From Bowmanella denitrificans (lineage in GTDB: Bacteria; Pseudomonadota; Gammaproteobacteria; Enterobacterales; Alteromonadaceae), in assembly GCF_002887595.1 (NCBI RefSeq), contig NZ_PEBU01000009.1, positions 2,589-66,588 of the forward strand: a stretch of 64,000 nucleotides of DNA, given 5' to 3'. The notes beneath the pieces were generated by a model. The model saw only the letters and a program-made list of their open reading frames with translations, searched no databases and had not been told where the DNA came from. A program made the position numbers and the translations under genes. Of this stretch, positions 1-64,000 are shown piece by piece. Each line of letters starts with the position of its first letter. The first letter of the stretch is position 1.

Positions 1-531
1 CAAGCCCTGGTACTGGAACATGAGGCGGTGGAAAAAGGCGACAAAGAAGCCATCCAGGAGCTGATTGACGATATTCACAGCCGCCACAAGAAGCAGTTAG
101 ACAGCGTTAGCCAGGAACTGCAGCACACCAAAGCCACGCTGGATTCGGTACGCAAAATCAACCAGGAAAAAAGCCAGCGCGAAGAGCAACTGCTAACCCA
201 GCTTGAGCAGAGCAAGTACCAGGCCGACCAGTGGCAGGCCAAAGTGCAGACCTGGCTGGATGAGGTACTAAAAAGCGTACACGGTGGCCTGCAGGGCCTG
301 GATATGCTGAACCAGCTACGCGAAACGGTAGAGATGGAAATTGCCACCGGGCAAATCAGCAGCGAAGCCGCCGAGCTGATGGTAGGCACGTATATGTTCA
401 GCATTGAACAGCTGGCCCAGGGCTATGCCGTACTGCTGCAGGACGCCATGCAGTTGCCCTATGCCGATATTCGCCGGGTGCCACAAGACGTACTGGCCGA
501 CCTGGCCGCTGCGGCCGACGACGCACAGTAA
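1..531 (+). CDS. Coiled-coil phage protein, 5' end cut by window edge
   Basis: The reading frame is open from base 1 to the stop at 529-531, so the gene starts left of the window; a GTG at 28 is only an internal alternative. At least 176 residues are visible. About residues 10-85 are rich in Glu, Gln, Lys and Ser with heptad-like spacing, which suggests a coiled coil. The C-terminal half is helical and hydrophobic-patterned and ends in an Ala/Asp-rich tail. It sits directly upstream of the MuA-type transposase gene, in the position where transposable phages carry early regulatory or DNA-binding genes. KfrA-like DNA-binding proteins have a comparable coiled coil, but the N-terminal DNA-binding part would be outside the window, so no function is assigned. 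Confidence 0.6.
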   Translation, partial: QALVLEHEAVEKGDKEAIQELIDDIHSRHKKQLDSVSQELQHTKATLDSVRKINQEKSQREEQLLTQLEQSKYQADQWQAKVQTWLDEVLKSVHGGLQGLDMLNQLRETVEMEIATGQISSEAAELMVGTYMFSIEQLAQGYAVLLQDAMQLPYADIRRVPQDVLADLAAAADDAQ

Positions 532-542
532 TGGAGGCAGCC

Positions 543-2315
543 ATGGGGATCAACCAAGTGGAACTGGATGTACTCAGGGCGCTGATTGCCCAGCTTGGCG
601 GTGCTAGGCACGGTGAAAAAGGCAAGATCCTCAAAGACGCTGCCGCCCTGTATGGCTGGAGCATGCCCACCCTGTACCGCAAACTGGAAGACATGGGCTG
701 GCGGAGCGGCCGCAAGCGTCGGGTAGACGCCGGGCAGTCGAGCGTAGACGACCAGACCATGACCGTGCTGGAAAGCCTGCGAGTGCAAAGCGTGCGTAAG
801 AACGGCAAGCTGACCATGCCCACCACGGTGGCCAGGGGGATTGCGATTAACAATGGCTACCAGGTAGACGTTACCCCCTCCACCCTGAACCGCCTGATGC
901 GCCGCCGCGGCACCAGCAACCAGGCGCTGCGTACCGACTCACCGCATACCCGTGTGCGCAGCCTGCACCCTAATCACGTGCACCAGGTGGACCCGTCGTT
1001 ATGCCTGGTGTATTACCTGGGTGACGGCAAGCAGTACATTATGGAAGCCGACCAGTTTTATAAAAACAAGCTGGAAAACTACGCCAAGGTCAAGCTGAAG
1101 TGCTGGCGCTATGTATTGGTTGACCATTACAGCGCAACCATGGCCGTGCGCTATTACGCCGCGGCGGGGGAAAACACCCGCAATCTGTTCGACTTTCTGT
1201 GTTTCGCCTGGCAGAAAGACAGCACCAAGGTGCTGCACGGCGTGCCCAAAATTCTGTACTGGGACAAGGGCAGCGCCAACACCAGCCCCGCCATTAAACA
1301 CTTTCTGGACCAGCTTGACGTACAGCACCTGACCCACGAAGCCGGGAAGGCGCGCGCCAAGGGCGCGGTGGAAGGGGCTAACAACCTGGTAGAAACCCAG
1401 TTTGAATGCCGCCTGAAGTTTGAACCGGTAGACAATGTGGACCAACTGAATGCCGCGGCCGCAACCTGGTGCCATGCCTATAACGCCAATTGCATTCCCG
1501 GCCAGGACACACGCCTGAGCCGCAAGGGCATGGCCACCCCGCTGGCCCGCTATGGCCTGTGGCAAACCATTCGCAAAGAACACCTGCGCTTACTGCCGAA
1601 TGAAGACATTTGCCGTGCACTGCTGACCAGCAAGCCCCAGGAGCGCACCGTGGCGGCTAACCTGACCATTAGTTTTCGGCACCCACATTTGGGTAAGTCG
1701 GCCGAATACAGCCTGCGTGATTGCGCTGGTGTACAGGTGGGCATGAAGGTATTGGTTGCGCCCCTGGTATACAGTGCGGCAGACATTCGGGTGGACATAA
1801 ACCTGGCCGATGGCAGCCACCAGGTGCACCACATTGGCCCGGAACAATTCGACAGCCTGTCGGGTATGCCTGTGGCAGGCCCGGTGTTTGGCGAAAACTA
1901 CGCGGCTGCTCCAGACACCGACGTGGAGCGCCGCAAAAAGGCCGCAGACAGAGCGGCGTACCCAGACCTGAACGACCAGGACATAGCCAAAGCCAAGGCT
2001 AAACAAAAGACCCCTTTCAATGGCCAGATAAAGGCCCACTCGTACCTGCAGGACGCGGCCAGCCAAACCCCTGCCTACATGCAGAAAACCGGCAGCCAGA
2101 TTGAACCCACAGCCATACCCAAGCCCCAGCAGCGCATGGTGTCGCGGGTGCAAATGAAAATGTGGCTGCTGGGTAAGCTGTTTCGCGATTTTACCGCCGA
2201 TGAACTGGCCTGGCTAAACAGCCTGGAAGACGTTGCCGAGCAAGACCTGGAAACCATTTTAAGCCAAATCCGCGACGGCGTGCCTGCTAAACCGGCACTG
2301 CGCGTGGTGAGTTAA
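543..2315 (+). CDS. Mu-type DDE transposase (MuA-like)
   Basis: This is the recombinase that cuts and joins the ends of a transposable phage. The N-terminal 60 residues hold a helix-turn-helix-like segment (GWSMPTLYRKLEDMGW), followed by an rve integrase core with a DDE triad: Asp in HQVDPS (about residue 150), Asp in YWDKGS (about 241) and Glu in AVEGANN (about 277). The last two are 36 positions apart, as in the D,D-35-E family. A Mu-transposase C-terminal region follows and ends near the interaction zone for MuB. I chose ATG 543 over ATG 531 because GGAGG lies five bases before it, giving 590 residues. It precedes the MuB-like gene by 11 bases, the classical A-B order. No truncation is visible. 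Confidence 0.93.
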   Translation: MGINQVELDVLRALIAQLGGARHGEKGKILKDAAALYGWSMPTLYRKLEDMGWRSGRKRRVDAGQSSVDDQTMTVLESLRVQSVRKNGKLTMPTTVARGIAINNGYQVDVTPSTLNRLMRRRGTSNQALRTDSPHTRVRSLHPNHVHQVDPSLCLVYYLGDGKQYIMEADQFYKNKLENYAKVKLKCWRYVLVDHYSATMAVRYYAAAGENTRNLFDFLCFAWQKDSTKVLHGVPKILYWDKGSANTSPAIKHFLDQLDVQHLTHEAGKARAKGAVEGANNLVETQFECRLKFEPVDNVDQLNAAAATWCHAYNANCIPGQDTRLSRKGMATPLARYGLWQTIRKEHLRLLPNEDICRALLTSKPQERTVAANLTISFRHPHLGKSAEYSLRDCAGVQVGMKVLVAPLVYSAADIRVDINLADGSHQVHHIGPEQFDSLSGMPVAGPVFGENYAAAPDTDVERRKKAADRAAYPDLNDQDIAKAKAKQKTPFNGQIKAHSYLQDAASQTPAYMQKTGSQIEPTAIPKPQQRMVSRVQMKMWLLGKLFRDFTADELAWLNSLEDVAEQDLETILSQIRDGVPAKPALRVVS

Positions 2316-2326
2316 GGAGCCGCCTT

Positions 2327-3565
2327 ATGTCGACACACACACCTTACTACCTGAACCATTGCCTGGCGAAGCACGGGTTGCAGCAACGTCACCTGGCAGA
2401 GGTGCTGCGAGCTAACGAGCAGCACCCGTTTGTGATGCACCACACCACGCTGAACAAGCTGTTACGTCGGCAGGAGTGGCCCAAAACCGTGCTAGCCCAT
2501 GCGGACGAATTTAAGGCGGTGGTACGCAACTTTTTGACCGCTAACCAGGTGCCGGAAGAAGACATAGCCCGTGCCTGGGAGGACGCGCCTGATGAAAAAA
2601 TTGTGCGCGTGCCAGCCAGTATGGTGCGCCCGAACCAACCTCGCGCCACGCGCGTGGCCCCCAACGACGTATTTAACCAACCGGAGCTAGAAATGCTGAC
2701 ACCCAAGGCAAGACAACACTTTCGCATTGCCCGCGACCCGTTTGTGAATGAGATCCATGGCCCGGACGACCTGTTCTTAAGCCCGCAGCAGCTGTATGCG
2801 CGTGAGAGCATGCTGAATGCCACGCTGTCCGGCACCATTATGGCGTTGGTTGCTGAGTCTGGTGCGGGCAAGTCACAAGTGAAGCGGGCGTTTTATCACC
2901 ACCTGTCGATTCATCATGACAAGGTGATTGTGGTGGAGCCGTATTGCCTGGACAAGGTAAAGCTGGATTCACAGCACATTCTGGCGGCCATGAAGCGCAT
3001 GCTGAAGATCAACATTGCCAAGCCTAACCAGGAAGATAACGAGGCACTGATCCACCAGGCCTTACAGGACCAGGCACGGCTAGGGTACCAGTTTGTGTTG
3101 GTGATTGAAGAAGCCCACCGGTTGCGCGACGACGTGCTGAAGTGGCTGAAAGTCATTGGCGAATGGGACAACGGTTACCGCAAATTGATGGCCATTATAT
3201 TGATTGGCCAGTCAGAACTGAAAGACAAGCTTAGCCCCCAGCAAACGCATATTCGCGAATTTACCCGCCGCTGCCAAATGATCACGTTATTCCCGCTGGC
3301 AGATTCATTGGAGCCGTACCTGCGGCATAAGTTTAGCCGCGTAGGCGGTGACTATGACCGTGTGTTGACGGCTGACGGCCTGGCGGCACTGCGTGAGCGG
3401 CTGTTTCACCGCCAGCAATACGGCATTGCCAACGGCTGCGATGTGATCGATATGAGCTACCCATTGACGGTGAACGCCTTTGTGGCGGCGGCCATGAATA
3501 TGGCTGCTCAGACCGGTGAAATGGTTAGCGCTGAGTTAATCAATGCCCTGAAAGAAAGCTTGTAA
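2327..3565 (+). CDS. MuB-like AAA ATPase, transposition target selection
   Basis: This 412-residue protein is the ATP-dependent partner of the transposase. In the Mu family, MuB coats target DNA, activates MuA strand transfer and confers target immunity. An N-terminal region of about 70 residues looks like a lambda-repressor-type HTH. The ATPase domain has Walker A AESGAGKS (residues 176-183) and a Walker B strand LVIEEAH near residue 260. The start has AAGGAG seven bases upstream. Order and spacing after the transposase gene match transposable phages; the next gene begins 10 bases after its stop. The fold could also be called an ExeA/TniB-like AAA protein, but the neighbours favour MuB. Confidence 0.9.
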   Translation: MSTHTPYYLNHCLAKHGLQQRHLAEVLRANEQHPFVMHHTTLNKLLRRQEWPKTVLAHADEFKAVVRNFLTANQVPEEDIARAWEDAPDEKIVRVPASMVRPNQPRATRVAPNDVFNQPELEMLTPKARQHFRIARDPFVNEIHGPDDLFLSPQQLYARESMLNATLSGTIMALVAESGAGKSQVKRAFYHHLSIHHDKVIVVEPYCLDKVKLDSQHILAAMKRMLKINIAKPNQEDNEALIHQALQDQARLGYQFVLVIEEAHRLRDDVLKWLKVIGEWDNGYRKLMAIILIGQSELKDKLSPQQTHIREFTRRCQMITLFPLADSLEPYLRHKFSRVGGDYDRVLTADGLAALRERLFHRQQYGIANGCDVIDMSYPLTVNAFVAAAMNMAAQTGEMVSAELINALKESL

Positions 3566-3575
3566 GGGGGCAGCG

Positions 3576-4262
3576 ATGAGCAGCGACAAGATTATAGACA
3601 AGATTAAAAAGTTGCTGGCGCTGGCCAAAAGCAGCAACCCGCACGAAGCGGCCGCAGCACTGAGCCGCGCCCAGAAACTGATGCAGCAGCACAGTATTGA
3701 CCAGCAGTCGGTGGCACTGAGCGACTGTGACCGGGTGAGCCACCTGCTGGACAGCGGCCGGGTGAACAGCTACGAGGCCGCGTTGGTAGATACCATAAAC
3801 CGGGCCTTTGGCGTGGAAGCGGTGTTTTCCAAGTCGTTCCTGCGCCAGGAATACTACGTGTACTTTCTGGGCATTAAGCCCCAGCCAGAACTGGCTAGAT
3901 ACTGTTTCAGTGTGCTGTACCGCCAGTTAAAAGATGCCCGCAGCGAGTATGTAGCCAACCAACCCAAACAATGCAAGCGCACAACCAAAACCCAGCGTGG
4001 CGATGCCTTTGCCTGGGGCTGGGTGGGTGAAGTGAAAGCCAGGGTGCAGGCCTTTGCCCTAACCGAAGAGCAGCAGGTGCTGATCCAGGAATACAAGGGT
4101 ATGAAGTACCCCAGCCTGCAGAGTAAAGACCCCCACGACAGCCTGAGCAAAAAAGGCGTCAAGCTGCGTGATGACGATTTCTACCAGGGCCGTAAAGCGG
4201 CCAAAAACGTACGCCTGGATCGCCCTGTGGGTGGCCGGGAAACAGCAAAACTAACCCGATAG
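3576..4262 (+). CDS. DUF2786 phage protein
   Basis: The first 40 residues match the DUF2786 pattern: a helical stretch with KIKKLLALA, then an Ala-rich helix containing AAALSRAQKLM. The remaining roughly 185 residues are basic, with charged helices and a Lys/Arg-rich C terminus, which suggests nucleic-acid association. The protein has 228 residues, an ATG preceded by GGGGGC, and lies between the MuB-like gene and a DUF3164 gene, as in many transposable phages of Vibrio, Shewanella and Pseudomonas. The biochemical role of DUF2786 is not established. In this setting it is an early gene, probably acting in replication-transposition or host takeover. Confidence 0.8.
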   Translation: MSSDKIIDKIKKLLALAKSSNPHEAAAALSRAQKLMQQHSIDQQSVALSDCDRVSHLLDSGRVNSYEAALVDTINRAFGVEAVFSKSFLRQEYYVYFLGIKPQPELARYCFSVLYRQLKDARSEYVANQPKQCKRTTKTQRGDAFAWGWVGEVKARVQAFALTEEQQVLIQEYKGMKYPSLQSKDPHDSLSKKGVKLRDDDFYQGRKAAKNVRLDRPVGGRETAKLTR

Positions 4263-4269
4263 GTGACCC

Positions 4270-4944
4270 ATGAATACCATTCAAATCCCGCCTGGCTACG
4301 TAATGAACGCAGAAGGCAACCTGATTAAGGAAGAAAACCTGAGTGTTCAGCAGCGCACGGAAGACTCACTGGTAAAAGCCTTGTGGCCACGTGCTAAGGC
4401 GCTGCATGACGCTATTGCGTGTTTTAAATACGACAGCATGAAAGCCCTTGAAGACGCTATTGAAAATATGATCCACGAGCACGGCATTAAAAAGTATGAG
4501 CGTATCCAGGGCAATGTGCAGTTCACCACGGTGGACGGCCAGTTCAGAGTGCAGCGGGCCATTGATAAGCAAATTGAAGTGGACAGCAGCATTGAAGTCG
4601 CCAGACAGAAGTTTGCCCTGTACCTGCAGGCCATTCAGGAAACGGCCGGTAAAGATGCCGGGGAGTTTCTGGATAACGCCTTTGACATGAAAGACGGCAA
4701 GGTCAACGTGGCCCGCCTGATCGACGTGTGCAACAAAGACATTAAACACCCCCTGTATCGCAGCGCTGTAGAAGCCCTGCGCAAAGCCATGTTTGTGTCT
4801 GGTACCAAAGCGTATCTGAGGTTCTACAAGCGCAACAAAGACAATGGCTGGGACCCCATGCCTTTGCAGTTCTCAAGCATTGAGCCACAGCCACCACAGG
4901 AGTTAGCTGATGACGAAGCCGAACAAGCTGCGACAACGGCGTAA
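4270..4944 (+). CDS. DUF3164 phage protein
   Basis: The 224-residue sequence fits DUF3164, a family found almost only in transposable phages and sometimes mislabelled in databases as a sulfate transporter. No membrane segment is present; the protein is soluble and mixed helix/strand. Recognisable parts are the N-terminal NAEGNLI motif, a helical region around residues 35-80, and a strand region (VQFTTVDGQFRVQRA) around 80-95. It begins 7 bases after DUF2786 with GGTGACCC upstream, so the two are probably co-transcribed. Function is unknown. Position in the early operon argues for a role in transposition or its control. Confidence 0.8.
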   Translation: MNTIQIPPGYVMNAEGNLIKEENLSVQQRTEDSLVKALWPRAKALHDAIACFKYDSMKALEDAIENMIHEHGIKKYERIQGNVQFTTVDGQFRVQRAIDKQIEVDSSIEVARQKFALYLQAIQETAGKDAGEFLDNAFDMKDGKVNVARLIDVCNKDIKHPLYRSAVEALRKAMFVSGTKAYLRFYKRNKDNGWDPMPLQFSSIEPQPPQELADDEAEQAATTA

Positions 4945-5017
4945 CCGTTGGCGGTTTTACCGCCCAACAAACCCAACCTAAACCCGGCGTAATGCCACAT
5001 TTAACGAGAGTAGACAC

Positions 5018-5290
5018 ATGAAGAAACAAGAACTTATTGACGCTATTGCCACCCGCTCTGACATCAGCAGAGCCACTGCGGCCCGCAGTTTGGATGCTGC
5101 AACACAGTTGTTTACGGAGGCACTGGCCAAGGGCGAAGAAGTAAGTTTGGCGGGCTTTGGCAGCTTTAAGGTAAAGGAGCGAGCCGCTCGCACCGGGCGC
5201 AACCCACAAACCGGTGAGGCCATTCAGATTGCAGCCAACCGCGCGGTGGTGTTTAAGCCTGCCAAAGCGCTGAAGGAAGCAGTGAACTAA
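5018..5290 (+). CDS. HU/IHF-family DNA-binding protein carried by the phage element
   Basis: This is a complete 90-residue bacterial HU-type histone-like protein. It has the helical dimerisation half (KQELIDAIA at the N terminus), the LAGFGSFKV strand, and the DNA-clasping arm with GRNPQTGEAI and a Pro at the intercalating position, ending in FKPAKALKEAVN. HU bends DNA and is needed with MuA for assembly of the Mu transpososome, so a phage-encoded copy within the early operon may supply that cofactor. Some transposable phages of marine Gammaproteobacteria carry such a gene. The 73-base gap from DUF3164 leaves room for its own promoter. Whether it forms heterodimers with host HU cannot be told. 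Confidence 0.93.
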   Translation: MKKQELIDAIATRSDISRATAARSLDAATQLFTEALAKGEEVSLAGFGSFKVKERAARTGRNPQTGEAIQIAANRAVVFKPAKALKEAVN

Positions 5291-5335
5291 GCAACCTGCC
5301 CAGGCATAGCCTGGGCTATTTCGGGGGATTCGGTT

Positions 5336-6571
5336 ATGCAAATTGAAATCCAGCAACAGCAGCAGCAAGACGTACTTAAGTACCTGGAAGGTGCAGGTGA
5401 GCCCGCCAGCCTACAGGATATAGTTGAATGCACCATGCTTGAGAAAGGCGAGGTGTTAAACGCGTTAAGGGCACTGGCCGAACAGAATAAGGCGCACCGT
5501 ATTGGCGACAAGTATCGCCCAGTCACTGAGCAAGAGTCGGACCCAACAAGCGGAGCCAACACGCCTGGGTGGTCGCCTGAAATGGCGGTACTGCGCACAC
5601 TGGGTAGCAGCATCAAGCGCCTGACGCTGAGCGGTATTGGTATTAAGGCGGGACTACCGACTTCAGCACTAAAGCATTTGCTGACAGATTTGATCCGCCA
5701 AAAAGGATTGGTACTGAAATTTGGCGAGTATTACCACCTGTCACCTGGTGGGGTGAACTGGTTGCGGGACCAGGGAGTGGAGGTACCGCTACAAGTGCAG
5801 GACGCAGTAAGAACTGCAGACATGTCGATGACCGCAAGCATCGTAGCTGACGGCCGCGAGACTGCGCAGCGCTTAGAACAGAAGGCAGCCATGCAGAATG
5901 GCAGTAAGGTTCTTGCTGCGGAACCGGATGAAGGGTACCTGGATGCAGAAAATAGTGATGACACGCCTTGTGCTGACTCAGACGCCCAGAGCCCACCGAA
6001 GAAACCCACCACGCTGACCAAGGCCAAGCAGCAAGACCTGACGATTAGTGTTTTGGTGGAACTGACCAGCGCTGGCAGTTTGTTGTATCCCAAGCAGTTA
6101 GCGGCCGCTCTTGGTTGTGCGGCTAAAGACCTTTCCATACCGCTCCAGCAGTTAAACAATCTGGGTTACCTGGTACGCGGTATTAATGGCCCATATGGAT
6201 TAAGTTTGGCGGGCATTGATTATTTGCAGTCAGTTAAACCTGATCTGATTGTTGCGGACAAAGTGACGAAAAGAGCAAAGCGCTTTGCCGCAGAGCCAAA
6301 GAATAAGCCCAGGACCGCTGCCCCTAAGACCAGCAAAGCCAATGACCAGGCATTGGCCAGTATGTTCGATGATTTGTTACAGGAACCGGCCACTAGCGAC
6401 CTGCAAGCCATTAAACACGAGCTATGCGAGTTTGACTTAAAAAGCCAGGTAACCGGCGCAGCCGAGAAAGCGACGATTGTTCAGCATTTGGCCAGGCATT
6501 TTCCTGAACATGGTGAAGTGCACCGTCACCTGACCGAGACTGCCGCCTTTATGGCGCGTTTAGGGGGCTGA
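5336..6571 (+). CDS. Phage protein with three winged-helix-like modules
   Basis: No named family was recognised for this 411-residue protein. By eye it has three repeats of a winged-helix-like layout: residues about 9-60 (LKYLEGAGEPASLQDIVE onward), about 80-140 (AVLRTLGS, a helix pair, then a hairpin ending in YYHLSPGG) and about 235-305 (SVLVELTSAG, helices, then a wing ending in GLSLAGIDYL). The linkers are Ala/Glu-rich. The C-terminal 70 residues after a Lys/Arg/Pro-rich stretch are helical. This layout suggests a DNA-binding regulator or replication adaptor. GGGGGA precedes the ATG by seven bases, and the gene ends one base before gemA. Alternative: a phage replication-initiation accessory protein. 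Confidence 0.6.
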   Translation: MQIEIQQQQQQDVLKYLEGAGEPASLQDIVECTMLEKGEVLNALRALAEQNKAHRIGDKYRPVTEQESDPTSGANTPGWSPEMAVLRTLGSSIKRLTLSGIGIKAGLPTSALKHLLTDLIRQKGLVLKFGEYYHLSPGGVNWLRDQGVEVPLQVQDAVRTADMSMTASIVADGRETAQRLEQKAAMQNGSKVLAAEPDEGYLDAENSDDTPCADSDAQSPPKKPTTLTKAKQQDLTISVLVELTSAGSLLYPKQLAAALGCAAKDLSIPLQQLNNLGYLVRGINGPYGLSLAGIDYLQSVKPDLIVADKVTKRAKRFAAEPKNKPRTAAPKTSKANDQALASMFDDLLQEPATSDLQAIKHELCEFDLKSQVTGAAEKATIVQHLARHFPEHGEVHRHLTETAAFMARLGG

Positions 6572-6572
6572 C

Positions 6573-7238
6573 ATGGCGACCATTAACTTATTCAACCTGC
6601 CTGACAGCAAGCAAAAACAACTGATTGCTATTGCGGCCCAGGAAGCCGGTTTTGACACCCAGGATAAAGACCCTGGCAGCGAGTATCGGCAGACTGTGCT
6701 GCGGTCGTTAACCGGTAAAACGTCTACGTCGCAAATGACCCGCAATGACCGTGTAAAGGTGCTGCAGCACTTTATTCAGCACGGCTTTAAGTTGACGGCC
6801 AAGGGCAACTATAAACCCAATCCAACTTGGTTACGCAAGCTACTGAGCCTGTGGGCCACTATGCACCAGCAGGGCTTTATTCGCGAACCGGGGTTTGCTG
6901 CCCTGGAGCGGTGGGCGCAGAAGCAACTGACAGAGTACTGCAAAGCGGTAAGCAAGCCGGTACCCAGCAAGCTGGACTGGATGAACGACTACAGCAGCAT
7001 ACTGATTGAGTGCCTGAAGAAGTATCACCACCGGGCATTAATTGAGGCGGTACCGCGCAGGTTTGAACACTTTGTGAGTTCGGTGCTGACCAAATCGGCC
7101 AAGCATGCGAGCGATGGCGACCTGACCGAGATTCAATTGCTGTTTGAGCGCGTGCATGACATTCACCGTGCGGCTTACCCGGTGTGTCAGCAGGTGTTGG
7201 ATACCATTGACGGCCTGCAGCGCAGATACGGAGGGTAA
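6573..7238 (+). CDS. gemA: GemA-type phage regulatory protein (DUF1018)
   Basis: The 221-residue product resembles Mu Gp16/GemA, the DUF1018 family. Typical elements are an N-terminal helical region with a conserved charged stretch, the segment MTRNDRVKVLQHF around residue 50, and the DUF1018 hallmark of a Trp-rich helix bundle (LRKLLSLWATMHQQGFI near residues 90-105). In Mu, GemA alters host gene expression and DNA supercoiling control during the middle phase. It sits directly before the mor-like gene, as in Mu, where gemA-gemB precede mor. Its ATG is one base past the preceding stop, so translation is probably coupled. Confidence 0.8.
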   Translation: MATINLFNLPDSKQKQLIAIAAQEAGFDTQDKDPGSEYRQTVLRSLTGKTSTSQMTRNDRVKVLQHFIQHGFKLTAKGNYKPNPTWLRKLLSLWATMHQQGFIREPGFAALERWAQKQLTEYCKAVSKPVPSKLDWMNDYSSILIECLKKYHHRALIEAVPRRFEHFVSSVLTKSAKHASDGDLTEIQLLFERVHDIHRAAYPVCQQVLDTIDGLQRRYGG

Positions 7239-7245
7239 AGCCGTC

Positions 7246-7593
7246 ATGAAAGAGTTTACCCGCAGCCTGTTGAACGAAATGTTGCAAACCATGCTGGACG
7301 GTATGGTTAAGCAAGGTATTGACAAGGAATTGGCTTACCAGGTGGCTTACAACACTGTCGATATGGTGCGGAAGAACTTCGGCGGTGTGCCCCTGCAGAT
7401 ACCCCGCGACATTGCGCTGGATAAGATTCTGCGCAATAGCCGTATTCTTGCCGATTTTACCGGCAATAACCACGAGGCGCTGGCGCTTAAGCACAATCTG
7501 AGCACCCAGCAAATTTACCGGATCATCGAAGAGGCCCGCGTGCAGCATAGCCGGGCTAACTATGGTGATCAGGCCACTTTTGACATGGAGTAA
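7246..7593 (+). CDS. mor: Mor-family transcriptional activator
   Basis: The 115-residue protein matches the Mor/C activator family that switches Mu from early to middle/late transcription by binding upstream of promoters lacking a good -35. The N-terminal dimerisation half contains a helix and the short strand GGVPLQIPRD (about residues 45-55). The C-terminal half is the HTH: ILADFTGNNHEALALKHNLSTQQIYRII. The start at 7246 is preceded by GGAGGG. In Mu the genes after mor lead to C and the lysis/head/tail operons; here only small genes without recognised function follow. The target promoter could not be located with confidence. Confidence 0.88.
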   Translation: MKEFTRSLLNEMLQTMLDGMVKQGIDKELAYQVAYNTVDMVRKNFGGVPLQIPRDIALDKILRNSRILADFTGNNHEALALKHNLSTQQIYRIIEEARVQHSRANYGDQATFDME

Positions 7594-7597
7594 GGTG

Positions 7598-7930
7598 ATG
7601 TACAGCTTTCTTCAGGATGTCAATTTTCACAAGGTACCTGGTGGGCCAGTTACCAGTACTCACCAGATAAGGGCGCTGAGCTGGTCAAATGACAAGCCGG
7701 TGTATTACCTAACCAACCATGTGGGCGCTGTGCCGCCCGAACACCTTTCCCTTGCCCAACAGCAGCCAGAGTTAACCGTGCACAGCAGAACGCTGCGAGG
7801 CAAAACCGGCCTGGGCGTAAAGCTAAATGGTTTGTGGTTGCCAGTGTTTGGTTACTGCGAGCGCACCGTGTTAGCTGAAGCCAAGGCGCTGTTGGATAAG
7901 GTGGGTTATCAACCAGAGAGCAACAAATGA
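7598..7930 (+). CDS. Hypothetical phage-element protein
   Basis: This 110-residue protein was not recognised. It starts with an aromatic N terminus (MYSFLQDVNFHKVPGG) and is predicted soluble, with several short strands and a helix near the C terminus (VLAEAKALLDKVGY). The ATG at 7598 is the natural start because GGAG sits at 7588-7591, just after the mor stop, whereas the longer frame begins inside mor. Its stop overlaps the next start by four bases (ATGA). It belongs to a chain of four short genes with ATGA overlaps, so these are probably translated together. Confidence 0.6.
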   Translation: MYSFLQDVNFHKVPGGPVTSTHQIRALSWSNDKPVYYLTNHVGAVPPEHLSLAQQQPELTVHSRTLRGKTGLGVKLNGLWLPVFGYCERTVLAEAKALLDKVGYQPESNK

Positions 7931-8145
7931 AGCCAGAACTTACCGAACTGATTAGACAGGAAATTGGTTATGTGGCCGATGATGCGCCTTGTTGCGCCAA
8001 CTGTAAGCATCACAAGTTGGCGGTCGGTGACCGCGCTGGCCAGTTTGTGAGCCACTGCCACGTTAGCGGTTTAGGCCCCCTGCGGGTGCAGGAACGTGGC
8101 GTATGCAAACTGTTTACTCCAGCCAAGAGGAATACCACCCAATGA
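7927..8145 (+). CDS. Small Cys/His-rich protein, probable zinc binder
   Basis: The 72-residue product contains CCANCKHHK near residue 20, SHCHVSG near 40, and a C-terminal VCKLF. This Cys/His pattern suggests one structural zinc site. It shows the general look of small phage zinc-ribbon or treble-clef proteins, but no family was recognised. It starts within an ATGA overlap with the preceding gene and ends in another with the next, which supports its being a real translated gene. DNA or RNA binding is plausible but is inference only. Confidence 0.6.
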   Translation: MKPELTELIRQEIGYVADDAPCCANCKHHKLAVGDRAGQFVSHCHVSGLGPLRVQERGVCKLFTPAKRNTTQ

Positions 8146-8258
8146 CACTGAATAAGATCACGGCCGCTATTCGTCAGCGGTATCCATATAGCCAGAGCGA
8201 GTTTAACGAGATGTATGAGTTGCTGGCCGCATTGGCATTTAGGCAGCAAGGAGTATGA
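8142..8258 (+). CDS. 38-residue phage-element peptide
   Basis: A short reading frame, ATG 8142 to TGA 8256-8258, encodes 38 residues (MTLNKITAAIRQRYP at the N terminus, then a helix ending FRQQGV). It overlaps its upstream and downstream neighbours by ATGA on both sides, which is the main evidence that it is translated. The sequence is amphipathic and helical, without Cys or a membrane segment. No family was recognised. Confidence 0.45.
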   Translation: MTLNKITAAIRQRYPYSQSEFNEMYELLAALAFRQQGV

Positions 8259-8470
8259 CAGTGCGACTTAGCCGATTGCAGTTAGCTCTGGCTGTGGCGC
8301 TGTCGGGTTCTGCCACCCCCATGGTGGATGAACCGGTGGAGCCTTATTTTCGCCTGCGCCTGGGCAACCCTAATCCGCTTGATATGCCGCGCCCCAAGTG
8401 CCGGGATCGCAAGCGTAAGAAGAACCGCAAGTTGAGTCGCAAGGCTCGGCGGCGGAAGTATGGAAGGTAA
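8255..8470 (+). CDS. Hypothetical protein with strongly basic tail
   Basis: The 71-residue product starts with a hydrophobic stretch (LQLALAVALSGSA) that could be a weak signal or membrane segment. It ends in about 25 residues that are almost all Lys/Arg (DRKRKKNRKLSRKARRRK), which suggests nucleic-acid or membrane-surface binding. The ATG lies in an ATGA overlap with the preceding gene, and GCAAGGAG is upstream. Function is unknown. Confidence 0.45.
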   Translation: MTVRLSRLQLALAVALSGSATPMVDEPVEPYFRLRLGNPNPLDMPRPKCRDRKRKKNRKLSRKARRRKYGR

Positions 8471-8512
8471 TGGCAGCTTTATAACCAACGATTAACTAAG
8501 GAGACAATTGAT

Positions 8513-8758
8513 ATGGCAACACCTGCACAAGAAGAAGCGATGAGGCACTTAGCAGGCAAATTAGACATGGTGCTTCAAAGTATGTACGGAACCAAGATGG
8601 GCTTTTTTTTAACCGTTGTACCCTTTGGTGATGGAAGCCCTGGGATCAGTGACTACATTGCCAATATTGGGCGCAATGAAGCCATAGACATGCTTCGTAC
8701 CACAGCTGACCCCCTTGAATCCAACCAAGTTATGCCTGCCGCACAGGGCCAGGCTTAG
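8513..8758 (+). CDS. Hypothetical phage-element protein (81 aa)
   Basis: AAGGAG precedes this ATG by 9 bases. The protein has an N-terminal helix (QEEAMRHLAGKLDMVLQ), a hydrophobic strand (MGFFLTVVPFG) and an acidic loop-helix (NIGRNEAIDMLRTTA). The pattern resembles small conserved phage proteins with the motif YIANIGRNEAI, seen in several phages as an unnamed family. No function is known. Codon use and tight spacing match the neighbours. Confidence 0.55.
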   Translation: MATPAQEEAMRHLAGKLDMVLQSMYGTKMGFFLTVVPFGDGSPGISDYIANIGRNEAIDMLRTTADPLESNQVMPAAQGQA

Positions 8759-8770
8759 GAGCTAGATCGT

Positions 8771-8932
8771 ATGATTATGATGGAGCTAGATGTACTTATC
8801 TTACTGGCCTTGATGGCAGCACTATTGGGTTTATCGGTCAAGATTAAGGGATTGCGGGCCAAAACAGACCGGCATGAGCGCCAGCTTAAAGCGTTGTTAG
8901 AAGCCCAAGCCAAACCACCTATTAAACCATAA
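8771..8932 (+). CDS. 53-residue membrane peptide
   Basis: The frame from ATG 8771 to TAA 8930-8932 encodes a peptide with one hydrophobic helix (VLILLALMAALLGLSV, about residues 8-23) followed by a basic helix and a Pro-rich end. This is the layout of small single-pass phage membrane proteins such as Rz-like or holin-like accessories, but it is too short to assign. The upstream GGAGC is 8 bases from the start. An AACGGGC/GCCCGTT hairpin follows at 8963-8984. Confidence 0.5.
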   Translation: MIMMELDVLILLALMAALLGLSVKIKGLRAKTDRHERQLKALLEAQAKPPIKP

Positions 8933-8962
8933 ACACTATGGCATTAAGCCTGAGCACTAAGT

Positions 8963-8984
8963 AACGGGCCAGTTCGCGCCCGTT
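8963..8984 (+). terminator. Hairpin, possible weak terminator
   Basis: Perfect 7-base arms AACGGGC and GCCCGTT enclose an 8-base loop in the gap between the 53-residue peptide and the next frame. No T run follows, so factor-independent termination would be inefficient. It may mark an end of the early operon or be an RNA structure. Confidence 0.3.
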
Positions 8985-8995
8985 GCTCCCTATCT

Positions 8996-9403
8996 ATGCG
9001 CAACAATTGCATTTATCCCCGACCACCTCACCCACAGTTTTACAAACTGCGGGACTATCTTGTTGATTGCTATCAGATGCCACCAGCAAACGCTATCGAA
9101 TGGATTATTGATGCTGCACCTGCTGTACTGGACCGTGACCAGTATCAACCAAAGCTAGTAGTAAACAGTACCATTCCAGCTTTTAACCAATGCCGTTGGA
9201 CCTTAGTGGACAGTACTGGCAACAAATGTGGCTATATCACCATGCGGGCTTACCAGGACAAACCGTGGCGCGTAATCGCGTTTAGCGCTGGCTTACCGTT
9301 GATCAAGAACTTACGCCAGGATGCAACAGAAGCGGCCTTGGTTAAGCTAGGGTTAACCTGGGTGCCCGGTTACAACTACTACTTTCCACCTTTTCACCCA
9401 TAG
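8996..9403 (+). CDS. Hypothetical protein of the phage element (135 aa)
   Basis: No family was recognised. The N-terminal half is helical with conserved-looking aromatic and acidic residues (LRDYLVDCYQMPPANAIEWIID). The second half is rich in strands with three Tyr/Pro-rich turns and ends YYFPPFHP. No clear Shine-Dalgarno sequence lies before ATG 8996; a later start at the MPPANAI methionine is possible. It lies in line with the other small + strand genes and its composition resembles theirs. Confidence 0.45.
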   Translation: MRNNCIYPRPPHPQFYKLRDYLVDCYQMPPANAIEWIIDAAPAVLDRDQYQPKLVVNSTIPAFNQCRWTLVDSTGNKCGYITMRAYQDKPWRVIAFSAGLPLIKNLRQDATEAALVKLGLTWVPGYNYYFPPFHP

Positions 9404-9415
9404 TCTGAGCGGCCG

Positions 9416-9676
9416 ATGAGTTCCAATAGCAGAAGCACCACTATTTATTACGACAAAGGTTACCTGGCAGCAGAAAGAGGCCAGAGCCTTGATAGCTGCC
9501 GCTACAAGATCACACACAAGCGCCTTGATTGGATGCGCGGCTATAGGGACGCCAAGGATCAAATGGACTTTGTTCAGGGAAAGTACACCCACCGTGAAAC
9601 TTGTAACCAAAGCCAGACGCAATTAAAACTGGCTGAGCTACGCTCCCTGGTCAAATCTCAAGCCCCATCTGATTGA
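9416..9676 (+). CDS. Hypothetical protein of the phage element (86 aa)
   Basis: The 86-residue product is soluble, basic and rich in Ser, Arg and Lys. It has a Tyr-rich start (TTIYYDKGYLAAERG) and a helix containing RLDWMRGYRDAKDQ; that GYRDA-type helix is common in small phage proteins of unknown role. The start has only a weak GAGCGG upstream. It is placed between two other unassigned genes on the same strand and may be the tail of the accessory gene set of this element. Confidence 0.45.
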   Translation: MSSNSRSTTIYYDKGYLAAERGQSLDSCRYKITHKRLDWMRGYRDAKDQMDFVQGKYTHRETCNQSQTQLKLAELRSLVKSQAPSD

Positions 9677-9718
9677 GTTTTGATGTATTATGCTGCGGCT
9701 GAAATGGAGGTGTGGGCA

Positions 9719-10171
9719 ATGAAGTCCAATCAAGATAATAGAAATTTGTTTATTGCTGCGTTTATTCTGCTGGGATTGTTGGCTTTCGCTATCTGCATTT
9801 GGTTGACGGTGGTGTACCGTAAAGAGTTTGCCAAATCATCATTTGACAATGGTTACAACAGCCTGATTAGCATTTATTACAGCACTGCTGGCTCCGACTA
9901 CCGAGCAGATGCTGAGCACCTGGTACCCAGAGTTATAGATTGTTTCAACGCTAAAGCTGCGATACCAACAAGGGGTCCAACCTTTAAACATCCAGTAAAC
10001 CCTAAGAAGGTCAGAAACGCCCAGGTTCGTATGTGCGTACATAACGCCTACACAAGAATGCGGGCTGAAGACAAGGATGAGTTTAGCGGCTTGTTCAATC
10101 AGTTTAGAGTTCCGGTACCCGCTAATGAGTGGAAGAAGTTAAAGATGTATGACAGCTCATATAGAGTATAG
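9719..10171 (+). CDS. Single-pass membrane protein, unknown
   Basis: The ATG at 9719 is preceded by GGAGG and is preferred over an earlier in-frame ATG at 9680. The 150-residue product has one strong membrane helix near the N terminus (FIAAFILLGLLAFAICIWL, residues about 13-31), then a soluble C-terminal domain of about 115 residues with two Cys. It is the last gene of the phage-like block; beyond it come repeats and the host operon. The layout would suit a superinfection-exclusion or other envelope-modifying protein, but nothing in the sequence shows that. Confidence 0.5.
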   Translation: MKSNQDNRNLFIAAFILLGLLAFAICIWLTVVYRKEFAKSSFDNGYNSLISIYYSTAGSDYRADAEHLVPRVIDCFNAKAAIPTRGPTFKHPVNPKKVRNAQVRMCVHNAYTRMRAEDKDEFSGLFNQFRVPVPANEWKKLKMYDSSYRV

Positions 10172-10200
10172 GGAATGGTGGGTTAAGGTTCTCTTCATAT

Positions 10201-10219
10201 ATTGAAACACCGTTTCAAT
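10201..10219. repeat. Inverted repeat ATTGAAAC/GTTTCAAT
   Basis: Perfect 8-base arms are separated by three bases, 30 bases after the last phage-element gene. The right arm CGTTTCAAT resembles the first half of the Mu transposase site consensus (GTTTCAYT), but the AARYRCGAAA half is absent. It may be a terminator-like or protein-binding palindrome near the right edge of the element. No T run follows. Confidence 0.4.
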
Positions 10220-10310
10220 TGCCCATCCCAATCCTTCCCATTCCATCCCACTCTATCCCTGTATTTTTCTCACCCTTCCCTTTGATATTTCTCATCTCTC
10301 TTCATGTAAG

Positions 10311-10387
10311 GCAGTTGGCAGTTGGCAGTTGGCAGTTGGCAGTTGGCAGTTGGCAGTTGGCAGTTGGCAGTTGGCAGTTGGCAGTTT
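10311..10387 (+). repeat. Tandem 7-bp repeat, unit GCAGTTG, about 11 copies
   Basis: Ten perfect copies of GCAGTTG run from 10311 to 10380, followed by an eleventh that differs only in its last base (10381-10387). Single copies and short runs of the same motif, sometimes inverted (CCAACTG), reappear at 10586-10640. This is a short-unit microsatellite, expected to vary in copy number by slippage. It contains no reading frame of interest and lies between the phage-like block and the asnB operon. Confidence 0.95.
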
Positions 10388-10465
10388 AGTCTGACCCGCA
10401 CTCCTGCTCTGTCAACGGATTTCTGCTAACTGCCGACTGATTACTGACCACTTAGCTTACATCCC

Positions 10466-10553
10466 GTCGGACTCAAGTCCGACCCACGGTGCTTAGACTG
10501 GGTTTGCTGTCGAAATCAATTTCGACCCACTGTGGGTTGGGCTTAAGCCCAAC
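10466..10553. repeat. Three consecutive 18-bp palindromes
   Basis: Perfect 18-base palindromes lie at 10466-10483 (GTCGGACTCAAGTCCGAC), 10509-10526 (GTCGAAATCAATTTCGAC) and 10536-10553 (GTTGGGCTTAAGCCCAAC). Each has 8-base arms around a two-base centre. Arms differ between copies yet stay self-complementary. The flanks share GACCCAC. A fourth member is at 27787-27804. This looks like a REP-like dispersed hairpin family, here in the spacer downstream of asnB on its coding strand. Confidence 0.85.
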
Positions 10554-10681
10554 AACAATAGCTTCAAAATCCGTGGTTACTTTACAGTTGGCAGTTCAGG
10601 TCGCCCCTGCTCTGCCAACTGATTACTGCCAACTGACGACTAATTACTGACCACTTAGTTGTGCCGACCAATCCGCAACAC

Positions 10682-12691
10682 TTAAACTACCCAACCTAAT
10701 TGCTGAGCCCGGTCATAGGCCAGCTGGCTGATATCCTGTTCAATAAAATGATGATGCAGCAGCATCACCCCCAGCACATGATTTAACACGGCATCCACCT
10801 GCACTTTGTCAGCCGCAGGGGTGGCCGGGTCTTCCTGACGACGCATCAGCTCATCCACAAAGGCCGTATCAATTAACCCTGCCTGCTTAAGCTTTGCCGG
10901 GGAAGCATAGCGTTCAAACAAGCCTTTCAGCTTATTCCATTTCTTCTCGTCGGTATGCGCCGGCGGGGCCATAAAGGCGAATTTCTGCCGCTCATATAAT
11001 ACGGTTGGCAATAGGCCCTTCATAGCTTCGCGCAGTACGTACTTTTCCTTACTGCCGCGAATACGCAGCTCCGGCGGAATAGTGGCAGCATATTCCGCCA
11101 AATGATGGTCCAAAAAGGCCGGGCGGGCTTCCATGGAATTCGCCATATCGACCCTGTCGCCGCCCCAAGTCAGAATCTGCCCTTCCAGCATGGTTTTAAT
11201 CCACACATACTGGGCCTTGTCCAGAGGGTGGCGGTCTTTCAGAAAGTCCTCGTCCAGACGATCGGCAATGGCTGCACCAGGTTCATATTCGGCCAGTTCA
11301 TCACGAATGGCCGGATGCAGCAGTTGCCTGGCCAGATCCGAACATCCCAGCCAGGGCTGCAGACAGCTTGGTGTAAAGCCTACTTTGGCATTGATACGCT
11401 CAGATACGTACTCGTCTTTAGGCAGCATCGCGCCCTGAAACAGTTTGTTTGACTCCATCAAGGTGCGCTGCCATTCCTCGGCCTGTTCCGTGTCCAGTCC
11501 TTCCATGCCATGCAGGAACATGTCTTTACGAAACGCCGGATAACCAGCAAACAGCTCATCAGACCCCTCACCGGTCAGCACCACTTTATAGTCCACATGC
11601 CGTACATGCTGACTCATCATCAGCTTGGCCACCGCCAGGGTATTGTAAATAGTGCGCTCGGTATGCCAGATGGTACGGGCAAAATTGTCGTAAAGCAGGT
11701 CGGCATTGAGTTTCAGAATATCCTGCTCGGCACCTGTGGCCCTGGCCATTTCGGTGGCAATAGCGGCCTCATCATATTCATCATTGTCAAAACTGATGGT
11801 AAAAGCGCGAATAGGATCCTGACTGGCGGCAGACGCCAGACCTAAAATAGAGCATGAATCAATGCCGCCGGATAAATAACAGCCCACCGGCACATCGGCA
11901 TTCAGACGTAATTGCACCGCCTCAAGCAGATGGCTGCGTACGCCCTGAATATAGCTTTCATCGTCCAGCCTGGGTCTGGCATCCGGAGTGGGAAAATCCA
12001 TATCCCAGTATTTACTGGTTTCAATCACAAAGCGGCCATCCCGGCGCTGAATCTTCAGCATATGACCTGGCTCCACCTGGTGCACACCTTTGAAGGCTGT
12101 GGTGCCTGGCACCATCACCTGGATCAGTTGGTGAAATAGCCCCTGGCTGTCAAACTCCGGCTTAACATCCGGGTGTGCCAGCACGGTTTTAACTTCGGAG
12201 CCATACACTAACTGGCCGTTAACTTCTGTCCAGTACAACGGTTTTATGCCAAAGCGGTCACGCACCAGATACAGGCAATCCTGCTGCTCGTCGAACAGGG
12301 AAAAGGCAAACTCACCACGCAGGTGCTTGAGGGTTTCAGCCATACCCAGTCGCAGGTAAAGATGCGGGACAATCTCAGAATCACTTTTGGTTTCGAAATG
12401 CTCGCCCAGAGCAGTTAACTCACCGCGCAGGCGCTGATAATCATAAAATTCGCCATTGTGGGCGAAAATAATCTGGCCACCATGCAGGAAAAACGGCTGA
12501 CGGCCACGGTTTTCATTTAAATCAATAATAGACAGGCGGGCATGGCTCATCCCCATGCCAACACCGGCCGGGTTGCAATAGCCGTAATTGTCCGGCCCAC
12601 GGTGGTGCATAATGGCGGCCATATTAACCAACACCTGCGAATCCACCTCCTGCTCAGGCCGGGCGGCGAAAATACCTGCTATTCCACACAT
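10682..12691 (-). CDS. asnB: Asparagine synthase (glutamine-hydrolysing), AsnB type
   Basis: The 669-residue protein is a class II glutamine amidotransferase fused to an ATP-dependent synthetase domain. Cys2 after the initiator Met is the glutaminase nucleophile, with MHHRGPDNYG and SHARLSIIDL in the N-terminal domain. The C-terminal domain has the PP-loop YLSGGIDS near residue 270. It is longer than E. coli AsnB (554), as in the AsnO/AsnH-like and amidotransferase-1 groups that amidate other carboxylates. It is the last gene of a minus-strand operon with a carbamoyltransferase-like gene, a symporter and an exported protein, separated from them by a palindrome-rich spacer. It may make asparagine or amidate the product of its neighbours; the sequence does not decide. 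Confidence 0.88.
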   Translation of the reverse strand: MCGIAGIFAARPEQEVDSQVLVNMAAIMHHRGPDNYGYCNPAGVGMGMSHARLSIIDLNENRGRQPFFLHGGQIIFAHNGEFYDYQRLRGELTALGEHFETKSDSEIVPHLYLRLGMAETLKHLRGEFAFSLFDEQQDCLYLVRDRFGIKPLYWTEVNGQLVYGSEVKTVLAHPDVKPEFDSQGLFHQLIQVMVPGTTAFKGVHQVEPGHMLKIQRRDGRFVIETSKYWDMDFPTPDARPRLDDESYIQGVRSHLLEAVQLRLNADVPVGCYLSGGIDSCSILGLASAASQDPIRAFTISFDNDEYDEAAIATEMARATGAEQDILKLNADLLYDNFARTIWHTERTIYNTLAVAKLMMSQHVRHVDYKVVLTGEGSDELFAGYPAFRKDMFLHGMEGLDTEQAEEWQRTLMESNKLFQGAMLPKDEYVSERINAKVGFTPSCLQPWLGCSDLARQLLHPAIRDELAEYEPGAAIADRLDEDFLKDRHPLDKAQYVWIKTMLEGQILTWGGDRVDMANSMEARPAFLDHHLAEYAATIPPELRIRGSKEKYVLREAMKGLLPTVLYERQKFAFMAPPAHTDEKKWNKLKGLFERYASPAKLKQAGLIDTAFVDELMRRQEDPATPAADKVQVDAVLNHVLGVMLLHHHFIEQDISQLAYDRAQQLGWVV

Positions 12692-12735
12692 AAATACTCC
12701 TGTTTGTTCTGCATTAGCGGGGCTTCAACGTAGAC

Positions 12736-12838
12736 GCGATACAGGATGTATCGCCATTTTCAGTCCCCTGAAAATGCGAGCGAAGCAAAACCACGCTTTT
12801 GCGTAGCGACTCAGGACCGCAGGCAGGAAGCCGCAGGT
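12736..12838. repeat. Compound palindromic spacer inside the carbamoyltransferase-asnB operon
   Basis: Several hairpin-forming units follow one another: GCGATACA/TGTATCGC (12736-12754, loop GGA), ATTTTCAG/CTGAAAAT (12756-12775, loop four bases), a GCAAAA/TTTTGC pair just after, and a GGACC/GGTCC pair enclosing a CCGCAGG direct repeat up to about 12838. Such chains of imperfect palindromes are typical of dispersed intergenic elements (REP/BIME-like), but placed between two co-oriented genes they could also set the asnB transcript level by termination or mRNA processing. Confidence 0.7.
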
Positions 12839-12847
12839 CCGAATCAA

Positions 12848-13921
12848 CTAGATCACATCCAACACCAGCTCAGCCCGCTTCACCAGGCAGGTCAGCAGCG
12901 CCATACGCAAAAACACCGCCCCCCTGGCCTGGGAGAAATACCAGTTGTGATGGGTGTTATCCAAATCGGTGCTGAGTTCTTCGCCACGGGCCAGCGGATG
13001 CAGAATAATGGCTTCGGGTTTTAAGGGCGACGCGGCATCCAAATGGTACTTTTTGCCATACTGTTTAAAGGAGTTACCTTCCCAGGAGATGGCATTGATA
13101 TACACCACATCGGCCTGCGGCAGCACCTCGTCCAGATCATCGGCGGTCTGTACCTGCAAACCGAACTCCTCCAGTTGTTCTAACTGGCCTTCGGCGAACA
13201 TGGCCTTGCAGCTTTTATCGTTAACTACTGTTACTGTGGAAAACACCTCAGGGAAATAGCACAGCAGCTTTAATAAACTGCGTACCGTGCGCATCTTGGC
13301 TGGCAACCCCACCAGGCACAGATTGAGCGGCTCGCCCGGGTTGTCGGTGACCAGATCCGGGCGCCATTTAAAAATGGTGTACAAGTCTGCCAATGCCTGG
13401 GTGGGATGTTCATCGGTGCCGTTACCGGCATTAATAATCGGAATGCGCAAGGCATCCATCATATCCCGCACCGACGCTTCCTTAGAGTCACGCAGTACCA
13501 CGCAATCACCGTAGTTATTAAACATTTCCGCCACGTCCCGCAGGGATTCGCCCTTGGCAATTCCGGTAGTGGAGCGGTCGGTAATAGACATAATATCGCC
13601 GCCCAGGCGATGCCAGGCACTTTCAAACGACAAACGCGTGCGGGTACTGGGCTCATAAAAAGCCGAGATCAGGATCTGGCCGTTCAGGGAACTGCTGAAC
13701 CTGTCTGGGTTGGCCTCATATTTGGCGGCCAGGCGAAAGAGTTGCAGCAAGGTATCGCGGTCAAATTGATCCGACGAATAAATATGCTGATTAGACAGCT
13801 TAGCCAGGTGATCGCCTTCCTCAACGATAGCGCGCAGCAACTTTTTCGGATGGGCGTCGCCATGCACGTCAGGACGGCTGCGTTCAAACTGTATAACCTG
13901 TTCAAGGTTGGGATCTACCAT
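12848..13921 (-). CDS. Aspartate-carbamoyltransferase-like enzyme, probably altered substrate
   Basis: The 357-residue protein has the ATCase/OTCase fold with the carbamoyl-phosphate motif STRTRLSFE (residues 92-100), KGESLRD (about 123-129), HPTQALADL (172-180) and the late motif HPLARGEEL. It departs from true PyrB at aspartate-site and catalytic positions: the usual MRHP is LRDS (about 143-146), the usual YMTRxQxER loop is replaced by YINAISWEG, and HPLPR is HPLAR. Carbamoyl-phosphate binding seems kept, while the amine acceptor probably differs from aspartate. Its start overlaps the 40-residue membrane peptide by 7 bases, so it is co-translated with the symporter operon rather than with pyrimidine genes. 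It could still be a second, weak ATCase. Confidence 0.8.
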   Translation of the reverse strand: MVDPNLEQVIQFERSRPDVHGDAHPKKLLRAIVEEGDHLAKLSNQHIYSSDQFDRDTLLQLFRLAAKYEANPDRFSSSLNGQILISAFYEPSTRTRLSFESAWHRLGGDIMSITDRSTTGIAKGESLRDVAEMFNNYGDCVVLRDSKEASVRDMMDALRIPIINAGNGTDEHPTQALADLYTIFKWRPDLVTDNPGEPLNLCLVGLPAKMRTVRSLLKLLCYFPEVFSTVTVVNDKSCKAMFAEGQLEQLEEFGLQVQTADDLDEVLPQADVVYINAISWEGNSFKQYGKKYHLDAASPLKPEAIILHPLARGEELSTDLDNTHHNWYFSQARGAVFLRMALLTCLVKRAELVLDVI

Positions 13922-14037
13922 AGGTTCTTATCCTTGAGATCGCGCTGATAAAGCAGCAATAAAATAACCGGTGCCAGAGCACTACCCACCAGGGCTGCCC
14001 ACACCAATATGGCTAACAGGGATTCACTCAGATACAT
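13915..14037 (-). CDS. 40-residue membrane peptide, probable symporter accessory subunit
   Basis: A 40-residue frame (MYLSESLLAILVWAAL at the start) has one membrane helix of about 23 residues and a charged C terminus (YQRDLKDKNLW). A strong AAGGAGG lies 9 bases before the ATG. It overlaps the symporter stop by 14 bases and the carbamoyltransferase start by 7, so all three are translated in series. Several sodium-symporter families have tiny single-helix partners encoded next to them, so an accessory role is likely but unproven. The longer frame starting at 14142 is inside the symporter and is rejected. Confidence 0.65.
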   Translation of the reverse strand: MYLSESLLAILVWAALVGSALAPVILLLLYQRDLKDKNLW

Positions 14038-15454
14038 CTCTGGCCTCCTTAAAGGTTTGCCAGTCGAATTTGCCAGGAGCCAGATAGACACCAGCCAAGC
14101 AGATAAGCAGCGACACCAATGCACTACTGATGGCCGCCACATAAAAGCCCACTACGAAGTATAGGGTCAGACCACTGACGATGCCTAAGGCCATCGCCGC
14201 ACTGGCAAAACGCCCGGTCAGAGCAGGATGATATAAGCCAAACAGAATTGGCCAGATAGCGGATGCCACAAAGGCACCGGTGAAATTCAACAATGCGCCC
14301 AGGGTCGCCACTTTCGGCAGACATAGCAGCCAGGTCAGCAGCCCCAGGCCAATCACGATACGTTTATTGGCCTTGAGCAAAGTATCGCTGTCTGCCTTGG
14401 GATTAAGCAGGCGTTTGTAGCCGTCCTGCGTGATTAAATCCGACGTAGCGGCCAGCAGGCTGTCCATGCTGGACGCCAGGGCCGAAAATACCACCACAAA
14501 CACAAATACCGCACCAATACTGCCCAGCAACCTGGCCGCCACCAAAGGGCCCACCATATCGGCACTGGGCGGTACAATCCCTAAAGACAGCGCGGCCAGC
14601 GCCACAAAGCCGGTGACAATAGGAATAGGCAACCATAACAGGCCACCGGTCAGAAAGGCTTTTTTCCCCACTCCACCTTTAAAGGCAAAGGCCCTCGACC
14701 ACCAGACATTAGAATGGAATATCTCACCAATACCGAAAAAGATGTTGTTAAACAGAAACATAATCGCAGCTGGGAAGGCCAGATTGAGGAGCTCTGGCTG
14801 CAGCTCGCTGACATTTTGGTGAATCTGGCTGATGCCCACTTTGTCGATACAAAACCAGGCAATGATCACCACCCCAACCAAAATCAGAATGGACTGCACA
14901 AAGTCGGTGGCAATCACCGCTTTTAAGCCACCCAGCAAGGTATAAGCAACACAGATCAGCAAGATTGCCGTCATGCCCGTGTGGTAGTCCAGGTCACTTA
15001 AAGAGGAAAGCAAGATGCCACCGGCCATGCCCAGACTGACCAGCCAGCCCATGGCATAAAACAACGAGATAAGCATAAACACGGCCCAGGCGGTGGGGCC
15101 AAAACGAGTGCGAATAAAGTCGCCGCTGGTGAAGCCGTGCGGCATCAGAGATTTGATACGCGCCGCCATAGGCGCAAACAGAATCAAGCCCAGGGCGGCC
15201 ATGCTATAGCCAATCATGCCCCAGATACCGAACTGGTAAGCCAACTGCGGTGCCACCAGGGTAGTGTTGCTGGTGATCCAGGTCGCCATGGCGGTCGCGG
15301 TAGCAAAAGCAAACCCCACGTTACGCCCGGCCAGGGCGTAATCATCAATACTGCGATTACCCCGCCCCAGATACCAACCAAAAGCTACCCACAACAGGCC
15401 GAAGCCGATCAGGATGGCCAGCGCCAATCCCGAATCCAACTGTGCATCAAGCAT
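14024..15454 (-). CDS. Sodium:solute symporter family transporter
   Basis: The 476-residue protein is a multi-spanning (about 13 helices) SSS-family carrier. Typical motifs are the N-terminal YLGRGNRSIDDYALAGRN after helix 1, ATWITSNTTLV in helix 2, the MPHGFTSGDF loop and YTLLGGLKAVIATDFVQ. These support a sodium-coupled uptake system for a small organic molecule. I chose ATG 15454, which overlaps the preceding stop by 8 bases, over a TTG at 15481. Substrate is unknown. The divergent N-carbamoyl amidohydrolase and co-transcribed carbamoyltransferase point to a ureido, hydantoin, amide or amino-acid-like compound. The 40-residue peptide follows directly. Confidence 0.88.
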   Translation of the reverse strand: MLDAQLDSGLALAILIGFGLLWVAFGWYLGRGNRSIDDYALAGRNVGFAFATATAMATWITSNTTLVAPQLAYQFGIWGMIGYSMAALGLILFAPMAARIKSLMPHGFTSGDFIRTRFGPTAWAVFMLISLFYAMGWLVSLGMAGGILLSSLSDLDYHTGMTAILLICVAYTLLGGLKAVIATDFVQSILILVGVVIIAWFCIDKVGISQIHQNVSELQPELLNLAFPAAIMFLFNNIFFGIGEIFHSNVWWSRAFAFKGGVGKKAFLTGGLLWLPIPIVTGFVALAALSLGIVPPSADMVGPLVAARLLGSIGAVFVFVVVFSALASSMDSLLAATSDLITQDGYKRLLNPKADSDTLLKANKRIVIGLGLLTWLLCLPKVATLGALLNFTGAFVASAIWPILFGLYHPALTGRFASAAMALGIVSGLTLYFVVGFYVAAISSALVSLLICLAGVYLAPGKFDWQTFKEARDVSE

Positions 15455-15875
15455 AGTGGCCGTCACGCTCCCTGCGAACAAAACTGAGTAAGATCCCCAG
15501 CAACATTAAAAATGCCGCCAGGCCCAATACAAACAGCGCCAAAGCCTGGTAAAGGGAACGGTGTGTTACCTGCACCCGTGCCAGCTCCACCGGTGAGTGT
15601 TCACCGCTGCTGTCAATCAGCCTGGCCAGGTATTCACCATTGGCGAAACCAGACAAGGTTGCCTGGCGCTGCCCAGTGACATCAAAGGTCTGCACAGCAA
15701 CTGGCGCTGGCTTTCCTTCTACCATCTGAAAAATCTCCAGACTGTCATAGGCACTGCTGTGGTTTTCAAACTCCAGTACAAAGTAACCTTCCCTGGATTC
15801 CAGGGTTTGCGCTGCATGAACTGGGGTACAGATCATCAACAACAAGCCCAGGAGAAGCGTTGGGATCGTCCTCAT
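15447..15875 (-). CDS. Membrane-anchored periplasmic protein, unknown
   Basis: The 142-residue product has a signal peptide (TIPTLLLGLLLMICTPVHA, residues 3-21), a beta-rich periplasmic domain of about 85 residues and a C-terminal membrane helix (ALALFVLGLAAFLMLLGILL) followed by a basic tail. It is probably a type I membrane protein exposing a small Ig- or carbohydrate-fold-like domain. The ATG at 15875 has AGGAGA seven bases upstream and is preferred to one at 15896. It is first in the operon with the symporter, so it may help substrate capture or transporter assembly. No family was recognised. Confidence 0.7.
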   Translation of the reverse strand: MRTIPTLLLGLLLMICTPVHAAQTLESREGYFVLEFENHSSAYDSLEIFQMVEGKPAPVAVQTFDVTGQRQATLSGFANGEYLARLIDSSGEHSPVELARVQVTHRSLYQALALFVLGLAAFLMLLGILLSFVRRERDGHYA

Positions 15876-15969
15876 GACGTCTCCTCTGCTTAACATTTAA
15901 AGTCCATGCTAACATTTATTTGTACTCTAAACAAAATGCCGAAGATTCACTCAATTCAAAGGAGTTGTT

Positions 15970-17217
15970 ATGAAGCAAGGGTTACAAACCGAACTTAGCC
16001 GTCTGCAAAATGATTTACTGGAATTGTCACATATAGGCTATGACCCCGAGTCGAAAGGTGTGTTTCGCTTAGGTTTCACCGAAGCCGATATGCAAGCCCG
16101 ACGCTGGCTGATTAAAAAATTTGAAGACGAAGGATTTTATGCCCGTATGGACAGTGCCGGTAATGTGATTGGCAGTATGCAGGCAGATGCCAACAAACCG
16201 GTGGTGGCGATGGGTTCCCACATAGATTCCGTGCCGGCCGGTGGTATGTTCGATGGCACCCTGGGTGTGTTGGCGGGACTGGAATGTATGCGGGTACTCA
16301 GAGATAGCGGTCTGGACTATCAGTACCCGCTGGAAGTCTATGCCTTTGCCGAGGAAGAAGGTCGTTTCGGCGGTATGATGGGAGTGCAGGCCATTACGGG
16401 CGAACTCACCCCTCAATGGCTGGAGAACGCACACGACGCCAGTCATATCTACCTTAAGGACGAAATGGCCAACTGCGGGCTGAATGCTTTTGACGCCTTA
16501 ACAGCGCGGCTTGATCCTAAACATTTTCGCGCCTTTTTAGAGCTGCATATTGAGCAAGGGCCGGTGCTGGAGCGAATCGGCAAGCCTATCGGCGTGGTAG
16601 AGGCCATCTCCGGTGTATATAAGTGGCTGGTCAGACTAATTGGTAAAGCCAATCACGCCGGCACCGCCCCGATGGATATGCGTAGTGATGCCTTTATGGG
16701 CCTGGCCGATTTTGCCCACGAAATCCCGCGTATTATCAATGAAGAAGGTTCAGACAAAAGCCGCTTGACCGTAGGGCGGGTGGAATTGAAACCCGGCTAT
16801 GCTCATACGGTACCGGGCGAGGCCGAATTTACCCTGGTAGGCCGCGATACCGACCCGCAAACCATGCGTAATCTAGCCGATGCCTGTCGCCGGGTGCTGT
16901 CCAGTATTGCCCGCAAACATAATCTGATGTTTGAGTTTGAACAGATGAGCTGGCTGGAGCCGCAGGCCATGTCTGACGAGGTTATCCAGGCATTTTGTCA
17001 GCAGGCCGAGCGTATGGAGTTGGATTATCAGGTCATGCCCAGTGGTGCCGGACACGACGCCCAGTATATGGCCAGAATTACCCCAACCGGTATGATCTTT
17101 GTACCCAGTGTAGGGGGTATTAGCCATGCCCCGGACGAATGGACCCATTGGCAAGACGTGCACACCGGCGCAAACTTGCTGCTACAGACTGCGCTTAAAT
17201 ACGCTCAGGGCACATAG
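15970..17217 (+). CDS. M20-family N-carbamoyl amidohydrolase (allantoate/ureidopropionase type)
   Basis: The 415-residue enzyme belongs to the Zn-dependent hydantoinase/carbamoylase family, which cleaves N-carbamoyl groups to release CO2, ammonia and an amine or amino acid. Metal-ligand motifs are GSHIDSVPAGGMFDG (about 77-91), EEEGRFGG (about 128-135) and LHIEQGPVLE (about 192-201); the C-terminal family motif SGAGHDAQ is near 357. The RBS is AAAGGAG. It is divergent from the symporter-carbamoyltransferase operon with about 94 bases between the two starts, so they probably share control. Candidates for the substrate are N-carbamoyl-amino acids, N-carbamoyl-beta-alanine or allantoate; no other gene of allantoin or pyrimidine breakdown is nearby. 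Confidence 0.87.
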   Translation: MKQGLQTELSRLQNDLLELSHIGYDPESKGVFRLGFTEADMQARRWLIKKFEDEGFYARMDSAGNVIGSMQADANKPVVAMGSHIDSVPAGGMFDGTLGVLAGLECMRVLRDSGLDYQYPLEVYAFAEEEGRFGGMMGVQAITGELTPQWLENAHDASHIYLKDEMANCGLNAFDALTARLDPKHFRAFLELHIEQGPVLERIGKPIGVVEAISGVYKWLVRLIGKANHAGTAPMDMRSDAFMGLADFAHEIPRIINEEGSDKSRLTVGRVELKPGYAHTVPGEAEFTLVGRDTDPQTMRNLADACRRVLSSIARKHNLMFEFEQMSWLEPQAMSDEVIQAFCQQAERMELDYQVMPSGAGHDAQYMARITPTGMIFVPSVGGISHAPDEWTHWQDVHTGANLLLQTALKYAQGT

Positions 17218-17740
17218 TCACTGCATGAGCGACGGAATGAGCTTTGCGTATATTTTGGCAAACCTGACAAATTATACGCATCTCGCTCACCAGTCCCGCA
17301 AACATTGATTTTATTGGCTTAAATTAAAAAAACCAGATATCAACTATTTTTAATAGCCTCAAATTGTTTTATAAATTCATAACAAAAAAACGCCAGAATT
17401 TTTAAATCTCCAATACCTTAAACAACAAAATAATTAATTAACATTGATCTAACAAAGCAACTTCCGCTAGCATTTAAGTCAGCCTGCACACACATAACGT
17501 TAGTAACCCTCAGGCAATCCAGCTGGTAGTTCAGAGCTGTCGCTTTAGGGTATCCATGATACTTACCATCATAACAAAGCGGACAAAGTGAAGATTAATA
17601 CAGAGGTTGGTAAGTTTAAAAAATCAAATAAACACACCATACTTAAAATGATTTAAATAATTTTTGTATGGAGAGAAAATCTTAACCCTATAAAAACGTA
17701 AACAGAGACGGAATTTAATTTAAGAAAAAGGAAGCAGTAA
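17218..17740. other. AT-rich intergenic stretch without recognised genes
   Basis: About 520 bases between the amidohydrolase gene and a small membrane-protein gene. The middle (17300-17460) is strongly A/T-rich with runs of A. No RNA gene or convincing terminator was recognised. A leader for the downstream gene seems possible, with AAAAAGGAAG immediately before its start. The low GC content, unlike the flanks, is compatible with acquired DNA. Confidence 0.5.
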
Positions 17741-18052
17741 ATGGTTAAGGATCTCTTTATTAAATACAACTCCAAATATCACTATTGGGATAATCAGGAA
17801 GTTAAGGCCTGGCTAGCAACAAAACAAAAAGGCATGCTCCGTTTTGTGCTACTTGAGGGATTAGTGAAGTGGGGGCTTGTATCTTTCACTATTTTTATTG
17901 CCATTTTACTCAGTGCCACAGAAATCGCACTCAGCGATATCCCACTTATTGCAGTGGTGTGGATGTTAGTGGCCTGCTTATATGGGTGTGGAATCTGGCT
18001 TGGTACGAACTTGTCGTTTCACCGCCATCAGCAAACACGCGAAAAAGGATGA
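17741..18052 (+). CDS. Small two-helix membrane protein
   Basis: The 103-residue product has a soluble, aromatic N terminus, an amphipathic stretch, and two membrane helices (about residues 43-62 and 66-88, containing FTIFIAILLSA and VVWMLVACLYGCGIWLG). It ends in a His/Gln/Arg tail. AAGGAAG is 7 bases before the ATG. No family was recognised. It lies in a small-gene region with effector/immunity-like content (a Tae4/Tai4 pair 1.2 kb away and a papain-like remnant overlapping its end), so an immunity role is conceivable but unsupported. Confidence 0.5.
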   Translation: MVKDLFIKYNSKYHYWDNQEVKAWLATKQKGMLRFVLLEGLVKWGLVSFTIFIAILLSATEIALSDIPLIAVVWMLVACLYGCGIWLGTNLSFHRHQQTREKG

Positions 18053-18325
18053 CGGTATACCTTCAGTATCGGCGACTTCAACCAGACCCAACCCGGGATC
18101 CAAGAAAATCGTATTGTTATTGTGATGGCCGGCAACCAAAATCGTATGTCCGCCACCACCGTTCCAAAACACATGTGCCAGTAGCGGCTTTTTGGCCGTC
18201 GCGGTAGTAATCCATCTACGCCAATTTAATTTGCTACGCCATAGCAAGTTCCAATTGGTTGAAAAATGACGCAGTCCATTCAACAATAGCTGAGAACGGC
18301 AATAGTGCATCGGACCTTTTTTCAA
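17978..18325 (-). pseudogene. Remnant of a papain-like (AvrRpt2/C39-like) cysteine protease
   Basis: A 115-residue minus-strand frame contains a segment typical of the second half of papain-like proteases: KPLLAHVFWNGGGGHTILV followed by a strand-turn-strand and FLDPGLG. The catalytic His would be the one in GGGGH and the Asn/Asp partner in the DP turn. The N-terminal part with the catalytic Cys is missing: upstream of 18325 on this strand nothing similar continues. The frame also runs into the 3' end of the small membrane gene on the other strand. I therefore read it as a truncated gene. It could instead be a chance antisense frame, which the GGGGHTILVAGH run makes less likely. Confidence 0.4.
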
Positions 18326-18358
18326 TTGAGCAAGATTCCGTACAACAAGGAAACAACT

Positions 18359-18886
18359 ATGTGTAAACGGTTTTTGTCTGCAACAACCCTGCTACTGGCT
18401 CTGCCCTTATCTGCACTGGAACTCAGCAGCCCGGATATTCAGGAGGGCCAGCGAATGGCCAAGACTTTTGAATATTCAGGGTTTGGTTGCAGTGGCGAAA
18501 ATCTGTCGCCAGCCCTGGCCTGGAAAGGCGCTCCCGACGGCACCAAGAGTTTTGCCATTACCGTGTATGACCCGGACGCCCCAACCGGCAGCGGATGGTG
18601 GCACTGGCTGGCGCTGAATATTCCGGCCGATACCCACAGCCTGCCCCGCGGCGCGTCAGGTAAGTTGGATAAGGTACTGGAAACCCGTACCGATTATGGC
18701 CAGCCAGGCTTTGGTGGCGCTTGCCCGCCGGTGGGCCATGGCATGCACAGATACCAATTTACTATTTGGGCCCTGCCGGATGAAAAGCTGGATTTCCCGG
18801 TGGATATCTCCCCGGCTGTAGTGGGCTATACCCTGAACAGCAAAGCCCTGGCCAAAGCCACCTTAACCGCCACTTACGTACGGTAA
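18359..18886 (+). CDS. YbhB/YbcL-family PEBP-like protein, exported
   Basis: The 175-residue protein is a bacterial homologue of phosphatidylethanolamine-binding proteins. The family core is clear: SPDIQEGQRM at the start of the fold, GENLSPALAW near residue 50, VYDPDAPTGSGWWHWLA near 75-90 and GACPPVGHGMHRYQF near 125. A signal peptide is present (residues 1-19, ending LPLSALEL). The start at ATG 18359 has AAGGAAA upstream; the longer frame at 18305 lacks an RBS. YbhB-type proteins have no settled function; ligand-binding or a link to carbohydrate or alcohol metabolism has been proposed. It stands alone here. Confidence 0.9.
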   Translation: MCKRFLSATTLLLALPLSALELSSPDIQEGQRMAKTFEYSGFGCSGENLSPALAWKGAPDGTKSFAITVYDPDAPTGSGWWHWLALNIPADTHSLPRGASGKLDKVLETRTDYGQPGFGGACPPVGHGMHRYQFTIWALPDEKLDFPVDISPAVVGYTLNSKALAKATLTATYVR

Positions 18887-19052
18887 GGGATGATACTCAC
18901 CGCAGAGCCGCAGAGGCCACAGAGAAAAACCAGCGAGTGGAATTAGGTATTTAGCGGCTATCGGCGAGGCCATGCTTAAGCTTTCTTAGTGGTGGAATAT
19001 AGATAAGGCGGTATAAACCGCCTTATCCTTTAATGCAAATTCAAAAATAAAA

Positions 19053-19256
19053 TTAGCTTCTGCTACTATTTTCTTTATCAAAGCACAATATATATGAATA
19101 AAACAAATAAAACAGAAAGCCATATATAGGTAGTGCAATTAGCAGAATCGACCAGACTATTTTCTTTTGCCTGCTATGCTGCCGTCTAACAACAAATATG
19201 ATCGGAAGCAACCAAATTAGTAGGGCCAAACTGATAATAAAAATTGTATCCGCCAT
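19053..19256 (-). CDS. Small membrane protein (67 aa)
   Basis: Two membrane helices are separated by a short basic loop (RRQHSRQKK). The product resembles the PLDc_N-type small membrane proteins with the pattern WSILLIALPIYGFLFYL, but it is too short for a firm family call. It follows the Tai4-like gene on the same strand by 22 bases and could be the last gene of the effector-immunity unit or an unrelated small gene. Local GC content is low. Confidence 0.5.
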   Translation of the reverse strand: MADTIFIISLALLIWLLPIIFVVRRQHSRQKKIVWSILLIALPIYGFLFYLFYSYILCFDKENSSRS

Positions 19257-19278
19257 TTATTAAATTCACTTACAACAG

Positions 19279-19734
19279 TTAATGATGAGAAAAAGACCAA
19301 AAGTCTTTCTCGTCAGCGCCCGTGTTTTTGCACGTGACGCTATCCTTTATCACCTCTGGAGTTACTTCAATCTGTCCTGCTTTAAACAGCACGCCTTGCC
19401 GCATGCTGCCGCATTGCATATCTTCTGACAGATTCCAAAGCGTTCTCTGTCGCTCGTTCAATGCGCTGCCTGCTACCATAAGCACATAATCTACATTGAC
19501 TTTGGGATAACTAAAGCGCTGTGGTTCACTTGTGCCGCGACGCAGAAAAAAGCAGGGGGGCTCTGGCTTTAGAGACAAAAACTTGGATTCACCATCTTGT
19601 AGAAAACGCAACTCACACTTGCCATTAGCGCTGACTAATTGCAGTTCCATTCCTGCAACATTGGCAGAATCCGTAATATCTGTGGCGCTACAAGAAAAAC
19701 ACATAAATAGCAAAACTGTGCTAATTCTTTTCAT
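19279..19734 (-). CDS. Tai4-like periplasmic immunity protein
   Basis: The 151-residue product starts with a signal sequence (MKRISTVLLFMCFSCSA), possibly a lipoprotein signal, followed by a small domain with several Cys. Its start overlaps the Tae4 stop as ATGA and has GGGAGA seven bases upstream. Tai4 proteins are periplasmic inhibitors always encoded next to the Tae4 peptidoglycan amidase. Gene order, size, export signal and pairing fit that family; sequence similarity was judged only by overall pattern (DYVLMVAGSALNERQR helix), so the assignment leans on context. Its job would be to bind the amidase and protect the producer cell and its kin from self-intoxication. Confidence 0.7.
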   Translation of the reverse strand: MKRISTVLLFMCFSCSATDITDSANVAGMELQLVSANGKCELRFLQDGESKFLSLKPEPPCFFLRRGTSEPQRFSYPKVNVDYVLMVAGSALNERQRTLWNLSEDMQCGSMRQGVLFKAGQIEVTPEVIKDSVTCKNTGADEKDFWSFSHH

Positions 19735-20171
19735 CGCTTTATCTCCCAAAACCATACTTCCTGGCCTCGAGAAAAATAATCTGGCGACCCAGCTTTCATT
19801 TCCGTGCCGTTCCAAAGGTCAATATGATCAGTTGTTCCCCAACCATTCTTAATAAAAACGATCCCTTTCTTTCCTCCAAAGTCACCACTTGTTACCTGTT
19901 TTAGTTTTACACAAGCTCCAAACTTAGGGATGTCCGAGTTCATCCAATCAGCTAGTTGTTGAGCGGCTAAAATATGCTTAGGGCTATGTCCAAAGCCCGG
20001 ATAGCAGCGGCGCTGTGGAAACATCTGATCAAAACCTGATGTATCAACATTTGACAATTCCAGTGCTACTCCCATCCTTATCGCACATTGATTTGTGAAC
20101 GCCGTTGTGTCACATGGTGAGTGAGGCCAAGGGTGGTTATCCCACAGTGTTTGAAAAGATAATGCAGACAT
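19731..20171 (-). CDS. Tae4-family type VI secretion amidase effector
   Basis: The 146-residue protein matches Tae4, a NlpC/P60-like DL-endopeptidase that cuts the D-Glu-mDAP bond of peptidoglycan after delivery into a rival's periplasm. The catalytic Cys is in NQCAIRMGVAL (Cys29), and the His and Asp are in TTDHIDLWNG (His116, Asp118). The middle motif KHILAAQQLADWM and the C-terminal FSRGQEVWFWEI are family features. No signal peptide is present, as expected for a T6SS cargo. AAGGAGG stands 8 bases before the ATG. The immunity gene follows with a four-base overlap. No T6SS structural gene, VgrG or Hcp lies in the window, so this is an orphan effector module. Confidence 0.88.
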   Translation of the reverse strand: MSALSFQTLWDNHPWPHSPCDTTAFTNQCAIRMGVALELSNVDTSGFDQMFPQRRCYPGFGHSPKHILAAQQLADWMNSDIPKFGACVKLKQVTSGDFGGKKGIVFIKNGWGTTDHIDLWNGTEMKAGSPDYFSRGQEVWFWEIKR

Positions 20172-20283
20172 TAATTTCCTCCTTGAATTCAGTCCGTAAT
20201 CCCATCGTAGACCAAATAATAATATCTAGCAAAAGCGTTATAACTGCCTACGGTAATCTGATAACAGCCAACTTATCCCCCTG

Positions 20284-20313
20284 TTGCAATAAAGGTTTTT
20301 CTGCCCTTATACT
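20284..20313 (+). promoter_or_regulatory. Candidate sigma70 promoter of the thiamine operon
   Basis: TTGCAA (20284-20289) and TATACT (20308-20313) are separated by 18 bases, placing the start of transcription near 20320, about 12 bases before the TPP riboswitch. This is the only well-formed promoter-like pair seen close upstream. Confidence 0.55.
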
Positions 20314-20331
20314 GATTGCAGTTTTTATCTT

Positions 20332-20424
20332 GTCGGAGTGCTCAGTCCGGTTTACCGGGCGAGCTGAGACCGCATAAGCGGGATCCGTTGAACCTGATCA
20401 GGCTAATACCTGCGAAGGGAACAA
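20332..20424 (+). ncRNA. TPP riboswitch (THI element)
   Basis: The leader upstream of thiC carries the conserved thi-box landmarks in order: a 5' P1 strand near TCGGAGTGC, GCTGAGA (about 20363-20369), a variable P3 hairpin CCGCATAAGCGG, AACCTGATC (about 20391-20399), the CTAATACCTGCG J2-4/P4 segment, and GAAGGGAA closing. These bind thiamine pyrophosphate and lower expression of the operon when TPP is plentiful. Downstream, a long inverted repeat GTAACGCC (20429-20436)/GGCGTTAC (20482-20489) encloses a TCTCCC/GGGAGA hairpin (20456-20470) and is the probable expression platform. The thiC start lies 54 bases beyond. Confidence 0.95.
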
Positions 20425-20527
20425 GAGCGTAACGCCCAGGTCTTAAGCCGTCCAATCTCCCCAAGGGAGAGCGTTCCAAGCGGCGTTACTCTTTACAACA
20501 CTCCTGACAAGCATTTCAGCCACCTAA

Positions 20528-22480
<1,953 letters not shown>

Positions 22481-22481
22481 T

Positions 22482-23960
22482 ATGGCCAAACCCATTATCT
22501 GGTGCATTGGCGGCTCAGACTCGGGCGGCGGTGCCGGGGTGCAGGCCGATCTGCATACGGTACAGGCGCTGGGCGGCCACGGCTGCACCGTAATCAGCGC
22601 TATCACTGCGCAAAACTCGGTGGCGGTCACGCAGGTGCAGCCGGTGCCACTGGAAGTATTAACCAACCAACTTAACAGCCTGGCGGCCGACCTTTGGCCC
22701 AATGCGGTTAAAATCGGCATGCTTGGCGATGGCGCACAAATCGCGGCCTTGGCAGAGTTTCTGCAGTGGCTGAAACAACAAGCCAGGCCACCGATGATTA
22801 TCTGGGATCCGGTGGCCAGAGCCAGTTGCGGCAGCCAACTGGCAGCCTTGCAACTGGCAGACTGCGCACCACTGTTACAAGTGCTGGATATTATCACCCC
22901 CAATGCCAATGAACTGGCGCTGTTGACCGGTGTAGAAGCAACAGATGTTGCCAGTCTGCAGGTAGCAGCCAATGTATTGCTGGATCATGGGGTTAAGGCC
23001 GTGCTGGTGAAAGGCGGGCATTTGCACTGGACAGGCCAATATTGTCATGACTGGTACCTGAGTCAGACCCATCAATGGCGATTTAGCAGCAAGCGCATTA
23101 ACACCCTCCATGGTCATGGCACCGGCTGCACCTTTGCCAGCGCTATCGCCACAACATTTGCCCTGGACTATCCAATGGAGGATGCCATTTGTATTGCCAA
23201 GGCCTATATCAATCAAGGCCTGCAAGCCGCAGCGGGACTTGGCAAAGGACCCGGCCCGGTGGCCCATCTGGGCTGGCCGCAACGCGCCGGGGATTTCCCA
23301 CAATTCAGCTTGCTTAGCGATAAGGCCAAGCCCTCTGCCCCCTTCGCCGACATAGGCACCATGACACTGGGGCTGTATCCGGTGGTAGACAGCCTGGCCT
23401 GGGTGGAAAAACTGCTGGCGTGGGACGTCAGCACCTTGCAGTTAAGAATCAAATCAAACCCAAACCCTGAGCAGAAAGCGCAGATCGCCCAGGCTATCAA
23501 ACTGGCACGCGAAGCCAATGCCAGATTGTTTATTAACGATCACTGGCAACTGGCCATTAAACACGGGGCTTACGGTGTGCATCTGGGTCAGGAAGATTTG
23601 CAGGATGCCGACCTGGTTGCCATTCAACAGGCCGGATTGCGCCTGGGTATTTCTACCCATGGTTATGCCGAGATCCAGCGCGCCATCAGCTTTCAGCCTT
23701 CTTATATTGCGCTCGGGCATATTTTTGCAACCCGTACCAAGAACATGCCGTCCAGACCTCAAGGCTTAAGCCGTTTAAGTCGGTACGTGCAACTGCTGCA
23801 AGATATCCCCTGCGTGGCCATTGGCGGCATCAGTGTGGAGCGGGTAGATGCGGTGGCTGGCACCGGGGTCGGTAGCATTGCTATGGTCACCGCCATTACC
23901 GAGGCGGCGCAACCTGAGCAGGTAGTCCGGCAACTGCTGGCGAGGCTTAATTATGCTTAA
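22482..23960 (+). CDS. thiDE: Fused ThiD-ThiE: HMP(-P) kinase and thiamine phosphate synthase
   Basis: The 492-residue product carries two enzymes. Residues about 1-270 are HMP/HMP-P kinase (ThiD): [16 protein letters not shown] at the N terminus, DPVARASCG near 108, and the ribokinase-family [11 protein letters not shown] near 208. Residues about 290-492 are thiamine phosphate synthase (ThiE): [39 protein letters not shown] and [12 protein letters not shown]. It therefore supplies HMP-PP and couples it to the thiazole phosphate. The ATG at 22482 directly follows the thiC stop. Such fusions are common in Alteromonadales. The stop overlaps thiF by 8 bases. Confidence 0.96.
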
Positions 23961-24708
23961 TGATCAAGACTTTATGCGTTACAGCCGGCATTTGTTGCTG
24001 GAAGATATCGACGAATCTGGTCAGCAGAAATTAAAGCAGGCCCGCGTTCTGATTGTCGGACTGGGTGGCCTGGGCAGTATCGCCGCGCAATATCTGGCCG
24101 GAGCCGGTGTCGGGCAGTTGCTGCTGGCCGATGGTGACAAAGTGGATGTGACTAATCTACACCGCCAGCCTTTGTACGACAATTTCAGTCTGGGCGCTAA
24201 CAAAGCCCGCCAGGCACAAAAGCGCCTGCAGGCGGTGAATCCCAATATCCGCATTGAAGCGCTGGACAAAAAACTGCACGCCGACAACTTACCGGCGCTG
24301 GTGAGTGACTGCCAGTTGGTGCTTGACTGCACCGACAATATGCCCAGCCGCCAGGCCATTAATGCCGCCTGCTACCAGGCAGGTAAGCCGTTGTTGGTGG
24401 GGGCAGCCATACGTTTTGAGGGGCAGTTTCTGGCCTTGCACCCGCATAGAAATCATGGCTGCTACCGCTGCTTGTACGAACCGACGCAAAGCCCGTCGCT
24501 GAATTGTGCCAATAGCGGCATCGTCGGCCCGGTGGTGGGCATCATCGGCCTGATGCAGGCGTTGGAAGCTATCAAATTTCTGACTGGTGCCGGGCAGGTG
24601 CCCTTTGGTCAGCTTAAGTTATTCGATGCTAAAGCCCATCAATGGCAAAGCCTGACCCTGGCCAAAGCCCCGCAATGTCCGGTCTGTGGAGACACCATAT
24701 GCAACTGA
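23953..24708 (+). CDS. thiF: ThiF: ThiS adenylyltransferase
   Basis: This E1-like enzyme (251 residues) activates the ThiS C terminus by adenylation for thiocarboxylate formation. The nucleotide-binding motif [21 protein letters not shown] is at residues about 32-52 and the catalytic Arg/Lys region is NLHRQPLYD. Zn-binding Cys pairs are CYRCLYEP (about 178) and CPVCGD near the C terminus. The protein begins with the [11 protein letters not shown] motif typical of the MoeB/ThiF group. In-operon position before thiS and thiG supports ThiF rather than MoeB. Confidence 0.94.
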
Positions 24709-24899
24709 TGATTAACGATATGCCGCAACAATTTGCACAGCCGCTCAGTATCGCAGACTTGCTGCAAACCCTGGCTCAGCCACAAAACGGCATAGCGGTG
24801 GCACTGAATCAGCAAGTGGTCAGTAAAAGTCAGTGGCCGCACACCCAACTGAAAGACCATGACCGCATTACCCTGTTTAAAGTCGTCGCCGGAGGATAA
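24699..24899 (+). CDS. thiS: ThiS sulfur-carrier protein
   Basis: The 66-residue ubiquitin-like carrier ends in Gly-Gly (KVVAGG), the site of adenylation and thiocarboxylation that donates sulfur to the thiazole ring. Typical features are [11 protein letters not shown] at the start and VALNQQVVSKSQW in the middle. ATG 24699 overlaps the thiF stop by 10 bases; an ATG at 24708 would remove the first strand residues and is less likely. thiG follows after 3 bases. Confidence 0.94.
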   Translation: MQLMINDMPQQFAQPLSIADLLQTLAQPQNGIAVALNQQVVSKSQWPHTQLKDHDRITLFKVVAGG

Positions 24900-24902
24900 C
24901 CG

Positions 24903-25670
24903 ATGCTGACCATTGCCAATACCCAATTTTCTTCGCGCCTGTTAACCGGCACCGGCAAGTTTTCCAGCGCCCAGAACATGCAGGCGGCCCTGTCGGCCAG
25001 TGGCACCGAACTGGTCACTCTGGCCCTTAAACGCCTGGACCTGGTTGCACGAAAAGACGATATCCTGGCGCCCCTGCAGGAACTGGGGGTAAGGCTGCTG
25101 CCCAATACCTCAGGGGCAAAAACCGCCGAAGAAGCCATTTTTGCCGCCCATCTGGCCCGCGAAGCGCTGGGCACTCACTGGCTGAAACTGGAGATCCACC
25201 CGGATCAGCGCTACCTGTTGCCCGACCCTATTGAAACCCTGAACGCCGCCAGGCAACTGGTTAAAGATGGCTTTGTGGTACTGCCCTATTGCGGAGCTGA
25301 TCCCGTACTTTGTCAGCGCTTGCAGGAAGTAGGCTGCGCGGCGGTCATGCCGCTGGGCGCCCCGATTGGCTCCAATCGCGGCCTGTTAAGCAAAGATTTT
25401 CTGGAGATCATTGTTGAGCAAAGCCAGGTGCCGGTGATAGTCGATGCCGGTATTGGCGCGCCCAGTCATGCCGCCCATGCCATGGAACTGGGGGTGGATG
25501 CAGTACTGGTGAATACCGCCATTGCCGTTTCGCCAGACCCAATTGCCATGGGCAGGGCATTTAAACAAGCGGTAACAGCCGGTCGCATGGCCTATCAGGC
25601 AGGTCTTGGTGCGGTACAGCGCAGTGCCATGGCTTCCAGCCCACTGACTGATTTTCTGGACCAGCTATGA
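24903..25670 (+). CDS. thiG: Thiazole synthase ThiG
   Basis: ThiG (255 residues) builds the thiazole phosphate from deoxyxylulose 5-phosphate, dehydroglycine and ThiS-thiocarboxylate. It is a TIM barrel. Visible motifs are [10 protein letters not shown] at the N terminus, the Schiff-base lysine region LALKRLDL (about 38-45), [22 protein letters not shown], and the phosphate-binding [12 protein letters not shown] and [10 protein letters not shown]. It lies between thiS and thiH, with GGAGGATAACCG before the start and a four-base overlap at its end. Confidence 0.97.
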
Positions 25671-26785
25671 GCTTTGCCAAACAACTGGCCCAGTGGGACT
25701 TTGACGATGTTACTTTGCAGATCCATGCCTGTACCGCCAATGACGTACAACGGGCACTGAACAGCACCAGACCAGGTCTGAAAGACTTTATGGCGCTGAT
25801 ATCCCCGGCGGCCGAACCTTTTTTAGCGCACATGGCCCGGCTTTCCTATGCCCGTACCCGTCAGCGTTTTGGTAATACCCTGCAATTTTACATCCCCTTG
25901 TATCTGTCGAATCTGTGCGCCAATGACTGTACCTATTGTGGCTTTTCCATGAGCAATAAGCTCAGGCGTAAAACCCTGGATCTGGCAGAGATTGAAGCCG
26001 AGTGCCAGGCCATTAAGTCCATGGGCTTTGACTCTGTGCTGGTAGTCACCGGGGAGCACGAAACCAAGGTGGGCATGGCGTATTTTCGCCAGGCCATACC
26101 ACTGATAAAACGCCATTTCAGCTATTTGAGCATGGAAGTACAGCCACTGGCTGAAGCCGAATACTTGGAGTTATGCCAGCTTGGGCTGGATGCCGTCCTG
26201 GTGTATCAAGAGACCTATCGGCGCCGCACTTATGCCAGGCACCATTTAAAAGGTAAAAAAATGGACTTTGACTGGCGTCTGGATACCCCTGAACGTTTGG
26301 GCCGGGCCGGAGTGGATAAAATGGGTTTGGGGGTGCTGATTGGCCTGGATGACTGGCGTACCGACAGTTTTTTTGCCGCCCAGCATCTCAAATATCTGCA
26401 AAAGACTTACTGGCGTAGTCGTTACTCACTGTCGTTTCCACGATTGCGGCCATGCTCTGGAGGCTTAACAGATAAAACCCAGATGACCGACAAACAACTG
26501 GTGCAGCTTATTTGTGCTTACCGGCTGTTGGATAGCGAGGTGGAATTGAGTTTATCCACCCGTGAGTCGGCGCAGTTTCGCGACAAGCTTCTGCCCCTGG
26601 GTATTACCAGCTTAAGTGCCGGGTCCAGCACCCAACCAGGCGGCTATGCTGGCGGCGAAACGGCGCTGGAACAGTTTGAGATTGACGATGCCAGAACGCC
26701 AAAGGATGTTGCCAATGCGGTGCGCCGCGCCGGTTTACAGCCGGTCTGGAAAGATTGGGAGCGCAGCTATTCACAGACCGGCTGA
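25667..26785 (+). CDS. thiH: 2-iminoacetate synthase ThiH
   Basis: ThiH (372 residues) is a radical SAM enzyme that cleaves tyrosine to give dehydroglycine for ThiG. The cluster motif [10 protein letters not shown] (Cys-x3-Cys-x2-Cys) is near residue 85. The family features [24 protein letters not shown] and [14 protein letters not shown] follow in order. Presence of thiH rather than thiO suggests an anaerobic-capable route to the thiazole. It begins inside the thiG stop (ATGA) and is the last gene of the operon. Confidence 0.97.
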
Positions 26786-26849
26786 AATGCTGGACGCCGG
26801 GCCTGACTGCGTTAGACTGAGAAGGATTATCGGAAAACAAGGATTTCAA

Positions 26850-27023
26850 ATGACCCGGGAACAAATGATTATTGCCCTGAAGGACGCCGAAGCCAAATTT
26901 AAGCGTAATCAGGAAATTGCCGAAGAAACCTGGCCGGTGGGTTCGCCCTTTCTGGAGATGGCCCGTCAGCAGGCCGCGCATATTCTGCAAAAGGAAATCT
27001 GCGCCATCTTTGAGCAGGAATAA
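26850..27023 (+). CDS. Small helical protein (57 aa)
   Basis: An ATG at 26850 with AAGGA 7 bases upstream encodes 57 residues that are charged and helical (EQMIIALKDAEAKFKRNQEI, then WPVGSPFLEMARQQAAHIL). It looks like a short adaptor or DUF-type protein without a membrane segment. It is 64 bases after thiH and 4 bases before the VOC gene, so it may be co-transcribed with the latter. No family recognised. Confidence 0.55.
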   Translation: MTREQMIIALKDAEAKFKRNQEIAEETWPVGSPFLEMARQQAAHILQKEICAIFEQE

Positions 27024-27027
27024 AAGC

Positions 27028-27378
27028 ATGGCTGAGCATCACAAAATTAACTATCTGGAGCTGCCAGCTAAAGATTTAGAGGGCACCAGGGCATTCTTTG
27101 CTCAGGTGTTTGGCTGGCAGTTTGTTGATTACGGGCCGGATTATACCTGCTTTACCAATGGCGGAATGGACGGCGGCTTTTACCGGGCAGACACTTGCGC
27201 TTCTGTGGCCAGCGGCAGTGTGTTGATGGTGATTTACAGCAAGGCACTGGAAGACTCACAACAGGCGGTGCAACAAGCCGGTGGCAAGATTATTAAACCC
27301 ATCTTTGCCTTTCCCGGTGGGCGGCGCTTTCATTTCAGCGATCCTAGCGGCAATGAATATGCGGTCTGGTCTGAATAA
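27028..27378 (+). CDS. VOC (glyoxalase-fold) family protein
   Basis: This 116-residue protein has one VOC module: HKINYLELPAKDLEGTRAFFAQVFGW at the start, then a Gly-rich loop (GGMDGGFY) and the closing strand motif HFSDPSGNEYAVWSE with a conserved metal-site Glu. VOC proteins bind a metal and act in glyoxalase, dioxygenase or resistance roles; many small single-module copies are functionally unassigned. The ATG at 27028 is used because it precedes the conserved first strand. It overlaps the next gene by about 26 bases. Confidence 0.88.
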   Translation: MAEHHKINYLELPAKDLEGTRAFFAQVFGWQFVDYGPDYTCFTNGGMDGGFYRADTCASVASGSVLMVIYSKALEDSQQAVQQAGGKIIKPIFAFPGGRRFHFSDPSGNEYAVWSE

Positions 27379-27730
27379 TACCTGGCGTGCACTTGCAGCC
27401 GTATTCAGTCTGCTGCTTTGCACCAGCCCTCTGGCTGATTGCCTGAAGGACGCTGAAGGTCAGGTGATCTGCGGGCTGGGGAGTTGTGCCAGGGATGCCG
27501 CCGGGCAGGTATTTTGCTCGGCCTTTAAAGATGGCGAAGCCATTCGTAACCGCATGGGCGAGGTATTATGCGGCAAAGGCCAGTGCCGTATTGACCAGAA
27601 TATGCAGGCTTGGTGTGCCACCAGCCAGGGTGGCGGTGCCGACCGTGACCGCAATGGCAAAGTACTATGCCTGAACGGCTGTGAACCGGCCAGCAAGGCA
27701 ATGTGTGAACAAACCGCTGCCACCCCCTGA
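27353..27730 (+). CDS. Exported Cys-rich protein with internal repeats
   Basis: The 125-residue product begins inside the VOC gene (ATG 27353 or 27359) with a signal peptide (TWRALAAVFSLLLCTSPLADC). The mature part is built from three to four copies of a motif like D-x2-G-x-V-x-C-G-x-G-x-C: DAEGQVICGLGSC, DAAGQVFCS, NRMGEVLCGKGQC and DRNGKVLCLNGC. Twelve Cys in about 100 residues suggest disulfide bonding in the periplasm or cell surface. No named family was recognised. The terminator or repeats downstream close the unit. Confidence 0.65.
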   Translation: MNMRSGLNNTWRALAAVFSLLLCTSPLADCLKDAEGQVICGLGSCARDAAGQVFCSAFKDGEAIRNRMGEVLCGKGQCRIDQNMQAWCATSQGGGADRDRNGKVLCLNGCEPASKAMCEQTAATP

Positions 27731-27786
27731 ACTCATAACAGACGCAAGCTAGAAGATGGAAGTGTCAGACTCTGGCGATCCTGTGG

Positions 27787-27804
27787 GTCGGATTTCAATC
27801 CGAC
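27787..27804. repeat. 18-bp palindrome of the dispersed family
   Basis: GTCGGATTTCAATCCGAC is a perfect palindrome with the same length, design and leading GGGTCGG context as the three at 10466-10553. It lies just before the 49-bp tandem repeat, in the spacer between the Cys-rich protein gene and the TonB receptor gene. Confidence 0.85.
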
Positions 27805-27840
27805 ATCTCCAAAAGCGCGTGTTTACAGTGTGCCAGCAAC

Positions 27841-28014
27841 GCCGACATACCATCCATCCCTGGATATCGTCGACGAATGCTCCTGCAACGCCAACATACC
27901 ATCCATCCCTGGATATCGTCGACGAATGCTCCTGCAACGCCGACATACCATCCATCCCTGGATATCGTCGACGAATGCTCCTGCAACGCCGACATACCAT
28001 CCATCCCTGGATAT
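27841..28014 (+). repeat. 49-bp tandem repeat, about 3.5 copies
   Basis: Copies begin at 27841, 27890, 27939 and 27988, the last ending after 27 bases. Units differ by single bases only (GCCGAC versus GCCAAC). Each complete unit holds the 10-base palindrome TCGTCGACGA and the segment CCATCCCTGGATATC. There are no unique spacers, so it is not a CRISPR array. The array sits at the convergent ends of the Cys-rich protein gene and the TonB receptor gene; reading frames through it are repeats of a repeat and not genes. Confidence 0.95.
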
Positions 28015-28039
28015 AAAAACGCTCCCATTGGGAGCGTTT
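28011..28039 (-). terminator. Rho-independent terminator of the TonB receptor gene
   Basis: On the minus strand, AAACGCTCCC/GGGAGCGTTT (28017-28039, three-base loop) is followed by TTTTTATA. A second hairpin, CGCCACCC/GGGTGGCG (28043-28063), lies between it and the receptor stop. Both act in the direction of the receptor gene. Confidence 0.85.
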
Positions 28040-28079
28040 GCGCGCCACCCGTTTAGGGTGGCGAATCTATCCGGTCCAA

Positions 28080-30158
28080 TCAGAAGCGATAACGTAGCCC
28101 GACTTCCAGCGAGCGTTCAGGACCTACATAAATACCTTCACGCATCCCCGTGATATAGCGCTTATCGGTTAGGTTTTTGACCGAACCAAACAGACTCAGC
28201 GCGCTGCTGACATTATATTGGCCCACGAGATCCAGCACTGTGTAGGCTGGGATCAAGCCTCCCCAAATCCCCCCTGCCGCATTGTCAGGAATATCTATCT
28301 GGTTGGTAGGGTCGCCATACTGCTCACCACGATAATGGGCAGACAGGGTGCTGATAAAATCCCCCTGACTGTAATTCAGCGCCAGATTAGCCAGAAGCTT
28401 AGGCGCATATGGTAAACGGTTACCTTTGTTATCGCCGGTTCTGAATTCCGATTTTGGTACCCAGGTAGCGTTTGTGTCGAGGCTGAAGCCAGCCCCTAAC
28501 TGATACGCCAACTGGAATTCCATGCCCTGATGCTGGGTTTCACCACCATTGGATTGCGACAGGTTAGGATCACTGTTGCCCGTAACCACCTGGTTACTAA
28601 AATCCATATAAAATGCGGCCACTTCATAGCTTACCGCGCCATCTGCACCACGGATACCCGCTTCATAATTAACCGAACGCTCGCCATCCAGGTTTTGATC
28701 GGTCAGACCGTCCAGCGCAACGCCATTAGAGGCTGGTGAAAAGGCTTTATACACGCCACCAAATAGCTGCGCGCCAGCGCTAAGCTCATAGGTTGCGCCA
28801 ATACCCGGCAAAAACTCGGTGTTTGAGGTTTGTTGTGACGCGTTGTTCTGCGTCAGAATCACCTGCTCCTGCTCGTATGATTCCACCCGGATACCGGGCG
28901 TGACAGCCAGGCGCTCGTTCAGTTGAATACGTGTTTGCGCGTAGGCAGCAACGCTATCGGCCGAATCAATCCGATGGCGATCGTTGGTGCCGGTGCGGTC
29001 CTGCGCTCTTGTAGCGCGAATTCGGGTGTCATTGCTTTCTTCCTGCATAAAGCGCAGACCCAATTCACTGCGCGCTGCGCTACCTAACAGTTGATGTTCC
29101 AGAGTCAGGCGGGTTTCCACCCCAAAACGCTCAAAAGAGCGATTGTTCCCTGTCAGCTTATCGGTATACACCCAACGCCCGGCTGTATTCGAGGCGTCAC
29201 TGTCGACGCTGTAACGCCAGTAGTCACGGGTAACGTCACTCCAGTAAATCAATGACTTTAAGGTCGCCGCATCTGTCAGACGCCATTCATGATTAAGATC
29301 AAAAGCTTTTCTGTCAGTCAGAAAATAGTCATCCGGTGCCGGATTGTAATCAGCGCCGGCCTGATAATCTTCCAACAACAGACCACGGTAGGAAATATTG
29401 GCATCATTGTCATACCAGGAAAATTTCATCCCCAGAGAATGGTTCTGATTGAGAGCGGCGCCCGCTTTAACCATCACATCTTTCATGTCATAGTCTTTAT
29501 CCATAAAGCCGTCGCTCTTGGCATAAGTGGCTACCAATCCGGCAAAGGCATCACCGGACTGACTGCGGCCCCCCGCCTCAACATTCACCTCGCGCATGTT
29601 AAACGACCCCAGCCTGGTCGCCACTTCCACTCCGTCATCCGGTGTTTTGGTCTGATAGTTCACCACGCCGCCAATGGTAGAAGGGCCATAGCGAAGTGAA
29701 GCAGAGCCTTTGAGCACTTCCACCCGTTCCACCCGTTGAATACGCGGGTTAAAGTAGCGGTCATTGCCGATAAACAACCCTGGTGCAACAGGCACACCAT
29801 CTTCCAGCAACAAGGACTTAGACTCACTGGCCGACAGGCCACGAATACCAAAGTTTGAAACAATTGAGGTTTCTTCCTCTGATTTAAGATTGATCCCGGC
29901 AATACGGCGCAGCACGTCTTCGGTGGAGAGCGGCTGAATACGTTCAATTTGCTGGCGCTCAATCACTACTACTGAGCCAGTCTGCCTGTGCAGGTCAGCT
30001 TGATTACCGCTTATTGTGATCACCTCAATCGTCGGCATTGGCGAGCTTTTGCCGGGGTCGGCCTGCTGATCAGATTGCGCCAGAGCCGACACCGGCAATA
30101 AGGCTGAGGCAATAGCAATAACCAGTCTTGAACGCTGGCTGGCCAGTTTTGTGTGCAT
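28080..30158 (-). CDS. TonB-dependent outer-membrane receptor, iron/siderophore type
   Basis: The 692-residue protein has a signal peptide (about residues 1-27, ending SALAQS), a plug domain and a 22-strand barrel ending in Phe. A TonB-box-like stretch PTIEVITISG is near residue 45. Plug motifs FGIRGLSASESKSLLLEDG, VEVLKGSASLRYGPSTIGG and VNYQTKTP resemble FecA-like ferric-chelate receptors. A candidate Fur site is upstream. No partner transporter genes are adjacent, and a TetR gene lies further upstream on the same strand, so the ligand is unknown. Substrates other than iron remain possible. Confidence 0.9.
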   Translation of the reverse strand: MHTKLASQRSRLVIAIASALLPVSALAQSDQQADPGKSSPMPTIEVITISGNQADLHRQTGSVVVIERQQIERIQPLSTEDVLRRIAGINLKSEEETSIVSNFGIRGLSASESKSLLLEDGVPVAPGLFIGNDRYFNPRIQRVERVEVLKGSASLRYGPSTIGGVVNYQTKTPDDGVEVATRLGSFNMREVNVEAGGRSQSGDAFAGLVATYAKSDGFMDKDYDMKDVMVKAGAALNQNHSLGMKFSWYDNDANISYRGLLLEDYQAGADYNPAPDDYFLTDRKAFDLNHEWRLTDAATLKSLIYWSDVTRDYWRYSVDSDASNTAGRWVYTDKLTGNNRSFERFGVETRLTLEHQLLGSAARSELGLRFMQEESNDTRIRATRAQDRTGTNDRHRIDSADSVAAYAQTRIQLNERLAVTPGIRVESYEQEQVILTQNNASQQTSNTEFLPGIGATYELSAGAQLFGGVYKAFSPASNGVALDGLTDQNLDGERSVNYEAGIRGADGAVSYEVAAFYMDFSNQVVTGNSDPNLSQSNGGETQHQGMEFQLAYQLGAGFSLDTNATWVPKSEFRTGDNKGNRLPYAPKLLANLALNYSQGDFISTLSAHYRGEQYGDPTNQIDIPDNAAGGIWGGLIPAYTVLDLVGQYNVSSALSLFGSVKNLTDKRYITGMREGIYVGPERSLEVGLRYRF

Positions 30159-30268
30159 GTTTGAGTTCCTTAGACATTAAATAATGATTTCGGCTGTATG
30201 GCGTCCAACCACAGCGAATTTGTGAGCGCATTCTATAGCCTGTGCAGATGGGAAATTTTAGATAAAAA

Positions 30269-30283
30269 CGAAAATTATTGTCA
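30269..30283 (-). promoter_or_regulatory. Candidate Fur box upstream of the receptor gene
   Basis: On the minus strand TGACAATAATTTTCG matches 11 of 14 positions of the 7-1-7 Fur consensus TGATAATNATTATCA. It is 111 bases before the receptor start, within an A/T-rich promoter region. A single site judged by eye, so weak. Confidence 0.4.
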
Positions 30284-30417
30284 ATTTGTTACACACTTAG
30301 ATAAAGGGCTATGCCTGCTAAATGCAATTGCAGTCAGACTCGCTCAATTGCAACAAATGGTTAGCTAAAGCGATTTTTATAGCACCTGAAATATCGGATG
30401 CTAAATAAACTCAACCA

Positions 30418-31053
30418 CTAAGGCCTGGCTTGCAACCCAATCAGATAGGCACAAAACATATCCGCCATCGCCCCGGCATAACGGCTGATTTCCTCGTCAC
30501 TGCGGGGTTGCTCAGAGAATTGTTTGCCTACAGTGCCCAAGCTGGTGCCAATTAAATCGGCGGCAAGCTGGCGCTCATCGACGGTATTATCGGGCAGCAC
30601 TTCATACATAAAGTCATGCAGTATGGTCTGCGATGCGGCCTTGGCCTGCTTGGCCTGAGGCGCATTGCGGTATAAAGGCGCGGCATCCTGCAGGGCAATA
30701 CGCATCTGAGCTTCTTCACATTCCGAGCGCACAAAGGCATGCACTAAATGACGCAGCCGCAACAATGGCGGATGTTGTTGGTCATGCAAAATATCACGCA
30801 GCAGATTGCCGGTTTGCAGCCATTCATCACTTTGCAATCTGAATAATATTGCAGCCTTGTTGGGGAAGTACTGATATAGCGAGCCGATACTCACCCCTGC
30901 CCGTTCAGCGACCCTGGCGGTGGTAAAACGCTGTGCGCCTTCGCTTTGCAAAACCTGAATAGCGGCCTGCAAAATGGCCGCCACCAGCTCTGCTGAGCGC
31001 GCCTGCTGGGGCTGTTTTCTTGAGGTGATTGGCGGGTTTTGTGCCTTATCCAT
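30418..31053 (-). CDS. TetR-family regulator
   Basis: The 211-residue product has the TetR N-terminal HTH (about residues 20-65): AAIQVLQSEGAQRFTTARVA, AGVSIGSLYQYFPNKAAIL. The remaining residues form the helical ligand-binding domain. ATG 31053 has GGGAG 6-7 bases upstream; the frame to 31095 would lack an RBS. It is divergent from the methyltransferase gene (86 bases between starts), which it probably controls. The C-terminal domain resembles the group with the motif LIGTSLGTVGKQFSEQ; effector unknown. Confidence 0.88.
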   Translation of the reverse strand: MDKAQNPPITSRKQPQQARSAELVAAILQAAIQVLQSEGAQRFTTARVAERAGVSIGSLYQYFPNKAAILFRLQSDEWLQTGNLLRDILHDQQHPPLLRLRHLVHAFVRSECEEAQMRIALQDAAPLYRNAPQAKQAKAASQTILHDFMYEVLPDNTVDERQLAADLIGTSLGTVGKQFSEQPRSDEEISRYAGAMADMFCAYLIGLQARP

Positions 31054-31139
31054 GCTGGCTCCCGGAATGCGAATAGTGAAATGTGAACAATTCATCGTAT
31101 TCTATTTGGCACACACCTTCAGCACAACCGGAAAGCCTA

Positions 31140-31805
31140 ATGAATACTTTACTGAATGCACCTGTTCACCAGGTCCTTAGCCGCCTGTTCGCCGAATCCG
31201 AGCAGGCCTCGCCGATGCAAATTCCAGCCCTTGCCAGGCTGTCAAAAGCAGAGCAAACCGCCATGATGCAAAGCAAAAGCGAATATCGCGAGTTGTATGC
31301 TCAGCTAAAGGACGTCCCTTTAGCTGTGTCAAAAGACACCGCCAATCTGCTATATATGCTGGCGCGCAGTTGTAACGCTCGTTGCATCGTTGAATTCGGT
31401 ACCTCTTATGGTATTTCCACCCTGCACCTGGCCGCCGCATTGCGGGATAACGGAGGGGGCCGGTTGCTGACCACCGAATTTGAAGCCAGCAAGGTCAGAA
31501 AAGCCACGCAGCATCTTAGCCAGGCCAATTTATTGGACCTGGTCGAGATTCGCGAAGGCGATGCGCTGCAAAGCCTGAGTAGTAATTTACCCGCACAGAT
31601 TGATCTGTTGCTGCTGGACGGTGCCAAGGCACTGTATCTGGATGTTCTTCATCTGGTACAGCCAAATCTGCGCGCCGGCGCGCTGATCGTGGCCGATAAT
31701 GCGGATTATTGCGCTGAATATATGGCTTATATCGCTAACCCTGCCAATGGCTATCTGTCTGTGCCTTTTGCCGAAGACGTAGAGCTGAGTTGTAAACTGG
31801 TCTGA
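31140..31805 (+). CDS. Class I SAM-dependent O-methyltransferase
   Basis: The 221-residue protein has the caffeoyl-CoA/catechol O-methyltransferase-like fold: a SAM-binding motif VEFGTSYGISTLHLAAAL (about 83-100), an acidic residue at the next strand end (LLTTEFEASK), EIREGDAL and LLLDGAK where the Asp would bind metal. It lacks some catalytic metal ligands that can only be judged by alignment. It is divergent from a TetR gene, so its expression is probably induced by a small aromatic or drug-like molecule. ATG 31140 is used, as the longer frame overlaps the TetR promoter. Confidence 0.85.
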   Translation: MNTLLNAPVHQVLSRLFAESEQASPMQIPALARLSKAEQTAMMQSKSEYRELYAQLKDVPLAVSKDTANLLYMLARSCNARCIVEFGTSYGISTLHLAAALRDNGGGRLLTTEFEASKVRKATQHLSQANLLDLVEIREGDALQSLSSNLPAQIDLLLLDGAKALYLDVLHLVQPNLRAGALIVADNADYCAEYMAYIANPANGYLSVPFAEDVELSCKLV

Positions 31806-31930
31806 CCGTCTTCCCTGTCGTATGGATACCTGCAGACAGTAGGCACCAGCCAGAATAAATTACTGAACGATTGCGTTCCATAATTGATGATGCTACCTTG
31901 CCATTACGTATTCAACCTTGAGTGGGAATA

Positions 31931-32566
31931 ATGGCAAGAGCAGGCAGGCCGGTAGACACGCAACGTACCGAATTGGTATTACAGGCTGTTGGCGAGCTGG
32001 TGATAGAAAAAACCATTGCTGGTTTGTCTATGGAAGGCATAGCCAAGCGTGCCGGTGTATCCAAGGTCACCCTGTATCGCCGTTACGCTGATTTGCCCGG
32101 CCTGATTATGGCCTATGTGAATTTTCATACCGACCAGGCCCTGAACGCAGCCCCGCAACTTGCTAAGCCACCGGCGCCCCTGACCGACAGACAGGCGCTA
32201 CAAGACCACCTATCGGCACAGGGCTATCAGGTGCTTAGCCTGATCACCCGGCCCGATGTGGTGCTGTTTGACAATGCCGTCAGCGCTGCGCAGCGGCAAT
32301 ATCCCGATATTGCTGCCGCCTTGTATCAGGCCGGTCCGGCCAAAGTCCTGAGTACCTTGTCGAAAAACCTGGCGGAGTATCTGACCGAGCATCACCTGAG
32401 TATTGAAACTGACGCCGCTGCACAGATGCTTTTCGCGCTTTGGAAGGGTGGCTTTTATGAAGAGCTGCAAATGACCGGACGGATGCGCTTATCGCCTAAG
32501 GCTTTACAAGAGCACGTGAACAGTCGAACCGGCTGGTTTCTGGCCATGCTACACGCAGACAGTTAA
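31931..32566 (+). CDS. TetR/AcrR-family regulator
   Basis: The 211-residue protein has a TetR HTH at residues about 12-58 (GLSMEGIAKRAGVSKVTLYRRYADLPGLI). The C-terminal part is a helical ligand-binding domain with a segment like the TetR_C_7 type. It is first in a three-gene unit with a membrane protein and a GNAT acetyltransferase gene, so it is likely autoregulatory for that unit. The start ATG 31931 follows GTGGGA; a GTG at 31922 is possible. Confidence 0.85.
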   Translation: MARAGRPVDTQRTELVLQAVGELVIEKTIAGLSMEGIAKRAGVSKVTLYRRYADLPGLIMAYVNFHTDQALNAAPQLAKPPAPLTDRQALQDHLSAQGYQVLSLITRPDVVLFDNAVSAAQRQYPDIAAALYQAGPAKVLSTLSKNLAEYLTEHHLSIETDAAAQMLFALWKGGFYEELQMTGRMRLSPKALQEHVNSRTGWFLAMLHADS

Positions 32567-32576
32567 AGGAGTGAAT

Positions 32577-33134
32577 ATGCGTCAATTGTCTATGCCCAAA
32601 TCCCTGCACGAAGTCTTTGGCCAGCAGCAGACCCTGGCTGAAATTACCATAGTGCTGCTGTTCTCCCTGCTCGGCACTTGTTGTATTTGCTATCAGTATG
32701 CACTTTCGGCAACCCCGGTCAGCACCTGGAAGCTGCTGTTGGGTCTGCTTATCATTGCCGATATTCTGGCCGGTTTTGTGGCAAACTTCAGTCGTGGAAC
32801 AAATAACTACTATGCCGTACGCCCCACCAGCCGTCTGGTGTTTATTGCCATTCACCTGCATCTGCCGCTGGTCGCCTGGCTGCTGCAGGCCGATATTGGC
32901 GCTGCCACCCTGATCTGGCTTGTGACCATCCTCTTTGCCCTAAGCGTCAATGCCCTGCATCGCTCGTCTTTGCAACTGTTTGTGGCCGGAGCGCTGGCGG
33001 GTATCGGTGTACTGCTGGTGTTACTGCTTAACCTGCCGCTCTGGTTTACCCTGGTTGCGCTGTTCTTTATGCTCAAAGTCATGTTCAGCTTTGCCGTTGA
33101 TCATTACCCACTCAGTGTCAGGGAACAGCCATGA
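32577..33134 (+). CDS. Membrane protein, about six helices, unknown
   Basis: The 185-residue product is hydrophobic with about five to six predicted spans (for example TLAEITIVLLFSLLGTCCI, WKLLLGLLIIADILAGFV, LFVAGALAGIGVLLVLLLN). Short loops carry single charged residues. AAAGGA is 7 bases before the ATG. It follows a TetR gene by 10 bases and overlaps the GNAT frame by four bases (ATGA), so the three form one transcript. No transporter family was recognised. Confidence 0.65.
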   Translation: MRQLSMPKSLHEVFGQQQTLAEITIVLLFSLLGTCCICYQYALSATPVSTWKLLLGLLIIADILAGFVANFSRGTNNYYAVRPTSRLVFIAIHLHLPLVAWLLQADIGAATLIWLVTILFALSVNALHRSSLQLFVAGALAGIGVLLVLLLNLPLWFTLVALFFMLKVMFSFAVDHYPLSVREQP

Positions 33135-33806
33135 AATATCATATCGTGCCCCTCACTGCGTCCCATAAAGATGAGTTTATCCGTCTGATTCGACTGGCCT
33201 TTTCAAGCGATCCACTGTTTGAAAAACTGTTTGCCAACATCACCGATTCGAAACGCAAGAAACGCTATGAGGAAGTGCTGCTGAGCTTCTTATTTGACCA
33301 ATGCCTGTATCTTTCCGGTAAGGTACTGGGAGGCTTCTATGACGGGCGACTGGTCTGTGCCGCACTGTTGGATGTGGCGGAAGTTCCCTTTCGCCAGCGC
33401 TGGCTGGGCTGGTGTAAGTTGCTGCCAGCCTTTGCTGCCTTGCTGCTGCATTTTCCGTTTAAGCAAGGACAGTTCCTTAACCGCTATTTTTTGCATAGCC
33501 GCAGGCTGATGCCGCATTCCCCCCATTATTATCTGACTCTGATTGGCACCCTGCCCGACTGCCAGGGTAAAGGCTTTGGTAAGGCGTTAATCCAACAGGC
33601 TCTGATGGAAGCCGCTAACTACGAGCATGCTACCGGGACTGGGACTGGATACGGAAAACCCTGCGAATGTCGCGCTTTATCAGAAGCTTGGCTTTAAACT
33701 GTTGTCGGCGGTACATATGGACGGCATCAGTATTATGTTGATGTTTCATCCTAATAGTCAGCGACATCCTTCAACGCCCGGCGGTGAATTAAACACCCGC
33801 CTGTGA
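33131..33806 (+). pseudogene. GNAT acetyltransferase interrupted by a frameshift
   Basis: The gene begins in an ATGA overlap and shows a GNAT domain: YLTLIGTLPDCQGKGFGKALI, the acetyl-CoA motif A, at about residue 135. At GGG 33635-33637 the frame runs off to a stop at 33697. The shifted frame continues the family: GLDTENPANVALYQKLGFKL, then a short C terminus ending at TGA 33804-33806. Removing one G from the GGG run joins both parts into a protein of about 224 residues. So this is either a recent loss-of-function mutation in a G run or a sequencing error. No slippery heptamer with a downstream stem was seen to suggest programmed frameshifting. Confidence 0.85.
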
Positions 33807-33887
33807 ATATTCCATATTCAGCAACTCAGAGTTGCATTAAAATAGCGGCTTTTATTGTTCAGCCCAGTTTGCAACCAGGACATCGCA

Positions 33888-34460
33888 ATGCCTAAAGCCA
33901 GTGAAATCAAAAAGAATTCCACCATCGTATATAACAACAAGACCTGTATCGTTCGTGATATCGAGCGCTCCGTGCCTCAGGGCCGTGCAGGTGGCAGCAT
34001 CTACCGTATGCGTATGTACGACGTAGTCACAGGTGCCAAGTTTGACGAAACCTTTAAAGATTCCGATATGCTGCAACTGGCTGATCTGGTGCGTCGTCAG
34101 GCCATGTTTTCTTATATCGACGGTGACGAGTATGTGTTCCTGGATAAGGAAGACTACACACCTTACAGCCTGAACAAAGATGCCATCGCCGAAGAGATTT
34201 TGTTTATCAATGAAGAAACCGATGGTATTCAGGTATTGATCGTCAGCGACGTGCCAGTGGCCCTGGACTTGCCCATCAGCGTGGAACTGGAAGTGGTAGA
34301 AACCGATCCATCGATTAAGGGGGCGTCGGCCACCTCGCGCACCAAACCGGCCAAGTGCTCCACCGGCCTGGTGGTGCAGGTGCCTGAATATATCGCTACC
34401 GGCGAATGGATCCGTGTGAATATTGAAGAACGCAAGTTTCAGGGACGGGCGGACAGATAA
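33888..34460 (+). CDS. efpL: Elongation factor P-like protein EfpL (YeiP)
   Basis: The 190-residue protein is an EF-P paralogue that helps ribosomes through difficult peptide bonds. Family segments are [30 protein letters not shown] near residue 90, [11 protein letters not shown] near 150, and the C-terminal [15 protein letters not shown] and RVNIEERKF. The tip loop reads [12 protein letters not shown] and keeps an Arg, but appears one residue longer than the E. coli SPTARGAATLY loop. The ATG at 33888 has AACCAGGA upstream, and a terminator follows. Confidence 0.95.
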
Positions 34461-34481
34461 GCCCGTCTATCTGAGACTAAC

Positions 34482-34502
34482 AAGCCCGGCGTTGCCGGGC
34501 TT
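34482..34502 (+). terminator. Terminator of efpL
   Basis: AAGCCCGGC and GCCGGGCTT form a 9-base stem with a GTT loop, followed by T. It lies 22 bases after the efpL stop. Confidence 0.85.
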
Positions 34503-34558
34503 TCAGCATTTAGGCCACTGATTTGAAGCCGTGAATCCAAACCTAGCTAACTATTCCG

Positions 34559-34840
34559 TTAGCTACCTGTTGGAAATTTCTGCTTCTGATGTAAAACACG
34601 CATTATATAAATGCGTTCATTGTCTGCCCAGTAGGATACGACAACACAGACTACAGGGATAATCCGTAGTCGTCCTCTCGGCCCTTCTCTTTGTACCCCC
34701 TTCAATGGCTGGGACAACAGGTTTTCGACTTTACGTTCAATGATTAAATCCGTTTCTTCTGCTGCCCTTGAGTTAATGTCGTACAAAAATTCAAATATTT
34801 TTTCACGATCATCAAGCGACTCCTTTTCCCAAATTATCAT
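34559..34840 (-). CDS. RelE/ParE-family toxin
   Basis: The 93-residue protein fits the RelE/ParE superfamily toxin fold: N-terminal helix pair (EKESLDDREKIFEFLYDI), then beta strands with GPRGRLRIIPV, YWADNERIYIMRVLH. Such toxins cleave mRNA in the ribosome or poison gyrase. It overlaps the antitoxin gene by four bases (ATGA), the usual order antitoxin then toxin. The TAGCTAAC/GTTAGCTA hairpin at 34544-34565 spans the stop codon and may end the transcript. Confidence 0.85.
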   Translation of the reverse strand: MIIWEKESLDDREKIFEFLYDINSRAAEETDLIIERKVENLLSQPLKGVQREGPRGRLRIIPVVCVVVSYWADNERIYIMRVLHQKQKFPTGS

Positions 34841-35121
34841 GCCTTGGCTCTGGTACGAATTTTCATTTTTCTGGCTTCTATGCTGGCTTTAGCATCTTCA
34901 TGCTGAATAAATACACCGGTGCCATTATCCAGCTTTGCAAATGCCTGGTTAACTTGTTCCGTCAACCAGGCATCGTGCTCCATGGCCTTTAGCTGCTGAG
35001 CAGCCAACTCTTCAGTAAGCTGACGACATGCCTCGCTTAAAGTACGCCCCTGGCTTTCGGCCATCTTTTGCGCCAGACGTTTTGTTTGTTCGGAAACCCG
35101 AAACTGAATACGTGTATCCAT
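34837..35121 (-). CDS. RelB/DinJ-like antitoxin
   Basis: The 94-residue product begins MDTRIQFRVSEQTKRLAQ, typical of the ribbon-helix-helix antitoxins of the RelB/DinJ family, followed by SEACRQLTEELAAQQ and a helical tail that would bind the toxin. ATG 35121 has AGGAGT seven bases upstream. It precedes the toxin gene, and the pair presumably represses its own promoter. The upstream 100 bases hold no clear gene. Confidence 0.83.
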   Translation of the reverse strand: MDTRIQFRVSEQTKRLAQKMAESQGRTLSEACRQLTEELAAQQLKAMEHDAWLTEQVNQAFAKLDNGTGVFIQHEDAKASIEARKMKIRTRAKA

Positions 35122-35327
35122 AACGATACTCCTCATCATGTACACACAAGCGTTAGCGCACACGAAGCGAGACAGACAACCAACCTGCAAAGCGTCAGGG
35201 CAGTGAATAACAGGAGCAAACTAAATCGAAGTCTCCCTGAGAAACCCACGCTCAATCAACGCTGAAAAATTCACCCGCTTTTTACCTACAGCTCCTGTAT
35301 AGTAGCGCCTGATATATTGGAGTTCTG

Positions 35328-35711
35328 ATGCACCACACGCCCAACCACACAATAACCAATCGCATGGCTTCGCTGTTTTCAGCGATGCTGATGGCGATTC
35401 TTGTGCTGGGTGTGTCGGTCGGTTCCACGCCAGCTGCCCGCGCACAGTTGCTGCAGCATGACTCCTCGCAAGTCCAGCCCTTTAGCCAATGGGCCACGGT
35501 CACCGTACGCGCCAGTAAATCGGCTGCCGTCGGCAAAGAACGCCACGACGGTGGCAACGATATTGAGCAAGGGCTGACAGGCTGTCGGCTCAAAAGCTTT
35601 GCCCCGCAGGTTACTGCTGCGCTGGCTTCGACCAGTAACAACGCCGCCGTTACCTGCTATGGCATTCCACAGGCCAGAGCACCGCCAGTTCAGTCATTCT
35701 TCACCGCTTGA
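35328..35711 (+). CDS. Hypothetical protein with N-terminal membrane or signal segment
   Basis: The 127-residue product has a hydrophobic segment around residues 13-32 (MASLFSAMLMAILVLGVSVG) followed by Ala-rich residues resembling a signal peptide cleavage zone (AARAQ). The rest is low-complexity, with two Cys. GGAG is 6 bases before ATG 35328. It is 63 bases upstream of secDF and could be co-transcribed. No family was recognised; a minus-strand frame here has no supporting features. The coding reality is moderate. Confidence 0.45.
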   Translation: MHHTPNHTITNRMASLFSAMLMAILVLGVSVGSTPAARAQLLQHDSSQVQPFSQWATVTVRASKSAAVGKERHDGGNDIEQGLTGCRLKSFAPQVTAALASTSNNAAVTCYGIPQARAPPVQSFFTA

Positions 35712-35774
35712 TTAATCAGCCGCCTTGCTAAGCAGCGCGGCTGCTTGTGCATTTTGTATTTTGAAGGATGACTG

Positions 35775-38279
35775 ATGAACGTATTTTCCATGCGTGCCCT
35801 TGGGTACGTACTTATTATGCTGCTCGGCCTGCTGAGCGCCGCACCAAATCTGCTGCCGTTATCGGTGGCGAACAAATTACCGGATTGGTATAGCCACAAT
35901 ACCCTGGCTTTGGGCCTGGACCTTCAGGGCGGCTCACACCTGCTGCTGGAAGCCGATACTCAGGCCTTATTGAACCAACAGTTGGATGACGCCTATGACC
36001 AATTGCTAAAGGCATTAAGACAACAACATATCCGCTACAGTCGCAGCGACAACGGCCAGCAGCAGCGCAACATTGTGCTCAAGGATGTCAGCCAGTGGCT
36101 ACAGGTGTCGCAACTGGCGGCTAATATCCACCAGCAAAGCAATGGTCGCAGCGGTATCAGCCTTGAACTGCAAGGCAATAAAGTGATACTGCAACTAACA
36201 GAAGCCTACCAGCAGGCGCTATTGAAAGACGCCATAGATCGCAGCCTGGATGTGGTAAGAAAACGCCTGGATGAAACCGGCTTAACTGAGCCCAGTATTA
36301 CCCGCCAGGGTAAAGACGCGATCCTGGTGCAAATGCCGGGAGTCAGTGACCCACAACAGATCAAAGCCCTGCTGGGTACCACGGCGCAAATGAGTTTTCA
36401 TTGGCAGCAGCCTTCCCCCATGGGTGCGCTGCTGGTAAAAGACCACGCGGGTAACCCCTACTATCTGGAAACCAGGGTAGCGCTTGAAGGCACCCATATT
36501 GTCGATGCCCAGGCCGCCTTTAGTCAGGAAAGTGGCCAGCAGGTGGTCAACTTCAAACTCGACAGCCAAGGCGCTAAGTTGTTTGGCGATATGACCAAAA
36601 GCAATATTGGCCGGGTACTGGCCATCGTGCTGGACGATGAAGTCGTCACCGCACCGGTTATCCGTAGTGCCATTCCTGGCGGGCGCGGTGAAATCAGCGG
36701 CAGCTTCAGTATGGCCGAGGCCCACGATGTGGCGCTGATGCTGCGTACCGGTGCCCTGCCCGTGCCCCTGACTGTGGTGGAAGAACGCACCGTTGGGCCG
36801 GATTTGGGTAGTGACGCCATTCAGATGGGCGTGACCACAGGTATGCTTGGCGCAGCGCTGGTATTGGTGTATATGCTGGCCGCCTATGGCCGCTGGGGCC
36901 TGATTGCCTGCGTGGGGCTGAGCGTTAATATCGGCCTGGTGTTTGGCTTACTCAGCCTGTTTGGTGCCACACTGACCTTACCGGGTATTGCCGGGTTAAT
37001 ACTGACCATAGGTATGGCGGTGGACGCCAATATCCTGATTAATGAACGTATCAAGGAAGAAACCCACAAAGGCAGACCCGCAGGTATGGCCCTAAAAGCC
37101 GGTTTTGACAAAGCCTTTGCCACCATTATTGATTCCAACTTCACCACCTTAATTGCCGTCAGCCTGCTATTTATGTTTGGTAGTGGCCCGGTCAAAGGCT
37201 TTGCCGTAACTATTGCGCTGGGCCTGCTCACCTCACTGTTTACCTCAGTATCCCTCACTCGTCTGTTGATGCAGTGGCGAGTTAAAGGCAAGGAACGCCA
37301 ACCGATGCCAATGGGCGGATTGGATATCAGTCGCTGGATGCCGAAACAGGAAGTGAATTTCTTACGTGGCAAAGTGCCAGCGTTGTGCGTGTCGGTAGCC
37401 CTGACACTCTTATCCATCGGCCTGTTTTTTAAACCCGGCCTGCACTACGGTGTGGATTTTACCGGCGGCATTATGATGGAAGTGCAGGCACCGGGTATGG
37501 CGGTGGACGACTTGCGCTCGGCCATTGAAAACCAGGGCTTAGGCGATGTAGCCATTCAGGAGTACGGCGCTGAGCATGAGTTTTTACTGCGCGCTGCTAA
37601 CAGCGGTGGTGACAGCCCGGCTCCGATGGTGGTGGAACAGTTAAAGGCCTCGATTGTGGCGGCCAACCCCGACGCCAGCTTTCCCAAGGTAGATGTGGTG
37701 GGCCCCAAAGTCAGCGGCGAATTTGCCGATTTATCCATGTTGGCCCTGTTGATTGCCGGGGCTGGCATGCTGGTGTACTTGTGGGTACGTTTTGAATCGC
37801 ACTTTGCCGTGGCCGCACTGGCGACCATCGGCCTGGATTTAACCAAAACCATCGGCTTCTTTGCCCTGACCGGCATCGAATTTAACCTCACCGCCGTGGC
37901 CGCGTTGCTGGCCTTGCTGGGGTATTCCATTAACGACAAAGTGGTGGTGTTTGACCGGGTAAGGGAGCTGTTCCGGCTGGAACCCGAGGCCGATATTGAT
38001 AGTTTGATGAACCGCGCGGTGACTTCAACCTTAACCCGCACTATTTATACTTCGCTGACCACCTTTCTGGCACTGCTGCCCATGGGCCTGGCCGGTGGCG
38101 ATGCGGTAAACAGCTTTGCTCTGCCGATGCTGTTTGCGGTGGTCATCGGCACTTCCTCCACTATTTTTATCGCCACACCAATTCTGTCGATTTTAAGTAA
38201 ACGCCGCGCCGCCAAAGGCAAGCTGCAGCTACGCCCCACCGCTGAGGAGATCCAACAAGAGCTGGCGCATTTACCATAG
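35775..38279 (+). CDS. secDF: Fused SecDF protein-export protein
   Basis: The 834-residue protein joins SecD and SecF, which use the proton gradient to assist late steps of Sec-dependent export. The SecD half has the LGLDLQGGSHLLLE motif (about residue 46), a large periplasmic P1 domain, VGPDLGSDAI and the MAVDANILINERI helix. SecF begins near residue 530: HYGVDFTGGIMMEV, DLTKTIGFFALTG and YSINDKVVVFDRV. Six helices are expected in each half. AAGGA precedes ATG 35775. No yajC, tgt or other sec gene is adjacent, so this may be a second copy with a specialised role. Confidence 0.95.
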   Translation: MNVFSMRALGYVLIMLLGLLSAAPNLLPLSVANKLPDWYSHNTLALGLDLQGGSHLLLEADTQALLNQQLDDAYDQLLKALRQQHIRYSRSDNGQQQRNIVLKDVSQWLQVSQLAANIHQQSNGRSGISLELQGNKVILQLTEAYQQALLKDAIDRSLDVVRKRLDETGLTEPSITRQGKDAILVQMPGVSDPQQIKALLGTTAQMSFHWQQPSPMGALLVKDHAGNPYYLETRVALEGTHIVDAQAAFSQESGQQVVNFKLDSQGAKLFGDMTKSNIGRVLAIVLDDEVVTAPVIRSAIPGGRGEISGSFSMAEAHDVALMLRTGALPVPLTVVEERTVGPDLGSDAIQMGVTTGMLGAALVLVYMLAAYGRWGLIACVGLSVNIGLVFGLLSLFGATLTLPGIAGLILTIGMAVDANILINERIKEETHKGRPAGMALKAGFDKAFATIIDSNFTTLIAVSLLFMFGSGPVKGFAVTIALGLLTSLFTSVSLTRLLMQWRVKGKERQPMPMGGLDISRWMPKQEVNFLRGKVPALCVSVALTLLSIGLFFKPGLHYGVDFTGGIMMEVQAPGMAVDDLRSAIENQGLGDVAIQEYGAEHEFLLRAANSGGDSPAPMVVEQLKASIVAANPDASFPKVDVVGPKVSGEFADLSMLALLIAGAGMLVYLWVRFESHFAVAALATIGLDLTKTIGFFALTGIEFNLTAVAALLALLGYSINDKVVVFDRVRELFRLEPEADIDSLMNRAVTSTLTRTIYTSLTTFLALLPMGLAGGDAVNSFALPMLFAVVIGTSSTIFIATPILSILSKRRAAKGKLQLRPTAEEIQQELAHLP

Positions 38280-38315
38280 ATTAAGAATTACGTCTGTAGC
38301 GCCTCTGTGGTGTAA

Positions 38316-38405
38316 AAGCAAAAATAAACCACAGAGGCACAGAGAACACAGAGTGGTTAAAGGCGTTTAATACTCTGCGGGTCTATCTCTGCGCCACTGC
38401 GTCAC
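38316..38405 (+). repeat. CACAGAGGCACAGAG-type intergenic repeat, copy 1
   Basis: The copy contains CCACAGAGGCACAGAG, then AACACAGAGTGGTTAAAGG, a less conserved middle, and TCTGCGCCACTGCGTCACCG followed by CGAGAAGCATT. Near-identical runs recur at 39066-39160, 39288-39370 and 39487-39580, so it is a dispersed intergenic family in this genome region. Confidence 0.85.
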
Positions 38406-38519
38406 CGCGAGAAGCATTTAAATCTTCGTGGAAAAAACAAAAATCGTAATGCCCTGAAAGTACCCAACACCAACTGCATCTGCTAGCGTTTTAACCAATC
38501 AGAATTTCAGGACCGCGCA

Positions 38520-38933
38520 ATGCAAGATGCTTCCCGTCGCCAATTTATCACTTCAACCGCTCTGTTAGGGGCAGCGTCAGTGCTGCCAACCACTGTCTCA
38601 GCACAAACTGCTTGCACATCGCTGCCCAGACTGATCCACCAGGTGTATTTCTGGCTGCATAACCCTGCATCGGTGGACGATCGTAATAAGCTGATTGAAG
38701 GACTAAACAGCCTGCGACAAATAGACAGCGTGCGTGGCCTGCAAATCGGCCTGCCGGCCTCGACAGAAAAGCGAGAGGTGGTGGACAACAGCTATCAGGT
38801 TGCCGAGACTATGCTGTTTGACGACGCCGCAGGCCAGAATGCCTATCAGATCCATCCGCTGCACAAGGCCTTTGTCGAGCAGTATTCCCACTTATGGCGC
38901 AAAGTGGTGGTTTACGATTCCATGGCTGTTTAG
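38520..38933 (+). CDS. Tat-exported Dabb (stress-responsive alpha/beta barrel) protein
   Basis: The 137-residue protein has a Tat-type signal (SRRQFITSTALLGAASVLP) and a Dabb domain of about 95 residues: LIHQVYFWLHN, LIEGLNSLRQIDSVRGLQIG, AETMLFDDAAGQNAYQIHPLHKAFVEQY. Dabb proteins are dimeric barrels of varied or unknown enzymatic role. Here an exported version with cofactor-like fold is expected in the periplasm. The ATG has CAGGACCG upstream. The gene is isolated between secDF and repeat sequences. Confidence 0.85.
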   Translation: MQDASRRQFITSTALLGAASVLPTTVSAQTACTSLPRLIHQVYFWLHNPASVDDRNKLIEGLNSLRQIDSVRGLQIGLPASTEKREVVDNSYQVAETMLFDDAAGQNAYQIHPLHKAFVEQYSHLWRKVVVYDSMAV

Positions 38934-38940
38934 CCGAATA

Positions 38941-39600
38941 TCAAACCACGAAAACACGAAAAACTCTCTCGCAGAGCCGCCGAGTGCGCCAAGAAAAGGC
39001 ACTGAAACCTCTGTGAACCTCCGTGCTCTTGGTGCCTCTGTGGTGACAATTTGCGTAAAAGCAGAAAAAACCACAGAGGCACAGAGATCACAGAGTGGTT
39101 GAAGGTGATGAATACTCTGCGGGTTTTTCTCTGCGCCACTGCGTCACCGCGAGAAGCATTCAGCTTTCACTCTCGCAAAGCCGCCGAGTGCGCCGAGTTT
39201 TCAGGAATATACGTGAAATATCTCCTGTAGCTCTCCGTGCCCTCTGTGTCTCTGTGGTGAAAACGTATTAATTCAAATTACAAATAACCACAGAGGCACA
39301 GAGATCACAGAGGAATTGAAGGCGTTGAATACTCTGCGCGCTTCACTCTGCGCTCTCAGCGTCTCTGTGTGAAGATTCCGGTATCATGCCAAGCCGCGAA
39401 GTTCGCCAAATGAAAACCCTGAAACCTCTGTGAATCTCCGTGCCCTCTGTGTCTCTGTGGTGAAAACGTATTAATTCAAAATACAAATAACCACAGAGGC
39501 ACAGAGATCACAGAGTGGTTAAAGGGAATGATGGTTCTGCTGGCTTTTCTTTGCGCCCTTAGCGTCTTTGCGAGAAGCCTTTATCATTCAGCGCAAAGCC
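38941..39600. repeat. Cluster of CACAGAGGCACAGAG-type intergenic repeats
   Basis: No gene was recognised between the Dabb gene and phoD. At least three copies of the family are present in a head-to-tail layout: CCACAGAGGCACAGAGATCACAG begins at about 39071, 39291 and 39490, each followed by a variable linker and CTCTGCG-type sequence; two further partial copies (CTCTGTGTCTCTGTGGTGAAAACG) lie at about 39241 and 39451 and are identical to each other. Short reading frames here come from the repeat. Confidence 0.88.
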
Positions 39601-39611
39601 GCAGAAAAACG

Positions 39612-41384
39612 CTAAGCATCCAAGCGGTTAGCGCCAGCCATCACCCGCAGGGTTTTGCTGCGGTCTTCCAGCATCTGATAGCTTTTAGCCTTAATAGTAC
39701 TCACATATTGCCACTTGGCGTCCACCCAATCGCGACTGAAGGACAGGGTTAAAAAGCCGCGGTCAGACAAATTGGTGTAGTGCAGATGGTCAATCAGCAA
39801 GCCAATCACCTGTTCTGTTTGTGCCACGGTTTGCGGGTTATCCAGATTCAGGTAGTTTTCCATGCCGGGGGAAGATACCGATGAGGTGGCAAATTCCACT
39901 CCGGCATGGGCACCTGGTGCCACCGGATTATTAGCCGCAGTAATCAGATTGCCAGCCCAGCCGTTATGAGTATCTCCGGCCAGTACCACCAGATTTTTGT
40001 TCATGGCTCTGGCGGCACCCAGCAGTGCTTCACGTTCATAAGCGTAGCCATCCCAGGCATCCAGGTTATAGGGCATAGTGGTTTCTATCCTGGCCCGCTC
40101 AGCCGCCGTGACACTGGGATCACCAGCCAGTACCCGGCCTTTGATTTGTGCCAGTTCAGCAAATAACTGATTGGCCTTGGCCAATACGCTTGACGCATCA
40201 CCGCCAGCGGCCAGTGTCGACGCCACCCCGCCCAGTGTCAGCAGAATTTCCGCCGGCATCCACATTTTGGTCATCAGCACCTGCTGGCCCAATACCTGCC
40301 AGATGGCCTGCGACTGCGCCATATGGTCGGTCAGCCAGTTTAACTGCTGGCCGCCCAGCAAGGTGCGGTTGCTGTCGGTCAGCGCCGCCATAAACGCCCC
40401 CTGACCGGCCTGGCTGGTCAGGTCAAAATCCGCATAATCAAGCTGTTTATCACGGGCCAGCACGCGGGTATCCAACATATACAGGCTCAGCAGATTACCG
40501 AATTCGAACTTGCGGTAAATGGGTTGGCTGCTGTCCTGGCCACGGATCGGCATCCATTCAAAATAGGCTTTTAGGGCTGCCAGTTTGCGATCGTCAAAGT
40601 TGCCTTCACCTTCGTTATGGTTTTCTGCCCCTTCACGCCAGGTGTCATTGGTCACTTCGTGGTCATCCCATACGGTAATAAAAGGCACGGCCTGATGGGC
40701 AGCCTGAAGCTGCGTATCTGAACGGTACAGCGCATAGCGCTTGCGATAATCGTTCAATGTCAGCAATTCGCTGTTGTTATCACTGGGCAGGCTCCGGCCC
40801 AGAGCCTGTGCGTCTTCACTGGCATAGCCCCCTGCACCATATTCATAGATGTAATCACCCAGATGCAATACCGCATCCAGGTCATCCAGTTTGGCCACTT
40901 CACCATACACATGAAAATAGCCGGCCGGATAATTAGAACAGGACATTACGGCCAGTTTAATCTGGTCCACGTCACCTTGTGGCAAAGTGCGGGTGATACC
41001 AACCGGTGACAAACGCTCATTGCTGGCAAAGCGGTAAAAATAGCGCGTACCGGGTTCCAGATTCAGCAGGTCTACTTTCAGACAATAGTCGCTGTCTGCA
41101 GAAACCTCTGCCATACCGTCATGAACCAGATTTCTGAAGTCTTTATCCAGGGCCACTTCCCAGCGTACGTCCAGGGATGTGACCCCGGCCACATCAGGAC
41201 TGACTCTGGTCCAGATCACCACAGCATGCTGCAATGGGTCGCCGCTGGCGACGCCATGGGTAAAAGACACGGCAACATTGCTGCCTTTATCGCTACTACT
41301 GCAACCTGTCAGGCCATAGGACAAAACAGCGGCGCCGAATCCGGCGGCCGAGGCCTTAAGGAAGCTTCTGCGAGTCAATTTCAT
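39612..41384 (-). CDS. phoD: PhoD-family alkaline phosphatase/phosphodiesterase, lipoprotein-like
   Basis: The 590-residue protein hydrolyses phosphate mono- or diesters outside the cytoplasm, releasing phosphate from organic sources. It has a Tat motif (RRSFLKASA) at residues 5-13 and a lipobox-like LTGC at about 25-28, so it is Tat-exported and perhaps lipidated. PhoD motifs are VSFTHGVASGDP (about 38-49), VVIWTRVSP, LAVMSCSNYPAGYF with a metal-site Cys/Asn, VLHLGDYIYEYG, TVWDDHEVTND and LVVLAGDTHNGWAGN. A Pho-box-like site lies upstream. It is divergent from ndh. Confidence 0.93.
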   Translation of the reverse strand: MKLTRRSFLKASAAGFGAAVLSYGLTGCSSSDKGSNVAVSFTHGVASGDPLQHAVVIWTRVSPDVAGVTSLDVRWEVALDKDFRNLVHDGMAEVSADSDYCLKVDLLNLEPGTRYFYRFASNERLSPVGITRTLPQGDVDQIKLAVMSCSNYPAGYFHVYGEVAKLDDLDAVLHLGDYIYEYGAGGYASEDAQALGRSLPSDNNSELLTLNDYRKRYALYRSDTQLQAAHQAVPFITVWDDHEVTNDTWREGAENHNEGEGNFDDRKLAALKAYFEWMPIRGQDSSQPIYRKFEFGNLLSLYMLDTRVLARDKQLDYADFDLTSQAGQGAFMAALTDSNRTLLGGQQLNWLTDHMAQSQAIWQVLGQQVLMTKMWMPAEILLTLGGVASTLAAGGDASSVLAKANQLFAELAQIKGRVLAGDPSVTAAERARIETTMPYNLDAWDGYAYEREALLGAARAMNKNLVVLAGDTHNGWAGNLITAANNPVAPGAHAGVEFATSSVSSPGMENYLNLDNPQTVAQTEQVIGLLIDHLHYTNLSDRGFLTLSFSRDWVDAKWQYVSTIKAKSYQMLEDRSKTLRVMAGANRLDA

Positions 41385-41429
41385 GGGTGAATCCTTAGTA
41401 AATTTGTCGCGCTAGCTTATCCGACCAGT

Positions 41430-41447
41430 GTGACAAAGATTTGAACG
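41430..41447 (-). promoter_or_regulatory. Candidate Pho box upstream of phoD
   Basis: On the minus strand CGTTCAAATCTTTGTCAC resembles a PhoB box (CTGTCAT-N4-CTGTCAC) mainly in the second half (TTGTCAC). It is 46 bases before the phoD start. The rest of the 300-base divergent spacer up to ndh shows no gene, and no other promoter-like feature was strong enough to list. Confidence 0.35.
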
Positions 41448-41688
41448 TCACCGTTAAAATGCAGGTCAGTTTTACTTACAACTTTTTTGCATTTATCCGC
41501 ACGCCAGGCATGGGTTTTCCTTTCTCATGCCCTTATTATGCAGGTATGCAATATACGCTTTCCTTCTTACCCCCACCCACGGCCTTCAGGCTGTTTATCT
41601 TTGCTTTTGGTTTCCCCCGCTCAATTGAGCACGGCATTTGTCCTGCCGATGGCAAACATAAACAGATCCTTAACTTTGGAGTACAACC

Positions 41689-42978
41689 ATGGAAACTATC
41701 CTTATTGTCGGGGGAGGTGCCGGAGGATTAGAGCTGGCCACCCAGCTGGGGCATAAACTCGGTAAAAAGAAACTGGCGCAGATTGTGTTGGTAGACAAAA
41801 ACACCAGCCATATCTGGAAGCCGCTTCTGCATGAAGTGGCCAGTGGCTCGCTGGACACCAGCACCGACGGTGTGGCTTACAGCGCCCACGGTGCCAAGCA
41901 CCATTATCAGTTTCAGCACGGCGAAATGACCGGCCTGGACACGCAGGCCAACAGCATTCGTCTGGCTGCCATCTTTGATGAAGACGGCGATATGGTGGTG
42001 GCCGAACGCCATCTGCATTATGACAAGCTGATACTGGCCCTTGGCAGCGTGTCCAATGACTTTGGCACGCCTGGGGTGGCGGAGCATTGCTATTTTCTCG
42101 ACTCCCCCCAACAGGCCGACAAGTTTCACCGTTCGCTGATCAATAACTTTGTGCGGGTTAATCAAACCGGTAATCATGAAGATCTGCATATCGCCATTGT
42201 CGGCGGCGGTGCCACAGGCGTGGAATTGTCGGCCGAGCTTTACCATGTGGCCGCCCTGGCCCAGCGCTACGGTCTGGCGCAAATTAATGCCAACCGTTTG
42301 CGCATCAGTTTAATTGAGGCAGGCCCGAGTATATTGCCGGCCCTGCCTAAACGCATTTCTGATTCCGTGCGCAAGGAACTGATTAAACTGGGGGTTGAGG
42401 TGCTGGAAAGTACCAAGGTGGCCTCCGCAGTGGAAAACGGCTTTTTCACCGCCGAGGATAAAACCATTCGCGCCGACTTAATGGTGTGGGCGGCTGGGGT
42501 TAAAGCCCCGGATTTTATCCAGGCACTGGGCATATTTGAGCTAAACCGCCTGCAACAGATAGTCGTTACTGGGCAGCTTCAGGCTAAAGGCTTGGACAAT
42601 GTGTATGTGATTGGCGATTGCTGCGGTTGCCAGCAGGCAGACGGCAGTTGGGTGCCCCCTCGTGCCCAGTCGGCCCATCAGATGGCTTCACTGGTGGCGG
42701 GCAATATTATGCGTGCACGCGCAGGTAAACCCCTTAAGGATTACCAATATAAAGACCATGGCTCGCTGGTGAACTTAAGCCGTTACAGCACCGTGGGCAA
42801 CCTGATGGGTAACCTAACCGGCAACAGCCTGTTTATTGAAGGCCGTATCGCCCGCTTTGTGTATATCAGTTTGTACCGTATGCATCAGGTAGCCATTCAC
42901 GGCTGGTTTAAAGGCATGCTGATGATCCTGGTGGAGAAAATCAACCGCGCAGTGCGGCCTAAGCTTAAGTTGCATTGA
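41689..42978 (+). CDS. ndh: NADH dehydrogenase, type II (FAD-dependent)
   Basis: The 429-residue protein is a monotopic membrane flavoprotein passing electrons from NADH to quinone without pumping protons. The FAD-binding GGGAGGLELATQLG is at residues 8-21, and the NADH-binding IAIVGGGATGVELSAEL near 168-184. VLALGSVSNDFG, VWAAGVKAP and NVYVIGDCCGC are the conserved quinone/FAD-side motifs, and the C terminus is amphipathic for membrane attachment. The start has GGAGTACAACC upstream. It is monocistronic and divergent from phoD. Confidence 0.92.
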   Translation: METILIVGGGAGGLELATQLGHKLGKKKLAQIVLVDKNTSHIWKPLLHEVASGSLDTSTDGVAYSAHGAKHHYQFQHGEMTGLDTQANSIRLAAIFDEDGDMVVAERHLHYDKLILALGSVSNDFGTPGVAEHCYFLDSPQQADKFHRSLINNFVRVNQTGNHEDLHIAIVGGGATGVELSAELYHVAALAQRYGLAQINANRLRISLIEAGPSILPALPKRISDSVRKELIKLGVEVLESTKVASAVENGFFTAEDKTIRADLMVWAAGVKAPDFIQALGIFELNRLQQIVVTGQLQAKGLDNVYVIGDCCGCQQADGSWVPPRAQSAHQMASLVAGNIMRARAGKPLKDYQYKDHGSLVNLSRYSTVGNLMGNLTGNSLFIEGRIARFVYISLYRMHQVAIHGWFKGMLMILVEKINRAVRPKLKLH

Positions 42979-43317
42979 TACAATTTTGTATTGTAACCAC
43001 AGAGGCACAGAGGGCACGAAGAGGTGTACATTATTATCACGGTCACGAGATTTTGATGCGCTTCTTTGCCTTCTGTGGCGAGACGAAAAACGCGATTAAT
43101 CACCACGAAGCACACAGAGAACACGAAGAAAGGCCTGGAGCCACGCTCCTTTGTGTTTTTCGTGGTGAAAGTTTTAATGCAACGCCAAGTTGATAGTGAT
43201 CTGGGCAATTTCTTCGAACGAAGAAGACCGTGGGTAAAGAATGCTGCCGATCACAATTTCATTAAACCAGCCGCCATTTGAGTTTATAAATTACTGACCT
43301 TGAGCCACTGTTACTTA
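42979..43317. other. Intergenic stretch with CACAGAGGCACAGAG-type repeat fragments
   Basis: About 340 bases between ndh and a nucleotidyltransferase gene. It holds ACCACAGAGGCACAGAGGGCACGAAG (from 42997) and CCACGAAGCACACAGAGAACACGAAG (from about 43104), fragments of the same repeat family as at 38316 and 39066. No RNA gene or clear terminator was seen. Confidence 0.7.
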
Positions 43318-43854
43318 TTATGGCGAAATTCTCAACAAGGGCCATTTTGCTAACCAGCCTTTTGAATTTACACGATTTTCAAAGATTTCTCGTAACCTTC
43401 TTGGATTATGTGTAACGCAGCAATTAAATAGCAATTCAAACCCAAAAGCAGCTACACACTCATACTGGTATAGACCTATTTGACGAACTGCGACTGCTGT
43501 TTCTTTTTCGGGCCAATAACTCATTGCATCAACTGAGCTTTGATAAGGCTCATCACTATTACGCTTATGTATTATCGCCTGATTGCGCACTTGCCAGTTG
43601 AGCTTGGGCATAAGGGCTTTTAGCTGCGTTTCATACTTCAAATAGGCATCAGGGGTAGACTCAGTAGGGTCAAAGTAGATCACATCAACATCATTCAGGG
43701 GAGTTGAGACTTCGAATTTATGCAATGAGTCCCACACTAAATTTCGTACGAAACCCGCAGCGATATAGCACTGCGGTAATCTTAGTTGGTATACATAGTT
43801 CAAGACTTCCATTCTGATTGGGTCTAGCTTGATTAACTCTACGATTTTATCCAT
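43318..43854 (-). CDS. Nucleotidyltransferase-fold protein (DUF925-like)
   Basis: The 178-residue protein resembles the DUF925/NTP-transferase-like family: an N-terminal helical region (YIAAGFVRNLVWDSLH), the nucleotidyltransferase DxD-type motif NDVDVIYFDP near residue 75, then helices ending in a conserved LLFNCCVTHNPRRLREIFENR. The family is defined by predicted nucleotide transfer, and no substrate is known. It is a single gene on the minus strand in a repeat-rich region. Confidence 0.8.
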   Translation of the reverse strand: MDKIVELIKLDPIRMEVLNYVYQLRLPQCYIAAGFVRNLVWDSLHKFEVSTPLNDVDVIYFDPTESTPDAYLKYETQLKALMPKLNWQVRNQAIIHKRNSDEPYQSSVDAMSYWPEKETAVAVRQIGLYQYECVAAFGFELLFNCCVTHNPRRLREIFENRVNSKGWLAKWPLLRISP

Positions 43855-44030
43855 CGTTACCCTGCGCTATGACACTTCAGAAAGCGGTGCGACTTGGCGC
43901 ATCGTTATTACTTACTATGCTGCACTTAGATCTAACTTGTGTAGGTTGTCTAATTTAGCCGCCCTTTTGGCCAGTCAAAGATCACACGAGCCGCAGAATG
44001 GCGTTTTGATGGCTATTGTTACATGCAAAT

Positions 44031-44381
44031 TTACCTGACAAGCCCTAAAACCTCTTCACCGTCATAACTAACAATTAATTGATTGCAACCTTTTGAAGTT
44101 ATTCGAACATCAACAAATGAATCATCTGCTGCACTATACATCTGCGCATCCCATAACGAAGAATTTGATGTTGGCATTACGCCTTTTAAAACAACTAATC
44201 CAATTGCTTTTTTATTGTTGTCATGGGAATAGACAGTGGCCTCAGCTTTGTCTAAATCAATTAGTAGTTTTGCGGGCTTAGCAGAGTGATTCCAAATTCC
44301 CGAAATATCACAGTCACCTTTGGCATGAGCAGAAAAAGTCGAGGCCACCAGCATAGAACTAAAAACTAAGAACCTGAACAT
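44031..44381 (-). CDS. Small exported protein, unknown (116 aa)
   Basis: The 116-residue product has a signal peptide (FRFLVFSSMLVASTFSAHA) and a mature domain with two Cys that may form a disulfide. The third of three in-frame ATGs (44381) is chosen because AAAGG is 6 bases upstream of it. The mature part is strand-rich (AKLLIDLDKAEATVYSHD) and lipocalin-like small DUFs look similar, but no family could be assigned. Confidence 0.55.
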   Translation of the reverse strand: MFRFLVFSSMLVASTFSAHAKGDCDISGIWNHSAKPAKLLIDLDKAEATVYSHDNNKKAIGLVVLKGVMPTSNSSLWDAQMYSAADDSFVDVRITSKGCNQLIVSYDGEEVLGLVR

Positions 44382-44396
44382 GAACATCCTTTGCAT

Positions 44397-45293
44397 ATTA
44401 CAATATTGTCAGAGGGCTAAGCGCCGCGTTTAAACAAGGTGCTTCGCCGCACTTTTGCAAGGTCACTTTTTAGCATGCTTATAAGCCTTTGCCCAGTAAG
44501 AGTTTTTTAGGTTGCACTAAGAGGTGCCGAGGAAAGACGCACTTGGTCCATACACTTATTGTTATGCGGCTTCATATCTGCATGTATTCACACCATCTGC
44601 TTCGTTATGTTGGGTACTTAAGGATACTTACGGTTGATGCTGCCCTCTCATATTGAACCCACAACTTCAAGCCATTATCACTAGATGCCCTAAGCACAAA
44701 ATCCTCGCACTGGCAGTAATCAAGAATTCGTAGATTTTCTGTAGTACATCGATTTATTAAGTAAACCGATGATGCCCCTACCGCTTTCGTCCCGCTGAAA
44801 AATTCCCGGTCGGTTCAGAGAGCAGTGGAAAGGGGGACAAGTCGTCGTCCGGAACGACTCGACTAGAAGATGCCGCTTTTTAGCTGAGCAGTAATGGCAC
44901 AGAGGTCAGGTATTTGGCCTTTTCCAGGTAATTATTTATCTACCACGAAGATCAGAAAAGCACGAAGAGTGGGCGATCTCTATCGCCCTTCGCGGTCATA
45001 AAATGGACAGCCATGAACTGCAGGAAAAAGCGCTAACCGGCCTCTGGCCGAGATTAAAATTCCCCTCGCTGTGACGCAGGGGGGGCACAGAGAAAAGCCC
45101 ACTCAACCATTTACTGTTTTTAATTACTCTGGGCGCTCGGCGGCTCTGCGAGAAAGGCTTCCTCGTGGTGAAACAGAGTTATTTACCTGTAGTGGTCTAC
45201 TGAATCGGGTCTGGAACCAAATTAAACAGCTTTAGCTGATTCGCCAAGGGTAATGTCTTCCACATCGAGCGCAATCCTATGCGCAGTTTTGCC
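44397..45293. other. Repeat-rich region without recognised genes
   Basis: About 900 bases between a small exported-protein gene and the FG-GAP gene. From 44697 it contains AAATCCTCGCACTGGCAGTAATCAA and, from about 45167, a segment GTGGTGAAACAG then ATTTACCTGTAGTGGTC, both repeated at 47830 and 47918. Between them are fragments of the CACAGAG family (45085-45095 and flanking). No tRNA, rRNA or functional gene was seen. Confidence 0.6.
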
Positions 45294-46568
45294 TTATTTT
45301 TCCACCGCTTTAACAACAGCGTTCTGCACATTAGAACCACTATCATCATTTAAATCTTGTACATATACCGCACCGGACTGCTGGCCATTGGCATCGTGGT
45401 GGGGGGTGGCAATCACGGCAGTACCTTTTGATAGCGCCACATTCCAGCCGAATTGGTCACCAGGCTTACCGTTTTCAGCCACAACCTTGCTGGTATAACG
45501 CCAGCCGTCAGGGCCTTTTTTGTAAACATATAGCGCGCCCGTGTCGGTGCCATTGGCATCATGATTCATGGCACTGATAATCGCGGTATCGCCACTTAAC
45601 GCTACACCGCGGCCAAATCTGTCGTCTGCCGCACCATCTGGTGAAACCAATTTACGCTCTTGCGTCCAGGTATTGCCCTCTCGCACAAAGAGATAGGCTG
45701 ATCCGGCATCCACCCCTAATTCTTCAATATCGTCTCGCCTTGCCGAGATTAATGCGCTGTCACCTGAAATCGCGACTCTGACGCCAAAAATATCGGTTTT
45801 ACCGCCATCAGAGGCCACCAGCTTAGCTTGTTGTTGCCACTGGTGGTTATTCACCACATAAACGTATACGGCCCCGGCGTTTTCGGCTTTTTCATCATGC
45901 AAATCTGCCCCAACCAGTATGGTATTGCCGTCAATTGCGACACTAATGCCGAACAAATCCTTTGCCGCGCCGTCGCTGGCGATGATTTTGCTTTGATAGC
46001 GCCATGCGCCGTTTTTCCGCTGGTAAATGTACGCCGCGCCGGAGTCCTCGCCCAGGGCGTCGTTACGCGGGGCACCAATAACGAGGTAGTTATCAGTAAG
46101 CGCAACGCTCTGGCCAAACGCATCGCCTGGTTTTGCATCAGGTGCGGTAAAAATCTGCTTCTGTGTCCAGCTATTGGCTGCGCGTTCAAAAGAAATTACC
46201 GCGCCCGAGTCTTTGCCTTTGTCATCCCTTCCCATCACGCCGAGCATGGCCACATCGTTTTTCACTGCCACTTTGCCGCCAATGGTATCGTCAGCGAAAA
46301 TAGGATCAGCAACGAGTTTGGCTTGTTGGTGCCAACCTTTGTCACCTAACACATAGACATACGCGACCCCGGCATCGGTGACCCCATGAATATCGGCTTT
46401 ATAGGCGCCCACCAGCAGCGTTGTGCCATCGATATCCGCACTGTAGCCAAAGTAATCCTCGGCCTTGCCATCTTCTGCTAAAACCATGGTCTGCGTTGCC
46501 AGGCTATCGCCTGCCACTAAGCTAAGGACTGCACAAAGGTGCAGTTTGACGCTATTGATGATTTTCAC
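45294..46568 (-). CDS. Exported FG-GAP beta-propeller protein
   Basis: The 424-residue protein starts with a signal-like segment (LHLCAVLSLVAGDSLA) and consists of seven tandem repeats of about 55 residues with the FG-GAP signature: for example DYFGYSADIDGTTLLVGA, DAFGQSVALTDNYLVIGAP, DLFGISVAIDGNTILVGA and DRFGRGVALSGDTAIISA. Each begins DxFG and ends in VxVYxxxxxxW, giving a seven-bladed propeller. FG-GAP repeats often bind Ca2+ and carry out adhesion or matrix binding. No anchor sequence is visible. It stands alone in a repeat-rich region. Confidence 0.9.
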   Translation of the reverse strand: MKIINSVKLHLCAVLSLVAGDSLATQTMVLAEDGKAEDYFGYSADIDGTTLLVGAYKADIHGVTDAGVAYVYVLGDKGWHQQAKLVADPIFADDTIGGKVAVKNDVAMLGVMGRDDKGKDSGAVISFERAANSWTQKQIFTAPDAKPGDAFGQSVALTDNYLVIGAPRNDALGEDSGAAYIYQRKNGAWRYQSKIIASDGAAKDLFGISVAIDGNTILVGADLHDEKAENAGAVYVYVVNNHQWQQQAKLVASDGGKTDIFGVRVAISGDSALISARRDDIEELGVDAGSAYLFVREGNTWTQERKLVSPDGAADDRFGRGVALSGDTAIISAMNHDANGTDTGALYVYKKGPDGWRYTSKVVAENGKPGDQFGWNVALSKGTAVIATPHHDANGQQSGAVYVQDLNDDSGSNVQNAVVKAVEK

Positions 46569-46896
46569 CCAATCCCTCTGATTTCTAATAAGATTTCTGA
46601 GTGTAAATGTATCTGCGAGCGCAGTTCAACCAACACTTATGGATAGACATATCTTGTTACTTCAAAGCCACAGTAATGCGAGTGCAGAGTCGCGATCTAC
46701 AGGACTTTCGAACGACAATACCTCACCACCAAGCACACAGAGAACACGAAGGAAGAGAATAGACACCTAAAGACACATGCACTTATGTTGCTGTAGGTAG
46801 GATCAGGAATGCGGCCTTATCCTGCATCAATATTTTCAAGAAACATGCCGCCGTTGTAACTTTCACTAACTTGGAGAGACTCACTTATTAAGCATC
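46569..46896. other. Intergenic stretch, promoter region plus CACAGAG-type repeat fragment
   Basis: About 330 bases between the FG-GAP gene and the small membrane-protein gene. A fragment CACCAAGCACACAGAGAACACGAAG at about 46727 belongs to the same family as at 43104. No gene recognised. Confidence 0.5.
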
Positions 46897-47322
46897 TTAG
46901 CCCCTGCGACGAAACGGAACCCGTTTTTCCATTTTTAATAGTTCAGATTCTAGCTGCCTGATTTTTAGTGTATTCATCTTGTCTATTTGACGTTGGACTT
47001 TATAGTGCCATCTTACGAACCCGAATATCATAATGACAATGCCGGAACCTAGTGAAACACCTATAACCTTCATGTAGAAATTTTTATTTGAAGTTCCTAT
47101 CTCTATCTGTTTCTCAAGTATTTTCTTTTGCCTTTTTTCTAAGTCTGTTGTGGACTCTAAAGAGTCAATTTTTGCTAGTTCCATAGATAGTTTGGTTGTA
47201 CTCTCGAAATGTGAATTATAGGCAATAACAAACATTGAAAGAGCTCCTAAGCAAAATGCCAGACCAAAAAGCGCATAGAATTTGTAGATATTATCTGTGG
47301 GTATGTTAAATCGCGAATCCAT
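46897..47322 (-). CDS. Membrane protein with coiled-coil tail
   Basis: The 141-residue product has two membrane helices (about residues 15-33 and 85-105), a charged loop between them rich in Glu/Lys, and a coiled-coil-like C terminus (IDKMNTLKIRQLESELLKMEKR). The N terminus is presumed cytosolic. No family recognised; the layout could suit a scaffold or small sensor. AGGAATG precedes the start. The region has low GC content. Confidence 0.55.
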   Translation of the reverse strand: MDSRFNIPTDNIYKFYALFGLAFCLGALSMFVIAYNSHFESTTKLSMELAKIDSLESTTDLEKRQKKILEKQIEIGTSNKNFYMKVIGVSLGSGIVIMIFGFVRWHYKVQRQIDKMNTLKIRQLESELLKMEKRVPFRRRG

Positions 47323-48089
47323 ACTTAAACATTCCTTTTATGCCCAACTCTAAACTAACACTCAGAAGCGCCTAACTATAACACGCGCTTGACTAGAAAG
47401 ACTTTCCCTACAACCTTCTACCTTGGATTCTTTCATACCAAAGTTTATCTACAGGATAAATAACTGCAACTAAAAAAACGGAGAAAATGAAACCTAAAAA
47501 AATCACATATTATAGATGAAAAACAGAATACAGCCTTTTCGGATGCAACTTATGAAGTAACATTGGTTACTACCAAATGAGACACAAAGAAAACTCCGTC
47601 ACTAAAACAGACCTAAATTATAATAACAATGAACAAAAAGAAATTTAGCTAAATTAGGTCTTCATCGCCATATTGCTCTTTTACACCCATTAGGTGTTTA
47701 GTTCCTATAAGGGTTATAACAGCGAATTAAACGGAACATACAAGATCAATCACCTTACGAGGTTTAACTGTCCAACATCTGCTCTTAGTCCAATTCGACA
47801 ATTCACAAAGTGGCATCAATTCTGAAATCCTCGCACTTGCACTAATCAAAAGTCGGTTGGTCATCTGCGGAGCATTAGCTTAGCTTGAAGAACCCTTCGT
47901 GCACTTTGTGTTCTTCGTGGTGAAACAGATTTATTTACCTGTAGCGGTCGAATGAATCTGCTCGGGAGCCAGATTGAACAATCTTTAGCTGTCTGCCGGG
48001 CAAAATTCAGAAAATTCTTTGCAAAAGTGGCTGCGCATCCCAACTAAAAGCCGGGCAGTGCCCGGCTTCCAACCTAACCTTTCAATTTA
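47323..48089. other. AT-rich intergenic stretch with repeat copies and ALDH terminator
   Basis: About 770 bases without a recognised gene. Bases 47400-47700 are strongly A/T-rich. At 47829-47857 and about 47915-47995 there are near copies of the 44697 and 45167 elements, now only about 60 bases apart. A terminator at 48048-48068 closes the ALDH operon. Small frames here show no supporting features. Confidence 0.6.
48048..48068 (-). terminator. Terminator of the ALDH7 operon
   Basis: Perfect 9-base arms AAGCCGGGC/GCCCGGCTT around an AGT loop, followed on the minus strand by TTAGTT. It is 22 bases after the ALDH stop. Confidence 0.88.
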
Positions 48090-49622
48090 TTACAAATCGA
48101 ACTTAATCCCCTGTGCCAGTGGCAGCGCAGTGGAATAGTTGATGGTATTGGTCTGGCGACGCATATAGGCCTTCCAGGCATCCGAGCCGGATTCACGGCC
48201 ACCGCCGGTTTCCTTCTCGCCACCAAAGGCGCCGCCAATCTCAGCACCGGAGGTGCCGATATTCACATTGGCAATCCCGCAGTCCGAGCCCCAGTGGGCC
48301 AGGAACTGTTCGGCTTCCAGCATATTCTGGGTAAAGATGGCCGACGACAGGCCCTGGGCCACATCGTTTTGCAAGGAAATGGCCTGCTGTAAGTCGCCGC
48401 TGTATTTGATCAGATACAGAATCGGTGCAAAGGTTTCTTCCTGCACCATCTGGTAGTGATTTTCGGCTTCAACAATGGCAGGTTTGACATAGCAACCCGA
48501 CTCGTAGCCCTTACCGCTTAGCACTTCACCGCCACACAGCAGCTTGCCACCCTCGCTCTGCACTTTATCCAGCGCCGCGCTAAAGGCCTGAACTGAAGCT
48601 TTATCGATCAGCGGCCCCACATGATTATTCTGATCCAGCGGGTTACCAATGCGCAGCTTGCCATAGGCCCCCACCAGCGCATCTTTAACCTTGTCATACA
48701 CCGACTCATGTACAATCACGCGACGGGTGGTAGTACAGCGCTGACCAGCCGTGCCCACGGCGCCAAAGGCCACGCCGGGAATGGCCACTTTTAAATCAGC
48801 ATTGGGGGTAATAATAATGGCGTTATTACCGCCCAGTTCCAGAATGCTTTTACCAAAGCGGGCCGCGACTTTCTGACCGGCATGGCGACCTACCCGGGTA
48901 GAGCCGGTGACTGACATCAGCGGAATACGTTTGTCGTCCAGCATCAGCTCACCAATTTCGGCACCGGTGCCCACTACCAGTGAGAACACGCCTTCTGGCA
49001 GGTTATTGCGGGCCAGAATATCTTTTAGAATATGCTGACAGGCAATCGCGGTCAGCGGGGTTTTCTCAGACGGCTTCCACACCGTGACATTGCCGCAAAC
49101 GGCAGCAATCATGGCATTCCATGACCACACCGCGACCGGGAAGTTAAAGGCAGATACCACCCCGACAATACCCAGCGGATGGTACTGGTCGTACATACGG
49201 TGCAGCGGCCGTTCGGAGTGCATAGTCGAGCCACACAGCTGGCGGGACAGGCCCACGGCAAAATCACAGATATCGATCATCTCCTGCACTTCACCCAAAC
49301 CTTCCTGCAGGGATTTGCCCATTTCATAGGACACCAGCTCGCCCAGTGGCTGTTTGTATTCGCGCAGGGCCTGACCAATCTGACGCACAATTTCACCGCG
49401 CTGCGGGGCCGTGACTTGTCGCCAGGCCACAAAGGCCTGCTGGGCCTGCTCAATCACCTGCTGGTATTGAGCTGGGGTGCAGAGGCTGACGTTGGCAATT
49501 AGCTGGCCGTCAACCGGCGAGTGAATGGCCAGTTGTGCTGCGCTGCTGTCGGCCAGCCAGGCCTGACCGGTACTGGCACCGGCGTTGCTGCTGCCAAGGT
49601 TAAGTTGCTTAAGAAATTCCAT
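48090..49622 (-). CDS. amaB: ALDH7-type dehydrogenase, 2-aminoadipate semialdehyde/piperideine-6-carboxylate
   Basis: The 510-residue protein is of the ALDH7/antiquitin (Pcd/AmaB) group, which oxidises 2-aminoadipate 6-semialdehyde (in balance with piperideine-6-carboxylate) to 2-aminoadipate with NAD. Motifs: FNFPVAVWSWN (about 158-168), VTGSTRVG, catalytic ELGGNNAII (Glu about 271) and GQRCTTTRR with the catalytic Cys (about 304), and ETFAPILYLI. ALDH7-typical signature NVNIGTSGAEIGGAFGGEKE is near residue 463. Downstream of the kinase-phospholyase fusion gene on the same strand, 36 bases apart. This is the expected final step of hydroxylysine or lysine breakdown. Confidence 0.92.
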   Translation of the reverse strand: MEFLKQLNLGSSNAGASTGQAWLADSSAAQLAIHSPVDGQLIANVSLCTPAQYQQVIEQAQQAFVAWRQVTAPQRGEIVRQIGQALREYKQPLGELVSYEMGKSLQEGLGEVQEMIDICDFAVGLSRQLCGSTMHSERPLHRMYDQYHPLGIVGVVSAFNFPVAVWSWNAMIAAVCGNVTVWKPSEKTPLTAIACQHILKDILARNNLPEGVFSLVVGTGAEIGELMLDDKRIPLMSVTGSTRVGRHAGQKVAARFGKSILELGGNNAIIITPNADLKVAIPGVAFGAVGTAGQRCTTTRRVIVHESVYDKVKDALVGAYGKLRIGNPLDQNNHVGPLIDKASVQAFSAALDKVQSEGGKLLCGGEVLSGKGYESGCYVKPAIVEAENHYQMVQEETFAPILYLIKYSGDLQQAISLQNDVAQGLSSAIFTQNMLEAEQFLAHWGSDCGIANVNIGTSGAEIGGAFGGEKETGGGRESGSDAWKAYMRRQTNTINYSTALPLAQGIKFDL

Positions 49623-49658
49623 CTTGAATCCTCTTCTTGTCGTTACCGGGCGGGGTTA

Positions 49659-51977
49659 TTAACCCAGGCCCCTAAGACCGCTGCGTAGGGTATCGAGGAA
49701 GCGGTCTGCTTCAGGTTGCCCAAATACCATGGGCGGTTTGATCTTCAGAATATTGTTAAACGGCCCCTCACTGGAGAGCAGTATGCGCTGGGCCTTAAAG
49801 TGTTCGATCAGGTTTTTGGTTTGCGCCGTGGCCGGGGCTTTGCTGGTTCGATCTGTGACCAGTTCCACACCGATAAACAAGCCCAGACCGCGCACATCAC
49901 CAATCAGTTCAAACTCACCGGCCATATCCCTCAGCTTGGTTTGCAGATAATCACCGATGCGTTTGGCGTGAGCTTGCAGTTGCTGCTCTTCAATCACCTC
50001 CAGCACCGCCTGGCCGATGGCGCAGGATACCGGGTTGCCGCCAAAGGTATTGAAGTATTCCATGCCGGTAACAAAGGCCTCGGCCACCTCGCGGCTGGTG
50101 ATCACCGCCGCCATTGGGTGACCATTACCAATAGGTTTACCCAAGGTGACGATATCCGGCACCACATTCTGAGTTTCAAAGCCCCACATGGCCTCTCCCA
50201 CCCGGCCAAAGCCAATCTGCACCTCGTCGGCAATACAGATGCCACCGGCCGCACGTACTTGTTCGTACACCGAAGCCAGGTAGCCTTGCGGCATTACAAT
50301 TTGCCCGGCCACACCTTGTACCGATTCACAGATATAGGCACCTGGCTTTTTATCCTGCCAATTCAACTCTGCCAGCACCCGCTGAATATCTGCGGCATAT
50401 TGCTGGCCAGTTTCCAGGTCATAACCGGCATAGGGGCCACGGTAGGGATCAGGCAACATCACTTTATGTACATGGGCCGGCGCCCCCTGCCCGCCAGGGC
50501 CGTCGAACTTATACGGGCTGGCGTCAATACAGGCATTGGTATTGCCATGGTAAGCGCCGTCCACCACCAACAGCTCGCGGCTTTGGCTGGCACAACGGGC
50601 CAGGCGGAAGGCCAGTTCATTGGCTTCACTGCCGGAGTTAACCAGAAAACACACCGACAGCTTATCGGGGAAGTAACCCAGTAATTTCTCACCGTAGCTG
50701 ACCAGATTGTCGTGCAGATAGCGGGTGTTGGTATTCAGCAGGGCCATTTGCTGCTGCGCAGCGGCAACCACTTTAGGATGGCAATGGCCAACATGGCAAA
50801 CGTTATTCACCATATCCAGATAATCCCGGCCCTGCTCATCAAACAAATAGGCGCCGCGACCACGCACAATCTTCAGCGGCTCCTGGTAACTCAGGCTTAG
50901 GGTACGGCTGAAATGGCTTTGACGGCTGGCAATAAGCGTTTCTTTGCTGCGCCCACCTTGGGCAATACCCAGCAGCTCCGCGACCAGGTTTATACCGATG
51001 ACGGCCAAATCCAACTGCTTAAACTGCTCCAGCGCCTGCCACACCGGGCGGGCTGAAATCAGCAGGTAGTCATTGTCCGGGTTTTGGCGAATGGCATGGG
51101 CAGAATTGCACACACTGACACATAAACGCAGGCAAATCAGATACGGCAGTGCGTTAAGTTCATCTTCACTAAGGGCTCGCTGGCTATGATAGCCCTTAGC
51201 AATAGTGCCGATCACTGCCACCGGATCAGGCTGATCCAGCATGGCGTAAGTACAAGTGATGGCCAGCTCATTGACTAACTGGCTAAAGCACATATCACCA
51301 AAATCAATCAGCCCACTGATCTGGCTGGGGTTAGCCAGGTCATCCACCAATAGGTTGTAGTCGTTGGCATCGTTATGAATGGGGCCAGCCGGCAGTTTGG
51401 ATAAAAACGGCTTCACCTGGGTTTGGTATTGCAGCAAAAAGCCTTCCACCAGCTTGCGCCTATCACCTTCCAGGGCCGCCAGCTTTTCGCGGCATACCTC
51501 CAGGCCAAAGGCCAGATCCCAGTCCAGGTAACGGTTCAGACCGGGGTGGCGAAAATCACTGAGGCCCTGATCCACACGCCCCATAAATTCACCAAGCTGC
51601 TGCCAAAGTTTGGCAAAGGCCTGACCTTTAGGCAGATCTGCATAGAACTGGCCGGGCAGATAGGTCAGCACCCGAAGCGGAAAACGCTCACCGGCGCTGT
51701 CGGCTATTTCACCCAAAGTGCGACCCTGTGTGTCAGTGAGTACCTGCGGTACAGGCAAACCACGCTTGGCCAGATGATTCATGGCCTGATTTTGCAGGTC
51801 CAGATACACCGGCGCTTCGCCCTCTCCCGCCACTTTGATAATAAAGTGCTGACCGGCCTGGGTTTGCAGGCGCAGGTTAAGGTCGCAGTAACCGGGTAGC
51901 CGGGTCAGCTCCCCCTCTAGCTGATAATGCGCTGCCACATACTGAGCAATATCCGCATCCAAAAGTCGCGCCGTCAT
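49659..51977 (-). CDS. Fused hydroxylysine-kinase-like and phospholyase-like enzyme
   Basis: The 772-residue protein has an N-terminal aminoglycoside-phosphotransferase-like kinase (residues about 1-330) with IHNDANDYNLLV (His/Asp about 201-208) and LIDFGD (Asp 225). A class III aminotransferase-fold PLP domain follows from about 350 to 772, with VNSGSEANELA, IADEVQIGFGR, and the PLP lysine in TLGKPIGNG (about Lys614). In animals the separate HYKK kinase and PHYKPL phospholyase turn 5-hydroxylysine into phosphohydroxylysine and then 2-aminoadipate semialdehyde. The ALDH7 gene follows directly, which is the next step. Phosphoethanolamine phospholyase is an alternative. AGGAAAG precedes ATG 51977. 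Confidence 0.85.
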   Translation of the reverse strand: MTARLLDADIAQYVAAHYQLEGELTRLPGYCDLNLRLQTQAGQHFIIKVAGEGEAPVYLDLQNQAMNHLAKRGLPVPQVLTDTQGRTLGEIADSAGERFPLRVLTYLPGQFYADLPKGQAFAKLWQQLGEFMGRVDQGLSDFRHPGLNRYLDWDLAFGLEVCREKLAALEGDRRKLVEGFLLQYQTQVKPFLSKLPAGPIHNDANDYNLLVDDLANPSQISGLIDFGDMCFSQLVNELAITCTYAMLDQPDPVAVIGTIAKGYHSQRALSEDELNALPYLICLRLCVSVCNSAHAIRQNPDNDYLLISARPVWQALEQFKQLDLAVIGINLVAELLGIAQGGRSKETLIASRQSHFSRTLSLSYQEPLKIVRGRGAYLFDEQGRDYLDMVNNVCHVGHCHPKVVAAAQQQMALLNTNTRYLHDNLVSYGEKLLGYFPDKLSVCFLVNSGSEANELAFRLARCASQSRELLVVDGAYHGNTNACIDASPYKFDGPGGQGAPAHVHKVMLPDPYRGPYAGYDLETGQQYAADIQRVLAELNWQDKKPGAYICESVQGVAGQIVMPQGYLASVYEQVRAAGGICIADEVQIGFGRVGEAMWGFETQNVVPDIVTLGKPIGNGHPMAAVITSREVAEAFVTGMEYFNTFGGNPVSCAIGQAVLEVIEEQQLQAHAKRIGDYLQTKLRDMAGEFELIGDVRGLGLFIGVELVTDRTSKAPATAQTKNLIEHFKAQRILLSSEGPFNNILKIKPPMVFGQPEADRFLDTLRSGLRGLG

Positions 51978-52028
51978 AGTCTTTCCTATCAACGAAATCG
52001 AAAGAGGTGGGCCCACAGGCCCACCGGT

Positions 52029-55214
<3,186 letters not shown>

Positions 55215-55215
55215 T

Positions 55216-55236
55216 TAATGCTATTTATAATACAAA
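55216..55236 (-). promoter_or_regulatory. Putative galactose-regulon operator A (beta-galactosidase)
   Basis: The site reads, on the minus strand, TTGTATTATAAATAGCATTA, and shares the 8-base core TATAAATA (55222-55229) with sites upstream of the symporter, regulator and dehydrogenase genes. It is about 26 bases before the beta-galactosidase start. Likely recognised by the GntR regulator of this locus. Confidence 0.5.
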
Positions 55237-55392
55237 TATTTAACCCACTGACAAGAGGATATCAAGTCGATTAACATAACAAACAGGCCATTGCCCGCAT
55301 TGCGTTATATCAGCAACAGCCGGAAAAACCGCAACAAATAAGGGCCCGGCAGCATTTTTGCCCGTAGCTCCAATAAAATTTAGTTGTAAATA

Positions 55393-55410
55393 AATACTAT
55401 AAATAATACA
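55393..55410 (+). promoter_or_regulatory. Putative galactose-regulon operator B (symporter)
   Basis: AATACTATAAATAATACA is a near-palindrome with centre AA; TATAAATA is at 55398-55405. It is 43 bases upstream of the symporter start and is followed by TTGA as in the SDR site. Confidence 0.55.
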
Positions 55411-55447
55411 TTGAATGTTATCTATACGTTAACCGGGTAAGCTAAGC

Positions 55448-57010
55448 ATGTCGTCCCTGTCTTCACTCGATATTTCCCTGTTCGCCGCCTACGTGGTGAT
55501 GTTGGTTGCCGTGGCCTTTTGGGTGTCACGGGAAAAAGCCGGCCATGAAAAAAACACCCAGGATTACTTTCTGGCCGGTAACAGCCTGCCCTGGTGGGCC
55601 ATTGGCGCGTCGCTGATTGCCGCCAATATTTCCGCCGAACAGATTATTGGTATGTCGGGCTCAGGCTATGCCATTGGCCTGGCTATCGCCTCTTATGAGT
55701 GGATGGCAGCCATTACCCTGATTATTGTCGGTAAATACTTTCTGCCGATTTTTCTTAAGCACCGTATTTATACCATGCCGCAATTTTTACAGCAGCGTTT
55801 TGGTCATGAGGTGCGTCTGACTCTGGCCATATTCTGGCTGGGTGTCTATGTGTTCGTTAATCTCACCTCCATCCTGTGGCTGGGCGCCCTGGCCATTAAT
55901 ACCATTACCGGGATAGATATGACGGTAGGGCTGGTTTTTCTGGCCCTGCTGTCATTGACCTACTCCTTATACGGTGGCCTGAAGGCTGTGGCCTACACCG
56001 ATATTATTCAGGTGGTAGTACTGGTCGCCGGTGGCTTGCTGCTGACGTATATCACCCTGGGTATGCTGGGCGATGGCGGTATGATTAGTGGTTTCACGAC
56101 CTTGCTGGATAAGGCCCCGGAAAAGTTCGATATGATTCTGGCCCCGGAACATGAGCACTATATGAGCCTGCCAGGCCTGTCGGTGCTGGTTGGCGGTATG
56201 TGGATTATGAACCTGTCTTACTGGGGCTTTAACCAGTACATTATTCAGCGCACGCTGGCGGCCAAAAATCTTAAAGAAGCGCAGAAAGGCATAGTGTTTG
56301 CCGCTTTCCTGAAACTACTGATGCCCATTATTGTGGTGCTGCCGGGCATTGTTGCTTTTGTGCTGCACCCAGGTCTGGAGCCAGCCGATAAAGCCTACCC
56401 TATGCTGTTGGGTATGATGCCAGAAGGTATTAAAGGCTTTGTGTTTGCCGCGCTAGTGGCGGCCATCGTGTCTTCGCTGGGGTCCATGGCCAACAGTATT
56501 TCAACGATCTTCACTATGGATATCTATACCCATTATCGTCAGAGCAGAACCGACCGCCATTATCTGCGGGTGGGCCGCACTGTCAGTGTGGTCGCCATGT
56601 TGCTGGCGGTGATCTGCGCGCAGCCGTTGCTGGGCCAGTTGGATCAGGCCTTCCAGTATATTCAGGAATTTACCGGTTTCTTTACCCCAGGTATTGTCGT
56701 GTTGTTCTTGCTGGGTATGTTCTGGAAGCAAACAACGGCAAAAGGTGCCATGGCCGCGGCGCTGGGCTCATTTGCCCTGTCCCTGGCACTGAAAGTGCTG
56801 GCCCCACAGTTACCCTTTATTGACCGGGTTGGTGTGGTGTTTGTTAGCTGCCTGCTGTTAGCCATGCTGGTCTCCAAACTGGACCGCAATGCCCAGGCAA
56901 GGGGCCAGAATCTGCTTGATGGTGTGCAGTTCAGCACTTCGGGTTCCTACAATGTTGCCACCCTGGCCGTCACTGCGATCCTGGCCGCGCTATATATCAC
57001 CTGGTGGTAA
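55448..57010 (+). CDS. SGLT-type sodium/sugar symporter
   Basis: The 520-residue protein has about 14 membrane helices and resembles Vibrio SglT (galactose transporter). Motifs: DYFLAGNSLPWWAIGASLIAANISAEQIIGMSG, where helix 1-2 residues contact the sugar and sodium, QFLQQRFG, YSLYGGLKAVAYTDIIQ and MWIMNLSYWGFNQYIIQR. It imports galactose (or a related monosaccharide) after the exported beta-galactosidase has acted. Operator B is upstream. The lactonase gene begins 5 bases after its stop. Confidence 0.93.
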   Translation: MSSLSSLDISLFAAYVVMLVAVAFWVSREKAGHEKNTQDYFLAGNSLPWWAIGASLIAANISAEQIIGMSGSGYAIGLAIASYEWMAAITLIIVGKYFLPIFLKHRIYTMPQFLQQRFGHEVRLTLAIFWLGVYVFVNLTSILWLGALAINTITGIDMTVGLVFLALLSLTYSLYGGLKAVAYTDIIQVVVLVAGGLLLTYITLGMLGDGGMISGFTTLLDKAPEKFDMILAPEHEHYMSLPGLSVLVGGMWIMNLSYWGFNQYIIQRTLAAKNLKEAQKGIVFAAFLKLLMPIIVVLPGIVAFVLHPGLEPADKAYPMLLGMMPEGIKGFVFAALVAAIVSSLGSMANSISTIFTMDIYTHYRQSRTDRHYLRVGRTVSVVAMLLAVICAQPLLGQLDQAFQYIQEFTGFFTPGIVVLFLLGMFWKQTTAKGAMAAALGSFALSLALKVLAPQLPFIDRVGVVFVSCLLLAMLVSKLDRNAQARGQNLLDGVQFSTSGSYNVATLAVTAILAALYITWW

Positions 57011-57015
57011 GTTTG

Positions 57016-57927
57016 ATGGTAACAACACCAGCCCAACTAATAGCCCGCCTGCCGGTACAAAACCGGCTTGGCGAAGGGGTGCTTTATCATCAGGCGACAG
57101 ATTCTGTGTACTGGACAGATATCAAAGGTGGTGGTTTGTACCGGCATAGCCTGACAGATAATCAAACGCAGCACTTTGAACCGCCGTTTGCCATCAGCGC
57201 CTTTGGCTTTACAGATATTGCCGGATGCCTGTTGGTGGCTTTTGTGCATGCCCTGGCCTTTTATTGGCCAGAAACGGGTGAGGTGCAACGGTTACACGAT
57301 GGTGAATCGCACCTGCCAGGCAACAGGTTTAATGACGGCAAAGTCGGCCCGGATGGCAATTTCTGGATTGGTTCCATGGTGGAAAACCCACAGGCCAATC
57401 CAGCAAAAGCCAGTGCCAGTCTGTATCGACTGGATACACAAGGGGAGCTGACCCGGGCATTTGACGGCATAAGTATTTCCAACGGCTTATGCTGGAGCCC
57501 GGATGCTAGGCAGATGTATCACGCCGACTCTCCCCTTGGCCTGATTCGCCGTTATCGTTTTGTGGATATGCCCGAGCAAGGGCAGCAATTTGTGCAAACA
57601 GAGCAAGGCGCCAGTCCGGATGGTGCCTGTGTGGACAGCCTGGGCAGAATATGGAATGCCCAGTGGGGCGGCAGCCGCGTGGTGTGCTACAGCCCTTCTG
57701 GTAAACCTGTTGGGCAACTGAATTTACCGGTCAGCCAGCCTACCTGCGTAGCCTTGGGTGGAAAACAGGGCAACTTGCTGTTTGTCACCAGTGCCTGGGA
57801 TGAGCTCAGTGATAGCCAGCGTACCAAAGAGCCTTATGCTGGCGACCTGTTTATCTTTGCGGTCGACGCACAGGCTTTGGCCGAGCCCCAATTTAAAGCC
57901 GGGGCCCTGCTCAATAAACAAGTGTAG
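57016..57927 (+). CDS. SMP-30/gluconolactonase-family lactonase, probable galactonolactonase
   Basis: The 303-residue protein is a six-bladed propeller of the SMP-30/gluconolactonase family. The first metal Glu is in LGEGVLYHQ (about 18-26), followed by SVYWTDIKG, the FNDGKVGPDGNFWIG motif (about 101-115), ISNGLCWSPD, YHADSPLGLIRRY and GASPDGACVDSLGRIWNAQW with the last metal Asp. In this operon it would open galactono-1,5-lactone to galactonate. ATG 57016 is adopted; a GTG at 57004 overlaps the symporter stop. Alternatives within the family are gluconolactonase or arabinolactonase. Confidence 0.9.
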   Translation: MVTTPAQLIARLPVQNRLGEGVLYHQATDSVYWTDIKGGGLYRHSLTDNQTQHFEPPFAISAFGFTDIAGCLLVAFVHALAFYWPETGEVQRLHDGESHLPGNRFNDGKVGPDGNFWIGSMVENPQANPAKASASLYRLDTQGELTRAFDGISISNGLCWSPDARQMYHADSPLGLIRRYRFVDMPEQGQQFVQTEQGASPDGACVDSLGRIWNAQWGGSRVVCYSPSGKPVGQLNLPVSQPTCVALGGKQGNLLFVTSAWDELSDSQRTKEPYAGDLFIFAVDAQALAEPQFKAGALLNKQV

Positions 57928-57976
57928 GAAAATCAGGCAGAAATCTGGTATCCATCGCCTGACTCCATTAACATAC

Positions 57977-57996
57977 AAATAGTATATAAATACGGT
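57977..57996 (+). promoter_or_regulatory. Putative galactose-regulon operator C (regulator gene)
   Basis: AAATAGTATATAAATACGGT, with core TATAAATA at 57985-57992 and GTAT/ATAC arms, lies 9 bases before the GntR start. Autoregulation is likely. Confidence 0.45.
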
Positions 57997-58004
57997 GGCA
58001 ATGC

Positions 58005-58712
58005 ATGCTTCAAACAGCCAATCATAATAATCTCACCCACCAACTGGTGCATGAGCTGGGTAAAGCCATAGTGCGCGAGCAATTTGCCGTGGGTGAAGGG
58101 CTGCCATCGGAAGCAGAAATCTGTAACCGCTATCAGATAAGCCGCACCGCCACCCGCGAAGCGGTAAAAATGCTGGCAGCCAAAGGCTTGCTGGTGTCGC
58201 GCCCACGCAAAGGCATTACTGTACAAAGCCGGGAACACTGGAACTTGTTTGATCCCGATGTGCTGGACTGGATCTTATCCAGCACCCCCAGCCTGCAAAC
58301 CCTGCGGGATTTTCTGCAACTGCGTCTGGCCATTGAGCCCGAAGCGGCGGCACTGGCCGCCAAAAATGCCAAACCTGAAGATATTAAGGCCATTGGTAAT
58401 GCCCTGGCGCGGATGAAAGCCGCCGAGGAAGGCCTGGAAGACCCACTGGAAGCCGATATCGACTTCCATTCAGCTATCCTGCGTGCCAGCAAAAACCCGT
58501 TCTTTATGCAATTGCGCAGTTTTATTGAAACGGCCCTTAAAGTCAGCATTCGCTTTACTAACCAGTTTAAAGGCGTCGATACCGCCAGTTATGAGGAACA
58601 TCGTAAGATATACGATGCCATTGCGGCCGGTGATGCGCCGCTTGCACATCAAACCTCGCACGCCATGGAAGCTGAGGCCCTGCAACTAATTGAAGGCCGG
58701 ATTAAGGCCTGA
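58005..58712 (+). CDS. GntR/FadR-family regulator of the galactonate pathway
   Basis: The 235-residue protein has an N-terminal winged helix (EGLPSEAEICNRYQISRTATREAVKML, residues about 28-54) and an FCD ligand-binding domain (LRDFLQLRLAIEPEAAALA and DFHSAILRASKNPFF, His in the metal pocket). In E. coli DgoR represses the dgo genes and responds to galactonate; this protein is a likely counterpart because it is between the lactonase and galactose dehydrogenase genes. Its own putative operator C is just upstream. Candidate ligands are galactonate or KDGal. Confidence 0.9.
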   Translation: MLQTANHNNLTHQLVHELGKAIVREQFAVGEGLPSEAEICNRYQISRTATREAVKMLAAKGLLVSRPRKGITVQSREHWNLFDPDVLDWILSSTPSLQTLRDFLQLRLAIEPEAAALAAKNAKPEDIKAIGNALARMKAAEEGLEDPLEADIDFHSAILRASKNPFFMQLRSFIETALKVSIRFTNQFKGVDTASYEEHRKIYDAIAAGDAPLAHQTSHAMEAEALQLIEGRIKA

Positions 58713-59022
58713 GATAAGCGCTGCTCAGCTGTTGGCAGCATAGAAGCAACCTGCGCAGCCTGAAGACTGGGATGTCTGTAGCCTGACTCCTCGCACTGCG
58801 CCGCTGTCAGCGTATTTCTCAGTTGAATGATTTACATCGCCGTCCTTACACAGAGCAGGATGTCTCGATGCTCTTTGTCTCACAACCTATCGTTCTGAAT
58901 AGCCTGAACAGCGCCCTGCAACGGCAGTTTTTCTGCGTCCGCAGAAATTCAGGCTTTTCCTTTTAAAACCAGACAGTTATTTAAGGTCCTTGCGGCCGGG
59001 TTATTTTTCTTATACTGACAAG

Positions 59023-59051
59023 TTAGCAGGTTGATTTGACCAACGTATAAT
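59023..59051 (+). promoter_or_regulatory. Candidate promoter of the galactose catabolic operon
   Basis: TTAGCA (59023-59028) and a perfect -10 TATAAT (59046-59051) are 17 bases apart. The start site would fall near 59058, inside operator D, so binding of a repressor would block it. Another -10-like TATACT is at 59011-59016. Confidence 0.5.
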
Positions 59052-59069
59052 TATATTATAAATAATATA
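59052..59069 (+). promoter_or_regulatory. Putative galactose-regulon operator D (perfect palindrome)
   Basis: TATATTAT and ATAATATA form perfect 8-base arms around AA; the TATAAATA core is at 59057-59064. It is the best palindrome of the four sites and lies 34 bases before the SDR start, over the expected transcription start. Confidence 0.6.
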
Positions 59070-59102
59070 TTGAGATGCATGGTAGATGCACAGGAGGCTT
59101 TG

Positions 59103-59864
59103 ATGTTCGGACAATATAGCGATCTCTCCAACGCCCGGGTGTTTATCACCGGCGGCGGCTCAGGTATAGGTGCCGCATTGGTCAGGGCCTTTATTGCGCA
59201 AGGCGCACAGGTAGCCTTTGTGGACATACAAACGCAAGCCGCAGCGGCGTTGAACGCCCAATTACAGGCCGACTATTCACGCCAGGCCTATTTTCAATCC
59301 TGTGATATCCGTGACATTAGTGCCTTGCAGCGCTGTATCGAAAATGCCTGTGCAGAGATGGACGGGGTGGACGTGCTGATCAATAACGCTGCCTCGGATA
59401 ACCGTCATAGCCTGGCCAGCCTGACCCCAGAACAATGGGACGATAGTTTGAATATCAACCTGCGCCCACATCTGTTTGCTACCCAGGCGGTCGCCTCACT
59501 GATGGCCAATCAGGGCCGTGGCAGTGTTATCAATATCGGCTCGAATTCAGCCTTGCTGGGCCTGACCGGCTACCCGGCCTATGTAGCGGCCAAGTCTGCT
59601 ATTTTGGGGTTAAGCAAGGCTCTGGCCCGTGAACTGGGGCCAAGTGGTATCAGGGTAAACAGCCTGATCCCAGGCTGGGTGATGACCGAGCGTCAGAAAC
59701 AGTTGTGGGCAACCCCGGAAGCGGTGGCACAGTGCCTGGAGCAGCAAGCACTTAAGGATTGTATTGAAGAACAGGATATTGCCGAAGCCGCGCTGTTTCT
59801 GGCATCGCAAGCTTCCCGAATGCTGACCGGCCAGGCCCTGGTGGTCGACGGCGGACGTGTATAA
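59103..59864 (+). CDS. SDR-family galactose dehydrogenase
   Basis: The 253-residue protein is a classical SDR with GGGSGIGAALV near the N terminus, VDVLINNAAS, GSVINIGSNSA with the catalytic Ser, and PAYVAAKSAILG with Tyr/Lys. Operon context makes it an NAD(P)-dependent D-galactose 1-dehydrogenase giving galactonolactone. AGGAGG lies 6-7 bases before ATG 59103, so the TTG start at 59070 is rejected. It could oxidise other aldoses of similar shape, such as L-arabinose or fucose. Confidence 0.85.
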   Translation: MFGQYSDLSNARVFITGGGSGIGAALVRAFIAQGAQVAFVDIQTQAAAALNAQLQADYSRQAYFQSCDIRDISALQRCIENACAEMDGVDVLINNAASDNRHSLASLTPEQWDDSLNINLRPHLFATQAVASLMANQGRGSVINIGSNSALLGLTGYPAYVAAKSAILGLSKALARELGPSGIRVNSLIPGWVMTERQKQLWATPEAVAQCLEQQALKDCIEEQDIAEAALFLASQASRMLTGQALVVDGGRV

Positions 59865-59866
59865 AC

Positions 59867-60769
59867 ATGCTTGCCATTGATTGGGGCTCCAGCAGTTTTC
59901 GCGCCTGGCATCTGAATGCCGCGGGCGACATTCTGGCTAAGCTCAGCACACAAAAGGGCATCCTGAGCTTTCAGGGCCAGGGTTTTGCGGATTATCTGCA
60001 AGCCCATTGCGGCCCCTGGCTGGCGCAGTCCACCACAGTCATCATGGCCGGTATGGTTGGCAGTCGCAATGGCTGGCAGGAAGTGCCTTATTTGCCCTGC
60101 CCTGCCGGGGCTGAAGATATCACTGCTGCCCTGACAAGTTTGCACAGCGAGCTACACCCTAATATGCAACTGGTGCCCGGTCTGCAATACGCCGGTCACA
60201 GCGGCCTGATGGATGTGATGCGGGGTGAGGAAACTCAAATTATCGGCGCTTTGCAGTTAACCGAAATGAACGAAGCCTTGTTGTGTCTGCCAGGTACTCA
60301 TAGCAAGTGGGCCCGGGTCGAATATGGCAGCATCACCGCATTTTCCACCTTCTTCAGCGGCGAACTCTTTGCCTTGTTAACCAAACACAGCTCGCTGGCT
60401 GGGGTATGCGATATCCAGGTACATGATGAACCCGCTTTTTTACTCGGCCTGGAACAAGCCGCAGATATACGTGGATTATCCCATCTGCTGTTTAGCCCAA
60501 GAGCCGCCGTGGTTACCGGCCAGATGCGCCCACAGCAGGCAGGCAGTTATTTGTCCGGTTTGATTATCGGCGCTGAAATCCAGGGCGCCCGCCGGGCACT
60601 GATCGAGCCGGGGCTGCTCAGTGCTGATAAACCACTGCTGTTGGTCGGCTCTGAGGTACTGACCCAACGTTACCAGCAGGCGCTGGCGTTTTACCAATTA
60701 CCCTGCCGGACCATCTCCGGCGAACAGGCGGTATTAGCCGGCCTGTACCGCCTGGCCACCGGCCAGTAA
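59867..60769 (+). CDS. dgoK: 2-dehydro-3-deoxygalactonokinase
   Basis: DgoK (300 residues) phosphorylates KDGal to KDPGal. The family core is AIDWGSSSFRAWHL at the start, IMAGMVGSRNGWQE near 62, VMRGEETQIIGALQ near 119 and LCLPGTHSKWARVE near 140, all typical of the DgoK subgroup of the ASKHA fold. The ATG is 2 bases after the SDR stop. The product is used by the aldolase of the next gene. Confidence 0.95.
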   Translation: MLAIDWGSSSFRAWHLNAAGDILAKLSTQKGILSFQGQGFADYLQAHCGPWLAQSTTVIMAGMVGSRNGWQEVPYLPCPAGAEDITAALTSLHSELHPNMQLVPGLQYAGHSGLMDVMRGEETQIIGALQLTEMNEALLCLPGTHSKWARVEYGSITAFSTFFSGELFALLTKHSSLAGVCDIQVHDEPAFLLGLEQAADIRGLSHLLFSPRAAVVTGQMRPQQAGSYLSGLIIGAEIQGARRALIEPGLLSADKPLLLVGSEVLTQRYQQALAFYQLPCRTISGEQAVLAGLYRLATGQ

Positions 60770-60790
60770 CCCTATTTTCAGAGGTAGCAC

Positions 60791-61426
60791 ATGTCTGAGT
60801 CTTCTTACCTGCCGCTGGTTGCCATCCTACGAGGAGTTCAACCGCACGAGTGCCTGAGTCTGGGGCGTATTCTGGTGGATGCCGGTTATCAGATGATCGA
60901 AGTTCCGATGAATTCGCCCACACCGTTGGCGTCCATCGAGTTACTGGCCAAAGAGTTTGGCCAGGATGTGCTGATTGGTGCAGGTACAGTGACTAGCGTG
61001 GAACAGGTTAAGCAGGTTACCGCAGTAGGTGGCAAGCTGATGGTGGCCCCCAATACCAATGCCGACGTAATTCGCGCCGCCAAACAGGCGGGCATGTACT
61101 GTATGCCAGGCTGCATCACGCCCACTGAAGCATTAATTGCGTTGGACGCCGGCGCCGACGCGCTGAAGTTTTTCCCGGCCGAACTCACTCCACCCGCGGT
61201 GATTAAAGCTATTCGCACTATTCTGCCAGCCGGTACTTTGGTTTGTGCGGTTGGCGGCGTTACCAGCAGCAATATGGCCGATTATATGGCCGCAGGCTGC
61301 CGGGGCTTTGGTTTGGGCGGCTCGCTCTATCAGCCCGGCATCAGCGTTGAGGCCTTTAAGCACAATGCCGAAACCTTGATAAACCGTTTTATTTCCCTTA
61401 GTCAGCCCCAGGAGAATCAGGCATGA
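60791..61426 (+). CDS. dgoA: 2-dehydro-3-deoxy-6-phosphogalactonate aldolase
   Basis: This class I aldolase (211 residues) of the KDPG/KDPGal family splits KDPGal to pyruvate and glyceraldehyde 3-phosphate. Motifs are AILRGVQPHE, MIEVPMNSPTPL with the catalytic Glu (about 39), IGAGTV, APNTNADVI, MPGCITPTEA, and the Schiff-base Lys in ADALKFFPAEL (about 127). GAGGTAGCAC precedes the start. It overlaps the dehydratase gene by four bases. KDPGal rather than KDPG is chosen on operon context and the MNSP motif. Confidence 0.93.
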   Translation: MSESSYLPLVAILRGVQPHECLSLGRILVDAGYQMIEVPMNSPTPLASIELLAKEFGQDVLIGAGTVTSVEQVKQVTAVGGKLMVAPNTNADVIRAAKQAGMYCMPGCITPTEALIALDAGADALKFFPAELTPPAVIKAIRTILPAGTLVCAVGGVTSSNMADYMAAGCRGFGLGGSLYQPGISVEAFKHNAETLINRFISLSQPQENQA

Positions 61427-63201
61427 AAAAGGACATTTCACTGCGTAGCCGAGCGTGGTTTAACGACGATTCCAACCCGGATATGACCGCCCTGTACCTG
61501 GAAAAGTATCTGAACTACGGCCTAACCATTGAAGAGCTGCAAGGCGGTAAACCTATTATTGGTATTGCCCAGACCGGCTCAGATTTAGTGCCCTGTAACC
61601 GCGCCCATATTGAGCTGGCCGAGCGTTTAAAAGCCGGTATCCGCGATGCAGGCGGTATTCCCATTGAATTTCCTGTGCATCCCATCCAGGAAACCGGCCG
61701 TCGCCCCACTGCGGCGCTGGATCGCAATCTGCAATGTCTGTCGCTGATTGAAGTGCTGCATGGCTACCCTATTGATGCCGTAGTACTGACCACCGGCTGT
61801 GATAAAACCACCCCGGCCCTGCTGATGGGCGCAGCCAGCGTTAATATTCCTGCCATCGCTTACTCGGTGGGGCCGATGCTTAATGGCCGCTATAAAGGCC
61901 AGTGTGTCGGCTCCGGGACTATTATCTGGGATGCCAGAAAACGCCTGGCCAAAGGTGATATCGACTACAACGAATTTATCGCTGAAGTGGCCAGTTCGGC
62001 CCCTTCCAGCGGCCATTGCAATACCATGGGCACGGCGCTGACCATGAACTGCCTGGCCGAAGCTCTGGGTATGATGCTGCCTGGCTGTGCTTCTATTCCG
62101 GCGCCCTACCGCGAGCGGGCGCAAATGGCCTACCATACCGGCAAGCGAATTGTAGAGATGGTGTGGGAAGACCTCACGCCAGAGAAAATATTAACCCGCG
62201 ATGCGTTTGAAAATGCTATCCGGGTGTGCTCTGCGCTGGGCGGTTCCACCAATGCGCCTATTCATATCAATGCCATCGCCGCGCATGCCGGTGTGGATAT
62301 AAAAATTCAGGACTGGCAGGCGGTGGGCCAGCATATTCCGCAATTGGTCAACTGCCAGCCGGTAGGTAAATACCTGAGCGAAGACTTTCATAATGCCGGT
62401 GGCTTACCCGCCGTTATCGGCCAGTTACTGCAGGCTGACTTACTTAACGCCCAGGCCCTGACGGTTACCGGCAAGTGCATTGGCGAGAATTGCCAGGGCG
62501 CACCGCTGTACAATACCGACGTAATCTATCAGGTTGACTCGCCCGTTAAACAACAAGCTGGCTTGATGGTGCTGTCCGGTAACTTGTTTGATTCGGCGAT
62601 TATGAAAGTCTCGGCCATTGATGCTGACTTCCGTCAGCGTTATTTATCTGACCCGGCCAGGCCAAATTGTTTTACCGCCCGCGCAATTGTGTTTAACGGC
62701 CCGGAGGAATATCACAGCCAGATTGACAACCCTGAACTGGATATCGATGAAAACTGCATTCTGGTGATGCGCTATACCGGGCCCAAGGGCTATCCCGGTT
62801 CGGCAGAGGTAGTCAATATGCAGCCGCCCAAGGCCTTGCTGGAGCGCGGTATCAGCTCACTGCCCACCATGGGTGATGGCCGTCAAAGCGGTACCTCTGG
62901 CTCGCCTTCTATTCTGAATGCCTCGCCGGAAGCGGCCGATGGTGGCGGATTGGCGCTGCTGAAAAGCTGCGATCTGGTAATGGTGGATTTAAATCAGGGT
63001 AGCGTGAATGTGCAAATAAGCAGCGAGGAACTGGCTCAGCGTCGCGCCGAGCTGGACCTGCAAAGCCAGTATCCGGCCAACCAGACCTGGTGGCAGGAAA
63101 TCTACCGGGCCAAAGTGTCCAATCTGGATGAAGGAGCGGTATTTGTGGATATGCTCAAATACCGCCGTCTGCGCGACAAGTTACCCCGTCATTCGCACTA
63201 G
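61423..63201 (+). CDS. IlvD/Edd-family sugar-acid dehydratase, probable galactonate dehydratase
   Basis: The 592-residue protein belongs to the IlvD/Edd family of Fe-S dehydratases. The cluster Cys are in SDLVPCNRAH (about 60), LTTGCDKTTP (about 128) and SGHCNTMG (about 200). Further motifs are GGSTNAPIHINAIAAH, GPKGYPGSAEV and GDGRQSGTSGSPSILN. Length and motifs match the pentonate/galactonate subgroup. In this operon it would replace the enolase-type DgoD and make KDGal from galactonate. The start lies in an ATGA overlap with dgoA. Confidence 0.9.
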   Translation: MKKDISLRSRAWFNDDSNPDMTALYLEKYLNYGLTIEELQGGKPIIGIAQTGSDLVPCNRAHIELAERLKAGIRDAGGIPIEFPVHPIQETGRRPTAALDRNLQCLSLIEVLHGYPIDAVVLTTGCDKTTPALLMGAASVNIPAIAYSVGPMLNGRYKGQCVGSGTIIWDARKRLAKGDIDYNEFIAEVASSAPSSGHCNTMGTALTMNCLAEALGMMLPGCASIPAPYRERAQMAYHTGKRIVEMVWEDLTPEKILTRDAFENAIRVCSALGGSTNAPIHINAIAAHAGVDIKIQDWQAVGQHIPQLVNCQPVGKYLSEDFHNAGGLPAVIGQLLQADLLNAQALTVTGKCIGENCQGAPLYNTDVIYQVDSPVKQQAGLMVLSGNLFDSAIMKVSAIDADFRQRYLSDPARPNCFTARAIVFNGPEEYHSQIDNPELDIDENCILVMRYTGPKGYPGSAEVVNMQPPKALLERGISSLPTMGDGRQSGTSGSPSILNASPEAADGGGLALLKSCDLVMVDLNQGSVNVQISSEELAQRRAELDLQSQYPANQTWWQEIYRAKVSNLDEGAVFVDMLKYRRLRDKLPRHSH

Positions 63202-63239
63202 GGGCTGTTTTATCTTTCGATTATAGACAACCAGCCCCT
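63200..63239. terminator. Possible terminator between convergent genes
   Basis: AGGGGCTG and CAGCCCCT form an 8-base stem with a 24-base loop just after the dehydratase stop. The loop is long, so the terminator is uncertain. Confidence 0.4.
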
Positions 63240-63252
63240 AATCCTGACCCAA

Positions 63253-63618
63253 TCAGGCCGTCTTCAGCTTATCCTGATAAGGCGGCCAGCCAAGGGGTTT
63301 TCCGGCCAGCACATGCAAGTGCAAATGATAAACGGTCTGGCCCCCATAAGGGTTGCAGTTCATTACCGCCCGGTAGCCCTCTTCGGCAAAGCCCATTTTC
63401 TCGGCCAGCCTGGCAGCCACCACATACAAATGCCCGACCAGCTCGCGGTCGGCTTCTTCAATATCATTGATAGTGGCGATGGGCTTTTTGGGAATCACCA
63501 GAAAATGCACCGGCGCCTGGGGATTAATATCCTTAAAGGCCAGTGATAAGTCATCTTCATGAATAATCTCGGCGGGAATTTCCCGGTTAATAATCTTGGT
63601 AAACAAGGTGTCTGACAT
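63253..63618 (-). CDS. hinT: HIT-family nucleotide hydrolase (HinT-like)
   Basis: The 121-residue protein is a histidine-triad enzyme hydrolysing purine nucleoside phosphoramidates. The HIT motif HLHLHVL is at about residues 101-107, preceded by LFTKIINREIPAEIIHEDD and VHFLVIPKKPI typical of the HinT subgroup, with the C-terminal GWPPY. It lies 16 bases downstream of uppP on the same strand, so both may be in one transcript. Confidence 0.95.
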   Translation of the reverse strand: MSDTLFTKIINREIPAEIIHEDDLSLAFKDINPQAPVHFLVIPKKPIATINDIEEADRELVGHLYVVAARLAEKMGFAEEGYRAVMNCNPYGGQTVYHLHLHVLAGKPLGWPPYQDKLKTA

Positions 63619-63634
63619 AACAGCGTCCCGGCAA

Positions 63635-64000
63635 TTAACTAAACACGAACACTAACAATACCACACCCAGCAGCAGTCGGTAGATTACAAATGGCAGCAT
63701 ACCAATGCGGGAAATCCAGGTCAGGAACAACTTAATACACAGATAGGCACTGACGAAGGAGAAAAGCGCGCCATACAGCATCGCCTGCCAGTCAACCGCA
63801 TGTTCGCTGGCCGCCAGGTCCAGTGACACCAGCAATCCCGCACCAAGAATGGTGGGAATAGACAGCAAAAATGAAAATCTGGCGGCACTTTCCCGATCCA
63901 GTCCGGCCATCAATCCAGCCGTCATGGTAATACCTGAACGGGACGTGCCCGGGATAATTGCCAAAGCCTGAGCAAAACCAACAAACAGTGCGCTTTTCCA
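63635..64000 (-). CDS. uppP: Undecaprenyl-diphosphatase UppP, cut by window end
   Basis: The frame is open to the window end, so the N-terminal part lies outside; 121 residues are visible. The active-site motif IIPGTSRSG is present, followed by the [17 protein letters not shown]-type second motif and four or more membrane helices. UppP recycles undecaprenyl pyrophosphate, giving bacitracin resistance. In the window the first codons read W-K-S-A-L-F-V. The TTG at 63964 is an internal Leu codon and not the start. Confidence 0.93.

Follow-up and report, generated by a model that had tools for sequence, protein, structure and literature searches.

Several described systems resemble parts of the gene cluster analyzed here. 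The closest pathway analogue of the CGA route proposed below is NAGGN synthesis (asnO-ngg, TIGR03104), in which a neutral, glutamine-derived osmolyte receives its terminal amide from an AsnB homologue, with a clustered hydrolase and, in Pseudomonas, regulation by a MarR repressor (PMC8070244). Among transcarbamylases, PyrB shares with the cluster enzyme its fold, its carbamoyl-phosphate site and residues R167 and K84, and ureidoglycine transcarbamylase (UGTCase) is an ATCase branch with a changed acceptor loop, marked by H(T/S)LP in the motif description of PMC4581275. Two hydrolases are also related: ErtE (N-carbamyl-L-glutamate amidohydrolase, NF058540), an M20 enzyme that hydrolyzes an N-carbamoyl amino acid, and biuret hydrolase/RutB, isochorismatase-fold amidohydrolases that act on ureido or amide substrates and in which an Asp, a Lys and a Cys are conserved. 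The solute CGA was isolated from E. marismortui (PMC1224877, PMC3857566), and none of the literature found names genes for it.

The cluster lies at positions 10682-17217 of a 64,000-nucleotide stretch, the window, from Bowmanella denitrificans (GCF_002887595.1, contig NZ_PEBU01000009.1, positions 2,589-66,588, forward strand; Table 1). The initial annotation had described overlapping minus-strand genes with a divergent amidohydrolase, and all six genes were found where it had placed them, with overlaps of 8 (15447-15454), 14 (14024-14037) and 7 bases (13915-13921). The asnB-like gene follows downstream of the transcarbamylase gene after a gap of 156 bases. We propose that the cluster is probably a biosynthetic CGA route, whose predicted activities would yield a glutamine-derived salt protectant.

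Table 1. Genes of the Bowmanella denitrificans cluster (window positions).
Feature	Position	Strand	Remarks
AsnB-like glutamine-dependent amidotransferase	10682-12691	-	PF00733; TIGR01536 over cut-off; proposed N-carbamoyl-glutamine alpha-carboxyl amidation
ATCase-like transcarbamylase, proposed L-glutamine (alpha-N) transcarbamylase	12848-13921	-	PF02729/PF00185; below NCBIfam PyrB and ArgF cut-offs
40-aa membrane peptide	13915-14037	-	gene overlaps both symporter and transcarbamylase genes
SSS-family sodium:solute symporter, proposed solute importer	14024-15454	-	PF00474 over cut-off; TIGR00813 below cut-off
Exported/anchored protein, C-terminal membrane helix	15447-15896	-	no match in Pfam or NCBIfam
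M20 N-carbamoyl amidohydrolase, proposed carbamoyl removal in turnover	15970-17217	+	NF006771 and TIGR01879 over cut-off

The transcarbamylase belongs to its superfamily by its SxRT and HPxQ motifs and by its fold. The predicted structure matches ATCase structures (Foldseek probability 1.00); since the model is of middling quality (mean pLDDT 75), pocket docking was left out of the argument. The protein scores 203.8 bits on the PyrB model TIGR00670, below the cut-off of 236.95. A phylogenetic tree sets the subfamily apart from PyrB, as the initial annotation had expected; it was built from the window's transcarbamylase and 58 of the 113 cluster sequences, each less than 84% identical to those already kept.

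An alignment of 59 subfamily members with 17 PyrB sequences locates the differences. Residues S52, T53, R54, T55, R105, H134, K84 and R167 are kept in all sequences of both groups, and within the subfamily STRT is kept in 59/59 members and HPTQ in 58/59. The His of RHP is replaced by D, E, S or N. R229 (now A, S or T) and Q231 (now A, S, V or L), present in 17/17 PyrB, are lost in 59/59 members, so that none has the RxQxER motif of the 240s loop. HPLPR reads HPLAR throughout the subfamily, a change inside the superfamily HxLP motif that leaves the other motifs intact. Also invariant are N276 and W280, which may contact the side chain of glutamine. This pattern of retained and lost motifs is the one first noted in the single window sequence. 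The accompanying claim, that specificity for aspartate is removed, can be made more precise. According to PMC4581275, R229 and Q231 contact the beta-carboxyl of aspartate, and these contacts are gone; R167 and K84, which contact the alpha-carboxyl, remain. Read with these assignments, the residues suggest that the acceptor is an alpha-amino acid with a neutral side chain, for example glutamine. The alignment supports a transcarbamylase that is not PyrB and whose acceptor specificity would be altered.

The same residues leave some room for a close analogue of CGA, formed by the same reactions on another neutral amino acid (e.g. asparagine) or in reverse order on an amino acid amide. They reveal no more than that the acceptor has an alpha-carboxyl and lacks an acidic side chain; its side-chain length is unreadable from them. 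However, the conservation of R167 and K84 in 59/59 members favors an alpha-carboxyl that is still free during carbamoylation, and CGA is the only ureido-amide solute met in the literature searched, from a strain that bears the cluster. An analogue is therefore unlikely.

The AsnB-like enzyme would provide the second modification. In 50 pairs from the tree set, those with an AsnB match longer than 560 aa, Cys2 and the PPi-loop motif SGGIDS are kept in 50/50 proteins, so glutamine-dependent amidation is expected. With Cys2, SGGxDS and a TIGR01536 score of 423.7 bits (cut-off 267.1), the window protein is asparagine synthetase-like. Lactam-forming AsnB-type cyclases are not known to carry Cys2, and a role as such a cyclase was set aside because Cys2 is universally kept here. 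NAGGN synthesis is ruled out by a TIGR03104 score of 292.5 bits against a cut-off of 570.1 and by the tree, in which the cluster AsnB proteins form one clade separated from NAGGN AsnO with a branch support of 99. The two routes would also differ in their N-cap, an acetyl-dipeptide made by Ngg in NAGGN and, as proposed, a carbamoyl group from the transcarbamylase in CGA.

Two hydrolases accompany these enzymes. For the window's M20 protein, ErtE is the next-best model; unlike ErtE, the cluster M20 proteins (357.4 and 386.1 bits) fall under its curated cut-off of 520. Many relatives encode a second hydrolase beside M20, an isochorismatase-fold amidohydrolase (ISO), which was not found in the window's genome at E 1e-10. 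ISO keeps D52, K157 and C190, the conserved Asp, Lys and Cys of the fold, which we take to be catalytic. It differs from biuret hydrolase, on whose model three ISO proteins score 61-82 bits against a cut-off of 370.

Taken together, these activities suggest the following route. The transcarbamylase would carbamoylate the alpha-amino group of L-glutamine with carbamoyl phosphate, and the AsnB-like enzyme would then convert the alpha-carboxyl to a carboxamide in an ATP-dependent reaction, taking the amide nitrogen from another glutamine molecule, as AsnO does for NAGGN. Both charges of glutamine would thereby be masked, giving a neutral solute. CGA is C6H12N4O3, with a calculated [M+H]+ of about 189.10, and its formation by the AsnB-like enzyme would also release glutamate, AMP and PPi. 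When osmolarity falls, ISO, in the clusters of many relatives, would remove the amide and M20 would cleave off the carbamoyl moiety, so that glutamine is regained. Uptake of the solute, or of a relative of it, may be sodium-coupled and carried out by the SSS symporter together with the 40-aa peptide, likely its small subunit. The match of two modifications with two synthetic enzymes and two hydrolases counts for the CGA reading. The initial annotation had envisaged that an N-carbamoyl compound is transported and interconverted and that AsnB contributes an amide; this N-carbamoyl system is supported, but its proposed nature as osmolyte biosynthesis, the matching metabolite CGA and the second hydrolase of relatives had been missed.

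Genomic distribution provides further evidence. The transcarbamylase subfamily was found in 13/146 related genomes, the window's own excluded, and in 22/368 genomes of the class; this second count leaves out three of the 25 positive genomes of the class scan, namely the window's genome and two (G308, G417) that hold only divergent paralogues. Its members recur at 56-90% identity, whereas no other transcarbamylase listed from these two genome sets exceeds 41%, which indicates that the cluster enzyme is not a chance occurrence. In one genome (G520), the transcarbamylase is split over two overlapping frames. Among the matches listed, the enzyme pair is present in many bacteria, and the named ones are mostly from salty habitats.

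Neighborhoods were compared in named loci, the best 80 of at least 575 confirmed stretches, of which 17 with short flanks were set apart, leaving 63. Because the first query came from the family of E. marismortui, the ranking favors that family. Conservation of the cluster in other genomes, predicted at the outset, is clear among these loci: in 62 of the 63, AsnB is encoded on the strand of the transcarbamylase and no more than 6 kb away, M20 is present in 48 (absent nearby in 15) and ISO in 42 (absent nearby in 21). MarR-like genes, called by a loose criterion, occur in 36 of them, and weak homologues (at least 30 bits) of the exported protein in 49. This last protein has no match in Pfam or NCBIfam; a low-confidence single-sequence model shows an N-terminal helix, strands and a long C-terminal helix. 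In 55 of the 60 listed loci with an SSS gene, the equivalent place is taken by a short peptide, mostly of 39-42 aa, whose last residue is Trp. Eight spirochaete-type loci keep the gene content in a different order. In all of them a PII-like gene lies upstream of the symporter, an assignment checked with NCBIfam models in three of the eight. The eight Ectothiorhodospira loci compared are all flanked by sucrose synthase and a fructokinase-like gene, called by similarity to typed proteins of one of them (L080). In some loci MscS channels follow AsnB.

Catabolism of an imported N-carbamoyl or amide compound for nitrogen or energy, with the transcarbamylase reversed to yield carbamoyl phosphate, would account for the symporter and the two hydrolases of many clusters. 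In one relative (G004), moreover, the genes for ISO and a carbamate kinase overlap, a possible sign of catabolic use. Yet no ORF in the fetched flanks of the 80 named (best of at least 575) and 36 further loci matches this kinase above 27.6 bits, and the near-constant AsnB neighbor consumes ATP. An SSS symporter is missing next to the cluster in the eight Ectothiorhodospira loci, and the M20 hydrolase would make a reversed transcarbamylase redundant. This explanation is accordingly quite improbable. An altered aspartate transcarbamylase of pyrimidine synthesis or a UGTCase of purine degradation is hardly credible even though the fold is shared, ATCase is closest by sequence and the M20 enzyme scores on allantoate amidohydrolase models: a PyrB paralogue is ruled out by tree and residues, the host carries its own PyrB (RxQxER, HPLP) and ArgF (SMG) elsewhere, HPLA replaces the H(T/S)LP by which, on the motif description of PMC4581275 alone, UGTCase was compared and ruled out, and the adjoining AsnB gene has no part in either pathway.

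The CGA reading was also examined against other osmolyte systems. In a 143-genome sample, placed among the 369 class genomes by genome label, NAGGN asnO is positively associated with the cluster (9/11 versus 55/132 genomes, p = 0.012; the genomes are not independent). For ectoine synthase, where an inverse relation was sought, no association was found (2/23 versus 48/346 genomes, p = 0.75). It occurs in 50/369 class genomes and 0/14 named controls; an earlier search gave 0/9 genomes, controls included.

The bacterium that first yielded CGA encodes both candidate enzymes. Strain EG-1 is DSM 4180T (PMC6548819), with the genome FOUO00000000 (PMC8877833), and its locus (NZ_FOUO01000006.1, E. mobilis/marismortui DSM 4180) carries MarR, M20, ISO, transcarbamylase and AsnB genes in one direction. 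The three OTCace_N genes of E. marismortui are an ArgF (SMG/HCLP), a PyrB (RxQxER) and the cluster transcarbamylase; it has several Asn_synthase homologues. The transcarbamylase occurs in 41/47 genomes of this family, so finding it in the source strain says little by itself and the weight rests on the chemistry. PMC3857566 calls CGA a minor solute and, for Raman spectra of E. marismortui extracts, reports betaine and no possible CGA signal, a reference spectrum being non-existent. One review has CGA in a single organism. The cluster is present in Thioalkalivibrio, whose main solute is reported to be betaine, with sucrose reported as a minor solute of some strains (PMC9062515). Thiorhodospira sibirica, for which a genome survey lists no annotated osmotic-stress genes and CGA among the candidates (PMC7824335), has both enzymes, encoded by unlinked genes.

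It is an evenly balanced question whether marine and soda-lake Gammaproteobacteria, together with Spirochaetota, widely share CGA as a solute, synthesize it with a new glutamine transcarbamylase and a new AsnB-type partner, import it through an SSS symporter that is devoted to it and has a 40-aa subunit, and recycle it as stored nitrogen. A compatible solute described in 1991, apparently without genes, now has two candidate enzymes and a complete pathway proposal. The transcarbamylase superfamily would gain a new acceptor specificity, explained at the level of residues, and some proteins that resemble "aspartate carbamoyltransferase" probably form a class with another function. The cluster would serve as a genome marker predicting CGA in many organisms, including Thiorhodospira sibirica. 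If the wider reading is true, CGA would be an unrecognized nitrogen-rich currency of saline waters.

On the minus strand, the window's cluster starts with a gene for an exported protein that has a membrane helix at its C-terminus, followed in order of transcription by genes for a sodium:solute symporter (SSS), a membrane peptide of 40 aa and a transcarbamylase resembling ATCase; successive genes overlap by 8, 14 and 7 bases. An AsnB-like amidotransferase gene follows after 156 bases, and an M20 N-carbamoyl amidohydrolase gene is divergent. Genes, coordinates and overlaps in the initial annotation were all borne out on re-checking. The genome holds three OTCace_N genes: the cluster transcarbamylase, PyrB (with RxQxER and HPLP) and ArgF (with SMG). 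The proposed product is CGA, a neutral glutamine-derived solute of E. marismortui. The transcarbamylase would carbamoylate L-glutamine and AsnB would amidate its alpha-carboxyl, while M20 and an isochorismatase-fold amidohydrolase (ISO) would reverse these steps and SSS would act as importer.

Coordinates of the cluster and of other features observed in the window and in loci from other genomes
Sequence	Position	Strand	Feature
Window	10682-17217	minus; M20 divergent	Gene cluster
Window	531-7238	opposite to cluster	Mu-type transposable phage-like genes left of the cluster: transposase (phrog_310), DNA transposition protein (phrog_296), more phrogs of unknown function
Window	10270-10430		Interval separating asnB from the phage-like genes, with a short tandem repeat; one frame reads repeated QLAVGSW
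L224 (Ectothiorhodospira-family genome)	8647-9740		Split transcarbamylase in two overlapping frames; natural decay or sequencing error
L220 (genome of the window's genus)	7292-8945		Unlinked isochorismatase-type frame that shares 8 bases with a carbamate kinase gene

Residues were numbered as in E. coli ATCase through a phmmer alignment. The carbamoyl-phosphate residues S52, T53, R54, T55, R105 and H134 are kept in all 59 cluster transcarbamylases, and Q137 in 58. K84 and R167 are likewise invariant, but R229 is replaced by A/S/T, Q231 by A/S/V/L and P268 by A in 59/59; all these positions are intact in 17/17 PyrB sequences. Because K84 and R167 are kept while R229 and Q231 are lost, the acceptor is expected among alpha-amino acids whose alpha-carboxyl is free and whose side chain is not acidic. 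A free alpha-carboxyl would in turn place carbamoylation first and amidation second. N276 and W280, invariant in the cluster enzymes and absent from PyrB, are candidates for contacting the side-chain amide. The predicted transcarbamylase model (mean pLDDT 75) matches ATCases.

On sequence grounds the subfamily is clearly separate from PyrB: its members are 56-90% identical to one another and at most 41% identical to the other matches listed. In an 80-row tree, a branch of 3.6 changes per site (support 100) divides the cluster sequences and three divergent paralogues from PyrB (17 sequences) and ArgF (one). The tree was built by a quick method whose program warns of long branches meeting; long branches lead to ArgF and to one paralogue, and the paralogues may sit within or beside the cluster group. 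These paralogues (L064, L065 and L066, in L100-L102) are 39-41% identical to the window's enzyme. They have lost most of STRT, and two of the three the His of HPTQ; no cluster AsnB lies beside them within the stretch fetched. They possibly lack carbamoyl transfer activity.

In the AsnB tree, made by the same method with a similar long-branch warning, a branch of support 99 separates the cluster partners, including that of T. sibirica, from ten AsnO sequences (the AsnB homologues of the pathway for the related osmolyte NAGGN) and from other homologues in the window's genome. Transcarbamylase and AsnB distances are correlated (r = 0.67 over 50 pairs; 0/2000 permutations as high), which fits co-inheritance, plain vertical descent being also possible.

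Genomic neighborhoods were counted in those 63 named loci whose flanks reach 7 kb or more upstream and 4 kb or more downstream, drawn from the best 80 of 575 in a named-genome scan. AsnB lies on the same strand within 6 kb in 62/63. Nearby genes encode SSS (53/63), a weakly matching exported-protein homologue (49/63), M20 on either strand (48/63, absent in 15) and ISO (42/63, absent in 21). In 55 of the 60 listed loci that bear SSS, the gene after the symporter encodes a short peptide whose last residue is Trp. Across all 80 loci AsnB is found in 77; the other three are two at contig edges and T. sibirica, whose AsnB gene is located elsewhere; its product shares 83% identity with the E. marismortui protein. 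Eight spirochaete-type loci are ordered SSS, transcarbamylase, M20, ISO, AsnB, in place of M20, ISO, SSS, transcarbamylase, AsnB. This equal content in a changed order argues for a functional link between the genes rather than inherited synteny.

ISO belongs to PF00857, its nearest named models, biuret hydrolase and RutB, being far below cut-off. ISO D52, K157 and C190 (53 rows) and M20 H83, D94, E128, E129, H192 and H385 (57 rows) are kept in at least 97%. ISO was not found in the window's genome at E 1e-10; among this genome and 13 cluster-bearing relatives, it is present yet unlinked in three. In some lineages the cluster could conceivably have a catabolic role, as the carbamate kinase gene in L220, overlapped by one of these three ISO genes, would allow.

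The subfamily occurs in 14/147 genomes of the relatives set and 23/369 of the class (the window's own counted in both; two paralogue-only genomes excluded from the latter). In Ectothiorhodospira's GTDB family it occurs in 41/47, one as a split gene, and in 38/38 genomes with completeness of 90% or more and contamination of 5% or less. The best 80 of 575 loci include Ectothiorhodospira, Thiorhodospira, Thioalkalivibrio, Thiohalobacter, Thiohalophilus, Kangiella, Aliikangiella, Idiomarina, Aliidiomarina, Pseudidiomarina, uncultured Gammaproteobacteria and Spirochaetota, a ranking that favours the Ectothiorhodospira family because the first query came from it. These are marine, halophilic or soda-lake groups. 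For the Ectothiorhodospiraceae, such habitats are described in PMC8877833.

All eight Ectothiorhodospira loci have a sucrose synthase gene upstream in the opposite direction and a fructokinase-like gene downstream (several kb off in two); the queries were typed L080 proteins, fructokinase below its cut-off. Such flanks occur in L103-L107, L109, L110, L136 and also L140. They suggest a solute-metabolism island. PMC7824335 lists sucrose among bacterial solutes. Downstream of AsnB, genes for MscS-like channels are present in L080 and L105 (both checked), L081 (by resemblance) and L136. PII-like nitrogen regulator genes lie upstream of the symporter in eight spirochaete-type loci (L137, L138, L146, L153, L157, L159, L174, L178), the three tested against NCBIfam all scoring below cut-offs. 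MarR-like genes, checked with Pfam for L109 and, elsewhere, L148 only, head all eight clusters of Ectothiorhodospira and most of those in Thioalkalivibrio. A MarR repressor controls the Pseudomonas NAGGN operon (PMC8070244). No relation was found between ectoine genes and the cluster. T. sibirica holds both the transcarbamylase and AsnB; because its second AsnB homologue (L188) groups among AsnO sequences (fork support 63), NAGGN may possibly be made there too. Counting against the CGA proposal are the solutes that PMC9062515 reports for Thioalkalivibrio, betaine and, in some strains, sucrose, as well as the lack of a relation to ectoine genes and the loci that have no ISO or M20 nearby.

The isolation of CGA from E. 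marismortui is credited to Galinski and Oren 1991 in PMC1224877 and PMC3857566; PMC7824335 gives purple sulfur bacteria in more general terms. EG-1 is DSM 4180T (PMC6548819), with genome FOUO00000000 (PMC8877833, PMC10224512), and we infer that this strain was used in the 1991 work. Its cluster (L109, NZ_FOUO01000006.1; the reverse complement contains locus L083 letter for letter) encodes MarR, M20, ISO, transcarbamylase and AsnB, all in one direction, with 59% (transcarbamylase), 62% (AsnB) and 51% (M20) identity to the window's proteins. Since the other two transcarbamylases of that genome are, by motif, ArgF and PyrB, the L109 enzyme is the only further superfamily candidate for N-carbamoylation there. 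The genome holds several Asn_synthase homologues, so that AsnB is assigned by its adjacency and its clade; presence in the source strain is weakly specific, because nearly the whole family carries the transcarbamylase gene. Also against the proposal, a Raman study of E. marismortui, which lacked a reference spectrum, did not find a CGA-like signal (PMC3857566). Open-access literature searches on the compound or the gene combination turned up reviews in which CGA is a named solute, and no naming of its genes was met there. The new element would be the specificity of the transcarbamylase within a compatible-solute cluster.
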